NCBI GenBank assembly: GCA_914767715.1
Contig: OU612066.1
Coordinates: 24,838,283 to 24,902,282 of the forward strand
DNA length: 64,000 nt
From: Membranipora membranacea
Lineage: Eukaryota > Bryozoa > Gymnolaemata > Cheilostomatida > Membraniporidae
Direction of reading: 5' to 3'
Shown: piece by piece, positions 1 to 64,000 of the stretch
How the letters are laid out: each line of letters begins with the position of its first letter
How positions within the stretch are numbered: the first letter of the stretch is position 1
The notes under the pieces: model-generated
Databases searched by the model: none
Seen by the model: the letters and a program-made list of their open reading frames with translations, nothing else
What the model was told of the DNA's origin: nothing
Program-made: the position numbers and the translations under genes

Positions 1-928
1 GTGATAAAATATCCTGCTCTGTAAAGTAAGGACATACTATGCTTTCAAACTCAAAGTATTTTTAGTTGTAAAAGCTTTTTTTCCCTTAATATTACTGTTT
101 GACGGTGTTGATTAAATAGCAAGGTCACCGGTACCAAGTATCAGGTTACTCACATTCAGTTATTAGCTGTTGTTGCCACGGTTTGACCTTTTCTGTCTTT
201 ATTTACTCTATTTAAATGAAGCGTCTCCACATCTCTCAGACCTTGCTTGCTTCTGAGGCCCAGTGGACATTTGTTTTTAAGTTCTATTCTGTTGCCGTGT
301 CATCGTCAATGTTACTTCTGTTAACAAAATTTTAGACCACTATTCGAAGACCATACCCATTTATTGATACAATGTCAACCTTTTAATCTAATCTGATTCC
401 TCCCCCTCACATGGTTAGCTGGTTTAAGAACTTGTCCTTTGCAAACAATCATAAAGGTATCATTTAGACCAGAAAACTTTTTTAAAACCTTTAAAAATGT
501 AAGAACTATCATCCTTCACATAATGATATGCAAATGTGGGTTCCGTACATAGAATACAATCCAACCAACAATCGGGCAAAAAATTCAGTGTACTATACCA
601 CCCCGTACTGGGGGTTTAACTTGTTGAATAAGGCTGAGGCTTAATAATGTTACAAAGTGCAATTATCAGGTCAAAATACACTCCTCGAGGAACAAGATAT
701 ACAAACTGTTACCACAGGTGGAATTAATGTTAATAATCCACTGATTTGAACAAGGAAAAAAAGAAATACTATTGTTATGAAACAGAAAAAACGCCGATTT
801 TTGAACCCCATTTTCCAATAATTACGCATTGTGGATTGTTCTGAACCATTTGAAATACATTACAATCCCGGAACAAACAGAAATGTTCAAGTGTCCCAAA
901 GTCAGTTGCATAAATTATTTGTCTGCAG
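1..928. other. Intergenic, no gene seen
   Basis: AT-rich sequence upstream of receptor copy 1. I see no convincing exon. It may contain the promoter of copy 1, because the first recognisable exon starts at 929, but no clear TATA or initiator could be assigned. Confidence 0.4.
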
Positions 929-1180
929 GCTTATAGGCTGGAGTATTCACGCGTCTGCCTCTTCATATCTCTGGAAATCATCTCTTTGTTCCTGCTCTTT
1001 GCCACACCAATACATGATATGTAAGTGCTAAAGTTAAATACTATGAATATTTACTTTGCGGTTTGGGAGGAGTTTTCTCCTTCGTGACTACTGGTTTGAA
1101 TTAATAAACATATATTGTCAAAAAGCGGTTGAACATATCATGATATAACCCTTATATGAGCCCGCTGATCATAATTTCAG

Positions 1181-1248
1181 GTTGTTCGTTTGGATTGCCA
1201 GGAGTTTTACAGCGATATTAGCACTGTACGGAGTATTGTCTGCTCGTG
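1181..1248 (+). other. Signal-peptide exon with split start codon (copy 1)
   Basis: The previous exon ends in AT before a GTAAGT donor, and this exon begins with G after a TTTCAG acceptor, so splicing creates ATG. It then encodes 22 codons of hydrophobic, signal-peptide-like sequence (core FTAILALYGVLSA) and leaves a phase-1 donor (G|GTTTGT) that matches the phase-1 acceptor at 1539. The exon in copy 4 (48860-48927) has the same 68-nt length and the same split start, which supports the model. Confidence 0.6.
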
Positions 1249-1538
1249 GTTTGTCATAATCCTGATTTATTTTGTCATAAACCTGATCATTTATAGGACT
1301 GATAAACACCATGAAAATGCAAAATAATTTTTTTTATGGAATTGAATAACTATTGAACTATTTTTTGCATGACCTCACCATTGCGTAAACTGAATAACTT
1401 ATGTAGACCTAACAGTCCTTGTTTTGATGTCCTTTCTTCAACCTGTCCTAAGATTATATCATGTTCACCAACAGTTTAATAAATTCCTATGAAGCTCTCT
1501 GCCGCCTAGAGATCAGACAAATAATTGCTATGTTTTAG

Positions 1539-1793
1539 GAGGTGTAACTGTAGAGGAAAAAATTAATTTGGGTCAAGCTGGGGTTTGCAGTTGGGATGAC
1601 AGAAGTGATGGCAAAACCTCAGACAAAATAAAATACTTTGGAGCAAAGATTACAGGAATTGGAAGCGAACCAAAATTTTGTCTGATCCTGATTAAAGGTT
1701 CCTGTGACAACTGCGTTATCGTATTCAATCATAAGAGTGCTAACAGTGGTCCATGTCTGTTAAACAAAATGTTAGTTAGTAATACAGATATAG
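1539..1793 (+). other. Extracellular exon, unknown domain (copy 1)
   Basis: An open 255-nt exon between a TTTTAG acceptor and a G|GTACGT donor, phase 1 at both ends. It encodes about 84 residues with four cysteines, including GSCDNC, and alternating hydrophobic strands that suggest a small beta-sandwich. I do not recognise the fold. No equivalent was found in copies 2, 3 or 4. Its 3' end lies inside a long hairpin (1783-1859), so the donor itself may come from an inserted repeat. Confidence 0.5.
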
Positions 1794-1859
1794 GTACGTG
1801 CCTAGGGGTAAAACGGGTATCATACCCGTTCCACCCCTAAGCACGTACCTATATCTGTA
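1783..1859. repeat. Imperfect hairpin overlapping a splice donor
   Basis: The stretch reads as its own reverse complement with a few mismatches; the outer arm is TACAGATATAGGTACGTGC and the centre is ACGGGTAT/ATACCCGT. Related sequence (CCCGTTCCACCCCTATACGTGCC) recurs near 2476-2498, so this looks like a small dispersed foldback repeat. The donor of the 1539-1793 exon falls within the left arm. Confidence 0.65.
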
Positions 1860-2847
1860 CCTATATCATACCCGGAACTGAATCTCGGGTTTGTTATCTC
1901 GGGTTTGGCACCTAGTTATTAGTCATACGGCTAAGAACACTACATGAAGCTTTCTTTAGGCATCTACATTTCAAAATTACTTGACAGAATTTGATGAAAC
2001 TTTGACTCAACATAGTTCCTTATTTCTAGATGATAAGTTACAAACTGAATCAAATGTACTGTGAGCTGATTGCACTAGTGATAATGAATGAATTTCCACC
2101 ATTCTTTTGTATTGTGATATCTGAAGAATGTTTTATCGGCATCAATATATGTACCGTTCTTTATACTGATGGTCAGGATTTAGACCAGCGGATGTTTTTA
2201 GACTACGCTTGCGCATTGCAATCATCAAAATCACTCACCGGTATGTAAAGAAAATAAATAACAAATAAAATTTACAAGCGTATTTGCAATATCCATCAAA
2301 TGCTGGCATGGTGACAAACCATAAACCTAATGAGGTGTCATCACCATGATCTCAATTTCGTATAGGGCCTAACTCTTTAGTTGTACCGCGTCATCACGCA
2401 AACCCGACCCGGTGCCGCCCCGGTATCGGTTTTTTCCTCAAGTGCCATACCGGACAAGGTGTCACAATTTCCGACCCGTTCCACCCCTATACGTGCCTGG
2501 AACAGAGGGAATACTTCAGAGGTCCGATTGATTTACTACTGAAGATCGAAAAACAAGTCGAGCCTGAAATAATCATCAAATTTGCAGGTAAATGGTCAAT
2601 GTAGGTTGATAATATTAAAAAATTAAAGTCAGGTGCTAAGCCTCGCTACCCTATTGAATGGTTATTTCGCTCATACAGTCAATTTACTATATCAAGGATT
2701 AGACTCGATATTACCTGCTAAATAAAATAGTGTATATATATTGCCATAGGTTCACTGACCAGGTTTGGATTTCATCAGGTTAATTATTTGCTGTGAAAAT
2801 TTACCATATTAAATTCTAAAGCAATTTTTTATTGTTATTTCTCTCAG

Positions 2848-3209
2848 TATTTCCTGTATTTCTGTTTAAAATGTCCGACTCTAATAATAATATCAATGTC
2901 AGCCGATACCCAGATGGATGCATGACCAATTATCCAACTTCAGAAGGGCTAAACTACGGTCTAATGCATGCAGCACTTGTCAATTTGCCGGCAGCAGGGA
3001 CTCTGAAAATAGACATATATCAGTTAATGAGACACTCCCAAACCTTCAGAGTTTTGCCATCTTTAGTGATTACGGTCCTTTGGATATTACCAACTATTCT
3101 GACGGAGATGGTCCACTTATATTTTTTGGACCTCAGCCAATCACACTAAAATATCAAATAGTAGAAGGATTTGAAGTCAAAGGAGAACTGTTCCATATAA
3201 AATACTCAG
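2848..3209 (+). other. Extracellular exon with conserved LNET motif, frameshifted (copy 1)
   Basis: Bounded by a TCTCAG acceptor and a G|GTATGT donor. It matches 49293-49666 (copy 4), the relic at 32925-33115, and a 3' remnant at 39860-39947 (copy 3). Shared features: a YPDG start, an AALxNLP helix-like stretch, IYQLNET with an N-glycosylation site, and an end resembling the last strand of CUB-like domains (HIKYSG). The open frame shifts by one base near 3033 (CAGTTAATGAG where copy 4 has CAACTTAATGAG), and the 362-nt length is one short of a phase-1 to phase-1 exon. The domain is unassigned. Confidence 0.6.
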
Positions 3210-3420
3210 GTATGTTCCTATGTTGCAAGTATGTACTATTATAGCGACTTGAAATGCATCTGAAATTTCAAAGATTTGCAACTGCGAAGCAACTATTTGA
3301 CTACCTAAATATAAATTTTTCTCCACTCTTTGAGGTTCTGTAATCATATTGTATGACAAGATCTGTAAACTTTACTTAACCAAGGTCCATAAAAATTAAT
3401 AATGATCGATTCTTTTTTAG

Positions 3421-3639
3421 TACCATCGTGTAACACGAGTATCAAACATCTGAATGTGCATAAATTACAGAAAGTCTATTCTCATAAATATGAAGCCCCT
3501 TGTCTGCCTGGGTTCTAACTTCGCCACAAGGTCAATACATTCAGCTGCCAAGGTCAACAATGGGAACCTTCGCTGGAATGTGTTGCTGAAAACTCAAGTG
3601 TACAAACAAGCACGACGACACAATCTGCCCCAATTACAG
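3421..3639 (+). other. CCP/sushi exon with nonsense codon (copy 1)
   Basis: A 219-nt exon, phase 1 at both ends. It keeps the four-cysteine sushi pattern with PGF, FSC and W..P..EC elements, followed by a Thr/Ser run. TAA at 3516-3518 replaces the GAG that copy 2 has directly after the GF pair. With this stop the domain cannot be completed. Confidence 0.7.
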
Positions 3640-5699
3640 GTACCACAGTTTTCTTGCTGCTTATTTTGTTTCGGTTACTCTTCTTCATTGCAAAAAGTTG
3701 CAGATTTGAAAGCTTGAAGAATCAATCAAATCATTCAATGGCATGTTATCTTTGAAATAACTGATGCATGTTTTCTTATCAGTCTTACAAATTTACATTG
3801 TACATCCTTTGCTTTTGTTGGGTTTTTCATTATTGTTAATATTATGATAATTATTTATTTTGCAACACTTTTTGGGGTTATTCAACTCAAAAAACTATTG
3901 AATTAATTTTGATAAACCTTTGAATACACATTGTGTTTTAGAAGAATAAACGCGAGATGAATTTATGAAATATTATGTAAATCTCAAACTTTCCTAAACC
4001 TAATTCTTAGACTGAAATCAATCCAAAACAAAGTAGCAGTATCTCATCGCATTTCCGAACTTCAGGAATGCATAGCCTTTCTATAAAGCTTTGGCAACTC
4101 CAACAAAGTTTACCACTTTTGTTTGCCATAAGGAAGTAATGTGACCAATGTCTAGTAAACTGTGGGAAATCTAAAAATGACCAGTCCTTTGATTGATTGC
4201 CTTGAAACTGAAATAAAAAATGTTATATTATTTGTGAGTAAGTTAGTAAAGTAGGTTTTGTTAGTTTTATTGAGAATAATTACGAAAAAAATAACCCTGT
4301 AAGCATCATGTATGAGACTGTTAATTTTGATTTCATGTGTGTCATGCTGAAATTTTTTATTCAGCATTGAAATACTCTGGTTTGCCTACAGTGAACACTG
4401 ACCGCAACTATGGTGGAAATCAGGGGCCTCAGAATGGAAATCTACTAACCGAAAATAAAGGAATAGTTCCCAATTCAACAACAACATCTGCTGCATCCAT
4501 TGTATCCATCATTGCACCAACTCTGGGTTTAATGACAGTCATAGCAATGCTCCTGATTTGGTACTGCACTATAGTGAGGTATGTGAATAAATGTGTCAGT
4601 AGTTTAATGATTTTCTCGCATAGATAAATCTGCGTAGAAAACAACATAATATGATCATTGATCTGCTACGTCATCACCTTGGCAAGTGGAATGTTGAGAA
4701 TTCAGTTTTTATCTCAAGTTTCATTTATTGCCATTTCTTGAAAATCGTTCATCTCGACTAGGTTAATTGTATTGAAATGAAGGCAAAAAAACTCAGTTAA
4801 AAAATCTCAAGAATATTCAAATCAACTCAACTAGTTAAAATATCAGCGAGATATTGCCAATTCAACCCTTCTGTGTGACAGTGTTGCACAAACTACTACC
4901 TATAGCAAGTTGTTTCAAATCGCCAATTGATACCTGGTATATCAATCACTGTGTTTTTTTATCTAGGGTCAGAGGAAAAGTGTCTGCAAACCAAATAATA
5001 ACCGCAACAGAAGCATCAGTAGAAGGTATGTGCTGGCAGTCCATGTCAGTGTATTTAATATTTCTTTTGGACCTGCCTTCGTCAATTGTTCAATTTGAGC
5101 ATTTCTCGGGCAGTTATGATGTAGTAGCCAATCATGATGCTTTCAAACTGCCAAATAAGTAGTCTTGTCGCAAGTGTTTCGTTCAGAAAAGCTGGAGAAA
5201 TTTTTAATAACATAGTCGCATCAAAGCTTGATAAATATCCAATATTTTATACTGAGGAATTTGAAGCACTGACTGCACCATCACCTGATAAAGTTCAGAT
5301 ATAATTAAGGCTTGAGTGCTTCATTAGGGTCGCCAGAATTATTGGGAACAGGACTAGCAACTCTCAGCGTAAGACCAGTGGAGACTCAATTCTATATATC
5401 TAGGCAGACACATTTTACAAAAACCGTGTTGATCAGATTGGATGTTAAAGATAGCTGTTCGGAAGCCACAAAACAAATAGCCTTGGTATAAACAAATAGA
5501 ATGGCCTACCAACAAGTCATTTAATTTTGTTATAATTATTTTATTTACCATAATTTTTCATTGGATTTGCTTTCAAACATAGTTGCGTTCTTGAAAAAAA
5601 TAGAAATGTCAAGGCATCGGTTATGAGCATAGTCAATTGAGCAGGCGGAGTTTGAAGGCTTAAAAAAATAAAATGAAACACAACTTATACAAACAAAAT

Positions 5700-6435
5700 T
5701 CACCCATAGCGCTTGTAGTTTACCGACCCCCCAAGCTTACAATAATAAGCTAGGAGCACTCGATCACCCTTATACCATCGTCGTTTCATGCTCTCGAAAT
5801 CAATGCATCCCATAAGGCTAAGTAACAGTTTAAGTTTATCGCCACGAAAATAGTCCTCCGGGCAGAGCCTGCAGCTGCAACTTCTGTCATCCTGTGCTAG
5901 GTTAGAAAATATCTGTATCCCGTCATAGCTGAACTTTTCCTGACAAGTGTCCATGCAGTCAAAATGGTCTATCGTCGTTTTATTTGGTGCCAGCCAAAAC
6001 ATGTCTGAAATGAAATGAGAGCTTATATTTGAAACTTTTATTCAACCTTACATCATCGTCAAAATGAGTACAATTTTACTTATTACAATAAACAGCCATT
6101 TCAAATGTTAAAAATCAACCAGCATTATCTGACCTAATAATGTTTTCTGAGTTAGAGATTACAAAAGTTAACAAACTCATTTTACTTAAAAAAATTGAAT
6201 TATATTGGGATGTCTCATCGAATTCCTCATATGTACATTTCTGTACAACTACCATCTTCTGCTTCTGGCACACGCTGAAAATATGCAGCCTGAATGCAAT
6301 TTAATACTCACCTGGTTTTTTAGGGTAGGGCTGTTTACATATTCGTATATTATCGGCGTCATACTCATAGCTAGTAGCATAAAGATATGGAGAGATGAAG
6401 AGAGTTATCGAAAAAATATGCCAAGCCCCCCTCAT
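5700..6435 (-). CDS. Secreted eight-cysteine protein nested in receptor copy 1
   Basis: Two exons on the minus strand: 6312-6435 (124 nt, phase-1 donor CCAG|GTGAGT) and 5700-6004 (acceptor TTTCAG), giving 142 residues. The start is MRGAWHIF with a hydrophobic signal peptide of about 20 residues. The mature part is rich in Cys, Tyr and Trp; its best-conserved block is CRLCPEDYFRG, followed by a leucine-rich helix and a GC-x6-MKR-xW element. All eight cysteines of the relative at 20656-21491 are kept, which suggests four disulfides. The gene lies opposite to the receptor, inside its juxtamembrane-to-tail intron. The C-terminal 10 or so residues differ from the relative. I recognise no family. 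A secreted ligand, decoy or effector are possibilities; none is shown. Confidence 0.78.
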
Positions 6436-6905
6436 TCTTAATCCAAGCTGAGACTGAAGGAAAAAAAAGCTTCTTGCCATTGATTGACCTCAACAAGTTC
6501 TGATTTACTGCGTCCCTTTTCCTGAGTTTATATAACTAATGTAACTGGAGGTCTAATCCTAGATTGTCCCTATTATCTTACATTGATCTGTGTTGGTTGT
6601 GGTTTTGTTAAGATGATTACGAATTTGTGGTTACAGAGTCAAGTATCTCAATTTTCCTCAGAGACGGTTGCCTCCAGTATTCCAGAGGAATAATTGCCTG
6701 GGGTAATTAGAAAGTTTGGAAATAAAAATTGCCATGAGACGCTTTTATTGTTACAATTAGAAAAATGATTTCATACAAATGAGAGTGTTGTAGTCCTAAA
6801 AATATCGTCTCTATATCCATTGAGGGAGGATGGCTTTGAAGGTAGAGTTCTGCATCCTCTAAAGCCGTGTTTCTGTTATACTAACTGATGTGTTATTTAA
6901 TGTAG

Positions 6906-7399
6906 ATGGCGAGGAATGCGATGAAGTCGCTGATGTGATCGAAGGACACGTTGATTCTGTGTCAGATTATGAAGTGATCGAGCGAACTGATCCATATCTG
7001 GACTACTGTGAGATAAATGAGTACGATACAATGAGCAATGTGAATCCAAGTATCTCTCAGTATGACTCCGAAGAAACTGCAAGAATTAAATCCCCTGATG
7101 TTGAGTCTGAACACAGATTAACCGAAACCTTACCACACGTTTCATCGGATTTGTTGGGATCGATTTCTAGGGAAATAAGTAAGAGAGGCATAGATTTGCA
7201 TAAAAGACAGGATTGCAATTTTTCATGTATGAAAAGACTTAATTATGTCCCAAATAGAAAGGTACCCAATTCACACCTCCAAAACCGTGCAGGGGGCCAC
7301 TGGGATTGCGAGTATTTTCCGAAAGACAGCAGACAACTGAAGCTGAAGCACAGGAACAATTCTGTAGAGGAATGTGAAACTTTACATACGGTACCATAA
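6906..7399 (+). other. Cytoplasmic ITAM exon (copy 1)
   Basis: The acceptor TGTAG precedes AT|GGC (phase 1). YEVI begins at 6968, YCEI ends at 7015 and YDTM ends at 7033. The eight-residue spacing between the two YxxI motifs is identical to copy 2. Downstream the frame runs to TAA at 7399, then continues recognisably to about 7594 with a further internal stop near 7457. The sequence after the ITAM is Ser/Thr-rich with a weakly conserved basic patch. Confidence 0.7.
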
Positions 7400-7699
7400 C
7401 CTGTTTTGTCAACAATTCCTAATATTTCTCACAGTAGCGCATCACTTCCAAAAAGTTAAGATAACACCGCCCCAGAACTAACTCATCCACCATCAGGTGC
7501 AAGCTGTGATTCGAAGGACGCTCTCAGCGTTTATCGAGTTTATACCCTTGATAAGGATGATTTTGTAGAATTTTTCTATCGTGATAATGATTAAGCTGAA
7601 AACACGATACAAAGATAATTTACACTTTCTCTATTGAGCGTGTGCGTATTTGATTGATTGTTTGATTGATTGGCCTATATGGTATATTAACTATAAATC

Positions 7700-7832
7700 C
7701 GACTTGCACGGGTCATAATATTATGATCATGATCGATATCTTTATTAATCCAGCACTGTACTTTACTGTAAGCTGTGATCTTGAGGAAGCCCACTGTGTT
7801 TATCAGGTTATGCCTTTTTTGTCTAAGTGATT
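7700..7832 (+). other. Degenerate repeat of the tail's last segment
   Basis: Downstream of the tail, an open stretch encodes LYFTVSCDLEEA followed by VYQVMPF. It resembles the end of the tail (ASCDSxDALSVYRVYTL). The same element follows copy 2 (minus, about 19180-19300) and copy 3 (47655-47757). It could be an alternative terminal exon or an old partial duplication inside the 3' region. No acceptor could be chosen with confidence. Confidence 0.4.
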
Positions 7833-8600
7833 AATGATAATAATTAAGCTGAGTACAATGCTAATCCCTTACCCTTTGTACTGCTAAGCCTTCATCTGAT
7901 TGGTTGTGCAATGATACCATTACGTAGATGGACAGGACTGCGCATTTCCTGCTCCCACAAAATAAGAGGCTTAGAATGATCATCAAGGCTTTAGCGTCAA
8001 TCAAGGATTTCTACTCTAATCACCTTGATTCACTAAAATTTGAGCAGATGGCATCTTAAGTTTTTGCTACATTAACATAAGCATTGGTTTCACTGTCAAG
8101 TGTTTATGGTTGGTGTTATGGTGGTAACCTGAGGTGTGAATGAGGACGCTAATCTCTTTGTCTCTTAATGTTGGAATGGCACAATATTGTCATAAATGAC
8201 CTAATGTATTGCCTTCCAGATTAGTTAAAACCAGTATATTCAGTGAGTGATTCTGACCACCCATTTTTGACATCTTACTCTATATTCACTAAAGATCTCA
8301 TATTTCATATCAATGCATTGATAATAATAATTGAAGCCATATTATAGTGACAATGTGGAGGGGGTTGATCTTGATGGCTTGTAAATAAAGACGCATTTTT
8401 AGTAATTTTGTTGACATTTTCATCTCAACTATGTTTCTTCCAGATGTGTCAATTACATAGGAAAAAATAAAATACAAGAGGATAAAGACAAGGAGTTTTT
8501 GGTGCACATGAGTTGTTTAATAAAATACACAGCTTCTTAAGAGAGCTAAGATGTTGTGGGAGAGCGTTGAAAATAATCGCAATATAAGAAGGTGTATAGT

Positions 8601-8677
8601 TGGTAGTTGAATCCATGCTATGGCTGCTACAATCATTCATAATGATTGTAGCAGCCATAGCATGCATTCAACTACCA
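8601..8677. repeat. 37-bp hairpin
   Basis: Arms 8601-8637 and 8641-8677 are reverse complements with one mismatch, around a 3-nt loop. Copy number and mobility are unknown. The opposite arm of the large inverted duplication does not keep this hairpin intact. Confidence 0.9.
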
Positions 8678-8678
8678 A

Positions 8679-8723
8679 AACATCATTGTTAGTGACAACA
8701 TTATTATCACTAACAATGATGTT
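8679..8723. repeat. 17-bp perfect hairpin
   Basis: Arms 8679-8695 and 8707-8723 are perfect reverse complements (AACATCATTGTTAGTGA), one base after the 37-bp hairpin. A single arm-like sequence remains at about 17905 in the inverted duplicate. Confidence 0.85.
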
Positions 8724-8889
8724 TATTCTGCAATGCAGGAAGTTTTTAGTGCTCATGTGATCGTGGCAGCATTTTGATGTCCACTTAATTGGCGATGGGG
8801 AGAGGATGTGGTTGATAATAAAATGCTAATCATATCATAATATCATCCTGGTAAGATAAATGGTGGTAATTGCAGCTTTGCAGTTAGGT

Positions 8890-9485
8890 GCGATCAATAA
8901 ATATTTACTTTCATGCTGCTGTGTATGTTTTTGTATAAAATTGTAAATTACATTAAATTACAATAAAAACGGTGAATTATGATTGAATGTTCAAGTGGAT
9001 GCAACCCACAATTATATTCTTGTTAAAGTAGAACTCAACAACAATTCTCTTGTCAATGAAACTCATTGAGGATCTTCTATACACATATGTAGTGAACTAG
9101 CCACTATATGCACCATGAATCACCACTCTAATCACTGATGGGGGGGCTAAATCACACCTGCCCCCAAGGGAAGTAAACAAACAGAAAAACCTAGATTAGC
9201 TACAACTCCCAAAGACTCTCAAATAAAAACTAATAGAGTTCTTAATTATTTCACTTAGATCTCTTCAGGGTTATTATTATTTATATTTTCTCACACATTT
9301 ATATTTATCTAAACTTCAAAGTGATTATTTATCAAAAAAGAAAACATGAAAATCTAAAAATCAGTTTTTTTGAGATTATACACTTCCCTTTCAAATCAGC
9401 CATCGTCCATGTGGAAACTGCTTTTGTATTGCTCCATAAATCATTGACTATTTCAACTACTCTACTGCTCCAACTTCAATACAAG
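8890..9485. other. Intergenic, no gene seen
   Basis: AT-rich spacer between the left arm of the inverted duplication and the P2RX7-domain gene. I see no exon. The promoter of the downstream gene presumably lies here; no element could be fixed. Confidence 0.4.
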
Positions 9486-10061
9486 ATGTCTGAACCAGTA
9501 CCATATGCCTTTGAGCCAAGAAGGAAACGCTCTTTGGATGGTGATAGGGCTCAAGAAGAAGAATTTCATGCAGATAGTGACTGCTCTGATCTCGAGCCGA
9601 TGGATAATAATAATAGAAATTATGCTGCTTCATCAGAAACATCCTTACCTCATCATGCTGCTACTATTGTGCACTATTGCTCAAGAGACAAAAAGCTTAT
9701 TGAACCTAACTCTACCAGTAAATGTATTCTCCAGCTGGAAATGATCCATGATGCAATTACTGACTCCTCAATTAAACTTGCTTGGAGAAAGGCTCAGAGA
9801 GATTTCTGGCACAAAAGATCTGACATGCTAGCTTTCTCAAGGATGACTCCGGAGAATCATCGTTTTCATGGCTACCAGAACTATGTAGAGTTTGTCCATG
9901 GTCATCTGGGCAAGGGCTGTAGAAGGGCGATCCCACTATGTGTAGTAAAACATCTCAGGAGGCGTTACCAGAGTGCGAATGAGAATTACAGAGGCTTTCA
10001 ACCTAGCGTTGCTGGAGATTTGACTGATGTTGTATGCGCGCTTGCTGATCTCCAAGATTAA
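9486..10061 (+). CDS. P2RX7 intracellular-domain protein
   Basis: A single-exon frame of 191 residues from ATG 9486; the frame extends further upstream but without a better start. Residues 1-60 are acidic and low in structure. The C-terminal half carries the pattern of the P2X7 receptor cytoplasmic ballast domain: an FSRMTPENHRFHGYQNYVEF-like entry, HGxLGKGCRRAIPLCVV, and a final YRGFQP. In vertebrate P2X7 this region follows a ligand-gated channel and binds zinc and nucleotide. Here no channel or membrane segment is attached, as in the many stand-alone invertebrate copies of this domain. Some cysteines and histidines of the zinc site seem reduced. The function of stand-alone copies is unclear. 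A decayed partial copy follows at 10501-10626. Confidence 0.75.
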   Translation: MSEPVPYAFEPRRKRSLDGDRAQEEEFHADSDCSDLEPMDNNNRNYAASSETSLPHHAATIVHYCSRDKKLIEPNSTSKCILQLEMIHDAITDSSIKLAWRKAQRDFWHKRSDMLAFSRMTPENHRFHGYQNYVEFVHGHLGKGCRRAIPLCVVKHLRRRYQSANENYRGFQPSVAGDLTDVVCALADLQD

Positions 10062-11275
10062 GAAGAATATCACAAAATGCAACCATGCATGTAAGTGTTA
10101 CCAAAACCATCCACAAATGGCTCTTACAATCCGACCCACCACTCTACTACAAAGATGATAGTTTAATCATAATCGGTACAGACATGGAAGTTGTTTGGGT
10201 AGTTAACTGATAATCAAAAGTTTAAATCGGAAGTTAAATGATCTCTTCTGTCCACAAGCTTTTTGAATCATTTGTCTGTCCAATATTGTGCATCAGAATA
10301 ACAATTTTGTGACACATTTACACTACGGTCATGGTTGGACTCAATTTATTTATTTTCATTTCTCATAAAAACAGAATTTCTTAACTCAAACAATACGTAA
10401 CTATATAGTAGTGCCATGTAATTCAGTTGTAAAATGTCATCTTATCACTGCAATTTACTCATTGCTTTACTATTGTATGTTTGTAGGTGATGACGACAGG
10501 ATAGCGATCCCACTATGTGTAATAAAACATCTCAGGAGGCGGTACCAGAGTGCGGATGAGAATTACAGATGATTTCAACATATCGTTGCTGACGTTGTAC
10601 GTGCGCTTGTTGATCTCCAAGATTGAGAAGAATACCTTTAACCACAAAACGCAACTATGCATGTAAGTGTAACCAAACCCATCCACAGATGGCTCTTACA
10701 ATGTGATAGTGAAAATTTGCTTCGAAAAGCAATGTTCATTATAGTTGAAAGACCCCACTATATATCCTGAGGAGATGTAATCCATGTAACTCTTTGATTT
10801 ATTTATCAGTTTTCCCCCACCAAGTAAAGCCAAAACTCTGGTCCATCTGAGTTTTGGCCAGCCCTAGAGAGTGTTGTGAGCTCCCACCACACTACTACAA
10901 AGATGATTGTGTAATCGGTACTGACATTGAAGCTGTTTGGGTAGTGAACTGAAAATCAATAGTTTTAATCGGAAGTTAAATGCTCTCTTCTGTCCACAAG
11001 CTTTTTGAATCATTTGTCTGTCCAATATTGTGCATCAGAATAACAATTTTGTGACATATTTACACTACGGTCAAAGTTGGACCGAAGTTATTTAATTTTT
11101 TATCTCATATAAACAGAATACGTAACTATATAAGAAACAGTATTAGGTATAGTCTGAAACCATATAGTAATATGACAAAAATTATAATGTAGTGTCATGT
11201 AATTTAGTTGTAAAATCATCTCACTACAATTTACTCTGTGTTTTCTACTATTGTATGTTTGTAGGTGATGGTTAT
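10062..11275. repeat. Direct duplication of the P2RX7-gene 3' flank
   Basis: The flank at about 10070-10495 recurs at about 10640-11275 (shared ATGGCTCTTACAAT, TCTGTCCACAAGCTTTTTGA, and CATCAGAATAACAATTTTGT). The second unit has an extra block of about 200 nt (about 10700-10890). Together with the gene fragment at 10501 this shows a tandem duplication of gene end plus flank. Confidence 0.8.
10501..10626 (+). pseudogene. Partial duplicate of the P2RX7-domain gene
   Basis: It matches the last 130 or so bases of the gene at 9486-10061 (shared CGATCCCACTATGTGTA and ATCTCAGGAGGCG), but with a TGA where the gene has GGC in the YRGF element and an internal deletion of about 12 nt. It lies at the start of a repeated downstream flank. 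Confidence 0.8.
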
Positions 11276-11621
11276 AACAACAGACAAAGTAAAATGAGGT
11301 GAGTACTGCTCTATAATATATTTCTGTCAACAATACAAACGCAGCACTGTACAGGCAAAGACGCTGTTGCTATTTAGTTTCCTGAATGATGGATGGCTGG
11401 CTTCACTTTTTAGTCAACCTAGTAATGTGTCGATCCTTCAACTCCTGGTTTGAGGGTTTGGGTACTCTAGTTGGGTGTGCGCTCTGTGTGTCCTGTAATA
11501 AAGTTGTGAATACATATTATGTATTGGGTATTGTTAGGCCATAGGGATGGCGCTGCACCAAGTTGAACTGTGATAAAAGTTCATGGCTAAAATATTAAAG
11601 CTACAATTCATTATTTTGAAT

Positions 11622-14600
11622 TCAACCTACTGGTCTTTTTTTGACAGTTGGCGCTACTGAAGCTTGTAGTACTGCTGCTTTTACGACGTCCCTAAACTCC
11701 TGTGTCTTCTTTGCATACTTAGCAGCACACCTCCACTCTTTCGACATTTTCGACCAGTATCCTTTCACCTTTTCCTGATTGTTCTCATCTAAAGTGAAGT
11801 AATAAGAAAGAATGCTATGTGTGTTTTTATTGAACTCATATTTTTATTGATGTTTGGTGGCAGATGCCATGCGCATACACTGCAGTCTTATTTGATTTCA
11901 ATCCTTTTTAATTCATAGGATTGTTCTCTCACCTAGAAGTACTGGTCTGCCGACATTCTCATTGTGATCCATCACCGCTAATCTGACTCTGCCCTGAAAC
12001 GACGGGAGCTCAAAATCCAATCTCTTAGGTGCGTATTTGTTTGTCACGCTATTTATATTCTCTAGAGAACCTGTGTAGAGAATATAACAAAGTGTAACAT
12101 AAATGTTAAAACTCCTAGGTATGAGAGTCAAATGCCAGAAAGCAGGTTATTGACAAATTTAAGCACATAGAGCTGTGGGATTGTCTGCTTGCCTTTGATC
12201 ACAAATTTATATCCTGCCGACAGAAGATGTACTGTTTAGTGCTTTGTTACCTGTATGGATTGATCTCTCCAGCTTTCTTAAAGATTTGGTGAAGCCATCT
12301 CTCTCCAGATTTTTAACAAGAACTTTGTGTGCTTCGCTGCCCTTATGTAACCATTGTCTATCTTGTTGCTCCTCCCTGTAATATAATTATTTTATTTTTA
12401 ATTTAAAATGGCTTCTTGAGGACTACTACATCTGACAAAGTAGACTAGCCATGGTAAGGACTATTGACACAGTGAATTGGATTGAATTGGGGTAGGAGGC
12501 AACGTTCAATGTTCTTAGTTGCATTATTGCTTATTTGTTGACTTACTTGTCATATGGTTCATGTAGGCATCGAGCAATTGTATCATAGCATCCTTCAAAA
12601 TCATGAGTGTTGGTCAAATGGAATTTGACCGAGTCGAACATGTCAACCAGCAGCTGTATGTCCCCACCACAATGTGATGCCACGTACCATAGGTGATTCT
12701 TAATGTGTTTTAGCCATGGCAGTAGTTTTTTCTTCTCCTGATGAAAGAAATTATACTTTTATTTTTAGGTAAATTGGAGTTGTCTGCCTGTCAAGGTACA
12801 TGTTCAAGGAGGAGAAAACTCTGAACTGGGTGAGAAGGGCTGGCAATAAAATGGAAATATACTTACATTGGTAGTACATTCATTTGTCAGACGCTTGATG
12901 AAATTCTTTGCGACATGCCACACATCTAGCTGGTGATTAATGAGACTGTGTTCCTTTTTAAGATAACTCGCTATTCCTGTAGGAAAATATTTTGATTTTA
13001 ACAGTCATTGCTGGTGTGTAAAGGTCCCTCCCTACAACTTATGAAAGCCTGTCATTTAGCAATGAATATAATACCTGTATGGCCATCTGTGGCTATGCAC
13101 TCCACGATTATTCCTTCGTTCAGTACTTCCTCTAGTCCCTGTATGAAGCCAGCTTTTTCCGCCGTGACAGCGCTGCCTACAACCGCACTCTGTACAACCA
13201 CCGATTTACATACTTTTCCTGTTTCCTACAAAAAGAAAATACAATTAACTCTCATAATCAATCTATGCTGTTGTAGATGAAGAAAAAGGCTACGTAGCCG
13301 CTGTCTGAATACATTTGCTCTTCGCAGTGATCGAACTACGCTGAGGTTTTCAAGTTAATGAGGGTATGTACTAACATTGTATCATAACTTTCATATTCAA
13401 TGTAGAATGTCTTACATAGTCAATTAGCAGATAATGGCAGTATCTGGCAGAATGCTCTGGTGAGTCGAATCTGCCATCTCCTGTCAGAATCACCGGCTTA
13501 TCTGAAACAACAACATGGCTATTATCATCATGATCATATATAAATTAGTATACATGATAGCACAGCACCTCACTCCTTAAAAAAACAAATAATGTTTACC
13601 TCTTCTCTTCATATCACTCATTATGGCCTGCTCCTGCTCCTCATATAGTCTGTTAATTGAAGGAATCACGAACTGACTTTGGAACCTGTAGAAAGTCTCA
13701 CTACTGATGTTGGCGATGCCAAAGCATTTCATAAAGCTGTTTGTAACCCCATATGTACTGCCACTGAAATATCATGATAATAAAGTTTTGATATATGATG
13801 TATGATGATTTTGCTATACATGGTACCAAGAACAGGACAATAATTCAGAGAGGAAGAGCTGAAACTAAACAATAAGTAATTTGTATTATTTTTGTTATTC
13901 CAGGTATGGTGAAGATTATGATCTAGTTTGGCTGGGAATGTACGATCAGAAACCACAAAGTTGATTTTGCTCACTTCAAAAATGTGCAGGTAACAGACAG
14001 CACGTTGCCTGCAAATTTCCCAGACCTGCCACCCACTCGAGGTTGGCTTTCCCAATGACTAGAGCCACCACAGCTGGGGCAGCGGTAGCTCACAACCAAA
14101 GCTGAGCCAACCTCTCGTGGAGTGGCCACCATAGGTCCCACACACACGGGACACCGTCTTTGCATGAGCAGCTCCTGTAACTGATCATAGAAAACAATAT
14201 AGGCTGTGGAGTTTCCAAATTCATTCATTAATGGTATAGATTTGTTGCTCATCGTCTCGTCACTCTCAGCATCAGATGGCTTGTAAGCTGAAAAACACAG
14301 AATAAATCACATTCTCACAATATCAAGATAGAAATACACTGTATATTTATTATTGTACTGTAATCCGACCACCGATATATTCATTGTTAAATAGGCATGA
14401 GCCGTCATTTTCTCAATAGACCGGAGTCTGTTCCCAATACAAACCAATAGGCTATATTCATTGACATTTTGTTGTTAGCTTTTATAACAAATCACAGGTT
14501 TGTTTTTCAGTGAAATGTAACTCACAGGAGTCTAATGTGGTTCTTGAATCATACAACAAGTTTGATATAGATGACACAGAGGCTGGTGTTGAAGTAGAGG

Positions 14601-15800
14601 GAGGAAAGACTGGTGGCAGAGGTAGATCTGCGCAGTACTCATGGTCTTCCCCACGATCCATCAGTAACTCGCAGGATACTGCTTTATCCTACACAAAGAA
14701 TTACCTCAGGAAATTATTATCATAAATTAGCGTTAAAAAACCAAAGCCTTCTCTTTGGCATACAGGGAAGGCTTCTGTTTATGTATTATATAAAGTATTG
14801 ATTGTTTGATATACAATTTTGAACTTCATGCCTCCCATCTTCATTTCTTTATATGGAACCAATACAGCACACATACAGCTCGAGTTGCTAAGAGGAAAAG
14901 AAACTCAACAAAGTTGCAAGGAGGAAAACATAGCAAAAACAAGCTGAGTTTACAGAACAAAAACCAAGTATCACAGTGCCACTGGTTTATGCCACAAATT
15001 CCCTTGTCCCAAACTCCCTTCTTCAGCCACTGATATCATAGGAGTTGGCTTACCTTTTTGGTCAGGTAAAACAACTCCCAAGATTTGATAGCATGGCATT
15101 TACATATCTGTATCACTCAAACCAGGGAGTTTGGGACCTATATCCCAAACTCCCTGCTCAAACAAAGCCAGTAGAGGCACAGCTCAAGATCTTATAACAT
15201 TATTGGAACATTATAACACAGCTACTTACAATACACCCAGGAGGTTTTGTAGGCTGAGAAGAGAATATATAACCATATATCTTTTAGTATCAAGACACCT
15301 GCCAGAGCCACCCAGAGCGCACCGGGCTAAATCGTACTGTGAGCACAATTGCGTTTCTGATTTAGAAGATGGGCACATACACCTTGTTCTTTTTTGTTTG
15401 CATCCATAGATTCGAGTGTAAATAGCGAGGATTACAGCAGAACATTCTTGGTGGTATCAGTTTGATTCTCAAGGCATCTCAGTTCTAAAGCACTTGGAGA
15501 TGTAATGATCATAAATAATGTTAGGAATTCAAGAAACATACATACCTCTTCCGTAACTATGCTTTCACTTGGCAGGGCTTTGGCAAGCAAAGCAAAATTT
15601 ATGTGGCTGCCAGCCCGCACAGCAACAACCGAACCGTGGTGGAAATGTCTCCCACATATCAACGGTTTGGTACTCAATTTATGTTGGAAATTTGGCAGCG
15701 CTTGTGACCACGCTGTGTGGTCACTACCCATATCCGGACAAGTGAAGAGGGGAATCTGATGACTACGCACAACACGGCATATAAAACATCGTGGTGGCAT
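11622..15800 (-). CDS. THAP-domain transposase-like protein, 11 exons
   Basis: Minus-strand exons: 15546-15800, 14526-14688, 13975-14287, 13600-13763, 13416-13501, 13075-13225, 12867-12976, 12547-12737, 12251-12375, 11933-12061, 11622-11788. All junctions are GT-AG and phase-compatible, giving 617 codons with no stop. Residues 1-85 form a THAP zinc-finger (C-x2-C, then a late CGRHF, ending in ALP), a DNA-binding module common in transposases. A CxxC...CPSCGG ribbon with WESQP follows. Then come TGDGRFDSPEHSARY (about 305), ATDGH (about 374), a DVWHVAKN block (about 395) and NHLW, the conserved acidic blocks of a large invertebrate and fish transposon-derived family often fused to THAP. Kolobok-like affiliation is my inference. 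The acidic residues look intact. No terminal inverted repeats were identified, so it may be an active element or a domesticated gene. Confidence 0.85.
15123..15157. repeat. Short perfect hairpin in the transposase intron
   Basis: CAGGGAGTTTGGGA, a 6-nt loop, then its reverse complement. A related CCCTTGTCCCAAACTCCCTT lies at about 15001-15020. It lies in the intron between the THAP exon and exon 2. Confidence 0.75.
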
Positions 15801-16861
15801 GTCGGTTTGTTCTACAGAAAAAAGTTACATGTTTTTTTGTTTCATGGAGTCCATGATACACCACTAGCAGAACTCCTCTACCTACTCAACCCCAGTCTGT
15901 GTCTGAGAGAAGCACAGCATTGATTGGGAAAACAATCCTGAAGAGAATATATGCTACAAATCAGTTGATCAACTCCTTGAATAATCTATGCAATGAGAAA
16001 GTTGATTGAATTTTTTGGTGGAAATCTTGTATCTCAGCTTGATCATTACTTTCCTTTTTTGTTAGCAGCTGTGGTTAGTTAGAATTTACAACATCAACTC
16101 ATACATCAATCAGCTAGGCCAACTATGACTGATCATTCAATGGAGTCTATTACTCCCAAGTAAACAGCTGTCTTATACCAGGGGGAATGTAACCTGCCTG
16201 CTTTTACAACGAGTTAACTAGGACTAGTTTGTTTAACAATTATCAATACAATGAACTCCCACTCAGCTCTTTGTTCAATTCTCTCTTCAATTATTATGTG
16301 TGGGATTAACAGATGCAATCAATATTCCTAAGCTGAATTATACAATGTGCATCATAGATATGGGATAGCAAAGAGCTTGGGAACCCTGGAGTTCTAGGAT
16401 CATGCTCTGATTGTAGATAAGTACAACTACTTCCTCAATCGTGGGCTAGTAATTGTAAACAAAGATTTTCCCGCCTTTTTTCAACTGACCAATCAGAACA
16501 GAGTGGATAGCTATAACGGAAGTGAGCTTTTCTTATTAGTTTTATTTTATTATTTATATATAATACCACACAGAAAAATGAAAAAATACAATTAAGAGTT
16601 ATATAACTTGTCATTTAAGAATAACTCATAACTGGTGGTTGATTTCCACTTTAACATAATACTTTTGGCTTATTCACGGTGCAATGAATATTGTCTTTGG
16701 GATGAATACAGAAAGACTGATGGCCCAACAAAGGAAGGCATGTATGCATGAGAAAATCCCTGTATGCTTTCGTATACGGATTAGGTAATGTGGATTTGAA
16801 TTGATGATGCCTCGTGAATGAGTCATTTCTGTTGCTAATATCGCTCTCCAAATAACAAGAC

Positions 16862-16893
<32 letters not shown>

Positions 16894-17739
16894 TTTAAAA
16901 TTATGCCTTTTTAGTCTATAATAGCAAAACCACTCTCTTAGACCGAGAAGGGTCTTTTTAAAACTTGGGTCCTAAATCTGTGCTGATTCCTGTTTTATCT
17001 AGAATAAAGACCAGGATGTCTCAATGCAGCTTAGCAACAGAAAAATCTCTTTGATTTACAAGACTTTACGTTGTGGAAATTGTGTACTTATCTCTCCCAC
17101 ATTGCTAGGCAACCCTCTTGAAAAAAACCACCACTATGACAGGATTAATAATTTATTCATGAGGGTCTCCGGAACAGATTGTGATAAAAATAAACATAAT
17201 AAGATACAAAGAGATATGGTACCTTTCTTTCCACAGTTACATGGTGTGTTGACGTAAAATGAGAAGGGCTAAACTTAATTCTGTGGTAATATTGGCCTCA
17301 TTCCTTTGTCTCTTACCAAAAAGATTTGAGAGATCCAACAACTCGATTGAAAACCTTATCTTATGTCCTGCGTTGCTACTTAACCTTGTCAATGGATATA
17401 AATTCAACAATCAAACGCATAACTGATCAATATGCATTGCGGCATGAATAAATAAAAAATATCATATTTGTGGCTTGCATCCACTTGAACATTCGATCAT
17501 AGTTCACCATTTGAATTGTGATTATTACCCCTTATCCTGTGGAATGGTTATTATGACAATCTTCATTCCCAAAGACAGGCTAGCAATGCAAGTAATTCTT
17601 CGGTGCGGTATCCTATATTCTTATATTTTCACAAAAAGCAACAACACCTTGAATTTGTTCGCAACAACAATAGTTACAATGTAGCACGAAGACATTATAC
17701 GGAGGAGCATGCAAGGAATGATTTATCAACTGTTTAAAA
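15801..17739. other. Mostly non-coding, with a (TA)n tract
   Basis: Upstream of the THAP gene, up to the right arm of the inverted duplication. It contains a TA dinucleotide run at about 16861-16889. A minus-strand frame at 16651-16863 and a plus-strand frame at 17024-17257 are short, lack splice support and have no recognisable motif, so I do not call genes. Confidence 0.45.
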
Positions 17740-18062
17740 GATCAGCGTCAACTGCAAAGCTTTAATTATCACCATGATGATATGATATTGTTGGAATTTT
17801 ATTATCAACCACGTCGTCTCCCCCCCCCCCTTCCGCCACTGTGGTTCGAGTTCAGTTTATAGTTTCAGTTTATTATCAAATCCAGTATTACCATAAAGAT
17901 CATTGTTAGTGACAATATATCGGTAGCAGACACAGCATGGTTTCAACTATTAATGCTAATTTGAATAGCTGATCAAGATACAAAGCTACAACTGCAAATC
18001 GAACCTGCTAACTAAAATTGCTTTGCTCATCAATATTGTGATTGTCTTCCTCAACATCTTAA

Positions 18063-18685
18063 AGGGATAATACACTTCTGATCTCTGTTTGGCAGCCAAT
18101 GGAGCACAGAAAAATGTATGTACATACATAAACTCCTTATTTGTAATTCAAAACCCCTTGTTCTGCTCAAATGTGCATTCTAAATTGTAGTTGTGCATCT
18201 CCAACAAGAAATAAGACAACTAACAGAATTGCTTGTGAACTGAAAAAAGCTGATTTTGTGAGCAGTTGTGTGCTCCTACCTCCTGGTTAGTGTCTCAATT
18301 ATACAGATACTCATGAGTACGCATGTGCAATAATGATGACCTTTGGACTTTAGCTTGTCATTTTCTAATTTTCTAACAGCCCAGCTTTACACGTTTATTA
18401 CTTATTATTATTTTTATTGGACATGCGTACTAATGAGTATCTGTATAATTGAAACACTGACCAAGAGGTAGGAGCACACAACTGCTCACAAAATCAGCTT
18501 TTTTCAGTTCCACAAGCAATTCTGTTAGTTGTCTTATTTCTTGTTGGAGATGCAAAACTACAATTTAGAATGCACATTTGAGCAGAACAAGGGGTTTTGA
18601 ATTACAAGTAAGGAGTTTATGTATGTACATACATTTTTCTGTGCTCCATTGGCTGCCAAACAGAGATCAGAAGTGTATTATCCCT
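18063..18685. mobile_element. Foldback (palindromic) element with TTAA target duplication
   Basis: Two arms of roughly 260-280 nt are near-perfect reverse complements (start AGGGATAATACACTTCTGAT; end ATCAGAAGTGTATTATCCCT) around a short centre. TTAA flanks both ends (18059-18062 and 18686-18689), the target duplication typical of piggyBac- and Kolobok-type cut-and-paste elements. No coding capacity. The same site in the left arm of the inverted duplication (near 8555) lacks the element, so insertion came after that duplication. Confidence 0.88.
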
Positions 18686-19453
18686 TTAATGACAATAAAA
18701 TTACTGAAAAAATACTGCACATTGTCACTTTGATATGGCTCCAATTATATGCTGAACACATTGGTCAATAGTGGCCAGAATCTTTCACTCAATATATTGG
18801 TTTTGACACAACCAAGTTACAATAAATAGTTCATTTATAACAATACTATGTCATTTCCATCAGTAAGAGGTTAAGCTGCTTCTCAGGATACCACCAAACC
18901 ACCAACCATAAACACTTGATTATGAAACCAATGATTACTTCAATATAACAAAAACTTAAGATGCCATCCGCTCAAAGATCAGTGAATAAAGGCTATTGGA
19001 GTATAAATCCTTGATTGAGCTAAGAGCCTTGATGATTATTCTAAGCCTCTTATTTTGTGGGAGCAGGAAATGCGCAGCTCTCTCCATCTACATAATGATG
19101 TCATTGAACAACCAATCAGATGCAGGCTAAGCAGTACAAAGGGTAAAAGATTAGCATGTCCTCAGCTTAATTATTATAATCAATCACTTAAACAAAAAGG
19201 CATAATCTGATCAACACTGAGAGCTTCCTCAAGATCACAGCTTACAGTAAAGTACAGTGTAGGATTAATAAAGACATCAATCATCCTTATACCACCTTCT
19301 AACCGTTTTATATTACGTCCATTGGAGCCAGAATCATAGTAAATATTTATACTATAATGGCTATTACAAATACTTGGAACAATCAATCAAATACACATGA
19401 GAAAGAGAAAAAGTGTAAGATACCTTCGTATCACGTTTTCAGCTTTGTCATTA

Positions 19454-22400
19454 TCACGAAACAAATTCTACAAAATCATCATTATCAAGTGTATAAACTC
19501 GGTAAACACTAAGAGCGTCCTCCGAATCACAGCTTGCACCCAATGGTGGATGAGCTAGTTTTGGGGCGGAGTTATCTGAACATTTTAGAAGTGATGTGTT
19601 ACTGGGAGATTTTTTAGGAATTGTTAACAAAACAGGTTGCACTACCTTGTGTAAAGTTTCACAATGCTCTACGGAATTATTCCTGTGCAACTCAGCTTCA
19701 GTTGTCTGATGCCTTCCGAAGAAAACTCTCGATCCTTGAGCCCCCTTGCAAGGCATTGGAGGTGTTGTGGGTATCTTTCTTTTCGAGCTGAAATGAGGGC
19801 TCTTTTTGCTCAGGAAAATTGAAACCTGTTTTTTATGCAACTCTATGCCTCTCTTACTGATTTCCCGGGAAATCGATCCAAATAAATCTGATGAAGTCTG
19901 CTGTGAGGTTAATCTGTGTTCACACTCAACATCAGGTGATTTACTCCTTGAAGTTTCTTCTGAGTCAGACTGAGAGAGGCTCGGATTCAGATTGCTCATT
20001 GTGTCGTACTCGTTTATCTCACAGTAGTCCAGATAAGGATCAGTTCGCACGATTACTTCATAATCTGACACAGAATGAATGTTCCCTTCTGTCACGTCAG
20101 CAGCTTTATCGCAATCTAAGTCAAATAAAATAATACATTGGTATGAAAATTACAAGATGATTATGATCAACATTTCTATAGTTCAACAGTAGCAGCTATT
20201 CATACCATACCCTATACACGAAAATTTATGACAGCAGGGACTTACACTACGCTTAACCTTGCAAGTAGTAAAATTCCCACTTTCATACAACTTCTTGTAT
20301 AAGTCACTGACATAAAGGCAAGACAAATATGTAGAATTTTGGTTGTAAGGTATGTATTCAGGTCGCACCACCATCTCAAAATGATTAAATGCATCATTGA
20401 ACTCTCTATTTTCATTATATTTGGCATAATCAAGGTGTTTCTGAGGACAGTTGAAATACATGACTTTTCAGCCACAAATGCGTAAGCATCTTCACAAAAC
20501 CACAACAACCAGATCATTGCATGGTATTAGTGATGATCAAGGATTAGACACCAACGATATAAAAGTTATGAAAAGAGATACAGTGGATCATAACTTGTTT
20601 AGGTCAATCATCGACAAGAAGCATTCACTATCTACAGCTGCAGCTTTGATTAATAATGAGAGGAGCAGGTCTTATATTAGTGGTTACTCTTGTACTCACT
20701 CCATCTATTCATGCTAGAGACTATCTATTAATCAAAAACCCAGTCCGGACATGTAAACGACCATACAATGAAAGACCAGGTGAGTCTCCAAGTAAAATGT
20801 GTTTGGGCTGAAAATCTAAGAGCCATGTATGAAAATCATGAAGATTGTTAGAGTTGGCGGCTCATGATAACGTCAGGACCTTAAACATCAAATATAGTAT
20901 TTACATGATGATGGTAGGGTCATTTCAAATTAAGTCCTGATTTTGACCATAGAGGTCATCAAGATTCTTTGCATTGTGTCTACATTTGTAAATAATTGTT
21001 GAAAGAATTCAAATAAAGCCAATTGATTTATCCCCGATAGCGAACATGAGAGAGATAATACAGACCTATTGAGTTCTCTGGTAAAACCTTTATGAAACTT
21101 GTAAATCTGCTAGCAGTGGTCTTGCACAAGTAGTTCAAGGACTTATACTCCCTGAGTGAATGATTTCATATTTTGTTGTTCAACAGTAAAATATCCTCGT
21201 ATTTTATTTTTAGACATGTTTTGGTTGGCTCGAACAGAGACTATAAAGTCGTATTATGGCTGCAGAGACGTTTGTCAAGAGTTCAGCTATTATGGGATAA
21301 GAATATTTTCATATCTGGATGTAAATAATCCCAGATGTACCTGCAGGCTCTGTCCAGAAGACTATTTCCGTGGTAAACAACTTTATCGGTTACTAGAACT
21401 GATTGGATGCAGAGATCTAGAAAGTATGAAAAGAAAATGGTATTTGAATAGTCGCATCATCCATTCTTTTTATTGCAAGCAATCGGACTAAACTGCTTTT
21501 CAGAAAACGATTTTTTTTAATATGAGTCTTTTTCTCAGAAAAATAAAAAGATTTTCTCGAATTCGGTTTGCAGGCTGTTTGATCTATTTAATATTGAGGT
21601 TGTTAGTCTCTTTGAATCAAATCAAATGAAAGGGTTTATACCATAGACTTGATTGTAAACCTAGACAGGACACTTTATCCAAATAAAGTGAGGCACTTTA
21701 TTGTCGCTGGTGTTACAACGCTAGATTGTGTAGTAGCAATGATGTTACAATTGATTTACCTGTCAGAACCAGGTTGTGATTTTAAGCACTTAAACCAAGG
21801 AGTACTTCTTGTTTAAACTAAAAACTTGTCTGAGCCCCCTAGACTTGTAAATTACCATAAAATAAGCACCATATCAATCATGGACAGCTGACACATACCT
21901 TGAATGGGAGTTCTCGTTTCGATGATCGTTTGGTTTGCAGACACTTCAGCTCTAACCCTAGATAACAAAAATCAAAGGGTAAAAGCATGCATTATTTGGA
22001 ACAGCTTGGAGCTAGCATAGTTAGAGCAGCTCCGTCGCGCAGGTGGTTTATTTGCTTATATAAGACGTCTTTAACCTCTCCTTATAAATATATTGTGTTT
22101 TATATATGTAAGGCAAGTTTATATAAATCAATTCAAGTTATTGAGAGCTTGCACTGTAAGCTTCAGGATTAAATTACCCTAGATGAGTAAATTAATCGCA
22201 GAAAAAAAGTTAACAATTTCGCCAATGATTGAACACTCATTCATTTAACATAAAAGCCTAGCTAATATGTGTCACCCGTTTTTTCATTTAGATTCCCACT
22301 TAAGGTAGCCAACTTTAGTTGTAAGTTGTAAAAATTAGACCAATGTCAATCAATGCGCAGACATACCATGAAAAAATCATCTTAAACTTACACCTACCTT

Positions 22401-23246
22401 ATGACAGTGTCAAGATTACACTGTAATACTAACACAAGCTAAGAAAATTGTTGTCAAGATAATCTTTCAATGCTTCTAGATCAAATTTAGTTCCAACTTT
22501 TCAGCCACACAGAACGATCATTGCGAAAACCTATCAATCTACTGAGGCATATTCACCTACCTCACTGTAGTGCAGTACCAGATCAGTAACATTGCAAAGA
22601 TGGTCAATAAGCCCAGAGTGGTTCCAATAATGGATATTATAGACGAAGTAGATATAATTGTTGAATCGGTTGTAACTGCTTTCTCAGTCGTAACTGCTTT
22701 CTCAGTCGTGGTTTGTCTAGTTCCAGTGGTTGGCTGTTCTAGACTTTGAGACTTCTGATCTCCACCATCTATGTGGTAAGTTGTCCCTGAAAGCAAGTCA
22801 AATTATTGATGGTGGCTTTACACTGTGGGAATTGTAAGATAACTGTAGTTAAAAAAGAGCTTCTAGCTTGTCATAAAAAGAACTACAGAAATATATTATG
22901 TAAATTCGGATCTACGAAAATGCAATGATTTTGTCCAAGCAGTCAAAAAACATTTTGGTTTTCAGTTTAACTTTTAGTTAGATTAAGACGGTAAATGGAA
23001 ACAGACACCGTGCAGATAAAAAGGCAGTACCTGTGCCGGGGGAAGATTCTGTTGTGTGTGTTTGAACACTCGAGTTTTGAACAATACATTCCAGCTGCGG
23101 GTCCCATTGCCGATCGTTGCAGCTGAATGTGTTAGCTTTGTGCCGAAGCTCAAACCCATGCAGACAAGAGGCTCTGTAGTTCCGATCAATTATCCGTTCT
23201 AACCCTCGCATGTTCAGATTTGCAATGTTGGTATTACAAGACCTCA
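19454..23246 (-). CDS. CCP-TM-ITAM receptor, copy 2 (3' part, open)
   Basis: Minus-strand exons: 23031-23246 (CCP), 22561-22786 (stalk and membrane helix), 21899-21957 (juxtamembrane), 19454-20115 (tail). Phases run 1-1, 1-2, 2-1 and 1-stop; 386 codons are open. The CCP has four cysteines with LHGFELR, FSC and W-DP-LEC. The stalk has repeated TTEKAVT units (likely O-glycosylated), then a helix of about 23 residues ending WYC. The tail is 220 codons: YEVI-x8-YCEI (20062-20015), then YDTM. Known for such motifs: after Src-family phosphorylation an ITAM recruits tandem-SH2 kinases (Syk, Shark), and YxxM recruits PI3K. A cell-surface immune or recognition receptor is inferred. The 5' exons were not found: the 3.26-kb duplicated block starts inside this CCP exon and lies where they should be. 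Confidence 0.78.
19997..20062 (-). other. ITAM plus YxxM motif block (copy 2)
   Basis: The motif reads SDYEVI, eight residues, YCEI, then NEYDTM. The YxxI-x8-YxxI spacing lies within the canonical ITAM range of 6-12 (usually 6-8), with an Asp before each tyrosine. The 66-nt block differs from copy 1 at one residue (V versus E after the first YxxI), while flanking tail sequence has diverged far more. Confidence 0.85.
20183..20461 (-). CDS. Possible small exon or gene in the receptor intron
   Basis: From ATG 20461 the frame encodes about 70 residues of plausible coding composition (MYFNCPQKHLDYAKY start, YVSDLYKKLYESGNF, then TTCK) before candidate donors (AAG|GTTAAG or AGT|GTAAGT). It shares the receptor's strand and intron, and lies head to head with the nested secreted gene. 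The copy 1 equivalent (about 6640-6700) has no ATG, and neither donor gives the phase-1 end needed to join the tail exon. It may be a separate gene, an unused cassette, or chance. Confidence 0.3.
   Translation of the reverse strand: MYFNCPQKHLDYAKYNENREFNDAFNHFEMVVRPEYIPYNQNSTYLSCLYVSDLYKKLYESGNFTTCKVKRSVSPCCHKFSCIGYGMNSCYC
20656..21491 (+). CDS. Secreted eight-cysteine protein nested in receptor copy 2
   Basis: Exons 20656-20779 (124 nt, CCAG|GTGAGT) and 21214-21491 (acceptor TTTTTAG) give 133 residues. The signal peptide is MRGAGLILVVTLVLTPSIHA, with cleavage likely after HA. The mature chain has Cys at about 33, 58, 62, 83, 85, 88, 107 and 129, all shared with the copy at 5700-6435, plus the invariant block CRLCPEDYFRG and an MKR-xW helix. 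Exon 1 has exactly the same length in both copies. The gene is antisense to the receptor inside the intron between juxtamembrane and ITAM exons. A 3' remnant survives in copy 3 (about 46890-46978, minus). Conservation of signal peptide, cysteines and splice site in diverged copies argues for a real protein. Family and partner are unknown. Confidence 0.82.
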
Positions 23247-23599
23247 CTAAAAATCAATCAATCATGATTACATCTGTGGTATGGTAGAGTAAGAATATGA
23301 TGATGATGCCCGTCTAAGTATACTGCAAATTAATGCTGGCTTAACCTTGCTTGCTGGAAACCACCAAACCTGATAGTAATTAAATCAAGTTTACAACTCA
23401 GAATCTGAGTCTGTATTTCTCACCCACAATTTCTTTGATAAGGTTAAGAATAGATCTGGTACTGAAATGACTTTGGTTGCTCTTGAAAGTATTTGTAGAT
23501 ATCCAAAGAATTTAATAGGTAATGAAAAACGTCAGGATTCATATTGATTGTATAATTGAAAGTTTTGTTTACCTTTTTAAATTACTTAGGTTTATTTTT

Positions 23600-24680
23600 T
23601 GTTCAAAGTGCTTTAATTCCGAATATTTGGAAGTTATTACAGTATCCAGGTATATACAACTGTGACAACGGAATGCTATTTATCATTTATCAAAGCATGG
23701 AAAGCAAAACAACCAATTTTCATAGAAATGAACAGGAAATAACTGAATAAACTTGCGCAAGGACACGATTAAATGATATACCAATTTTAAAATCCGATCC
23801 AGGGTCTAAAAGGGTCTAGAGTATGTTATCCCCTGTTGAATTTTAACACTAACACCTAAGTATCATACCTCAAAACCCGTTGGAATTCATCAGTAGAGCC
23901 CTAAATTACTCTCTAGGCTTCTGCGTACAGGGTGCTGCCCTGAACTCCGTTGGGGGGGCTTACAGCGCCCCCCCCCCCAACCCCTCAGCTGTTTGTGTTT
24001 TGGCGCTTCGCGCCCTTGAGGCGCCGCTCCGTGGCACAGTGTCGCCAAAACTCAGGTTTATAAAACTCCCAGGGTGAGAGTCCTGCTCCAGCTATCAACG
24101 ACTGTGCCAAAGGAATGCCATTTATCATTCATCAAAGCCTTATCTATACATTCAGGTATTTATTGAGTATAAAACCCCAGCAAACTATTCTCAAGGTGTT
24201 TAGGAAAGCAAAACACGACCAATTTTCATGTCAAAGCATTCTCATGGCAATGAACGAGAGAAAACTGAATACACTTGAACAAGGACATCATTGAATGATA
24301 TAACCAAGTTGAAAGTGCGAAAGCCTAGGGTCTAGTAGGGTCAAGAGTATGCTATGTCCCCTTTTAGATATGAACATTAAATGATTATATTTTTTGTTCA
24401 AAGTGCTTTAATCTCGAATTTTTGGAAGTTATTACAGTATCCAGGTATATACAACTGTGACGACGGAATGCTATTTATCATTTATCAAAGCATGGAAAGC
24501 AAAACAACCAATTTTAATATGAAAACATCCTCATAGCAATGAACGGGAAAAAACTGAATAAACTTGCGCAAGGACACGATTGAATGATATAACCAATTTT
24601 AAAATCCGATCCAGGGTCTAAAAGGGTCTAGAGTATTTTATCTCCCCTGTTGAATTTTAACACTAACACCTACAGTATTA
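23600..24680. repeat. Internal repeats and GC-rich island in unit 1
   Basis: A block around GTTCAAAGTGCTTTAATTCCGAA through AAAGCAAAACAACCAATTTT occurs twice (about 23600-23725 and 24392-24515), with a more diverged third match near 24095-24235. Between them a GC-rich island (about 23930-24055) contains C and G homopolymers and self-complementary parts (TTTTGGCG/CGCCAAAA), unlike the surrounding AT-rich DNA. Unit 2 repeats all of it (26860-27940). It is probably a composite of non-autonomous elements; the type is not recognised. Confidence 0.6.
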
Positions 24681-25599
24681 CAGCCCTGGTTTGCAAGGCC
24701 AGCTACCAGTCTGCTTTACTTATCATTACAAATCGATATTGGGCAAAGGTTGCTTAGGCAAAAACACTTTAGAGTTGCTCTGTAACAGAGGGGATCTAAT
24801 ACACTAGACTCTTCTACCCTTCAGTTTTCGCATTTTGAAATAAGTTTTATCATTGAAAAATGTCATTTGCCAAGTAAATTCAGTTACTTTGTTTATGGCT
24901 ATCAGATAGCTTTGATATTAGTGCTGGTTGATTTTTGATTTCCTAAACTCTTAAAGAATAAATTGATGAGGCTTATACTCAACAAATACTAAACCAAAAG
25001 CTCATCGTTGTGCCACAATTATCTTCTCTGGCATACTTAACATATTGATGGCTATTATGTTGAACAATCCATCAATGGGATATACAAAATATAAACAAAA
25101 TTCATGGGTGATGATTGCGCATGGCTCACATATATAATTTTTTTCTTCCAATTATTTCCAGCCCTGTTAGGCACACCAACTTTGTACCAAATTACCACTC
25201 ACTCTTGAAGGGGACTTTTTTGAATTATGGACAAACTATGGAAAATATCTATTAGAACTAATTTCTGATTTTGCCTGATTTAAAGGCTGCGCCAATACCA
25301 AAATTGTAGACTGCTCATACTGTGCAAGTCACTTAAAATTCATTGAACAATGCTTACATACTTTTCGACATTTACTTCAGTAACCATCAAATTGGGAATA
25401 AGTCTCAATTCGGTTTTGTCTCAAAATGTAATGCAACAGGAAAAATATCTATTGCAATGCCCAGCCCTAATCTGGGGGAAAAATTGCATTTAATTCACTG
25501 AGCATTAAAAAAAGGATCTGCCCTCAATTATGCTATTGATTATGTTGAGAAGAAATACTTTATAATTTTATCTGTAACTGCAATAGCTTGGCGGAAGAA

Positions 25600-25792
25600 T
25601 GAGAAAGAAAGATGAAACGGTCGAAGCCAGGTCTGAACTGTCTGTCGAATGGAGGCAGAGGTTGTAGTGCAGGTACCATAGTTACATGTTCGGGTGCCAT
25701 TGGGCCAGGTGAAGGTACAGAAATCTCTGCTATTACAAGAAACATAAAGTTTGGTATAAACTTTCAAACATGCATTGTAATACTCAGATAAT
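25600..25792 (-). CDS. Candidate cysteine-rich exon in unit 1
   Basis: After a minus-strand acceptor (AATTTCAG) an open frame encodes EYYNACLKVYTKLYVSC, then CTFTWPNGTRTCNYGTC and a Thr/Ser run, with five cysteines and good coding texture. The phase-1 acceptor would fit the extracellular introns of the receptor family, and the exon lies upstream of the copy 2 CCP exon. No clear donor was found. The unit 2 equivalent (about 28860-29055) has a TAA, a Cys-to-Phe change and a 1-nt deletion. It could be an N-terminal module of copy 2. Confidence 0.35.
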
Positions 25793-26052
25793 TCTGAAAT
25801 TCAACTTCAAACATTGGTTCTAAACCGATAAAGCAAACTCATTGTCTTTTGCTATATGTATATTAATTATTTGTGCAGAACTAGCAAGATTGCTACCCGA
25901 ATATAAGAAATAGTACATTTATACTTCAATATGCTAGCAGTAGTTGGGTAGTTATTCATAATAACCTACCCATATCTACGTTGGTTTTCCTGATGAATAT
26001 TAGGTATGAACTAATGATCCGATCTCACCAGCCAGGCCTTTTATATCTAAAT

Positions 26053-26409
26053 CAGGGGTACCCAACGTTTTCATTGAGGGGGCCGCATCCACATATTGCA
26101 ATGTCCCTGGGGGCCCGTAACTTCGCCATAAATCGAACACTCAAATATGGGTGTGCAGTATTTTATCTTTGCAGTGGGCAATTCATTTATTGGAGCTCAC
26201 TCGAATGCAATGGTTGAGGAATTCCTAAATACTGTGACTAGATTTAGTGCGTTCTTTATTATTTTATTATTTTATAAATGAGGAATGTAATAACTATAGG
26301 GGTGAAAATTGTTTTTGTGACTACGCAAGTTTCTCAGATGGGTCGGGGGCCATATAAAATTGGGTCGGGGGCCGCATGCGGCCCCAGGGCCACTCGTTGG
26401 GCAGCCCTG
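26053..26409. mobile_element. hAT-type non-autonomous element (unit 1)
   Basis: The ends CAGGGGTACCCAACG and CGTTGGGCAGCCCTG form 15-bp inverted repeats with two mismatches. Flanks are ATCTAAAT (26045-26052) and ATCTAAAC (26410-26417), an 8-bp target duplication with one mismatch at the tandem junction. The inner end is rich in GGGCCGCATGCGGCCC-like palindromes. No coding capacity. Confidence 0.85.
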
Positions 26410-29315
26410 ATCTAAACCCATGCAGACAAGAGGCTCTGTAGTTCCGATCAATTATCCGTTCTAACCCTCGCATGTTCAGATTTGCAATGTCGGTATCACA
26501 AGACCTCACTAAAAATCAATCAATCATGATTACATTTGTGGTATGGTAGAGTAAGAATATGATGATGATGCCCGTCTAAGTATACTGCAAATTAATGCTG
26601 GCTTAACCTTGCTTGCTGGAAACCACCAAACCTGATAGTAATTAAATCAAGTTTACAACTCAGAATCTGAGTCTGTATTTCTCACCCACAATTTCATTGA
26701 TAAGGTTAAGAATAGATCTGGTACTGAAATGACTTTGGTTGCTCTTGAAAGTTTTTGTAGATATCCAAAGAATTTAATAGGTAATGAAAAACGTCAGGAT
26801 TCATATTGATTGTATAATTGAAAGTTTTGTTTACCTTTTTAAATTACTCTGGTTTATTTTTTGTTCAAAGTGCTTTAATTCCGAATATTTGGAAGTTATT
26901 ACAGTATCCAGGTATATACAACTGTGACAACGGAATGCTATTTATCATTTATCAAAGCATGGAAAGCAAAACAACCAATTTTCATAGAAATGAACGGGAA
27001 ATAACTGAATAAACTTGCGCAAGGACATGATTGAATGATATAAGCAATTTTAAAATCCGATCCAGGGTCTAAAAGGGTCTAGAGTATGTTATCCCCCTGT
27101 TGAATTTTAACACTAACACCTAACTATCATACCTCAAAACCCGTTGGAATTCATCAGTAGAGCCCTAACTTACTCTCTAGGCTTCTGCGTACGGGGTGCT
27201 GCCCCGAACTCCGTTGGGGGGGCTTACAGCGCCCCCCCCCCCCAACCCCTCAGCTGTTTGTGTTTTGGCGCTTCGCGCCCTTGAGGCGCCGCTCCGTGGC
27301 ACAGTGTCGCCAAAACTCAGGTTTATTAAACTCCCAGGGTGAGAGTCCTGCTCCAGCTATCAACGACTGTGCCAAAGGAATGCCATTTATCATTCATCAA
27401 AGCCTTATATATACATTCAGGTATTTATTGAGTATAAAACCCCAGCAAACTATTCTCAAGGTGTTTAGGAAAGCAAAACACGACCAATTTTCATGTCAAA
27501 GCATTTTCATGGCAATGAACGAGAGAAACCTGAATACACTTGAACAAGGACATCATTGAATGATACAACCAAGTTGAAAGTGCGAAAGCCTAGGGTCTAG
27601 TAGGGTCAAGAGTATGCTATGTCCCCTTTTAGATATGAACATTAAATGATTATATTTTTTGTTCAAAGTGCTTTAATCCCGAATTTTGGAAGTTATTACA
27701 GTATCCAGGTATATACAACTGTGACGACGGAATGCTATTTATCATTTATCAAAGCATGGAAAGCAAAACAACCAATTTTCATATGAAAACATCCTCATAG
27801 CAATGAACGGGAAAAAACTGAATAAACTTGCGCAAGGACACGATTGAATGATATAACCAATTTTAAAATCCGATCCAGGGTCTAAAAGGGTCTAGAGTAT
27901 GTTATCTCCCCTGTTGAATTTTAACACTAACACCTACAGTATTACAGCCCTGGTTTGCAAGGCCAGCTACCAGTCTGCTTTACTTATCATTACAAATCGA
28001 TATTGGGCAAAGGTTGCTTAGGCAAAAACACTTTAGAGTTGCTCTGTAACAGAGGGGATCTAATACACTAGACTCTTCTACCCTTCAGTTTTCGCATTTT
28101 GAAATAAGTTTTATCATTGAAAAATGTCATTTGCCAAGTAAATTCAGTTACTTTGTTTATGGCTATCAGATAGCTTTGATATTAGTGCTGGTTGATTTTT
28201 GATTTCCTAAACTCTTAAAGAATAAATTGATGAGGCTTATACTCAACAAATACTAAACCAAAAGCTCATCGTTGTGCCAAAATTATCTTCTCTGGCATAC
28301 TTAACATATTGATGGCTATTATGTTGAGCAATCCATCAATGGGATATACAAAATATAAACAAAATTCATGGGTGATGATTGCGCATGGCTCACATATATA
28401 ATTTTTTTCTTCCAATTATTTCCAGCCCTGTTAGGCACACCAACTTTGTACCAAATTACCACTCACTCTTGAAGGGGACTTTTTTGAATTATGGACAAAC
28501 TATGGAAAATATCTATTAGAACTAATTTTTGATTTTGCCTGATTTAAAGGCTGCGCCAATACCAAAATCGTAGACTGCTCATACTGTGCAAGTCACTTAA
28601 AATTCATTGAACAATGCTTACATACTTTTCAACATTTACTTCAGTAACCATCAAATTGGGAATAAGTCTCAATTCGGTTTTGTCTCCAAATGTAATGCAA
28701 AAGGAAAAATATCTATTGCAATGCTCAGCCCTAATCTGGGGGAAAAATTGCATTTAATTCACTGAGCATTAAAAAAGGGATCTGCCCTCAATTATGCTTA
28801 TGATTATGTTGAGAAGAAATACTTTATAATTTTATCTGTAACTGCAATAGCTTGGCGGAAGAATGAGAAAGAAAGATGAAACGTCGAAGCCAGGTCTGAA
28901 CTGTCTGTCGAATGGAGGCAGAGGTTGTAGTGCAGGTACCATAGTTACATGTTCGGGTGCCATTGGGCCAGATGAAGGTAAAGAAATCTCTGCTATTACA
29001 AGAAACTTAAAGTTTGGTATAAACTTTCAAACATGCATTGTAATACTCAGATAATTCTGAAATTCAACTTCAAACATTGGTTCTAAACCGATAAAGCAAA
29101 CTCATTGTCTTTTGCTATATGTATATTAATTATTTGTGCAGAACTAGCAAGATTGCTACCCGAATATAAGAAATAGTACATTTATACTGCAATATGCTAG
29201 CAGTAGTTGGGTAGTTATTCATAATAACCTACCCATATCTACGTTGGTTTTCCTGATGAATATTAGGTATGAACTAATGATCCGATCTCACCAGCCAGGC
29301 CTTTTATATCTAAAT

Positions 29316-29643
29316 CAGGGGTACCCAACGTTTTCATTGAGGGGGCCGCATCCACATATTACAATGTCCCTGGGGGCCCGTAACCTCGCCATAAATCGAA
29401 CACTCAAATATGGGTGTGCAGTATTTTATCTTTGCAGTGGGCAATTCATTTATTGGAGCTCACTCAAATGCAATGGTTGATGAATTCCTAAATACTGTGA
29501 CTAGATTTAGTGCGTTCCTTATTATTTTATCATTTTATAAATGAGGAATGTAATAACTTTAGGGGTGAAAATTGTTTTTGTGACTACGCAAATTTCTCAG
29601 ACGGGTCGGGGGCCATATAAAATTGGGTCGTTGGGCAGCCCTG
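29316..29643. mobile_element. hAT-type non-autonomous element (unit 2)
   Basis: Same inverted-repeat ends as the unit 1 copy, with a perfect 8-bp target duplication ATCTAAAT (29308-29315 and 29644-29651). It is about 29 nt shorter, having lost part of the palindromic 3' subterminal region. The perfect duplication here shows that the right edge of unit 2 is the original genomic flank. Confidence 0.88.
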
Positions 29644-29651
29644 ATCTAAAT

Positions 29652-30655
29652 CCATGAAAAATGATTATATCAATACATAAGACCGTCTCATCACGTTTCA
29701 TTGGATTGTGTCATGACAATCATTCAATCATCTCATAGTATCCTAGGCACTTGATGATGGCTTCCAAGAGAACAGAGTATTTGGCACTATGGAAAAGTGT
29801 TTGCTCCTTTGAATTGAATGCGGATGTTCTGCCAAACATTGAAATGGGATTCCAGTTGATTATCAATCTATTTTTACAGCTGATTACAAAGATAACGATT
29901 ATATCATACCCTGGATCTGCTGAGTTGAAAGAATGTATGCTGTGAGTTGTATATGTGGGTGCGATTTCACACGATAACTATGAACATACAACAAATGACA
30001 TTGGACAAGGTTGAGTGAATGCTAGAAGATAGAAAACAATCATAGAGCTTTGATGGAGCGGCACATATCTTCTGACCTACAAATATAATCACATAGTCAC
30101 CAGTGAGAAAATACAGACAAAATTTTTGTTGAAATCCTTTATAAGGTTCAGATTTTTGGGGGGAAGGCTAGCATCAAAGTTTGAATTCATATTTGATCAT
30201 TATAATTTTGGATTTATTTAGATACAGCCGATCTACAGTGTAACATTCAGGGTACAAAGTTTTACAAATAGCCCTGCCTTTGAAAAGCTACATAAACGTG
30301 GGAAAAATATTCTTTAGAAAGTCAATTGATTAGAGTTGATAACAGGTGGTAATCAAGTTGAAACTGATGGTGTCTAAATTCTGGCACGATACAAGCTTCA
30401 GCAAACTACGGCTTATGAATACCTTTTTTTTTTAGCACCTTGATATTTGAAGTGCTGAGGGATATTATATGAATCTAGTCTCTGGTGCCAGCTGTGATTC
30501 ATTGGGAAGCTATTAATTATCATGGAAAAGTATTTCCCTTGTTAGTTCTGTCGGTATGATGATTGATAGCTAGATTGTTATTCCATTTCTATGATTGAAC
30601 AATTATGAAATAAAATAGCTGTTAAATATATCGCTGTTATCTTATTGGAATCTGT
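29652..30655. other. Intergenic, no gene seen
   Basis: AT-rich. One kappaB-like 11-mer (AAGTATTTCCC) at 30528-30538. A short frame at 29751-29945 has no splice or homology support. Confidence 0.4.
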
Positions 30656-30723
30656 AGTTTTTGGATGACTTAGCACTAAATGATTATGATTCTAATCATT
30701 TAGTGCTAAGTCATCCAAAAACT
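30656..30723. repeat. Perfect 31-bp hairpin upstream of the cationic peptide gene
   Basis: Arms 30656-30686 and 30693-30723 are exact reverse complements around a 6-nt loop. It lies about 100 bp upstream of the TATA box. Perfect arms imply a recent origin or selection. Confidence 0.95.
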
Positions 30724-30825
30724 GATGAATACATCAATAACTGCACCAAGTATTTCCCCTTTCCGAACACCTGGTTGGTTGTTTACAAGACGAACGGCAC
30801 CGATTGTAATGATGAGTATTTCTGG

Positions 30826-30832
30826 TATAAAA
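30826..30832 (+). promoter_or_regulatory. TATA box of the cationic peptide gene
   Basis: TATAAAA lies about 60 bp before the start codon at 30894, so transcription would begin near 30855-30860 with a short leader. Two AAGTATTTCCC 11-mers at 30528-30538 and 30748-30758 resemble Rel/NF-kappaB half-consensus (GGGAAATAC on the other strand). Confidence 0.6.
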
Positions 30833-30893
30833 GGCAGAATTTTGAGAGGAGAAAAACATTCACAGTTCCGATCCACAAGGAAGACTGACTAAA

Positions 30894-31617
30894 ATGGGTA
30901 AGTAAGCGAAAATACGGGTCCGGGCATTAAGTTTTTTCTTTTTTGTTCTGTCACTGCATGAAAAACATTCCTAAAGATGATGTAGAATGACAATAGAAGT
31001 ATATATATATGATTAACTTTTCTTAATATTCAGCTAACCCTTTGCCTGTCTGTAAAAGAAGTGTTACTTCTCTATATACCAACAAGGTTAAATAATTTGG
31101 TCTTATCTAATATCCATGTTTCTTTTGTAGCTATGACTAAGTTCGCCATCATGGCAATCATTGCTGCTGTATGTTTGACTGTCATAGTCGCCCAAGAGGC
31201 AGTAGTGGCATCTGGTGTGCGACCTGTTGTTGACATTGGGGGTGACTTTGGCCCTCCACCTAAAGACGTAGTAGTGGCATCTGGTGTGCGACCTGTTGTT
31301 GACATTGGGGGTGACTTTGGCCCTCCACCTAAAGCGGGACCTCCTCCTCGCAGACGTTTCAATCCTTTCAGACGGTTCATTCTCCGGCGACTCTTCAATC
31401 CCTTTAGAAGAAGTAAGTTAACCTCAAACTCTTTATGAATATGTATTTTCTGACAGACTTTCAATAACATAAATAACAGCATTGTAAACTCACTGATAGA
31501 CAACAACAGCTTATCACTAAACATCAAAAACATTGAAAAGTTTTACGTTGCGGAGAAAAAAAAAATAATAAATACTAATTCTAAATATTTTATATCTTAG
31601 GACAAAGATTCAACTAA
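30894..31617 (+). CDS. Secreted cationic repeat peptide precursor (antimicrobial-like)
   Basis: Three exons: ending 30897 (ATGG|GTAAGT), 31131-31412 (donor A|GTAAGT) and from 31601 to TAA 31617; CDS 303 nt, 100 residues. Layout: signal peptide 1-22 (FAIMAIIAAVCLTVIVA core), two 21-residue repeats (residues 26-46 and 49-69) that are identical and carry GVRPVVDIGGDFGPPPK, then an Arg-rich C terminus (about 75-100) built on two FNPFRR units. The region before the tail is neutral to acidic; the tail has about eleven Arg in 26 residues. This is the usual organisation of secreted antimicrobial-peptide precursors, but without cysteines. The nucleotide repeat is also near identical (63 bp), so recent duplication is likely. 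A neuropeptide or matrix precursor is an alternative; no dibasic amidation signal is seen. Confidence 0.8.
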
Positions 31618-32924
31618 TCTACAACACAATGCACAACACCACAAGACCAAGAAATACTGAAGACAAAGACATATTGATGAACCAGAACTATAGAGCATCG
31701 ATTGCTTGAGAATGATGTAACAATCAATTTACTTTGTTGATATTGTCACTAAGTTTATATTTTGTTGCATTAATATCACGTTGATGTTCTTGAAATATCC
31801 GTATTATGTTATTCACTATTTTATCGCTTAAAATATATTATATTGCATTGAAACACTACCGTTGTCTATTTGATAAGAATAGAATATCAGGTTATTAGTC
31901 AAGCCATGCCTATGAAGGTGAGTCCATAATAGGATCATTTTTCAAAACGGTTATAGCAGTATCAATGATTTTTCTATATATCCCTTCCCATTTAATGTTT
32001 TTGGGACTATTAAGTATGTTTGTTGGTGATGTTTGTGGATATCTAGCATCTAGCATTAGGTTCCAAACCCTATATAAGCTTCATAACCTCTTATCTTACT
32101 GAAGAAATCGAAATCAGAAATCTCACCTATAACCTTAACTAGATTGCCACTATAATCACGAAATGTCATGTGAAAACTAGCAGATAACTTTCAATGACTG
32201 ATCACGACCGATTATTATGTGTGATAGCACACCGGCTAATTTGTGATAGCCAGTCATTGTTATTATAACCATAGCATATAACATGGAAATTTTCAAGATC
32301 TGGAATTTTTTTTAAATGTGTCATTTTTTTCGATATTCCAATTGCCAACACTGATGAAAACTATTTGATCATGCAAAATCAGAAAAAACCTCCAAAAATC
32401 CTCCAACAACGTTGATTGATATGAACATATGAAGGAGAACACTCTTCACATGAAAGCATGTGAACATCCGTAGTGGTTGAGTACAAGTGTGTCTGTGAGC
32501 AGAGGACAATAATGATACAACTGTCCTGTATGAAATACGGTAATCTAGGGGCCACTCAATGTGCAGAGGTTATGCTTATTTTAACCGACATCAAGCTTTT
32601 GAATAATCTTGCGGAAACCTATTAATCATTTCCAAACAGGTAGTCATGTTCTGTATCTCCAATACTGTCATGACGTGTATATGCATTATTTTTCCACATT
32701 AACTTTTGCAGATTGAACTAGTACTATTTTTCAATATTAAACTTTACAAAACTAATACCAGGAAAAGTGCACGATGGCTTTTTTTGGCTGTGTTAAACAT
32801 GATCATATAAATATAACAAAATAAGTTGTTTGACATTTTTGCCCAGAAGTTACTGGACACACTTTTGGGTAAAAACTTACTTGTCAGTTCTCCTGTTGGA
32901 TGTTTCTAATTGAAAGACCCCCCC
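31618..32924. other. 3' flank and intergenic, no gene seen
   Basis: It contains the presumed 3' UTR of the cationic peptide gene, AT-rich sequence and a short poly-C run near 32921. No coding signal recognised. Confidence 0.4.
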
Positions 32925-33115
32925 CCCTGATGGTACATCACAGGAAAGTACCACCATATCACATGAACAATGCTATGCAAGCGGTACTTACTAATTTGCC
33001 TGTAGCAGGAGCTGTGACTATATACATAGATGCTAGACACTAGCGAAAGTTCAGAAACTCAACATTTTCAGCTCCGAAATCTTTAATGACTTAACACAAT
33101 ATTCTGACAGCAATC
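32925..33115 (+). pseudogene. Orphan relic of the receptor LNET exon
   Basis: It aligns with 49293-49666 and 2848-3209 (AACAATGCTATGCAAGCGG, AATTTGCCTGTAGCAGGAGC, then CTCAACATTTTCAGCTCCGA) but has several stops and indels. No other receptor exon is recognisable beside it, so it marks a fifth, nearly erased copy or a dispersed exon. Confidence 0.65.
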
Positions 33116-33119
33116 GCCA

Positions 33120-35047
33120 AGTTAAGTGTTTTCTCAGTTATTTAAAGTCAAAAATGCTCAGTTGTAGTTATCTCCTCCTTACTTTTTCAAAAGCTTTCTC
33201 CTTCCTACACTTATTTATTCAGAATAACCATATTTGGTCACCTGGATCGTTAGTCAATCACCTAACTATTCATTTATGTTTTTCTGCGAAAAACTCCAAA
33301 TCTGAGGAGTGCCAAGTTCTCAAAAGCTCATGCCAAGGTTGTGAGACATTATAAAGCTAATAAAGTAGGACAAAGTAGCAAAAAAGTGTCCAATAAAATT
33401 TAAAAGTTTGCTTTGAAGACCAGCCAAGCACATTTTCTCTCAGCAAAAAATCCACCAAACCTGCCATGAGCCGCTGCAGACTGGTTGGAAGATAGGCTTT
33501 ATTGTGTAAGGTGGATAGATTTTAACGCATCTCAAGCTCATTATTCATCTTAAATGATTTCCAAGTATTCATAAATACTCGTAAATACTCGTATATTATT
33601 CATCTTTAATGACTTTCAAGCGCTCACAAATACTTATCTAATTGAATCTGTATTTTCCGAATTGAATTCTTTGATAAACTTGCATATATCAAAAACTTGT
33701 TTACGGAAAGTTGACTCTGGGAAATCAATTGCTACTATTGCTACAGGTCTTGGATATTTGAGGTGATGTAGTCTGTATAGCTCAAAGATTATAGATTGAG
33801 GCTACATATCAGAGTGATTAACTGGTCTGCAAATAGTTTTCCAAAACAGATTGTCCTTTTTAAGGGATGCATTCGAATTAGGTGAAATAATGACATCAGC
33901 CCTTGACATACTAACTGAAATTGGCATTTGAATCATTTCAAATGATATTCCAACATTTTTTAGCCTTTGATGACTGAGAATCTTTAATTGTGATCAACAG
34001 ACGTGCCTCTTGTTTACTCTATAGGAAGTGAAACTGACAGATCAGGTTCATGACCTCAGCTGAGGCAAGAAATGTGAGCAAGAATTCTCTGCCTATCAAT
34101 TACTGCTATCAACAATGAGATGAAGAACAAGGCGATTAAGAAAGAAATGGTAGGGGAGGCAAAATTCCGAGGCTAGTCAAAAGCAGCAATAGGAGGGGTG
34201 CTGTTACTAAGCAATTTTAAGGCATTAAATTAGCAAATAGAAATCCCAAAAGACCTGATTCAGACATGAAATAATCAATTATATCATTTTTGGACCACTC
34301 CATTCAGCTTTCTAAGGGAGGCAAGGCCTCCCTGCCTCCCCTAGAAATATGGGCCTGCACCAGCCAGGCCACCAGCACTGACCAAAACTCTGAACTAAGA
34401 CCGCACTTTGGCCACAGATTGCTTACCTGTCATTGTTTTCTTATCCTCCTTCCATCTACGTAAGAGCGCAAGGTAATCACTAAGCAAATATTGTTGGATT
34501 TGAGTAGTCCCAATTCATTTCATTCATAACATAGACTCCTTGGCAAGTTGGGTGAAAGGGATATGATATTGTACGATAGCATAGTACAATAGCATAGTAC
34601 AATAGCACAATGACAGTGTGTTGATTGTAGGCATTTGCTTGCGTTATATTTTGTTGGTACAGCTCTATTTATCCTAAAAGTAAATGGAGGGAATTCTATA
34701 GCAATTCGGGAAGATAATTCCTACAAACGATTTCTTGTTCGTCTTGAACAAAATTTGTAGTGAACATGGTTTAGATTTGGCTTTTTCAGTGGATAGGCCA
34801 CTGTTCAATGATAGAATTTTCAAAATACACCCAAATGTTTGAGCTTAAATTTTACACGAATGTCATCCCAATATTTTAATTATTGAAAAACACAAATGTA
34901 ATTATGCTGGATGCGTATAGGATTATGATAATTGTGTGTCTGGAGGGCTCACCCCTAATAACACACAGTGAGCTGTATCTGCATGGTCGACCTTGGTGTA
35001 TTTATCACCATTTAGGAATTGCAGTCCTGAAATAACCATAAGGTCGT
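33120..35047. other. Intergenic with short tandem repeats
   Basis: Small direct repeats at about 33540-33645 (TCATCTTAAATGA / TCATCTTTAATGA and AAATACTCGTA) and at 34565-34610 (GCATAGTACAATA units). No gene recognised. Confidence 0.45.
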
Positions 35048-38000
35048 CACGGGCAAAAAAGGTCTATATGTATTTGCAACGGATATTGCAATGTAAATTA
35101 AAACAGACGTAATAGACCATGGCGAGTCCAAATCTGCGGGAATTATCCCCCTACGCCTAGCGGTTCAAAAGATACAACCCTTACAAAACGGTCTATTTGC
35201 ACCATGCCACGCCATTGTTCAGGCAAAAATGGTCTATTTGTTGCTTTCTCGAGAGGTAAAACACATTGTCACTTTATTTGCACAAAGCTCTTCAAAAGTC
35301 ATTTAAACAGACTCATCAAGAAGAAAGGTTAGTAGTTTCTCTCATTTTCATGATTAGTACCAATATTGGACATTGCATCAGTGTATTTTTCATGTGAATG
35401 CCGAGCTTAAACATGCTAAGTCAGAAGATGCTAAAAAATTATAACCTTTGGCGTAAGATGACATCATCGCCTATTACCCAATCAGAATGTAATGATTATT
35501 CAGTTCCCTCTCCGCATGCATGTGACCACTTTTTTGTCCAATGAGATTTCTCGAAATAAGCTCCGCCCACTATTGAGAGAGCACCTGTTACGATCTGCCA
35601 TTTATTTCACAGCCATCACACAGGAAAGACCTCTATTAAATTTACAATGATTCCAAACTGCAGTTGTGGACGTTGCACCATCAGTCACAGATTCTTTTGC
35701 CAGCCTGCAGGGACATCAAGCAGCTCAGCCTCCTCTCTCCCAACTCTTTCTATCTCGCTCACGAGAATAGACCAAACTGGTAAGTTACAGACACACATTT
35801 ATTACGTCAGTTGAAGTTTACAAGTTATTGACATCAACCTATCATTCTGTCATCCAAAGTTGTGGCTATCTAGTAACCCTGTCCTAATTGATCTATCCTA
35901 AACTACTCCAATCTAAATTGTAGACTTAGCAGAGCGGGGTGAGTTTGGTGAGGGAGCGCGTATCATCAGGGCAAACCCAAGTGCCACTAAGCGGGCAGAA
36001 AAGAGACGGTTGGTGAATTCTGGCCAAGCCAAATACATCAGCTCATCAGCTCAGGAGTCAGTGCCAAGGCAGTTACGCCAGAGACCTTGCCCTGCAGAGG
36101 GTCATCTCAGCCCGGTTTTTAAATGTCACACCATCACAGAACCTGAAAGGCAGCAGGCATTAGATGCCTACTGGGGACAAGGAAGACGGGAAGGCCGCTG
36201 GGCCTACGAGGCCCAGTCAGTAAGATCGGTAAGTACCACCATGTTTCATACGTTCTTACTGTTACGATGTTATCTCTGCCAGTATGTTTGCTTTTGTTTT
36301 CTCAAACTTGTTTGTATGTACCGCTTAAACTCCAAATCAACTGCCTCTTAATGTTGTGACTGTTCTCTTTCAGAGTGCTCCTGGACGTGTAACATCTAGG
36401 AGAAAGTCTGTCTCCAACCAGTATTTTATTACCATGGCAGACAACACGCAGAGACGTGTTTGTAAGGAGTTTTACAACTGTACACTCGATGTGTCGTATC
36501 ACAAGGTTTGTGCCTTCGATAGTTTCTGTTGGAAATGAGCTATGAATTATGGGTAACTGTGTCTTTGAATAAAGTCAGAGCTGCTGTTGATTAGCTTCTC
36601 CACTAACAGCGTTTGTAACTCTTCACTTATCTCTTTCAGGCGGCAAGAACTAAGAAGGTGTGCGTCAATAATATCCGGACGCCACCAACCCCTCACACAC
36701 CAGCAAACAAAGTTTCTGAGATCACCATACGGCTTGCCAAGGAACGTCTCAGGACTTTTAACAGGTAACTAAGTCTACCCATTGAAAGTTAGACGCAATT
36801 GACTCATTGGTGGATTAAGCTGGTACATCAGTTCAGTCGCTGTAGCTTGTTCATGATTTATGTGAAGGTTGTGCTTACCATCGGTTCTGTTTTTATTTCC
36901 CCAGGATACCAGCTCACTACTGCCGAGCAAAGTCGAAGAAGTTTTATCTAGAGCATGGACTCAATATCCGTATTCTATACGACGATTTCCGCAGCCACTG
37001 CCAAGCCATTCCTCCATCAATCAGCTGGTATAGAGAGTGGTTCAATACAAACACCAACATCGGGTTCTTTATACCCAAGTCAGATCTGTAAGTAGTCCAT
37101 TCCACTGTAAATTTATGGTAAACTGAGATAGAGTCTGTATCGTGCGCTTCAATAGATTGGATGCTATTCAGTTATCAATGCTCTTGAGCAAAGTTGCATA
37201 ATCCAACCTTGTTTTTGTTTTAGCTGTGACCGATGTATCCAATACGAGCGGGTAGGAGGTGATGCGGCAGCCCATCAGACCCATAAAGACAGAAAAGAGC
37301 TGAGTAAGATCGAGAAAGCTGGAGATCGAAGCAAGCCGAATACCATCAACGTAAGCTTCGATCTCCAGCAGATCATGCAGGTGCCACGCTTGGCAGCGGG
37401 CTCTGCCTTTTATAAACGAAAATTAACTCTTTTTAACCTTTGTTTTCATGCAACTCTAAGTGATGCCAGTACACATGGTTACTGTTACACCTGGACGGAA
37501 GTGGAAGGCATGAGGGGAGGCAATGAAATTGCCTCGTGTCTCTTCCACTTCCTAACCACAGTACCGTCCCTGATCACAGAAAAAAACATCATTCTGTGGT
37601 CAGACGGTTGCGTGGGACAAAACAAGAACCAGATGGTTGTAGCTGCTCTGCTAGCTGCCATCTCCACTCGACCTGCTCTTGATGGTGAGATCAGCATTGC
37701 CATCAAGTACTTTGAGACAGGCCATAGCATGATGGAGGCCGATGGCATGCATGGTCTCATTGAAAGAGCAGGGAGGGGTGTTGAGCTTGGCACTCCAGAC
37801 AGCTACTACACGCTCTTCCAGACAGCGAAAGTCAAGCCGCCTAGATATACCGTGAAGGTGATGGATTTCACAGATTTCCTAAATTTCAGAGAGCTTTCTG
37901 AAAGGGCAATCCGTGAAACCTCCCTGATCGGTATATCGCAGTGGCATACGATCCGACTCGTAAAGGCTGGGACAGCCATTTCTATGGCTGTCAGTAAGAA

Positions 38001-38977
38001 TTACGAGGCGGATCTGAGACAGGTCAGCTGGAGGAGGGTTGGGGCACCAGCCAACCTTCGACTGATTAATGCTGCCTATGAAAAGCCCCAGCGTGTGCCA
38101 AGGCTAAAGCTCAAAGACTGCCTGGAGCTCGTTGATAAGCTTGCGAATCATCGTGTAGCCAGGCAGTTCTTTGAGGGGCTTGTCAGGGACCAGGAGCGCC
38201 TGTATCCTGCTGTGGCAGAGCAGACTCAGGAGGATGACATCTGATGTCATCCTAGCCCCTGGTTCTGGAAGAGTATACGGAATTGACGGAACCAAAGTTC
38301 ATGGTGTACAGTAGCCTGTGTACTAGCATCACTTAGAGTTGCATTTTTATTGATAATGATTATTTTTTACAGTATTGTTGTTTTCTATTGAATTTTTGCT
38401 TGGTTAGCTGATTTTCTTTGTTTTGTTTTTTGTTTTTTTGTTATGTTTAAATTTCCATTTGATAGAAAAATAAAATGGAAAATGACACCCTTACTTCAAA
38501 CATTGTGTAGTATTTCTGACTGTGGTTTTACTCAGAACAAGTAAATAGATCTGGTAATTGCACCTTTGGGATTGTCTCCCCTGTGCGGGATGGTTATGAG
38601 TTGATAAAAGTTTGATGAGGATGGCATAAATGGACAAGGTGGTGTGTTGCTGCAATAAAATGACACATAGACCGTTTTTGTTTGTCAATTCTGGCCAGCT
38701 GCTGTGTTGGACTTAAGGCAAAAAGGTCTGTTTGCATGCAGATAGACCATTCTCGCTTGTAACTTCGGGGGTATTTTTGTTTTTTGCGCGTTACGCGCAA
38801 GTGCCTTTACTGATCCACACAAGTTTGGTATTGAATGAAAGCCTGAAAATAGCTTAATAGACTAGCAGTTGAGTTTTTTTGAAATAATAAAATGAATAAT
38901 TGAAAACCATTGTTGACTCAGAAAAAACGTAATATTATATAATATAAAAAAATACAGATAGACCTTTTTTGCCTGTG
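35048..38977 (+). mobile_element. DNA transposon with DUF7869-type gene
   Basis: Ends are inverted repeats: CACGGGCAAAAAAGGTCTAT at the left and, in reverse complement, CACAGGCAAAAAAGGTCTAT at the right, with similarity continuing as xTGTATTT. The motif GGTCTAT recurs subterminally at both ends in both orientations (about 35070, 35111, 35201, 35231, and 38669, 38742, 38958), as expected for transposase-binding sites. One intact gene lies inside. No clear target-site duplication was found. Superfamily not assigned. Confidence 0.82.
35647..38244 (+). CDS. DUF7869-type transposase-like protein, 6 exons
   Basis: Exons 35647-35779, 35924-36228, 36374-36505, 36640-36764, 36905-37087, 37224-38244; all GT-AG and in phase; 632 residues. 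The N terminus has CSCGRC. About residues 230-300 carry HYCR-x2-SKKFYLEHGL, an aromatic PSISWYREWF block and CDRC, the usual zinc-associated region of this family. The core has FDLQQ (Asp about 339), LWSDGCVGQNKNQ (Asp about 420), then EADGMHGLIE (Asp about 466, Glu about 473), consistent with an RNase H-like DDE fold. DUF7869 proteins are expanded in many invertebrates; a transposase role here is inferred from the inverted repeats around the gene. No frameshift or stop. AATAAA follows at about 38467. Confidence 0.85.
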
Positions 38978-39859
38978 ATTCATGTTACGGTTGAATTTGT
39001 ACGTTTTTACAAAATCATGCCCTGGGACGGTCTTTCATTACAGGGAAAGAATTTGTTACCGTTGTGCCTTGTTTATCTTTTCCAAGGGATTTAAAGGCAA
39101 TGTAATATTAGAATATCAAAACCTGAGGATAATCTTTGTGTCTCAAGACTTGCTGCTTCTTATGATTAAGGCATTACTACATCTGATTAGAATTGAAGGT
39201 TGATTTAAATCAGGTGTCTTGTCACAAGCCACATCCCGGAGCATAGGCGGCGAAATTTGTTGCCTTAGTGGCCAGGCCACAATATCTGCGCCAGGTTGCT
39301 CTCTGTTTGCAGGCGGGTCGCAGCACATCTGGGTGCCAACCAAAGCCCAGTAGACGATGGACCGCAGATACATTTGATATGAGGCCCTTTCGAGTAATTT
39401 AATACTGCCTTCCTAGCTATACCCACCTTATCAATTTAGCTAGAATAGTTAGGTGTAATTTAAGCATAAAACATCAAGTCTAATTGTGGAGTAAGGCTGT
39501 ACAAAAAGAAATGTTTATGGGAGAGCCTGCAATTCAGTTCATTCTCCAAAACCCTATAATTGTGACAAATAGATGAAAGGAGTCTTTGGCATCAAGCTTT
39601 ACATAACTTTCCCATTGACACAAAGCTTGCAGGTACCTTGACCAAGGAGTAAAAAACTCTGTCTTTGACTATTGTTAAAAAATTTGCTCTGTACCCCTTT
39701 ACTCTGTGAAGCAGTCTAGCCACATGCTTGAAACTCAAATGTTTTACACAGATAGATAGGTGGGGTGATAACTCTATACTGCAAATGAGCCATCAAAATT
39801 CAACAATAAGAGAAGACAACTTCTTAGCCTAAGATTTGCCAAAATTGACTCTAATGAAC
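38978..39859. other. Intergenic, no gene seen
   Basis: It contains a GC-richer patch at about 39215-39355 that stands out from its surroundings and may be a short interspersed element. No RNA gene signature was confirmed. Confidence 0.4.
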
Positions 39860-40250
39860 TGAGTTGGTCCTACCATTATCACATTGCATTATCGACCAGA
39901 GCAGGAATATGATATAAAAGATGAACTGATCCATATCAGGTATTCAGGTATGTATTTTATGTTCTATTTTTGTCCTAGGTGTCCAAGGGGCTTAAAATCG
40001 ACTTGATTGACTGGAGGCTGCACCCCAAGGATTTTAGTGTTACGTAGCATCCGAGGATTTGAGCGTTTGAAAAGTTCCAAGATTGAGCAAGTGTGAAGCA
40101 ACCGAATTACTGGAAGTCAGTTGCAACACACATCAATCATTGGCAAAGAATATTCGGTCTACCATTACACTGTCATGGTTTTGATAATGTGCAAGTTTTG
40201 ACGCATTTTGATTAAAATAATTCACAATAACTTAATCTACCATCATTCTA

Positions 40251-40809
40251 TCACAGAGTAAGGATATACAGAGGGGACACTTCAATGATAGTAATAGTGC
40301 TTGCGGTTTTTAGCCAGTGGGGGAAATATTCAATCTCGATATCTGCCAAATTTCGATAAATATATAATATAATATGAAAATTATAGTTTCAACGGAGATA
40401 ACCCATGCAGACAGTGCTACCTTTGTGGTTTGGGTCAGTACACCAACTTTTCCTAATTTTGATGACCAGCCATCTATCAATTGTCTCATGTAAATCTATA
40501 TGAATAAAACTGCTTTTAAAAACCTAGATTACTCATAGCCTATGTATCCTAGCAAAAAATTACAAGAATATGGTGTAGAGCTTGAAGGTTGGACATTTCA
40601 AAAAATGTGAAAAACAGTCACTAGGATTAATACAGAATGAATTATGACCCATCAAAGGTAGCTATGTCTGCATGGGTTATCTCCATTGTAACTAATATAA
40701 TTATCGAAATTTGGCAGATATCCAGATTGAATATTTCCCCCACTGGATAAAAACCGCAGACACTATAACTATCATTGAAGTGTCCCCTCTTCATATCCTT
40801 ACTCTGTGA
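40251..40809. mobile_element. Foldback element in a copy 3 intron
   Basis: Long terminal inverted repeats of about 170-190 nt (TCACAGAGTAAGGATATxxAGAGGGGACACTTCAATGATAG at the left; its complement at the right) around a unique centre. A perfect 5-bp direct repeat TTCTA flanks it (40246-40250 and 40810-40814). No coding capacity. Lies between the LNET and CCP exons. Confidence 0.85.
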
Positions 40810-41659
40810 TTCTATGTTCCTATTATATTATACCATCATCATGTTCTTACTCTACCATACCACACAAGTAATCATGATTGATTGATTTTTAGTGAGGTCT
40901 TGTAATACCAACATTGCAAATCTGGACATGCAGGGTTAGAATGGGAAACTGATCGGAACTACAGAGCCTCTTGTCTGCATGGGTTTGAACTTCGGCACAA
41001 AACACATTCAGTTGCAACGATCGGCAATGGGACCCCCCGCTGGAATGTATTGCTCAAAACGCGAGTGTTCAAACACACACAACAGAATCTTCCCCGAACA
41101 CAGGTACTGACTTTTATCTGCACAGTGTCTGTGTCCATTTAACTTTACCGTCTTATTATAACTACAAGTTTAACTGAAAACCAAAATGTTATTGGACTGC
41201 TTGGATAGAATCATTGCATTTTCCTAGACACCAAATTTACAACTATTTCTGTAGTTTTTTTTTTATGACAGGCTAGAAGCTCTTTTTCACTGCAGTTGTC
41301 TTACAATTCCCACAGTGTAAAGTCATCATCAATAATTTGACTTGCTTACAGGGCCAACTGACCGCATAGACGGTGGAGATCAGGAGCCTCGAAGTCTAGA
41401 ACAACTCACCACTGGAACTAGACAAACTCCGACTGAGAAAACAGTTACTAACGATTCAGCAATAACATCTGCTGCTTCTATAATATCCATCATTGCACCA
41501 ACTCCGGGCTTATTTACAGTCATTGCAATGTTACTGATTCGGTACTGCACAAAAGATATTCCACTGTCTGTCATAACAAGGGTGTAAGTTTAAGACGACT
41601 TTGTGAAGGTATGTCTGCGCATTGATTGATATTGGTCTAAATTTTACAATTTTTAACTT

Positions 41660-44600
41660 GGTTACCCATCACTCTGGTAAGGAATCACTTCAATCATTGA
41701 ATCATGTACATCGAAAACTACATTGCATGTATGTAGTTTTGAAACATGGGTCTAACTTGGAGTTATGCGTTCACAGTTCTATTAAGCAAGTGTCAAAGAT
41801 GGGATTATAATTGCAAGGACCTGCAAAGTCAATAAACCATTGTCAATTATATGTATGTACAGTTAATGTGGAATAGGAATGTGGAATATGCTCAGGACTA
41901 GAATTGATGAGATAATTGAGCAAATTATGAACAAGTAAAAAAAAGAGGTGGTATGGTGCAGCACATGTGTGATATGCTGAATACAAGGATTGATGAGACT
42001 CAGATACTATCATGGTCCATAAATTTCCAATAGCCTATGACTACATGTTATAATAATTATAATTTATAAAAATGATAACATCAAGATGACGGGAAGCTGC
42101 CGTAGCGGACAGACGTATCATCTTAAATATGGATGGCTATCTGTACAGCCAGCACTTCCAGCTCTATCAACATGACAACAATGACAAAAACGCATATATC
42201 ACAACCCTGACAACTACTGATGGCCAACTGTGCCTCGACTGCGCCGACAGCTTGGCCACCCTAGGGCGCCTTATCCAGACACTATACCACATCACCCGAC
42301 TCTGACTTTAAACTGCATGTTAAAAAGAGCGTCCACTGCCCAACCAATTCAAGCGATACAAATCAATCGAATGCCAACAAAAATCTTCAGGCAAATCAAA
42401 CAAAAACAATAAACCAGCTAAATTTAGACATAGGGCTATGTCCAATAACGCCTAACCAACACAAAATCCTCACAGGGGTTTGCCTTACTATTTGTCCCAG
42501 TATTCATTTCAAAGCATTACACCAAGGACAAGTAATTACCAATTTGTAAGAAATGGATTTTTTAGATTAAAATTGTTTGTGTATCTATGAGTTGGCTTCT
42601 CATGGTTAATGAGGCTTTCCTCACAGCTTGGTTGTTGAAGCAACTCTGAATCCTGATTGGCTGAACATCAGGATATTTAATGTTGGGCAAAGGTCATTAG
42701 CTTTCCTTTCCTTTCTTTGCCTCAGACAAGGTAGCGCTGTACTCTCGAGTTTTTGAAACTCTCCATCCCCCCTTCGATCACCTTGTATTTGTTACTCACA
42801 TGACGTTCTTTCTAGTTGTAGAATGTGTGAGAAGAGTGCCACAGGATTACCTGCTACAGTAGAGCACTCAATTTTTCGATTTAGAGACCAACGCTTACAC
42901 AGATTTAGACCGATCATCCTCACGATCTGGAGATTTCTGTTTTCTGTTTGGAGACTAATCTTGGAGCGTGTGACTAACCATCACCCAAAATTCAAACGGT
43001 CACAGCTGGGGTGAATCGGCATTCACCAACCCGCCGGCATCCTATTTTTCGCCAAAACTCTTATTGCCATGACTGAAATTTGTTCTTTATACCTGAAGTC
43101 TATTTCACGCATTTCGTAAATTAAAGTATAAAGCAATTTGTAAAGTTGCAGCCATTTGATTGTGTAGCAATAATTGACATGAGAAAAAATATAAATTTCC
43201 ACATGTTCAAGGACTACCCTTTGTCAGCTTGAAAACATCAATCCTATGCCCACACCATGATAAAGATGCCTTTACTTATTATATTTTCCTTAAAGCTGCA
43301 AAAGTAGTAATGACAATATTCATGGTTATTCACAATTAAGTGATGATGATATTTTTTAATGGTGATGGCTTACTGATGGCACTACAGTTGATTATCCCTG
43401 AAATCCCTTTTACCTATCCACGTTCATAAGTTTGCAGTGGCGCCTAATCCGTGTTTATTTACAACTTAGATGTCATAATTTTCATTGGCAATAACTTGTT
43501 CGAATGTAGAGTAGACAATTAATCCCTTAATTACTGAATCAGACAATTAAAAATCAGCAAGAATGGATGATTTGTCAGACAGCCAAAATTTGGTTTCATT
43601 GTTTCATTTGTGATAATCCAAATAAATCTGAATGATAAACATGACTGAGCAAAAAACAATGCAAACAGATTTTACCTTGTGAATTTTATTAATTCTCACA
43701 AGAAATAAGCGTCATTTAATTTCGGCAAATTTAACGTCAATACGCAGTGTTGAGAGGAGTGTATTTCATGGAATGAATTTTGTTATTACACAATCAGAGG
43801 AGGGATTATGTTTGATAGTACCTGCATATTGCCATGCAAGAAGAAGATTGGGTGCTTCCCCTAATCATCATGTTTTCTACTCCCACAATTAGTTGCCGTT
43901 TTCTCGCTGGGCAAACATTAATAAACCCAACTCACATTGGTACATAATTATACTCCAAACCTAGTGGAAATTGCTTCAATTCATATTGAATTCAGCATTC
44001 CTAGCCTAAATGGTTTTGACAATTACCCACACAGTTTTCTAAGGTACCTGTCCATGACCTACAGGTCAATGGTGATCATTTCTGGTCCCTGATAAGAGAG
44101 CAAACAGCAGTATAACATTTTGCTTACTGCAGCAGGTGACCTTCAGCATCCACTCAAACACCACCCATGATGTTCAGATTTTTAGAGGAAAATAACCCAC
44201 TGATGGCTGAAGAGGTTATAATCCTACAATTACACAATTGTCAAACCTTGAAAATACTAAGCCCTCCGTCAACAGGCAAGTAAGCTTGAGGATAAAATCG
44301 TAAAGGCTTTCAAATCATTGATTTGCGTATGCTGCTAAGACAACATGTGTTAGTATTGCATGGGAGAGATTTCCTGACGATGTAAGAAAGTTTCTGGTTG
44401 CGTTGTAATCTAATTTTGCCTGACAATGCATAGCTTCTTTGCAGAGGGATTTTTCATTTGATTTTATTGCCAGCGGTCCTTACCAACAGTTACGATGTTT
44501 CACAAATGTATGGCAGCTGTCCTATTCCAGGAGGCGATAATTTAAATTATAGCAATAAATGCTCTGATACCTGGCATATCAACTCCACTATTTGGTCTTC

Positions 44601-46110
44601 TTTATATATTGAACATTTGGCAAGGGCAAACTTTGCTTTTGTGATTAATCTAAAGATTTTAGTGTGATAAAGAGAAGTTTTCACTGCATTCATGGAAATA
44701 AGTTAATGATAGAAAACTGGTAAAAAATTAAGCCCATTTGACCACCTCTGAAAGTGATGTTACTCTCATAGCACTCTATGCTGATTTTCTAAGTTGAAAT
44801 TTATATCTAGTGAAATGTAACATTGATTGATGGGACAGGGTAATTGAAGACAATTTCAAGATTAGAATTGTTTTAGTTGGCATTTGCTGGCCTAACAGTT
44901 GATAATCCCTGAAAACATTAATAACTTGTAGTTGTGCCTAATCAATGTTTATGCACAGTAATTATCATAGGCAATGGCTCAATTGAACTTAAAGTAGATA
45001 ATTCATTTTTATAATTACAGCCACAACAATTAACTTCTGGCAACAATCCACAGCACCTCAGACAGCCCAAATCTGAGTCCATTATGTGATAAACCAAATA
45101 AATCTCAATATCAAACATCGTTGATAGCCAAAGACACTACAGCAAGATTTTACTGCGCTAATAGGAAATAGGCTTCATTTAACTCTGGCAAAATTTATGT
45201 CGATACACAGCGTTGAGTTAAATGAATTTTGTTGTTACACTCAAAGGGGTTGGCGCTGATGTCTTCTACAAGGTGCCGTGCCGGTTAGGTGTTGGGTTAT
45301 CATCCTGTGTTTTCCACTCCCAAAATAAATTGCGTTTTCTTGTTGAGCTGACATCAGTTATAAAAAATTTCCATTGACACTAGGTTGCTGACTCAATGTG
45401 TGGTCAAAATATCATCGATCCATATTGATATAGGCCGGAATTATATTGGCAAACTGTAGGCAATGGACAATGTTTCCGCAGAGCTTGCCATTCTAAATTT
45501 TCTCTCAGCAAGTATCCGCATGTGCAGTTTTCTACCAGTCCACGTCTTGAGTTCAATTTCAGCCATGACTTAGGTCAGCGGTGACCATTTTGGATGCTAG
45601 AAAGAAGGAAAACAGCACTACCATTTTTTAGATGTTTACTGCAACTACGTATAAATGAATTTAAAACAGGAATTTGCAAACCTTGATAATACTACTATGT
45701 GATCAAGCCAGCAATCAATTTTGATTTCTTAGTGTGGAAGGTTTGATACTGCTATTCCATCTATACCTACCTATACCTACTGCCAGCCAGTTATGATGTT
45801 ACAAAACTAAGTGGCACCTGCCCTACTCATTCGAGATGGATTTACCTTTATGATGATACACTCAAATTGTGGGTGAGCACAACTCCCAAAATATGAAAAT
45901 GTGATGGAATCTCCAATACCCTAGAGGAGGTGACATAATGTCATATGGAACTTAAATTTGGCCACCTAGAGTTGGATTGTAAATTAAGAAAAGCATGTGA
46001 GCAAATATTAGCTAGGCTTTAATGTTGAATGAATGTTCAATCATTGGCAAAATTGTTACCTTTTTTTTCTGTGGATAATTTACTTCTCTAGGGTAATTAA
46101 ATCATGAAGC
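41660..46110. other. Inserted segment of about 4.4 kb inside copy 3
   Basis: Sequence collinear with copy 2 stops near 41660 (equivalent to about 22325) and resumes near 46115 (equivalent to about 22155). The insert has a 58-codon GC-richer frame at 42129-42305 (start MDGYLYSQHF, with CLDCAD) and an old direct duplication: about 43370-44560 resembles about 44885-45850 (TGCCTAATC-GTGTTTAT and TGCCAGC-GTTACGATGTT). No recognised transposase or inverted ends. Confidence 0.6.
42129..42305 (+). CDS. Unrecognised 58-residue frame
   Basis: ATG 42129 to TGA 42305. GC content and codon use are clearly higher than the surroundings. The product has CLDC and a short leucine-rich end, and I recognise no family. 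It may be the fragment of an element that brought in the surrounding DNA; a single small frame is weak evidence for a gene. Confidence 0.2.
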   Translation: MDGYLYSQHFQLYQHDNNDKNAYITTLTTTDGQLCLDCADSLATLGRLIQTLYHITRL

Positions 46111-46884
46111 ACCATAGTGCAAGCTCTCAATAACTTGAAAAAAATCAATATATTTGCCCTCCATATATAATATAAATATATATTATAAGGAGAGGTTAAA
46201 GATGTCCTGTAAGCAAATAAATCACCTGCGTGACAGAGCTGCTCTAACTATGCTAGTTGCAAGCTGTTCAAAATAATGCATACAATTATCCTTTGTTTTC
46301 TGCTATCTAGGGTTAGAGTTAAAGTTTCTGCAAACCGAGCGATCATCGAAACGAGAACTCCCATTCATTCAATTCCCTTTCCATGATATATGTGGTGCTT
46401 ATTTTGTTGTAATTTAAAAGTTTATTAGACACATATTTTAGCAGGGTGTGGGGGTGTCGGGCAGGGGGGGGGGCAAAAGTCTAGGGGGCTCAGACTAGTA
46501 TTTTAGTTTAGGTGCTTAAAATCACAACCGGGTTCTGACGGGTAAATCAATGGTAACATCATTGCTACTACATAATCTAGCGTTGTAACACCAGCGACAA
46601 TAAAATGTCTCACTTTATTTAAATATAGTGTCCTGTCTAGGTTTACTATTAAATCGATGGTATAAACCCTTTCATTTGATTTGATTCAAAGAGACAAACA
46701 ACCTCTATATTAGATAGATCAAACAGCCTGCAAACCGAATTCGAGAAAATCTCTTTATTTTGCTGTAGGTAATTTGTCATTGGTGATTTGTTAAAATTAC
46801 AAATGCTTTAACACCAGGCCCCCTAAAATGTACATTCAGCTAAAAAGACTTGAATTTTAAAAGTAATTGGGCTCATGAGAAAAA

Positions 46885-46981
46885 CACTCCTATCAAAAAA
46901 AAGCATTTTCTGAAAAGCAGTTTAGTCCGTTTGCTTGCAATAAAAAGAATGGATGATGCGACTATTCAAATACCATTTAGG
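46885..46981 (-). pseudogene. Remnant of the nested secreted gene in copy 3
   Basis: On the minus strand it matches the last part of the 20656-21491 gene and its 3' flank (shared TGGTATTTGAATAGTCG and ATTGCAAGCAA-CGGACTAAACTGC). It joins directly to receptor tail sequence (GGAGTAAATCACCTGATGTTG), which in copy 2 lies about 1.49 kb away. Confidence 0.88.
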
Positions 46982-48076
46982 AGTAAATCACCTGATGTTG
47001 AGTGTGAACACAGATTAACCTCACAACATGCTTCATTGGATTTGTTGGGATCTATTCCCCGGGAAATAAGTAAGAGAGGCATATATTTTCATAAAAAAAC
47101 AGGTTTCAAATTACCCCAGCATGAGAGGACCTCATTTTAGCTCGGAAAGAAAGTTACCCACAACACCTCCAATGCCTTGCAAGGGAGCTAGGGGATTGAG
47201 AGTTTTTTCCGAAAGACAACAGACAACTGAACTGCTGACGTGCACAGGAATAATTCCGTAGAGCATTGTGAAACTTTACACACAGTAGTGCAACCTGTTT
47301 TGGTAACAATTCCTCAAAGTTCTCACAGTAAAACATCACTTCCAAGAAGTTCAGATAATCTGCCCCAAAATTAACTCATCCACCATCGGGTGCAAGCTGT
47401 GATTCGGAGGATGCTCTCAGTGTCTATCGAGTTTATACACTTGATAATGACGTATTTGTAGAATTTCTATATCGTGATAATGATTAAGCTAAAAAAGGGA
47501 TACAAAGATATCTTGCAATTTTTCTACTGAGCGTGTGCTATTTGATTGATTGTTCCAAGCATTTGTATTGACCTATATGGTATATTTACTATTATTCTCC
47601 ACAGGTCATAATATCAAACGATCTGGCTAGGAAGGTGGTATAATGATGATTGATGTCTTTATTAATCCAGCACTGTACTTTACTGTAAGCTGTGATATTA
47701 AGGAAGCCCTCAGTGTTTATCAGGTTATGCCTTTTTTGTTTAAGTGTTTAAGGTAATGTCAAAGGCCGATCCGAATATCAACATATCATATACCGTTGGA
47801 GAGCTGCCGAGCTACTGAAAATGAATACCTGAACAAAAACTTGATTAAATGACGTTGTGTCATTTTAGGGAGGAAATGAGGCAGAAAACGCTTTTTTTTC
47901 AATGTAGATGGAGGAGTCAAATTAAGTGCAAGAAATTTTAAAACAGGTGGAATGTATAGTTAGAGATTGTGTTCATCGTAAAATTTCATTTTCTTTGATA
48001 TATGACAAGTCTAAATTGACTTTTTACGTCACGCCATACAATTCATTTTTTTTGTGAAGCCATGAAAATATATGAA

Positions 48077-48520
48077 ATTTCAATCATTAATTCAGAGCAG
48101 ATCATAAGCTCGAAACAGAATTAATTACGATTTTCAATGAATGCCAAAAAACAGCTATTTTCTGGGACTTTTGAGGCGTTTTTGGGCTTTCTTTTGCGCT
48201 AAATTCAAGAAAGATGAAAATGCAGTGAAAAATTCCCTTGGCATTTCTTGTGTGCACCATGGTTAATGAAAGCGGCTTCGTATGTGAGAACTTTCGAAAA
48301 AACTTTGTTTGTCCACAATGATGGTCATTTGGACAGCATGTTTGACACTATGTAAAATTGGCGAAAATATTAGCTGCATTTGAGAGTCTCTACTGTCATT
48401 GCAATATGCAAGCTAATTTGTTGAAAGTCAATGTGTATGACATTTGAAGAGTACTCTAAGAGAAAATCATAACTATTTTTGTTTCGAGCCTATGATCTGT
48501 TCTGAATTAATGATTGAAAT
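48077..48520. repeat. Inverted-repeat element between copies 3 and 4
   Basis: Arms of about 60 nt (ATTTCAATCATTAATTCAGA and GCTCGAAACA shared) face each other at 48077-48140 and 48462-48520. It has the form of a small foldback element; target duplication not resolved. Confidence 0.65.
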
Positions 48521-48583
48521 TGAAATGATGAAACAAATACAAAAGAAAATGACTCTCAAAGTCAGTTACATATTTGTCTGCAG

Positions 48584-51108
48584 GCTTATAGGCTGGAGTT
48601 TTCACACAGCGGCATCTTCTTAGTTCTGACCCTAAAGCTTCTCTCATTTCCGACTCTTTGTTGCGCCTATGCAAGATATGTGAGTAGTACTGTACAATAT
48701 TTGAGCAATTTATATATTTTTATTTTCCATGATTTTTTTTAATTTCTCACAGAGCTTCTTTCTTCCTATCTTGTATATATATTGAACATCGAGAGATTAT
48801 TTATATAATTAGATGGCTTTAATTGGTTGACCTTAAATACATTTCATGAATAATTGCAGGTTGATTGTCAGAATTGTCAAAGGTTTTACAGTACTTTTGG
48901 CACTTTACAGATTTTTATCTGCGCAAGGATTATCATAATCCTGATTTATTTTGTCATGAGCCTTAACACCATCATCATCGGCAGATAAACACCAAATGAA
49001 TTATTCAATGAAAACAATCGGATTGATCTCATGATTGTCTTAGCTAAGTGATGATTGTAGAACTTGACTTGCTGTTTATGCCCTTTCTTCAACTTCAACG
49101 ACCTCGGACCTTGCCTCCCCTGCCATTTTTCTAAAGCACTGCCCTGAATGTTATTACACTGGTGGAAATTTTTAGGCCGTGAGAGAGGATCCGCAACCAG
49201 TATCAATTTCATATAACTCCTCCTATCGCTGATCGATTCGCTTTCGAAATAATAATATATTGCAGTGATGTTTTAGTGTTATTTCTTTTAAGTGTATCCC
49301 ATGTTGCTGCTTACAACGTCAGGCTCTAAGAGAAAGAGTACTATTGATACCAGTAGTTACCCAGATGGATATATCACCAATGATCAAACCTTTGAAGGGT
49401 CAGACAAAAAGGTTGCACTAAACAATCTTATGCAAGCAGCTCTTATTAATTTGCCAGTGACATCAACTGTGACAATGCACATTTATCAACTTAATGAGAC
49501 GTTAGCAAAAGTTAACACGTTCGAACTCTCCAACTATGAAGAGTTTGTCGACTTATAAAACCGTTCTGACAGAAATCCGGTAGTAGAACATTATGGCCAA
49601 CACGATATCAAGCTGCTTTTTCAGGATATGATGTGAAAGATGAAGTGATCCACATCCGATATTCAGGTTCGTATTAATTCTACTGATTTTGTCACAGGGT
49701 CCAAGAAAGAGCAACTGTGAAACTATATTACTGTCTGTCCAGTGTCAGTCACATATACTATATTAAAACCACTGTAAATTTTCACTTCCAGCATGTTGTT
49801 TAAAATTTGTTGTTTTGATAAACTTTGACACAATGTAGTTTACGTACATATTACAACAAATTTTATTTACCTTCATTCTATGCCCAATGTATGAGATACT
49901 GTTATCATACCTTTACATTACCACACTTACTAATGTAATCATGATTGATTGATTTTTATTGAGGTCGTGTAATACCAACATTGCAAATCAGACCATGCAA
50001 GGCTTAGAGAGGGTAACTGATCGGAGCTACCGAGCCTCTTGTCTGAGCTTCGACACAAAGCTCACACATTCAGCTGCAAGGATCGGCAATGGGAGCCACC
50101 GCTGGAATGTATTGCTCAAAACTCAACATACACGACAGAATCTACCCCTGATACAGGTACTACAATTTCATATGTACTGATATACTTTACGTCTTTCTGA
50201 GATGAAAGGAATTGATTCACAACTTTAAATGAGTATTCTGATATATATACATAAAATATTCTGTAAAACTTCGGCTTCCAACTACCATAGCCTTAGAGGA
50301 AAGCGTATGTGTACAAATAATAGACATTATAAATACTTTGAATTGCTTACAGAGACAACTGACGGCATTTATGATGGAGATCGGAGGCCTCAGAATAATG
50401 GAACCACGAAAACATCTGCCAACTCAACAATTACATCTGCTACCTACATAATATCCATTATTGGAGCGACTCTGGGCTTATTGACAGTTGTTCCAATGTT
50501 GATGACTTGGTATTGCGCTTTATTGAGGTATGAGAACAATCTTCAGTAAAAAATTAGAACTGCATTACTCTAGAAGCATCAAACTGTTTTATTAATAGCA
50601 ATTTTTCGCCTGGTTTTGCCTTAGTTTTACCAGCTTCCTGTTGAAGGTAAAGGCAACTATTGCCATTTATCTTGATAAGACAAACCATAAGCTTTGCCCG
50701 GAGGAGTCAACGCCCCGGATTAGCTGACGACCTCTACCAGTTGTATACACTGGAATGTGACTATCAGTGCATCCTGGTCACCGTGCACTACGTGAATGAT
50801 ACGTGAAACGGATTATGATGCCTTATAGTCTGATCTAGCCTTTATGATGGTACGGGTATATGTGCACATCGGTTGATACTGGGGCTGAGTTTTATCACTT
50901 TTAACTTGAATTCCACCACTTTGCTAAAGAGTCTCTGCACAACAGTTTGGGCTTGGGTATCTGTGGCAATGGTGATGAAACTATGCTCAAACACACTGTT
51001 TCAAATAAATTTTATAAGAGATTTAACCACCCTGTTATTGTTTTGTTAGGTTAAAAGCCAAAGTCTCTGCAAACAGAATACAGGCCAAAGGAGGAGCAGC
51101 AATACAAG
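48584..51108 (+). pseudogene. Receptor family copy 4, decayed and lacking the ITAM exon
   Basis: Exons: 48584-48679 (leader, ends AT), 48860-48927 (signal peptide, split ATG), 49293-49666 (LNET), about 49966-50156 (CCP), 50353-50527 (stalk and helix), 51050-51108 (juxtamembrane, 59 nt). Lesions: the signal-peptide donor reads GGAT where copy 1 has GGTT; TAA in the LNET exon near 49556 plus a frame break; CCP acceptor AG changed to AT, and a 10-nt deletion removing the HGF codons. Membrane and juxtamembrane exons are open with correct phases. Homology to the copy 1 intron continues to about 51230 and then stops, with no tail exon. Confidence 0.75.
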
Positions 51109-51230
51109 GTATGTGACAGCAAACAATGTTTTATTTGACACTCATTTTCATTCAACAGGTTCTGATTTGCAGCGCCTCCTTTCATGAGTTTCTATAACCA
51201 GTATAACTGGAGGTCTAATCCTAATCCTAA

Positions 51231-54200
51231 TTCCAATAAACGACTAAAGCTGAGGTTAACAGGAAGAACAGGTAATGTCATATGTATTTTATTGTGCTTG
51301 TGTCATTTGATTGATTATTTGTTATGCAAATCAATTTGTCGACAGTATTTACATGTCCATTCTCTGAATTATGCGTAAAAAGAGGCTAAGAGCGTCATAC
51401 TCAGAATTCAATCGATAAAGCAGGTATGGATTGAACCTTCTAATTTGTATTTGACGTAATCAGAGATTTTCACAAGCTAAGTACTCTTTGTTTGATGCTC
51501 TCATTTAGTTTTGCGTCATAGATATGTTCAAATGTTATTTTTTGTCATAAAAATAAAAATGTGGCATTTGCCTTTTAAACTCAGCCCAAAAACGATGCAT
51601 GTATTATGTATGTGGAAATATTGGTACGTAAATGAAAACTTCTTGCTGTACATTTCCTGCTTCCAGAAAATAAGAGACTTGATGAAGATAGTGAAGTTTT
51701 TATTTTAATCCGCGACGACATCATTCGCTTTATGAGGGAAAATAAACAAGTATATGCGGTATCTTTTGCATTAACGTAATCATAAGTTTCATAATCAAGT
51801 ACTTATGATCTATGTTTGGTTGCACCCTAGAATAAGGATAAAGCTAGATGTACTAATCCCTTTGTCAGCTCCTACAGCTGAAAATTTCATAAAACTCTCA
51901 TTTCTCAATGCATTAATCACAGCGCAGTCGATTATAATAGACATATTAAATTAACAATATTGTACTGTCTGGCGACTAGAACACAACACAACCTGGCAGG
52001 TTGTGTTGTGTTCTAGCCGCCAGCCTTTGGAGTGACTCTAGAAGTAATATAATCCTCATATGAGTGATCTAGCTCTCTTCATGAGTATACATGTTGTACG
52101 GTCAACAGTCATAAGTAGAGTCCCTTTCCCAAACTCGCCTTCTTCATTTTCTTTTGCTTTTTCGGTTTTCTTCTCTTTTTGTTGCAGATTCCTACTTTTT
52201 GGTTGTTTAGTTTGGATCTTTAATATGTAATAATAATATAATATATGTAGTTGGTACAGAGGTATAATATGATTCCTCAGCACGAAATATGACAGCAGTC
52301 TGCGCTATCTGTTTGCCGCTATGTGACTGACTGTTTTTTGACTGAGTCATATTACCTATACCTTTGTACTCCAACTACATGTAAAAATGGGAGTTGCCTT
52401 CACTTTATGTGTGGTAGGGCAACTCAAAAGTAATATATGATGGCTATTAGAATTTGGCTAATATTCAATATGACACAATGTCTTATTCTAGCACTCCAAG
52501 CCTTGAGAGATTATCATGTGCAGCTGTTTGTGCGCATTCTACCTGCAAGATCAAGCTCTGTGTGCAATGCCCATGACATTCTCATTTCAATGGGAGCAAT
52601 CTCCGAAAATATTTGGAGCAATGCAACTTGTAGGGATAGCCAAGGATGTAAATAGTCAAGTGGAATTTGAGCTGAATTATGAATTATGCTGATTTCATTG
52701 GCTGACAATTGTATGTGAAGTGACAGTTCAAAACCATGTAACAAAATAACACAGGGTCACTGGGTGATATGGGTGTACCATTTGGCAGTTGATGTGCACA
52801 AGTGCCCCAGTAATCCTAGTCACTACATAATCGCTATAACGCTTCTATAACCCCACAAACATGATGCATAACAACAATAGTGCAATATCAAATGACACGA
52901 CATCATTTTCTGCTTCAAGAGCTTTCAATTGTGTATAGAAACTCAACATTTGCTACCCCTGCTTGCTAAATGTTATTGCGTTGGTAATAAACAATAATAC
53001 CAAAATTGTTTGCTTAACCTCCAAAAAAGAGGAAGTGCTATGGGATAATCCACCAGGCACAACAGATTTTTAAAGTGGCTATACACCAAATAAAGTTCAG
53101 AAGAAAGCTGAGGGCACTGATATTATATTCATGCATTACAGAAACATATCTGACCCTGAATAAGCATATGGCAATTTACGTATGATTGCTGGAAACAATT
53201 TCTCCTCTTTGATTGGTCCAAAAGGTCAGTAATGCTACAGCCGACGCCTTGTAAAAATTTTTAAGTAGCGTGCCTGAGTTTTTAAAGGTCATTACTGGGA
53301 CATCAGAATTTTAGCTAGATCGAAATACTGACACAAAGCTATTTACGGATGAAATATCTCCACAAATAGCCATACTGTGTATTTTACCACTGATCCATGA
53401 ATTCATATCAATGGCTTCTGCTTCTGCTTAATAATTGCAGTCGACCTGGTCCTTGTAGCAATGTTCATATCATCAGTACCGTTGATTTATCCTATGTTTT
53501 GTGTCCATTAGTAGGTTTTTGGCAGAAGTCAGTATACAGATTGTTTTTGTATGATAAGAGAGCTGGCATTGAGTCCTTATCCTTCAGGTCAGCTTAGAGT
53601 CCTGGTGTTCTTTGAGATCCAGATGGCCCAGATATTGTTAGTCCTGATAATAAATGGTGCAGACTTGGTTTATGTGTTGGACATAGCAAAATATTGACAA
53701 GACAGGGTTGATAATCAAGTTGATAGAAGAGTGATTGGTATCACGGTTGATAATCAGTTTGATAGAAGAGTAATTGGTATTGTAATAAGATACACTGGTA
53801 ATTTAATTGATGCAGCAAGGCTTGCTACACAACAGACACCTATTACATAGCAATGCAAGGAAGGCCATCACAGCCTCAGAACTGAACCCCCAAGCAAGCA
53901 CCCAGCCTGACGGGGCAAAATAGAGCGGGTTGCAAATATTCAGCAATAAGCGGCTGGATGGATGAACTACATATTCATCTGATATGTTTAAGTGGTTTAC
54001 TTTTACAGTATCAGATATAGGATACTCAAGGGAGTTTGATAATGAGACAGTATGCGCATGATGCTGAACGGTCATTAGCTCCATTATACTGATTATGATC
54101 ATAGAAAGTTTGTTCCTGTCAGTTGGATAAGCATAATATAGTTTTTCATTTGTGCTATGGTTAGTGGACTAAGTGATTTTTACAGCTGCAGCCTTCCAAG

Positions 54201-54321
54201 TAATTATCTGAGTTATTGATCTGTGAAAAAGATGCTTACATTCAACGCTTTGGTGTGAGTAACGTTCAACAGCATACAAGTGTTTACTCCATTCTATCCA
54301 GATACTGTATGCTGCTACACT
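51231..54321. other. Intergenic, with hairpin and tandem repeats
   Basis: Contains the hairpin at 51968-52023 and a direct repeat of about 45 nt at about 53702-53790 (TTGATAATCA-GTTTGATAGAAGAG-TTGGTAT). Several short frames lack splice support or motifs. No gene called. Confidence 0.45.
51968..52023. repeat. 27-bp hairpin
   Basis: CTGGCGxCTAGAACACAACA continues to a centre at GGCAGG and returns as its complement, with one mismatch per arm. Confidence 0.85.
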
Positions 54322-55965
54322 ATGGGAAATCTTAGTACGTGTACAACTGCCTCTGCAACAAATGATGTCGAGTTAACCTCACCAGTCATTTTATATGACT
54401 GCTTACTCATAGAGATTCTAAGCTATCTGGATATCAAAACACTTATCTCCGTGGCACAAGCATGTAAACGATTGAGAGGTCTGGCTTACAGACGTCAGTT
54501 TTGGCGAGGTTGCATTATCAACATGTCTACCAAGAAATTGATCAGCAGAGCAACTTCAAATAGCTTGGAAAAGAGAGGTATCAGGATGATCAGAATATCT
54601 GAGAGGGACATTTTTGAGTACACCAATGACAGGAAAGTAAGAAGCAGAAACAAGAGCCATATGAGGCGGATTATGAAACACTATACAACTAACTTTCGCG
54701 TAGTTGACTCAACAAGGAACTTGTTCAGTGCTGTGGAAGCATCAACAGTCCTTCTCTCAACAAGACAGTACTCGGTCATCAAACCTCTTAGCCTCTCAAA
54801 TTTCACATACTTAACGTCATTATATATGGTTTTATGTTTCACAGTTTTCGAATTCGAACGTCACCACAAACATTTAGCACAATCACTCAGGTCATTGACT
54901 AACATTGGGCAATTGACCTTTCTAGTTAATGTTGAAGATCACCATTTACCAATCCATAATGATCACTCATGGCATGACCATGAGGCTTTTGACAACCTCG
55001 ACTATGTGAATGTCATATTGAGCTGTTTGCCACATCTAACAGACTTTACAATCGGTAAAAGTTATCATGATTTCTTTGGGAGAAGAGAGGTAAAGGTCAT
55101 ATGTGAAGATCTGCCAGACAGCTTGTCAGTGTCAAATCTTGAACGGCTGAGTATTCGGTATGGCCTTCTCAGCCAAAAGATCCAGAGTTTCTCATCAAAA
55201 TTCCCAAATCTAATACACCTTGAAGTTGGCCAGCCACTGAGTCAAAGTTGTGGCGCATCTATCAACATTGAGCCAGCTCTTGATCTTATAATGAAAGCTA
55301 AATACCTGAGAAGTTTGAAGGTCAACTTGGTGAGTGGTGTTGACTATCCTGTACTGGTTCCTGATTCGTTGGATGCGCTTCACATCACTGGAGTAGTCAT
55401 AGAGAATCCCATAGATTTGCAAAAGATAGTGGGAGCATCTCACAAGCTATGTCTCATTGAATTTGACATGAAAACAGTAACAGATGACCAGGATACATGC
55501 ATTTGCTTAGGTGTATCAACCTCAAGCCTGTGTTCGGTAATAGCAACACTAAGTCACCTCCATATATTGACTCTTTCGTTAGAGACATGTCTTGAGATTG
55601 ATGATGGACTACTAGAAGTGATAACTCACAAGAAGTCTCTACAGAGTGTCCTTGGGGTGAAGTTTGTAGATACAGGCAACCTACCTAGTAATATTCAGTA
55701 TATCTCCAAAGATATATCACAGCAACAACAGGGTGACCATAACTCGTACAGAATATTTAAGAGAGTATCAAATCAATCATGGATTCAAGTCGAAAACTTC
55801 AGCACAGACTGGTACCATGCTTGTGGAAGGTACTACTTCTATCCTTGTAAGGACTTGGGATATGAGCTAGGACCCATTCAGAAGTTTCTACTTGACGAAT
55901 GGCATCAACATGAGAAACGCTGCTGTGATATAGATGAAGAAAGACAGCGTAGACTTAATGTGTGA
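54322..55965 (+). CDS. F-box protein, intronless
   Basis: ATG 54322 opens a 547-residue frame; the frame extends 14 codons upstream without an ATG. About residues 23-63 form an F-box: LYDCLLIEILSYLDIKTLIS, then VAQACKRLRGLA and FWRG. F-boxes bind Skp1 in SCF ubiquitin ligases and present a substrate held by the C-terminal domain. The rest (about 100-500) has irregular leucine-rich segments (LPHLTDF, NLERLSIRYG, LRSLKVNLV, LHILTLSLETC) that suggest degenerate leucine-rich repeats. The C terminus is charged (HQHEKRCCDIDEERQRRL). Lack of introns beside intron-rich neighbours may reflect retroposition. Substrate unknown. Confidence 0.85.
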   Translation: MGNLSTCTTASATNDVELTSPVILYDCLLIEILSYLDIKTLISVAQACKRLRGLAYRRQFWRGCIINMSTKKLISRATSNSLEKRGIRMIRISERDIFEYTNDRKVRSRNKSHMRRIMKHYTTNFRVVDSTRNLFSAVEASTVLLSTRQYSVIKPLSLSNFTYLTSLYMVLCFTVFEFERHHKHLAQSLRSLTNIGQLTFLVNVEDHHLPIHNDHSWHDHEAFDNLDYVNVILSCLPHLTDFTIGKSYHDFFGRREVKVICEDLPDSLSVSNLERLSIRYGLLSQKIQSFSSKFPNLIHLEVGQPLSQSCGASINIEPALDLIMKAKYLRSLKVNLVSGVDYPVLVPDSLDALHITGVVIENPIDLQKIVGASHKLCLIEFDMKTVTDDQDTCICLGVSTSSLCSVIATLSHLHILTLSLETCLEIDDGLLEVITHKKSLQSVLGVKFVDTGNLPSNIQYISKDISQQQQGDHNSYRIFKRVSNQSWIQVENFSTDWYHACGRYYFYPCKDLGYELGPIQKFLLDEWHQHEKRCCDIDEERQRRLNV

Positions 55966-57567
55966 CTTATGAATAATGTGCTACCACATCTTATAGGTAT
56001 TATCACTGACTATTACTTAGTAAGACCAAGGAGTTGGTTTGGACACATCATTCATCAGAAAACTTAAAGATGGGGTACGGGTCAGATTCACTTTCTCCCG
56101 TCCCTATCCAGGTTGATAGACCACCCAATTACGATGATGTTCATGTGCTCCAATTTGGCGCCAAATACATCATAACAATTTGTTTACATTTATAAGCAAG
56201 AATATGATGTCATATGTAGTACTCTCTTAAACAATACCCTATCAATCAATAATGACTGATTTACATTTAGCGATTTTTCTCAGTAAATATTTAGTATTTT
56301 TGAAAATCATTATAGCTACACATTCCTCAACTATATTTGACTCTGCTGATGTAGTTTTGAAACCTAATTTTCTTTTTTTAGAAGAAATTAGATGTTAAAA
56401 AGTGTAGGAATACAATAATTTTCAGTTCAGTTTATAGTTAAATTACAGTGTCACAATGTTTGTCAAAGCAGGTGCACTGCACGATATTGATCTTCTAATG
56501 AATTATAAATCAATATATCATTAATCATCATGCTTAACGCTATTAAATATGGCTCAATGTAGCTTGTCTTGACAAGACATGCTATACGATGGTAATTACT
56601 GTGATCTCACAAGTTTTTAAGATTTTATTTTGAGCATAGAAAATTGGTAAAAGTAAGTCTCATAAAAAAAATTTTGGTCCATATTATATTAAATTACTCC
56701 CCGCACAAGTAAATCCCTGTAGATAGACTACCAAGTGTCTACAATTAATGCTGGATCAGAATAACACTCCATCTTTAAGGGCTTACTACATGTTGGAGTT
56801 GCCTCGCTATAATTTGTGAGAAGAAAACTCTAAATGCAAAACTACCTATGATTGACCTCCTGTCACAACACATTCATTATCATCTAATGTCTATTGGTAA
56901 TCAAGTAAAGTTGAATAATATGTAATAATTATAGTTTAATAATATAGTATGAACAGTTTTCAACTTCATGAAGTGCATGAAATCTTGCAATACTTTTATT
57001 GGCAGTCTAATTCACTTCAATAGTGGAATGTTTTCAGAATTAGTGCCGAAATTAAGTGAATAATAATAATAATTGAATAATTTTCCATGACTCACATCAT
57101 CAATACTAAAATCAGATTTCGAGAAAAACTATGTCGCAGATATGGGTATGGTTGATCAATGTGAGGACATGATAGCCCTAGAACAAGTTTGTTGCCAACA
57201 TGGTGGCAGAGTGATATTGCAAAAGTCAAGTAATTAAGATAGTCAACTTTCTAAGTTTTCCTCTACGTTCACAGAGGGAACAAACTTTTATGTTAACACT
57301 GTTAATTTCCGTTTGTCATAAAATGGTATTTAAGATGTGATTTTCATGTATTTATTTATTATGAAATATATTCGAATGCTATGATATTGTTATGAGAAAT
57401 AGAACAATCATGGGAGAAAGATATATATCAACAGCAAAAATATAATTATAGTGTATTCAGTTCTCATCCCCAGATAAAATATGATATTAAATTCAACGGG
57501 TAGGAGAGAAGAAATTGTACTGAGATCTGGTTTGGTTACAATATTCCTCGGCAAGATGTGTGTCAAT
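55966..57567. other. Intergenic, no gene seen
   Basis: Very AT-rich. Presumed 3' flanks of two convergent genes. No coding or structured signal recognised. Confidence 0.45.
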
Positions 57568-58977
57568 CTACGGTTCTGTTTCTTCTACTATGGTAGCCAG
57601 TGGTATCGATCGTAGTTGAATTTTCGATCGCCCATTGCCAGCACATGGCTCACATCTAAACTTTGATTCATCAGCATCAGGAACAAGATCACAACTCACC
57701 CAGGGGTGTAAGGGTGTAGCTGCATGGTAGAGAAAGCAAAACAAGATCTTTACTTTACCAAATCATGTTTTCTAATTTTTAGTAATGCAGTAGAAAGTAC
57801 ATTATGTTGAGAACCTGTACAGGTTGTGACAATGTTGAAACCAAAGCTTATTCTCATGAATTGACTGAAATATCACATGGCAAGATTGGCTTAATTTGAG
57901 AGAAATGCAATTTATTTACAGATTAATACAACAGTTCCCCTACGAAAATCCCCTACTGTCATGACTGAGTGAGAACCCATCATGGTCAACACAGAAATCA
58001 TTGCAATACAAATAGAGTGAATTGTCAGATCTTTAACTCTAAAAGGGTGCAAAGACATAACCCATGTTGTTCGCAGACTTACAAAGCGTTGATTGGAAGT
58101 TTGATATGGAATTATGGCTCAAAGGACACCCAGAAGATGAAGCTCCTGAGACGTCAGTCTTAAATGTCTTCTCTGTATCTGATGTTCTCAAGTTCCTTAA
58201 AATGATATCTTCAATGTTATTTGAGGATTCCAATTGTACTGGATGGTCTAAAAGTGATAGATTAGTATAATATATAGTAAAATTTGGAGTTATCATACTT
58301 AATGGCAAGAGGGGACAATCACGGCAGGAGACAAATGAGGCATTAAAGAAGTCCTATTTAGTTAACGGAAGTCAATTTGTCAATTGCACCAAGTGGAAGA
58401 ATATGGTCACAGACAATCTATACAGATGATGGCTTCAACAGTCACATGCACAATATTTTTGGACTATAAATTTATGATCAAAAGGTGGGATTCTCATTAA
58501 AACTGGAAGTTTGTTATGGCACTTACATTTGCTAAAGATGACATTTGCAAGTAAAACGACACCCAAGAGAACTGTGAGTCCCAACACCGTCCACAGGACT
58601 GTAACCTTGTGATAGTAAGAGAATTTAGAGGAAGTCTGATCGACGTCATGAGAAAGCGCCCCTGCAGTGATGTTACCTATGATCAGATGAAAACCTCGAA
58701 TAATGAGTGAAAAAACTGTTATGTCAAATTCACTGACAGTTAACCTGAAATGCTTTCCTCTTTGCAATTATGTGATTTAGTAGTATACTTTTTACTTAAT
58801 GGCTGTGGCGCAGTGTGTCACAGAACATCACAGACAGGTTTATGACTGTCCGAAAGTCATGAGTTTTAATCAAATGTACGTTTTGAGGGAAACCTCACTT
58901 ACCTAGCAGATAGGACGCGGATGTCGTGACTGTTGCCCCAAAAGAGTTGTGTTGCTCATCAAGGAGTTGTGGCAATG
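57568..58977 (-). CDS. Type I membrane protein, 3' part
   Basis: Minus-strand exons: 58903-58977 (stalk), 58527-58661 (membrane helix), 58083-58247 and 57568-57719 (cytoplasmic). Phases are 1-1, 1-1, 1-1 and 1-stop; about 174 codons are open. The helix is about VTVLWTVLGLTVLLGVVLLA. The tail is Ser-rich, then has a Cys cluster (SCDLVPDADESKFRCEPC) and ends IPLATIVEETEP. No kinase, death or TIR domain, and no ITAM. The stalk exon uses an acceptor (GCCAG) chosen because the longer alternative at 59055 has a stop. The phase-1 module layout is like the receptor family, but I see no sequence similarity. The N-terminal part was not found and would lie above 58977. Confidence 0.6.
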
Positions 58978-59059
58978 CTGGCATAGCTCAATCCATTATC
59001 ACTGTCAGCACTGGTAACTTGAGTTCCAGTGTGTGCCAGCACACACCCATCACCGCTGC

Positions 59060-60480
59060 AGCATAAAATGATAGGAATCAACTCAGCTTTCCAAGCGGAA
59101 ATGAGACTCAACGACCTCATTATGACTACACTAGGATTTGTAAATTTAGTTAGTACTAAGTATTTCTCCACAGTCCCTTACTATAGCATTAAACTTTGGA
59201 TGGTCTCTCAAAATTCCCTTCAGAGACACTGTACACACATTTGATAGTGCAGTTGTACCACATGCTCAGAAGGGAATGACATGATGTTAACCAATACCTT
59301 ACATAGAGGAGAATGATAATATGTTCGCCATGTAGTGCAGGCTTGAAATAATTAATACGATTGCTAGCTGACATCAACCTCAATATTTCGTAAAAACTCC
59401 CACATAAGCCAGTTGAAATTGGTACCAGCTAACATAAAGTAACCCCCATGCATTCATTACTACAATTGATATAGAAAGAGCCGGACAACAAATGTTACAA
59501 GTTTTGATACTAATTAGGTTTTACCTTGCCATGTCTGTCAAATCATTTTTAAGTACACGCACCCTCAACTCATTGTTTACCATTATTCAGCCTAGTCATT
59601 TTGATTGTAAACTCTACGCCAGTTTGAATGTTCATGTCAACTAACCACACAGAAATGTGGCAAACCTTTGAACGAATATTTTTTTCAACTGTTTAATTCA
59701 CTATAATTTACAGTTTATGATATTATGTTTTATGGCGCAAGAAAAACCATTATTCAGCTCTAACTTATATTTCTTTTCCTGAAGCGCAGTATTATTCTTT
59801 TCAATCCCAACCATCCCCCCTATCAACATCAGCATACAAACTTACCCAAATTTGACCTGGGGATTATTTATTGGCTCTTCTAACAACACAGGATGAAAAC
59901 GAAGCTTGAAATTTAGTTTTTTCGAGCTAGCAAAAAAAAAGAACTTTATCTCAGATTTGATAAGCATTTTTCATCATAATGCTATCACATGGAGAGTTAA
60001 ATTGTACAAGTACAAATATAACCACGAACTCATGGTAAACCTTGATCCATGGTTACTGGGTCATCACATTTTACCTCTCCACTACAGAGTTATGTGCTCA
60101 CAAGCTTGGGTAGATAATTCTCAATGACAATGCTTTTTCAATTATTTGAACACCATTTCTTTTAATTCAAGGGCGAATTCAACTCCAGAGTGCATGCATG
60201 TCTTTTAATTATAGAAATTTTCATACCAAATTGGAACTGAGAAGTTGTCCTGTCTCATATTGTTCCACATTCCCAGACAGGTTTTGCTACCTCTCTGTTA
60301 ACATGAATATATACCAGTTAACGAGTCGCATATCTGTTACAAAAAACAACACTGGCATTCAATATTCTCAGTCTCCAAATATTCGCCATCGGACAGGTCA
60401 GTGTTTTTAAGACTGAAAGAGTTGCACCCATAGTGAAGTTGAAAGTCTAGTTGACTGATCGGCATTGGGTACACTTACAC
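59060..60480. other. No gene assigned
   Basis: May hold undetected N-terminal exons of the minus-strand membrane protein. Short frames at 59189-59383 (minus) and 60198-60410 (plus) have no supporting splice phase or motif. Confidence 0.35.
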
Positions 60481-60485
60481 CTATC

Positions 60486-60670
60486 CAGTCACCTGCCTGG
60501 AGATTGAACCCGCTTTCTTTTCTCTGCTTCTTTTCTTCACTGTGGAATTGTTTGTTTGAAAGGGCACATCAATTTTGTAACGAGGATCCAGAAAATAATT
60601 TATGAACAACATTAAATGTGCCAAAGAATATTTAAAAGAGGTACAGGGAATGAAAACTTGTTGAATTTCG
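60486..60670 (-). CDS. Possible exon, unassigned
   Basis: An open minus-strand frame with plausible composition (IPCTSFKYSLAHLMLFINYF, a basic KKRSREKK patch, then SRQ) ends at a candidate donor CAG|GTGACT. It has no recognisable domain and its acceptor is unclear. Could be chance. Confidence 0.2.
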
Positions 60671-60829
60671 AGAAGTGATAAAGTCAACACATGGTTAAGA
60701 TGAAAGAGTTAACGATGAGTGTTTTGTAATCGATGGAAGGCAATTCGCATATACCTTCACAAAACTGCTTTTGTTATTGACTAATTCAATAAAAATTGTT
60801 ATCTGATACTTGATTTGTTTCAATCTCAG

Positions 60830-61024
60830 AAATGTAAATCTTTTTTAAAATCACTCATAATTTATTATCCTAGATCATTCAGTGGGTGTGATCCTGGTTG
60901 TATTGTAAGTGTCTATAAATTTTTATCATGGGATGATTGTGAAAAAAATACAAAAGATGATTTTCGAAATATTCTAAAAACCTTAGTGCACTCCATCGGT
61001 TATTTTCCATACAAATTCACTTAA
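60830..61024 (+). CDS. Possible terminal exon, unassigned
   Basis: After a pyrimidine-rich acceptor (TTTCAATCTCAG) an open frame of about 64 codons runs to TAA 61024, with four cysteines (KCKSF, GCDPGC, WDDCEK) and a helix-like end. No upstream exon was found to join it. It vaguely recalls the small Cys-rich nested proteins, but I would not call them related. Confidence 0.25.
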   Translation, partial: KCKSFLKSLIIYYPRSFSGCDPGCIVSVYKFLSWDDCEKNTKDDFRNILKTLVHSIGYFPYKFT

Positions 61025-61232
61025 TCATTTATCAGTAGGCATTCACTGGAGTCGAATACATGCAGACTAAACTGACTTCCTCATAGCATATTTCCTTTAG
61101 CATATTTGTATGCATTCACTAACTGCTCAATCTAAGTTGCCAGCTTTGCTGACAGTCAGGATGAGGCCGATGCTGATTTGACAATCACATAGACTCTTTT
61201 CATGATCTTCATTTAACAGCGCGATCATCATC

Positions 61233-61682
61233 ATGGCATCAGAAGAAACATTTTCTTCACAACAAGCCATGCCCACCGATCATCAAACCTCTGATGCTAG
61301 CGGACGGTCAACACAAGATGATCAATTGGACAGCAGTAATATCAAAGGAACAGCACTCGACAATCAACCTGATAAACAAGCAGATCAGCCATCAACTACA
61401 GAGTTGCACAAATCACAGATTGATCACAGCGCTGGCAGTCACACATCAGTACCGATCAAACTTCGGACGCGGCACAGTCGTCATTCTAAGTACCAACCAC
61501 AGACTAATCAAGCAAAGCAGAGCGATCGATCATCACTACCTCCTGTTCTCAGGCGTAGAAGAAGCCGGCTCTCCACTTACGAACCGGAGTCTACTGTTGT
61601 CCATCCTTCAGTACATGTGGAGGGTAATGGGGACAGCTTCACATCACAGCCATCATCTTCTGTTCCTCAGTTGTCTGCTTAA
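61233..61682 (+). CDS. Ser/Gln-rich low-complexity protein
   Basis: ATG 61233 (context TCATCATGGC) to TAA 61682, 149 residues. Rich in Ser, Gln, Thr, His and Asp. Contains an imperfect internal repeat: IKLRTRHSRHSKYQP and VLRRRRSRLSTYEP, each a basic RxRxSRxSxYxP element that could be a phosphorylation or binding motif. No signal peptide or membrane segment. An AACAG acceptor lies at about 61219, so it could also be a last exon. Function unknown. Confidence 0.45.
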   Translation: MASEETFSSQQAMPTDHQTSDASGRSTQDDQLDSSNIKGTALDNQPDKQADQPSTTELHKSQIDHSAGSHTSVPIKLRTRHSRHSKYQPQTNQAKQSDRSSLPPVLRRRRSRLSTYEPESTVVHPSVHVEGNGDSFTSQPSSSVPQLSA

Positions 61683-61689
61683 GCTTAAT

Positions 61690-62509
61690 TACCTTCCAGT
61701 GACCTATAGCTAGCTCAAAGCCATCACATTATCCTAAACTCACTAAAATACCTAGAATAACGCAGCAAACCACCAGTATATAGCTCTACCGTCCTTGGCC
61801 ATTGAAATTGGACGTGCAATGGAAGGCTGCCCAGGTTCCATCAATGGCTAAAGGGAGATGAGCTTGGATATAACTATTACCCAAGCACACTGATCGACCA
61901 CCATCACATTGTTGTTCCTGATAAAGCAACAATGATTCCTCTCACTAGGAATTTTATGTTTTCAAAGTTAGAGCAATAATATTTTTTCATTTAATGCAGT
62001 AAGGACTATAAATATACTTAGCTGGAAGATGAGACAGAGTTTTACTATAGCTGCGTGCATCTCACATGTGATTTATAAAGACTATTGGACTATATTGTAG
62101 CTATCGTGGCATTATTACACATACATGTACAGCCAATTAATGACCATTACAGACTATGTCTGTATTTATTGACATTATTCCCTTATACCCAATGGTTAGG
62201 TGCGGTGTTAGCATTTGAACATTTGTTTTGCACTGTGATAACTTCACTACAGATCCGACTAAAGGTTATACAACTTCGGCAGCACATCATCAAAATTATC
62301 AGATGTGATTGTCTATCTAAAAAACAATACAACTATGATGGTCAAGTCATCGCTCATTCCTTACTGTAGAATTGTATAATCATAAAAAATCAGGTATGCC
62401 ATAAGTGCCTCACTTCAGCTGTATTTGAAATTTGTTTAACGCAGTTCATAAAAATTTGTTAATCGTTAATCGTATTGAAATGAAGACCAAAAAACTCTGT
62501 TAAAGAATC
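61690..62509. other. No gene assigned
   Basis: A hydrophobic frame at 62085-62369 lacks an ATG and splice support. No other signal seen. Confidence 0.35.
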
Positions 62510-62742
62510 TCATATAATATTCCAAAAAGATATTCTTTCTCCTTGTTGTCCAGCACTTATTTGGGCGGTATCGGTCAAGTATAGCGGGGATGATCTGTTG
62601 TTATTGGTTCTAATTCGTGAGCGTACTGGATGGGCATTGTCATGTGATATTTTGATGAGGTAGTTGTTGTAGTAAGAATGCGGGAAGCTGGTGACTTCGG
62701 ACAGTGATGGTTTTTTCATGTTGTTCATTGTTTTTTCTGCCT
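62510..62742 (-). CDS. Likely terminal exon of an unseen minus-strand gene
   Basis: The acceptor TTCTACTAG is followed by 77 codons (phase 1) to TGA 62510. The text looks like a cytoplasmic tail: KKPSLSEVTSFPHSYYNNYL, SRIRTNNNRSSPLYLTD, ERISFW. It contains YNNY and YLTD tyrosines but no ITAM. Upstream exons would lie to the right, possibly outside the window. Confidence 0.4.
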
Positions 62743-64000
62743 CTAGTAGAATAATGAGAGTGAAAATTGTATTCGTTCGAGTTTAATTTTGACTGCATCT
62801 GCAAGCATGTTGTACCATATGGAATCCTGTCTAGGTTTATTATTGAGTCAATAATATTGACTGATTTACCATTCACAGAATATGAATTTTCTCAATATTT
62901 CCTTTTCCCCATAAGGTCTACAATCTAAATGCTCACTGCCACAAAGTTATCCAGCTGTGATGTTTGCAACAAGATAGATTTGAGACCGTCATGCATTAAA
63001 ACAGTACAGGGTCAAATGGATGGCCAATCTATAGTGGTGGATAAGGGGTTGACATGGATGGCACAGTTCAAGAGATGTGTGATCAATGAGGTTTAGTTCA
63101 TTGGTGTGATGTATGGTCGTGTAAGGTGCATGGTTTATATGATATATTCTAAGACAAAAGCACAGCCCTGACAGTTGGTGGAAAAATAAACAACTTGGCT
63201 ATATTTTCACTAAGGCAAAAATATGAGTTACCAATTAAAATGTCACGGTGACAAGCAAAGGTGCAGCATGTATTACAAGGACATGGTTAACAAGAAAAGC
63301 GAATGATGACTTGCTAACAAATAAAAAATTTTAGTTGTCTTCTCTTGCCATATTTATGCGACTAATTGGTAGTTGTGTCACTAAACCGAACAAAACACAA
63401 CCTAAATTCTGCGAAATACTAGCTAGGTAGTGTAAGGTTATGCTATGAAGTATCTGCTTGTGGTAATTCCAAATCAAACTCAACAACTTTGTCAAGGTCA
63501 TAAAAACAGAGAAAACTTATTTCTCCTGAATCTGGAGATAACTTTGTGCTAAAATCAGATGAGACCCTGTTCAAGTTGCTGAATTTCACATATCCTTCGG
63601 CTTAGAAGTATGTCACATGATTCTAGGGCTCCACAAGAATACTCTGTAATGCCTTCCCTTGATAAACAGGGCAGCAACAACATCATGGATCATCTTAGTA
63701 AAACTACTATATATAATAATAATATATATATTATATATTAAATATTATACTTATTCTTTATGTAAAGAGGGACAGACTGGGTCAGAACCTCCTCCTGTAG
63801 AGGTCACATTCACAGGTCCACTGCTTGACCTGGGTCTCTTGCAACCAGGTTTGTGAACACAGGCCTAGCTACCCAGCCGGCACAACTGTATCTAAACCAA
63901 GGAGTCCTTGTCTAAACTATGTTGAAAAGATGTTTACCTTAGAGGCTGAACTACGTCTGCCTAATGTGGCAATCTGTCACGCTATTATATGTTGGAATGG
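62743..64000. other. No gene assigned
   Basis: AT-rich. A TA-rich low-complexity run lies at about 63708-63750. No coding signal recognised up to the edge of the window. Confidence 0.4.

What the first reader, a model, noticed from the sequence alone, without database searches (positions are those of the whole stretch)
19454..23246. CCP-domain receptor with a bona fide ITAM in a non-vertebrate genome
The tail exon encodes YEVI-x8-YCEI, each tyrosine preceded by Asp, directly followed by YDTM. This is an ITAM plus a PI3K-type YxxM on a single-pass protein with a sushi ectodomain and an O-glycan-like stalk. ITAM signalling through Syk or Shark is well known in vertebrates and in a few invertebrate receptors (for example Draper), but a tandem family pairing sushi and ITAM is not one I know. 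It suggests an invertebrate activating immune or self-recognition receptor.
Basis: partly seen in the sequence, partly recalled or inferred. Interest (0 to 1): 0.9.

Follow-up and report, generated by a model that had tools for sequence, protein, structure and literature searches.

The report
Bryozoan sushi receptors with ITAM tails
A colonial sea mat carries a large family of receptor-like genes whose inner tails hold the two-tyrosine switch that vertebrate immune receptors use, although the particular copy flagged here looks like a shortened, decaying one.

Summary
Four minus-strand exons (23246-19454) splice in one open frame into sushi, Ser/Thr-rich stalk, membrane helix and a 220-residue tail with YEVI-x8-YCEI. 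The window lies on chromosome 2 of the bryozoan Membranipora membranacea. The tail exon belongs to 77 loci, clustered on C2, C9, C3, C5, C8 and C4. In 27 aligned loci (of 28 read) the ITAM frame is nearly invariant (first Tyr 26/27; both Ile and second Tyr 27/27), in the slowest-changing stretch of the exons compared (pN/pS 0.12, untested). Five environmental tails keep it. Better-preserved copies carry two further ectodomain exons, the second weakly CUB-like. The flagged copy lacks both and shows no visible constraint (12 nonsynonymous, 1 synonymous private changes): probably a 5'-truncated remnant. Best reading: self-contained ITAM receptors for immune or self/non-self recognition. Both tyrosines also fit the ITIM consensus, so an inhibitory output stays open. 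Transcripts, signal peptide, Syk/Shark partner and ligand are not shown. Closest published: Botryllus fester co-receptors.

The parts
23031..23246 (-). copy B: sushi/CCP exon with the start of the stalk (finding)
   Evidence: AG/GT borders and open frame; 4 Cys + Trp invariant in 11 aligned exons; profile matches factor H CCP E=1.8e-7
22561..22786 (-). copy B: Ser/Thr-rich stalk and membrane-helix exon
   Evidence: hydropathy maximum 2.33 over 19 residues
21899..21957 (-). copy B: juxtamembrane exon (59 nt)
   Evidence: AG/GT borders, frame kept; homologous exon in some paralogues
19454..20115 (-). copy B: cytoplasmic tail exon, 220 aa, to TGA
   Evidence: 77 loci in the genome including this one
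20015..20062 (-). ITAM YEVIVRTDPYLDYCEI in copy B
   Evidence: frame conserved in paralogues
26411..26509 (-). partial second copy of the sushi exon (first 33 profile positions) in the tandem duplication
1535..1810 (+). copy A: first part of domain-1 exon, interrupted by an insertion (rest at 2482-2586)
   Evidence: c2 coordinates minus 149982
2847..3208 (+). copy A: domain-2 (CUB-like) exon, frameshifted
3420..3626 (+). copy A: sushi exon, split by an in-frame TAA
4397..4573 (+). copy A: stalk/membrane-helix exon
4971..5024 (+). copy A: juxtamembrane exon
6914..7561 (+). copy A: tail exon with ITAM YEVIERTDPYLDYCEI; two in-frame TAA further down
39866..41554 (+). copy C: domain-2 remnant, frameshifted sushi, membrane exon
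46309..47451 (+). copy C: juxtamembrane exon and tail remnant that begins after the ITAM (ITAM part missing)
49292..50519 (+). copy D: broken domain-2 and sushi exons, membrane exon; no tail found in the window
32960..33132 (+). weak domain-2 fragments
   Evidence: E 7e-6 and 2.5e-3

Best explanation
The family encodes single-pass receptors: N-terminal domain 1 (six Cys invariant in five aligned copies), a Cys-less, perhaps CUB-like domain 2, one sushi module, a stalk, an uncharged membrane helix, and a tail of about 220 residues with its own ITAM, Y-E-x-I-x2-T-D-P-Y-L-D-Y-x2-I. Shown: exon anatomy, open long exons in better-preserved copies, the multigene family, and retention of the ITAM. 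Inferred: a ligand clusters the receptor; a Src-family kinase phosphorylates both tyrosines; a tandem-SH2 kinase of the Syk/Shark kind docks and starts an activating response. No adaptor would be needed, because the motif is in the receptor itself. The faster-changing ectodomain and the tandem array fit recognition of variable targets, microbial or of other colonies. The flagged copy B is most likely a 5'-truncated, no longer constrained member.
Against: No transcript was seen. No signal-peptide exon was found in any copy. The sushi donor of the best C9 copy would be GC and its juxtamembrane exon is tentative. Other exceptions: stops or frameshifts in domain 1 of c2 and L044 and domain 2 of c11, an odd tail start in L046, a frameshift before the ITAM in c3, missing exons in c1, c4 and c8. 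No Syk/Shark gene was identified: the kinase search did not complete, and the one tandem-SH2 locus checked resembles SHP2 most. The whole TDPYLDY linker is conserved, more than an ITAM requires. Only one ectodomain window exceeds pN/pS 1 (domain 1, 1.25, not tested).
Confidence: 0.5

Rival explanations
1. The conserved stretch is not a Syk-type ITAM but two close ITIM-like sites, or one longer docking site with three tyrosines, for another phosphotyrosine reader such as the tandem SH2 of SHP2, so that the receptors inhibit or tune rather than activate.
For: Tyr1 has Ser at -2 in 23 of 27 and Tyr2 has Leu at -2 in 26 of 27, so both fit [SIVL]xYxx[ILV] (recalled). The linker TDPYLDY is as invariant as the ITAM tyrosines. 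A tandem-SH2 gene most like SHP2 (PTPN11) is present.
Against: Tyr-to-Tyr distance 12 is ITAM-like, while the SHP2 tandem SH2 usually takes more distant pairs (recalled). An acidic residue before Tyr1 (22/27) and Tyr2 (27/27) is ITAM-like (recalled).
Confidence: 0.3
2. Allorecognition: the array is a fusion/rejection locus of this colonial animal, with variable ectodomains that read neighbours.
For: Colonial host; clustered multigene array with copies on both strands, broken and open copies side by side; ITAM/ITIM motifs are reported for Botryllus and Hydractinia allorecognition candidates (PMC12065747, passages).
Against: No polymorphism, linkage or fusion data were examined; receptor families also expand for pathogen defence in solitary animals (recalled).
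Confidence: 0.15
3. Phagocytic or pattern-recognition receptor, working like Draper/CED-1 with CUB-like and sushi modules for microbes or debris.
For: CUB and sushi modules recur in complement proteins; Draper signals through an ITAM (both recalled).
Against: No ligand or cell-type evidence; domain 2 as CUB rests on a low-confidence model.
Confidence: 0.25
4. The flagged copy B itself is a pseudogene: a 5'-truncated duplicate with no start or signal peptide, so nothing at 19454-23246 works as a receptor.
For: Domain-1 and domain-2 exons not found upstream on its strand in the window; tandem duplication edge in the sushi exon; 12 nonsynonymous to 1 synonymous private change over tail, sushi and membrane exons, against 7:9 for copy c12.
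Against: All four exons are open with good splice sites; an unrecognised first exon could exist; the counts are small, and copy c9 also has 9:2 (c9 has a frameshifted tail).
Confidence: 0.75

Closest known systems
Fester co-receptors (FcoR) of Botryllus schlosseri (PMC12065747; listing, abstract and passages seen)
   Same: Clustered multigene family in a colonial invertebrate; type I membrane proteins with a sushi domain; long tail with tyrosine motifs (ITIM, hemITAM, YxxI/L/V core)
   Different: FcoRs are described with one V-type and two C2-type Ig domains and with ITIM or hemITAM; here Pfam found no Ig domain, the tail has a two-tyrosine ITAM-type motif, and the host is a bryozoan. No sequence comparison was made.
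Hydractinia Alr receptors (named in PMC12065747; the original paper is not held)
   Same: Allorecognition candidates with ITAM/ITIM motifs in an invertebrate
   Different: Ig-superfamily ectodomains (recalled); no sushi module (recalled)
Draper / CED-1 (recalled)
   Same: Invertebrate single-pass receptor with an ITAM in its own tail, acting through the Syk-like kinase Shark
   Different: EGF-like repeats, no sushi module, not a large family
CUB-sushi proteins such as C1s (C1s CUB2-CCP1-CCP2 is listed), MASPs and CSMD (recalled)
   Same: CUB domain next to sushi modules
   Different: Proteases or large multi-repeat proteins; no ITAM tail (recalled)

Membership tests
ITAM-bearing receptors | Two YxxI/L units 6-12 residues apart | tested here: met
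   Y-x2-I-x8-Y-x2-I in 26 of 27 aligned tails; L045 has Ser for the first Tyr; a 28th read tail, window copy C, lacks this part
ITAM-bearing receptors | Motif on the cytoplasmic side of a membrane protein | tested here: inconclusive
   Tail exon lies 3' of a membrane-helix exon in one open frame with matching splice sites; no transcript and no signal-peptide exon
ITAM-bearing receptors | Motif kept by selection rather than chance | tested here: met
   Lowest pN/pS of the windows compared, 0.12, broken copies included and no significance test; shuffles
ITAM-bearing receptors | Phosphorylation by Src kinases and binding of Syk/ZAP-70/Shark | not testable with these tools
   Kinase search PF07714 asked 18 times, never answered; SH2 search gave 44 matches, none assigned to Syk
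ITIM-bearing receptors | [SIVL]xYxx[ILV] (recalled) | tested here: met
   Ser at -2 of Tyr1 in 23/27, Leu at -2 of Tyr2 in 26/27, Ile at +3 in 27/27 for both; a sequence match only, binding not tested
Sushi/CCP domain | Four Cys, Gly-Phe after Cys2, Trp before Cys4 | tested here: met
   Invariant in 11 aligned exons; factor H CCP E=1.8e-7; Pfam matches 2 of 11, the window copy not among them
CUB domain (domain 2) | CUB fold or profile match | tested here: inconclusive
   No Pfam CUB match in 9 of 9 members, no CUB among 2 weak PDB profile hits; low-confidence model (pLDDT 52.8); Foldseek none at E<=0.001; CUB chains lead by Z but all Z are under 8
PI3K-recruiting YxxM receptors | Conserved YxxM | tested here: not met
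   Tyr in 20 of 27, Met in 21 of 27; Tyr absent in L022, L027 and in the samples from C3, C5, C8, C9-7.09Mb and C4-24.2Mb
Botryllus FcoR | V-type and C2-type Ig domains beside the sushi domain | tested here: inconclusive
   No Ig match by Pfam at E up to 10; folds not settled
Botryllus FcoR | ITIM, hemITAM or YxxI/L/V core in the tail | tested here: inconclusive
   Each tyrosine taken alone fits the core and ITIM patterns; taken together they form an ITAM frame
Allorecognition receptor | Polymorphism linked to fusion/rejection | not tested
   No population or second-haplotype data were examined

The most novel reading that the evidence does not exclude
This is the receptor side of bryozoan allorecognition: a 77-locus family of CUB-like/sushi receptors with a built-in ITAM, a third colonial lineage that joined fast-evolving, unrelated ectodomains to the vertebrate immune tyrosine switch, after cnidarians (Ig) and tunicates (Ig plus sushi).
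Probability: 0.15. Interest if true: 0.92.

Novelty: new variant of a known kind. Interest (0 to 1): 0.66.

Why it matters
The listings I searched showed no published ITAM receptor family in Bryozoa (open-licence papers only). If expressed, the family gives a colonial lophotrochozoan a concrete set of candidate immune or self-recognition receptors, and makes it testable whether ITAM/ITIM signalling was taken up again and again for self/non-self decisions in colonial animals.

Tried and rejected
A tunicate host was my first guess from the fester resemblance. Rejected: AGA/AGG fall on several COI positions that I recall as conserved Ser (position 29, which I recall as Gly in most animals, speaks the other way), and scaffold lengths match the M. 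membranacea assembly. Structure prediction of the single sushi exon was poor (pLDDT 49) and not used. Domain 1 found no Pfam or credible PDB relative. A spliced 621-residue C9 protein found no homologue at E<=0.001 among 5302 candidates. Signal-peptide exon hunts gave no shared candidate (one search used a wrong option and returned nothing). The copy at C2:24745965-24751500, first taken as intact, has a frameshift ahead of its ITAM (read by eye). In the structure list about 24 of 50 rows are not CUB proteins and score alike, and the two best rows are not CUB, so the CUB reading stays weak.

Not obtained: the PF07714 kinase search and the ectodomain protein search of the whole genome did not complete. 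So it is not known whether the C3, C5, C8 and C4 tails sit behind the same ectodomain. Searches were also unanswered, but the same requests were answered later.
Full report
WHERE. The window is G000:C2:24838283-24902282. C1 (41,072,641 bases) and C5 (29,963,023) have exactly the longest-scaffold and N50 lengths printed for Membranipora membranacea tzMemMemb1.1 (part 1 of 3 of PMC10290214 read), and the mitochondrial contig is 14,741 bases against 14.7 kb. The host is a colonial cheilostome bryozoan.

THE OBSERVATION. The four exons on the minus strand have AG/GT borders and join in one open frame to a stop at 19454, 386 residues as joined. The order is sushi, Ser/Thr-rich stalk, membrane helix without a charged residue, 59-nt juxtamembrane exon, and 220-residue tail with YEVIVRTDPYLDYCEINEYDTM. 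A bare ITAM pattern is expected by chance in this much sequence (19 seen, 10.8 expected in shuffles, maximum 21). The form with Asp before both tyrosines is not (10 seen, 0.01 expected), but those ten are copies of one exon; 114 of 20,000 shuffles of the tail show the bare form and none the Asp form.

THE FAMILY. The tail exon has 90 matches in the genome (a lower bound by the tool's own note), which merge into 77 loci, 75 with the ITAM span inside one match: 19 on C9 at 13.35-13.60 Mb, 13 on C2 at 24.70-24.89 Mb, 7 on C3, 6 on C9 near 7.07 Mb, and smaller groups. I had letters for 28 of the 77: 13 in the C2 array, 8 others with flanks, and 7 short stretches chosen one for each of 7 clusters or lone loci. 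One of the 28, window copy C, has lost the ITAM part and was left out of the alignment. In the other 27: first Tyr 26 (Ser in L045), Ile 27, Thr 27, Asp 27, Pro 26, middle Tyr 27, Leu 26, Asp 27, second Tyr 27, Ile 27. The Tyr of the YxxM is kept in 20 and its Met in 21; L022, L027 and the samples from C3, C5, C8, C9-7.09 Mb and C4-24.2 Mb lack the Tyr. Five environmental proteins with this tail (E 2.6e-38 to 1.4e-77, 5 of 1529 candidates) all keep YE[VF]I-x2-T[DE]PYLDYCxI, and two of them lack the YxxM Tyr.

SELECTION. Over C2-type copies the window that covers most of the ITAM has pN/pS 0.12; the other windows of the five long exons run from 0.21 to 1.25. Over all 20 long tails the ITAM has 0.20, the rest downstream 0.51, and the part upstream 0.71. 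These are pooled counts that include broken copies; no test of significance was made. Two further slow blocks in the tail (around SSDLLGSISREISKRG, 0.24; the C-terminal SVYRVYTLD, 0.39) and a proline stretch TPPMPC are unexplained.

THE FLAGGED COPY. No domain-1 or domain-2 exon was found upstream of copy B on its strand within the window. Its sushi exon holds the edge of a 3.2-kb tandem duplication. Its private changes are 12 nonsynonymous and 1 synonymous, against 7 and 9 in copy c12 and 9 and 2 in copy c9, whose tail is frameshifted; the counts are small. I take it as a truncated remnant with an ITAM that has not yet decayed; its VRT in place of the usual ERT is one such change. The other window copies are worse: A has an insertion, a frameshift and stops; C and D are fragments.

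MECHANISM. Shown: anatomy, family, ITAM retention. Inferred from vertebrate and fly ITAM biology (recalled): clustering, Src-family phosphorylation, docking of a Syk/Shark tandem SH2, activation. Not found: the kinase. The one tandem-SH2 locus I could read (C9:12.13 Mb, second SH2 exon) is most like SHP2 (best E 9.5e-28). Each tyrosine also fits the ITIM consensus (recalled), Ser at -2 of the first in 23 of 27 and Leu at -2 of the second in 26 of 27, so an inhibitory or tuning output is a serious rival. The distance of 12 between the tyrosines and the acidic residues before them speak for the ITAM. The invariance of the linker TDPYLDY goes beyond ITAM rules and may mark a third tyrosine site.

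KNOWN SYSTEMS. The nearest published system I found is the fester co-receptor family of Botryllus (53 loci, sushi and Ig domains, ITIM or hemITAM; PMC12065747, abstract and passages), which the authors tie to allorecognition, together with ITAM/ITIM-bearing Hydractinia candidates. The present family differs in host phylum, in its N-terminal domains as far as Pfam shows, and in its two-tyrosine motif. I therefore call it a new variant of a known kind. Searches for bryozoans with ITAM or allorecognition listed no paper on such genes (listings, and passages of PMC11686985).

Noticed in passing
31013-31435 (+): ORF with a signal-peptide-like start (MTKFAIMAIIAAVCLTVIVAQ), a twice-repeated VVVASGVRPVVDIGGDFGPPPK unit (69-bp period) and an Arg-rich end GPPPRRRFNPFRRFILRRLFNPFRRSK: looks like a cationic antimicrobial-peptide precursor.
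   Followed up: no
9246-10058 (+): ORF ending in a P2X7-type intracellular domain (PF20478, E 8.6e-5, 23 bits, just under the cut-off of 23.5), with partial DNA repeats at about 10.1-11.3 kb.
   Followed up: partly
54259-55962 (+): Long ORF with an F-box (PF12937, E 4.6e-8).
   Followed up: partly
37156-38241 (+): ORF with a weak DUF7869 match (E 7e-4, under the cut-off), possibly transposon-derived.
   Followed up: no
23152-29630: 3.2-kb tandem duplication, 98.4% identical, with shorter inner repeats.
   Followed up: partly
1783-1859, 8600-8678, 18059-18689, 30656-30723: Near-perfect inverted repeats (91-97%) like small mobile elements; the first lies at the edge of the insertion that splits the domain-1 exon of copy A.
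   Followed up: no
tail exon (window 19454-20115 and paralogues): Two further conserved tail blocks, around SSDLLGSISREISKRG and SVYRVYTLD, and a proline motif TPPMPC, of unknown partner.
   Followed up: no
G000:C9:12128490-12131610: Tandem SH2 exons; the second is closest to SHP2 (PTPN11).
   Followed up: partly
P0008: A metagenome contig encodes domain 2 at 98% identity to a C2 paralogue, so sea-mat DNA appears to be present in public environmental data.
   Followed up: no
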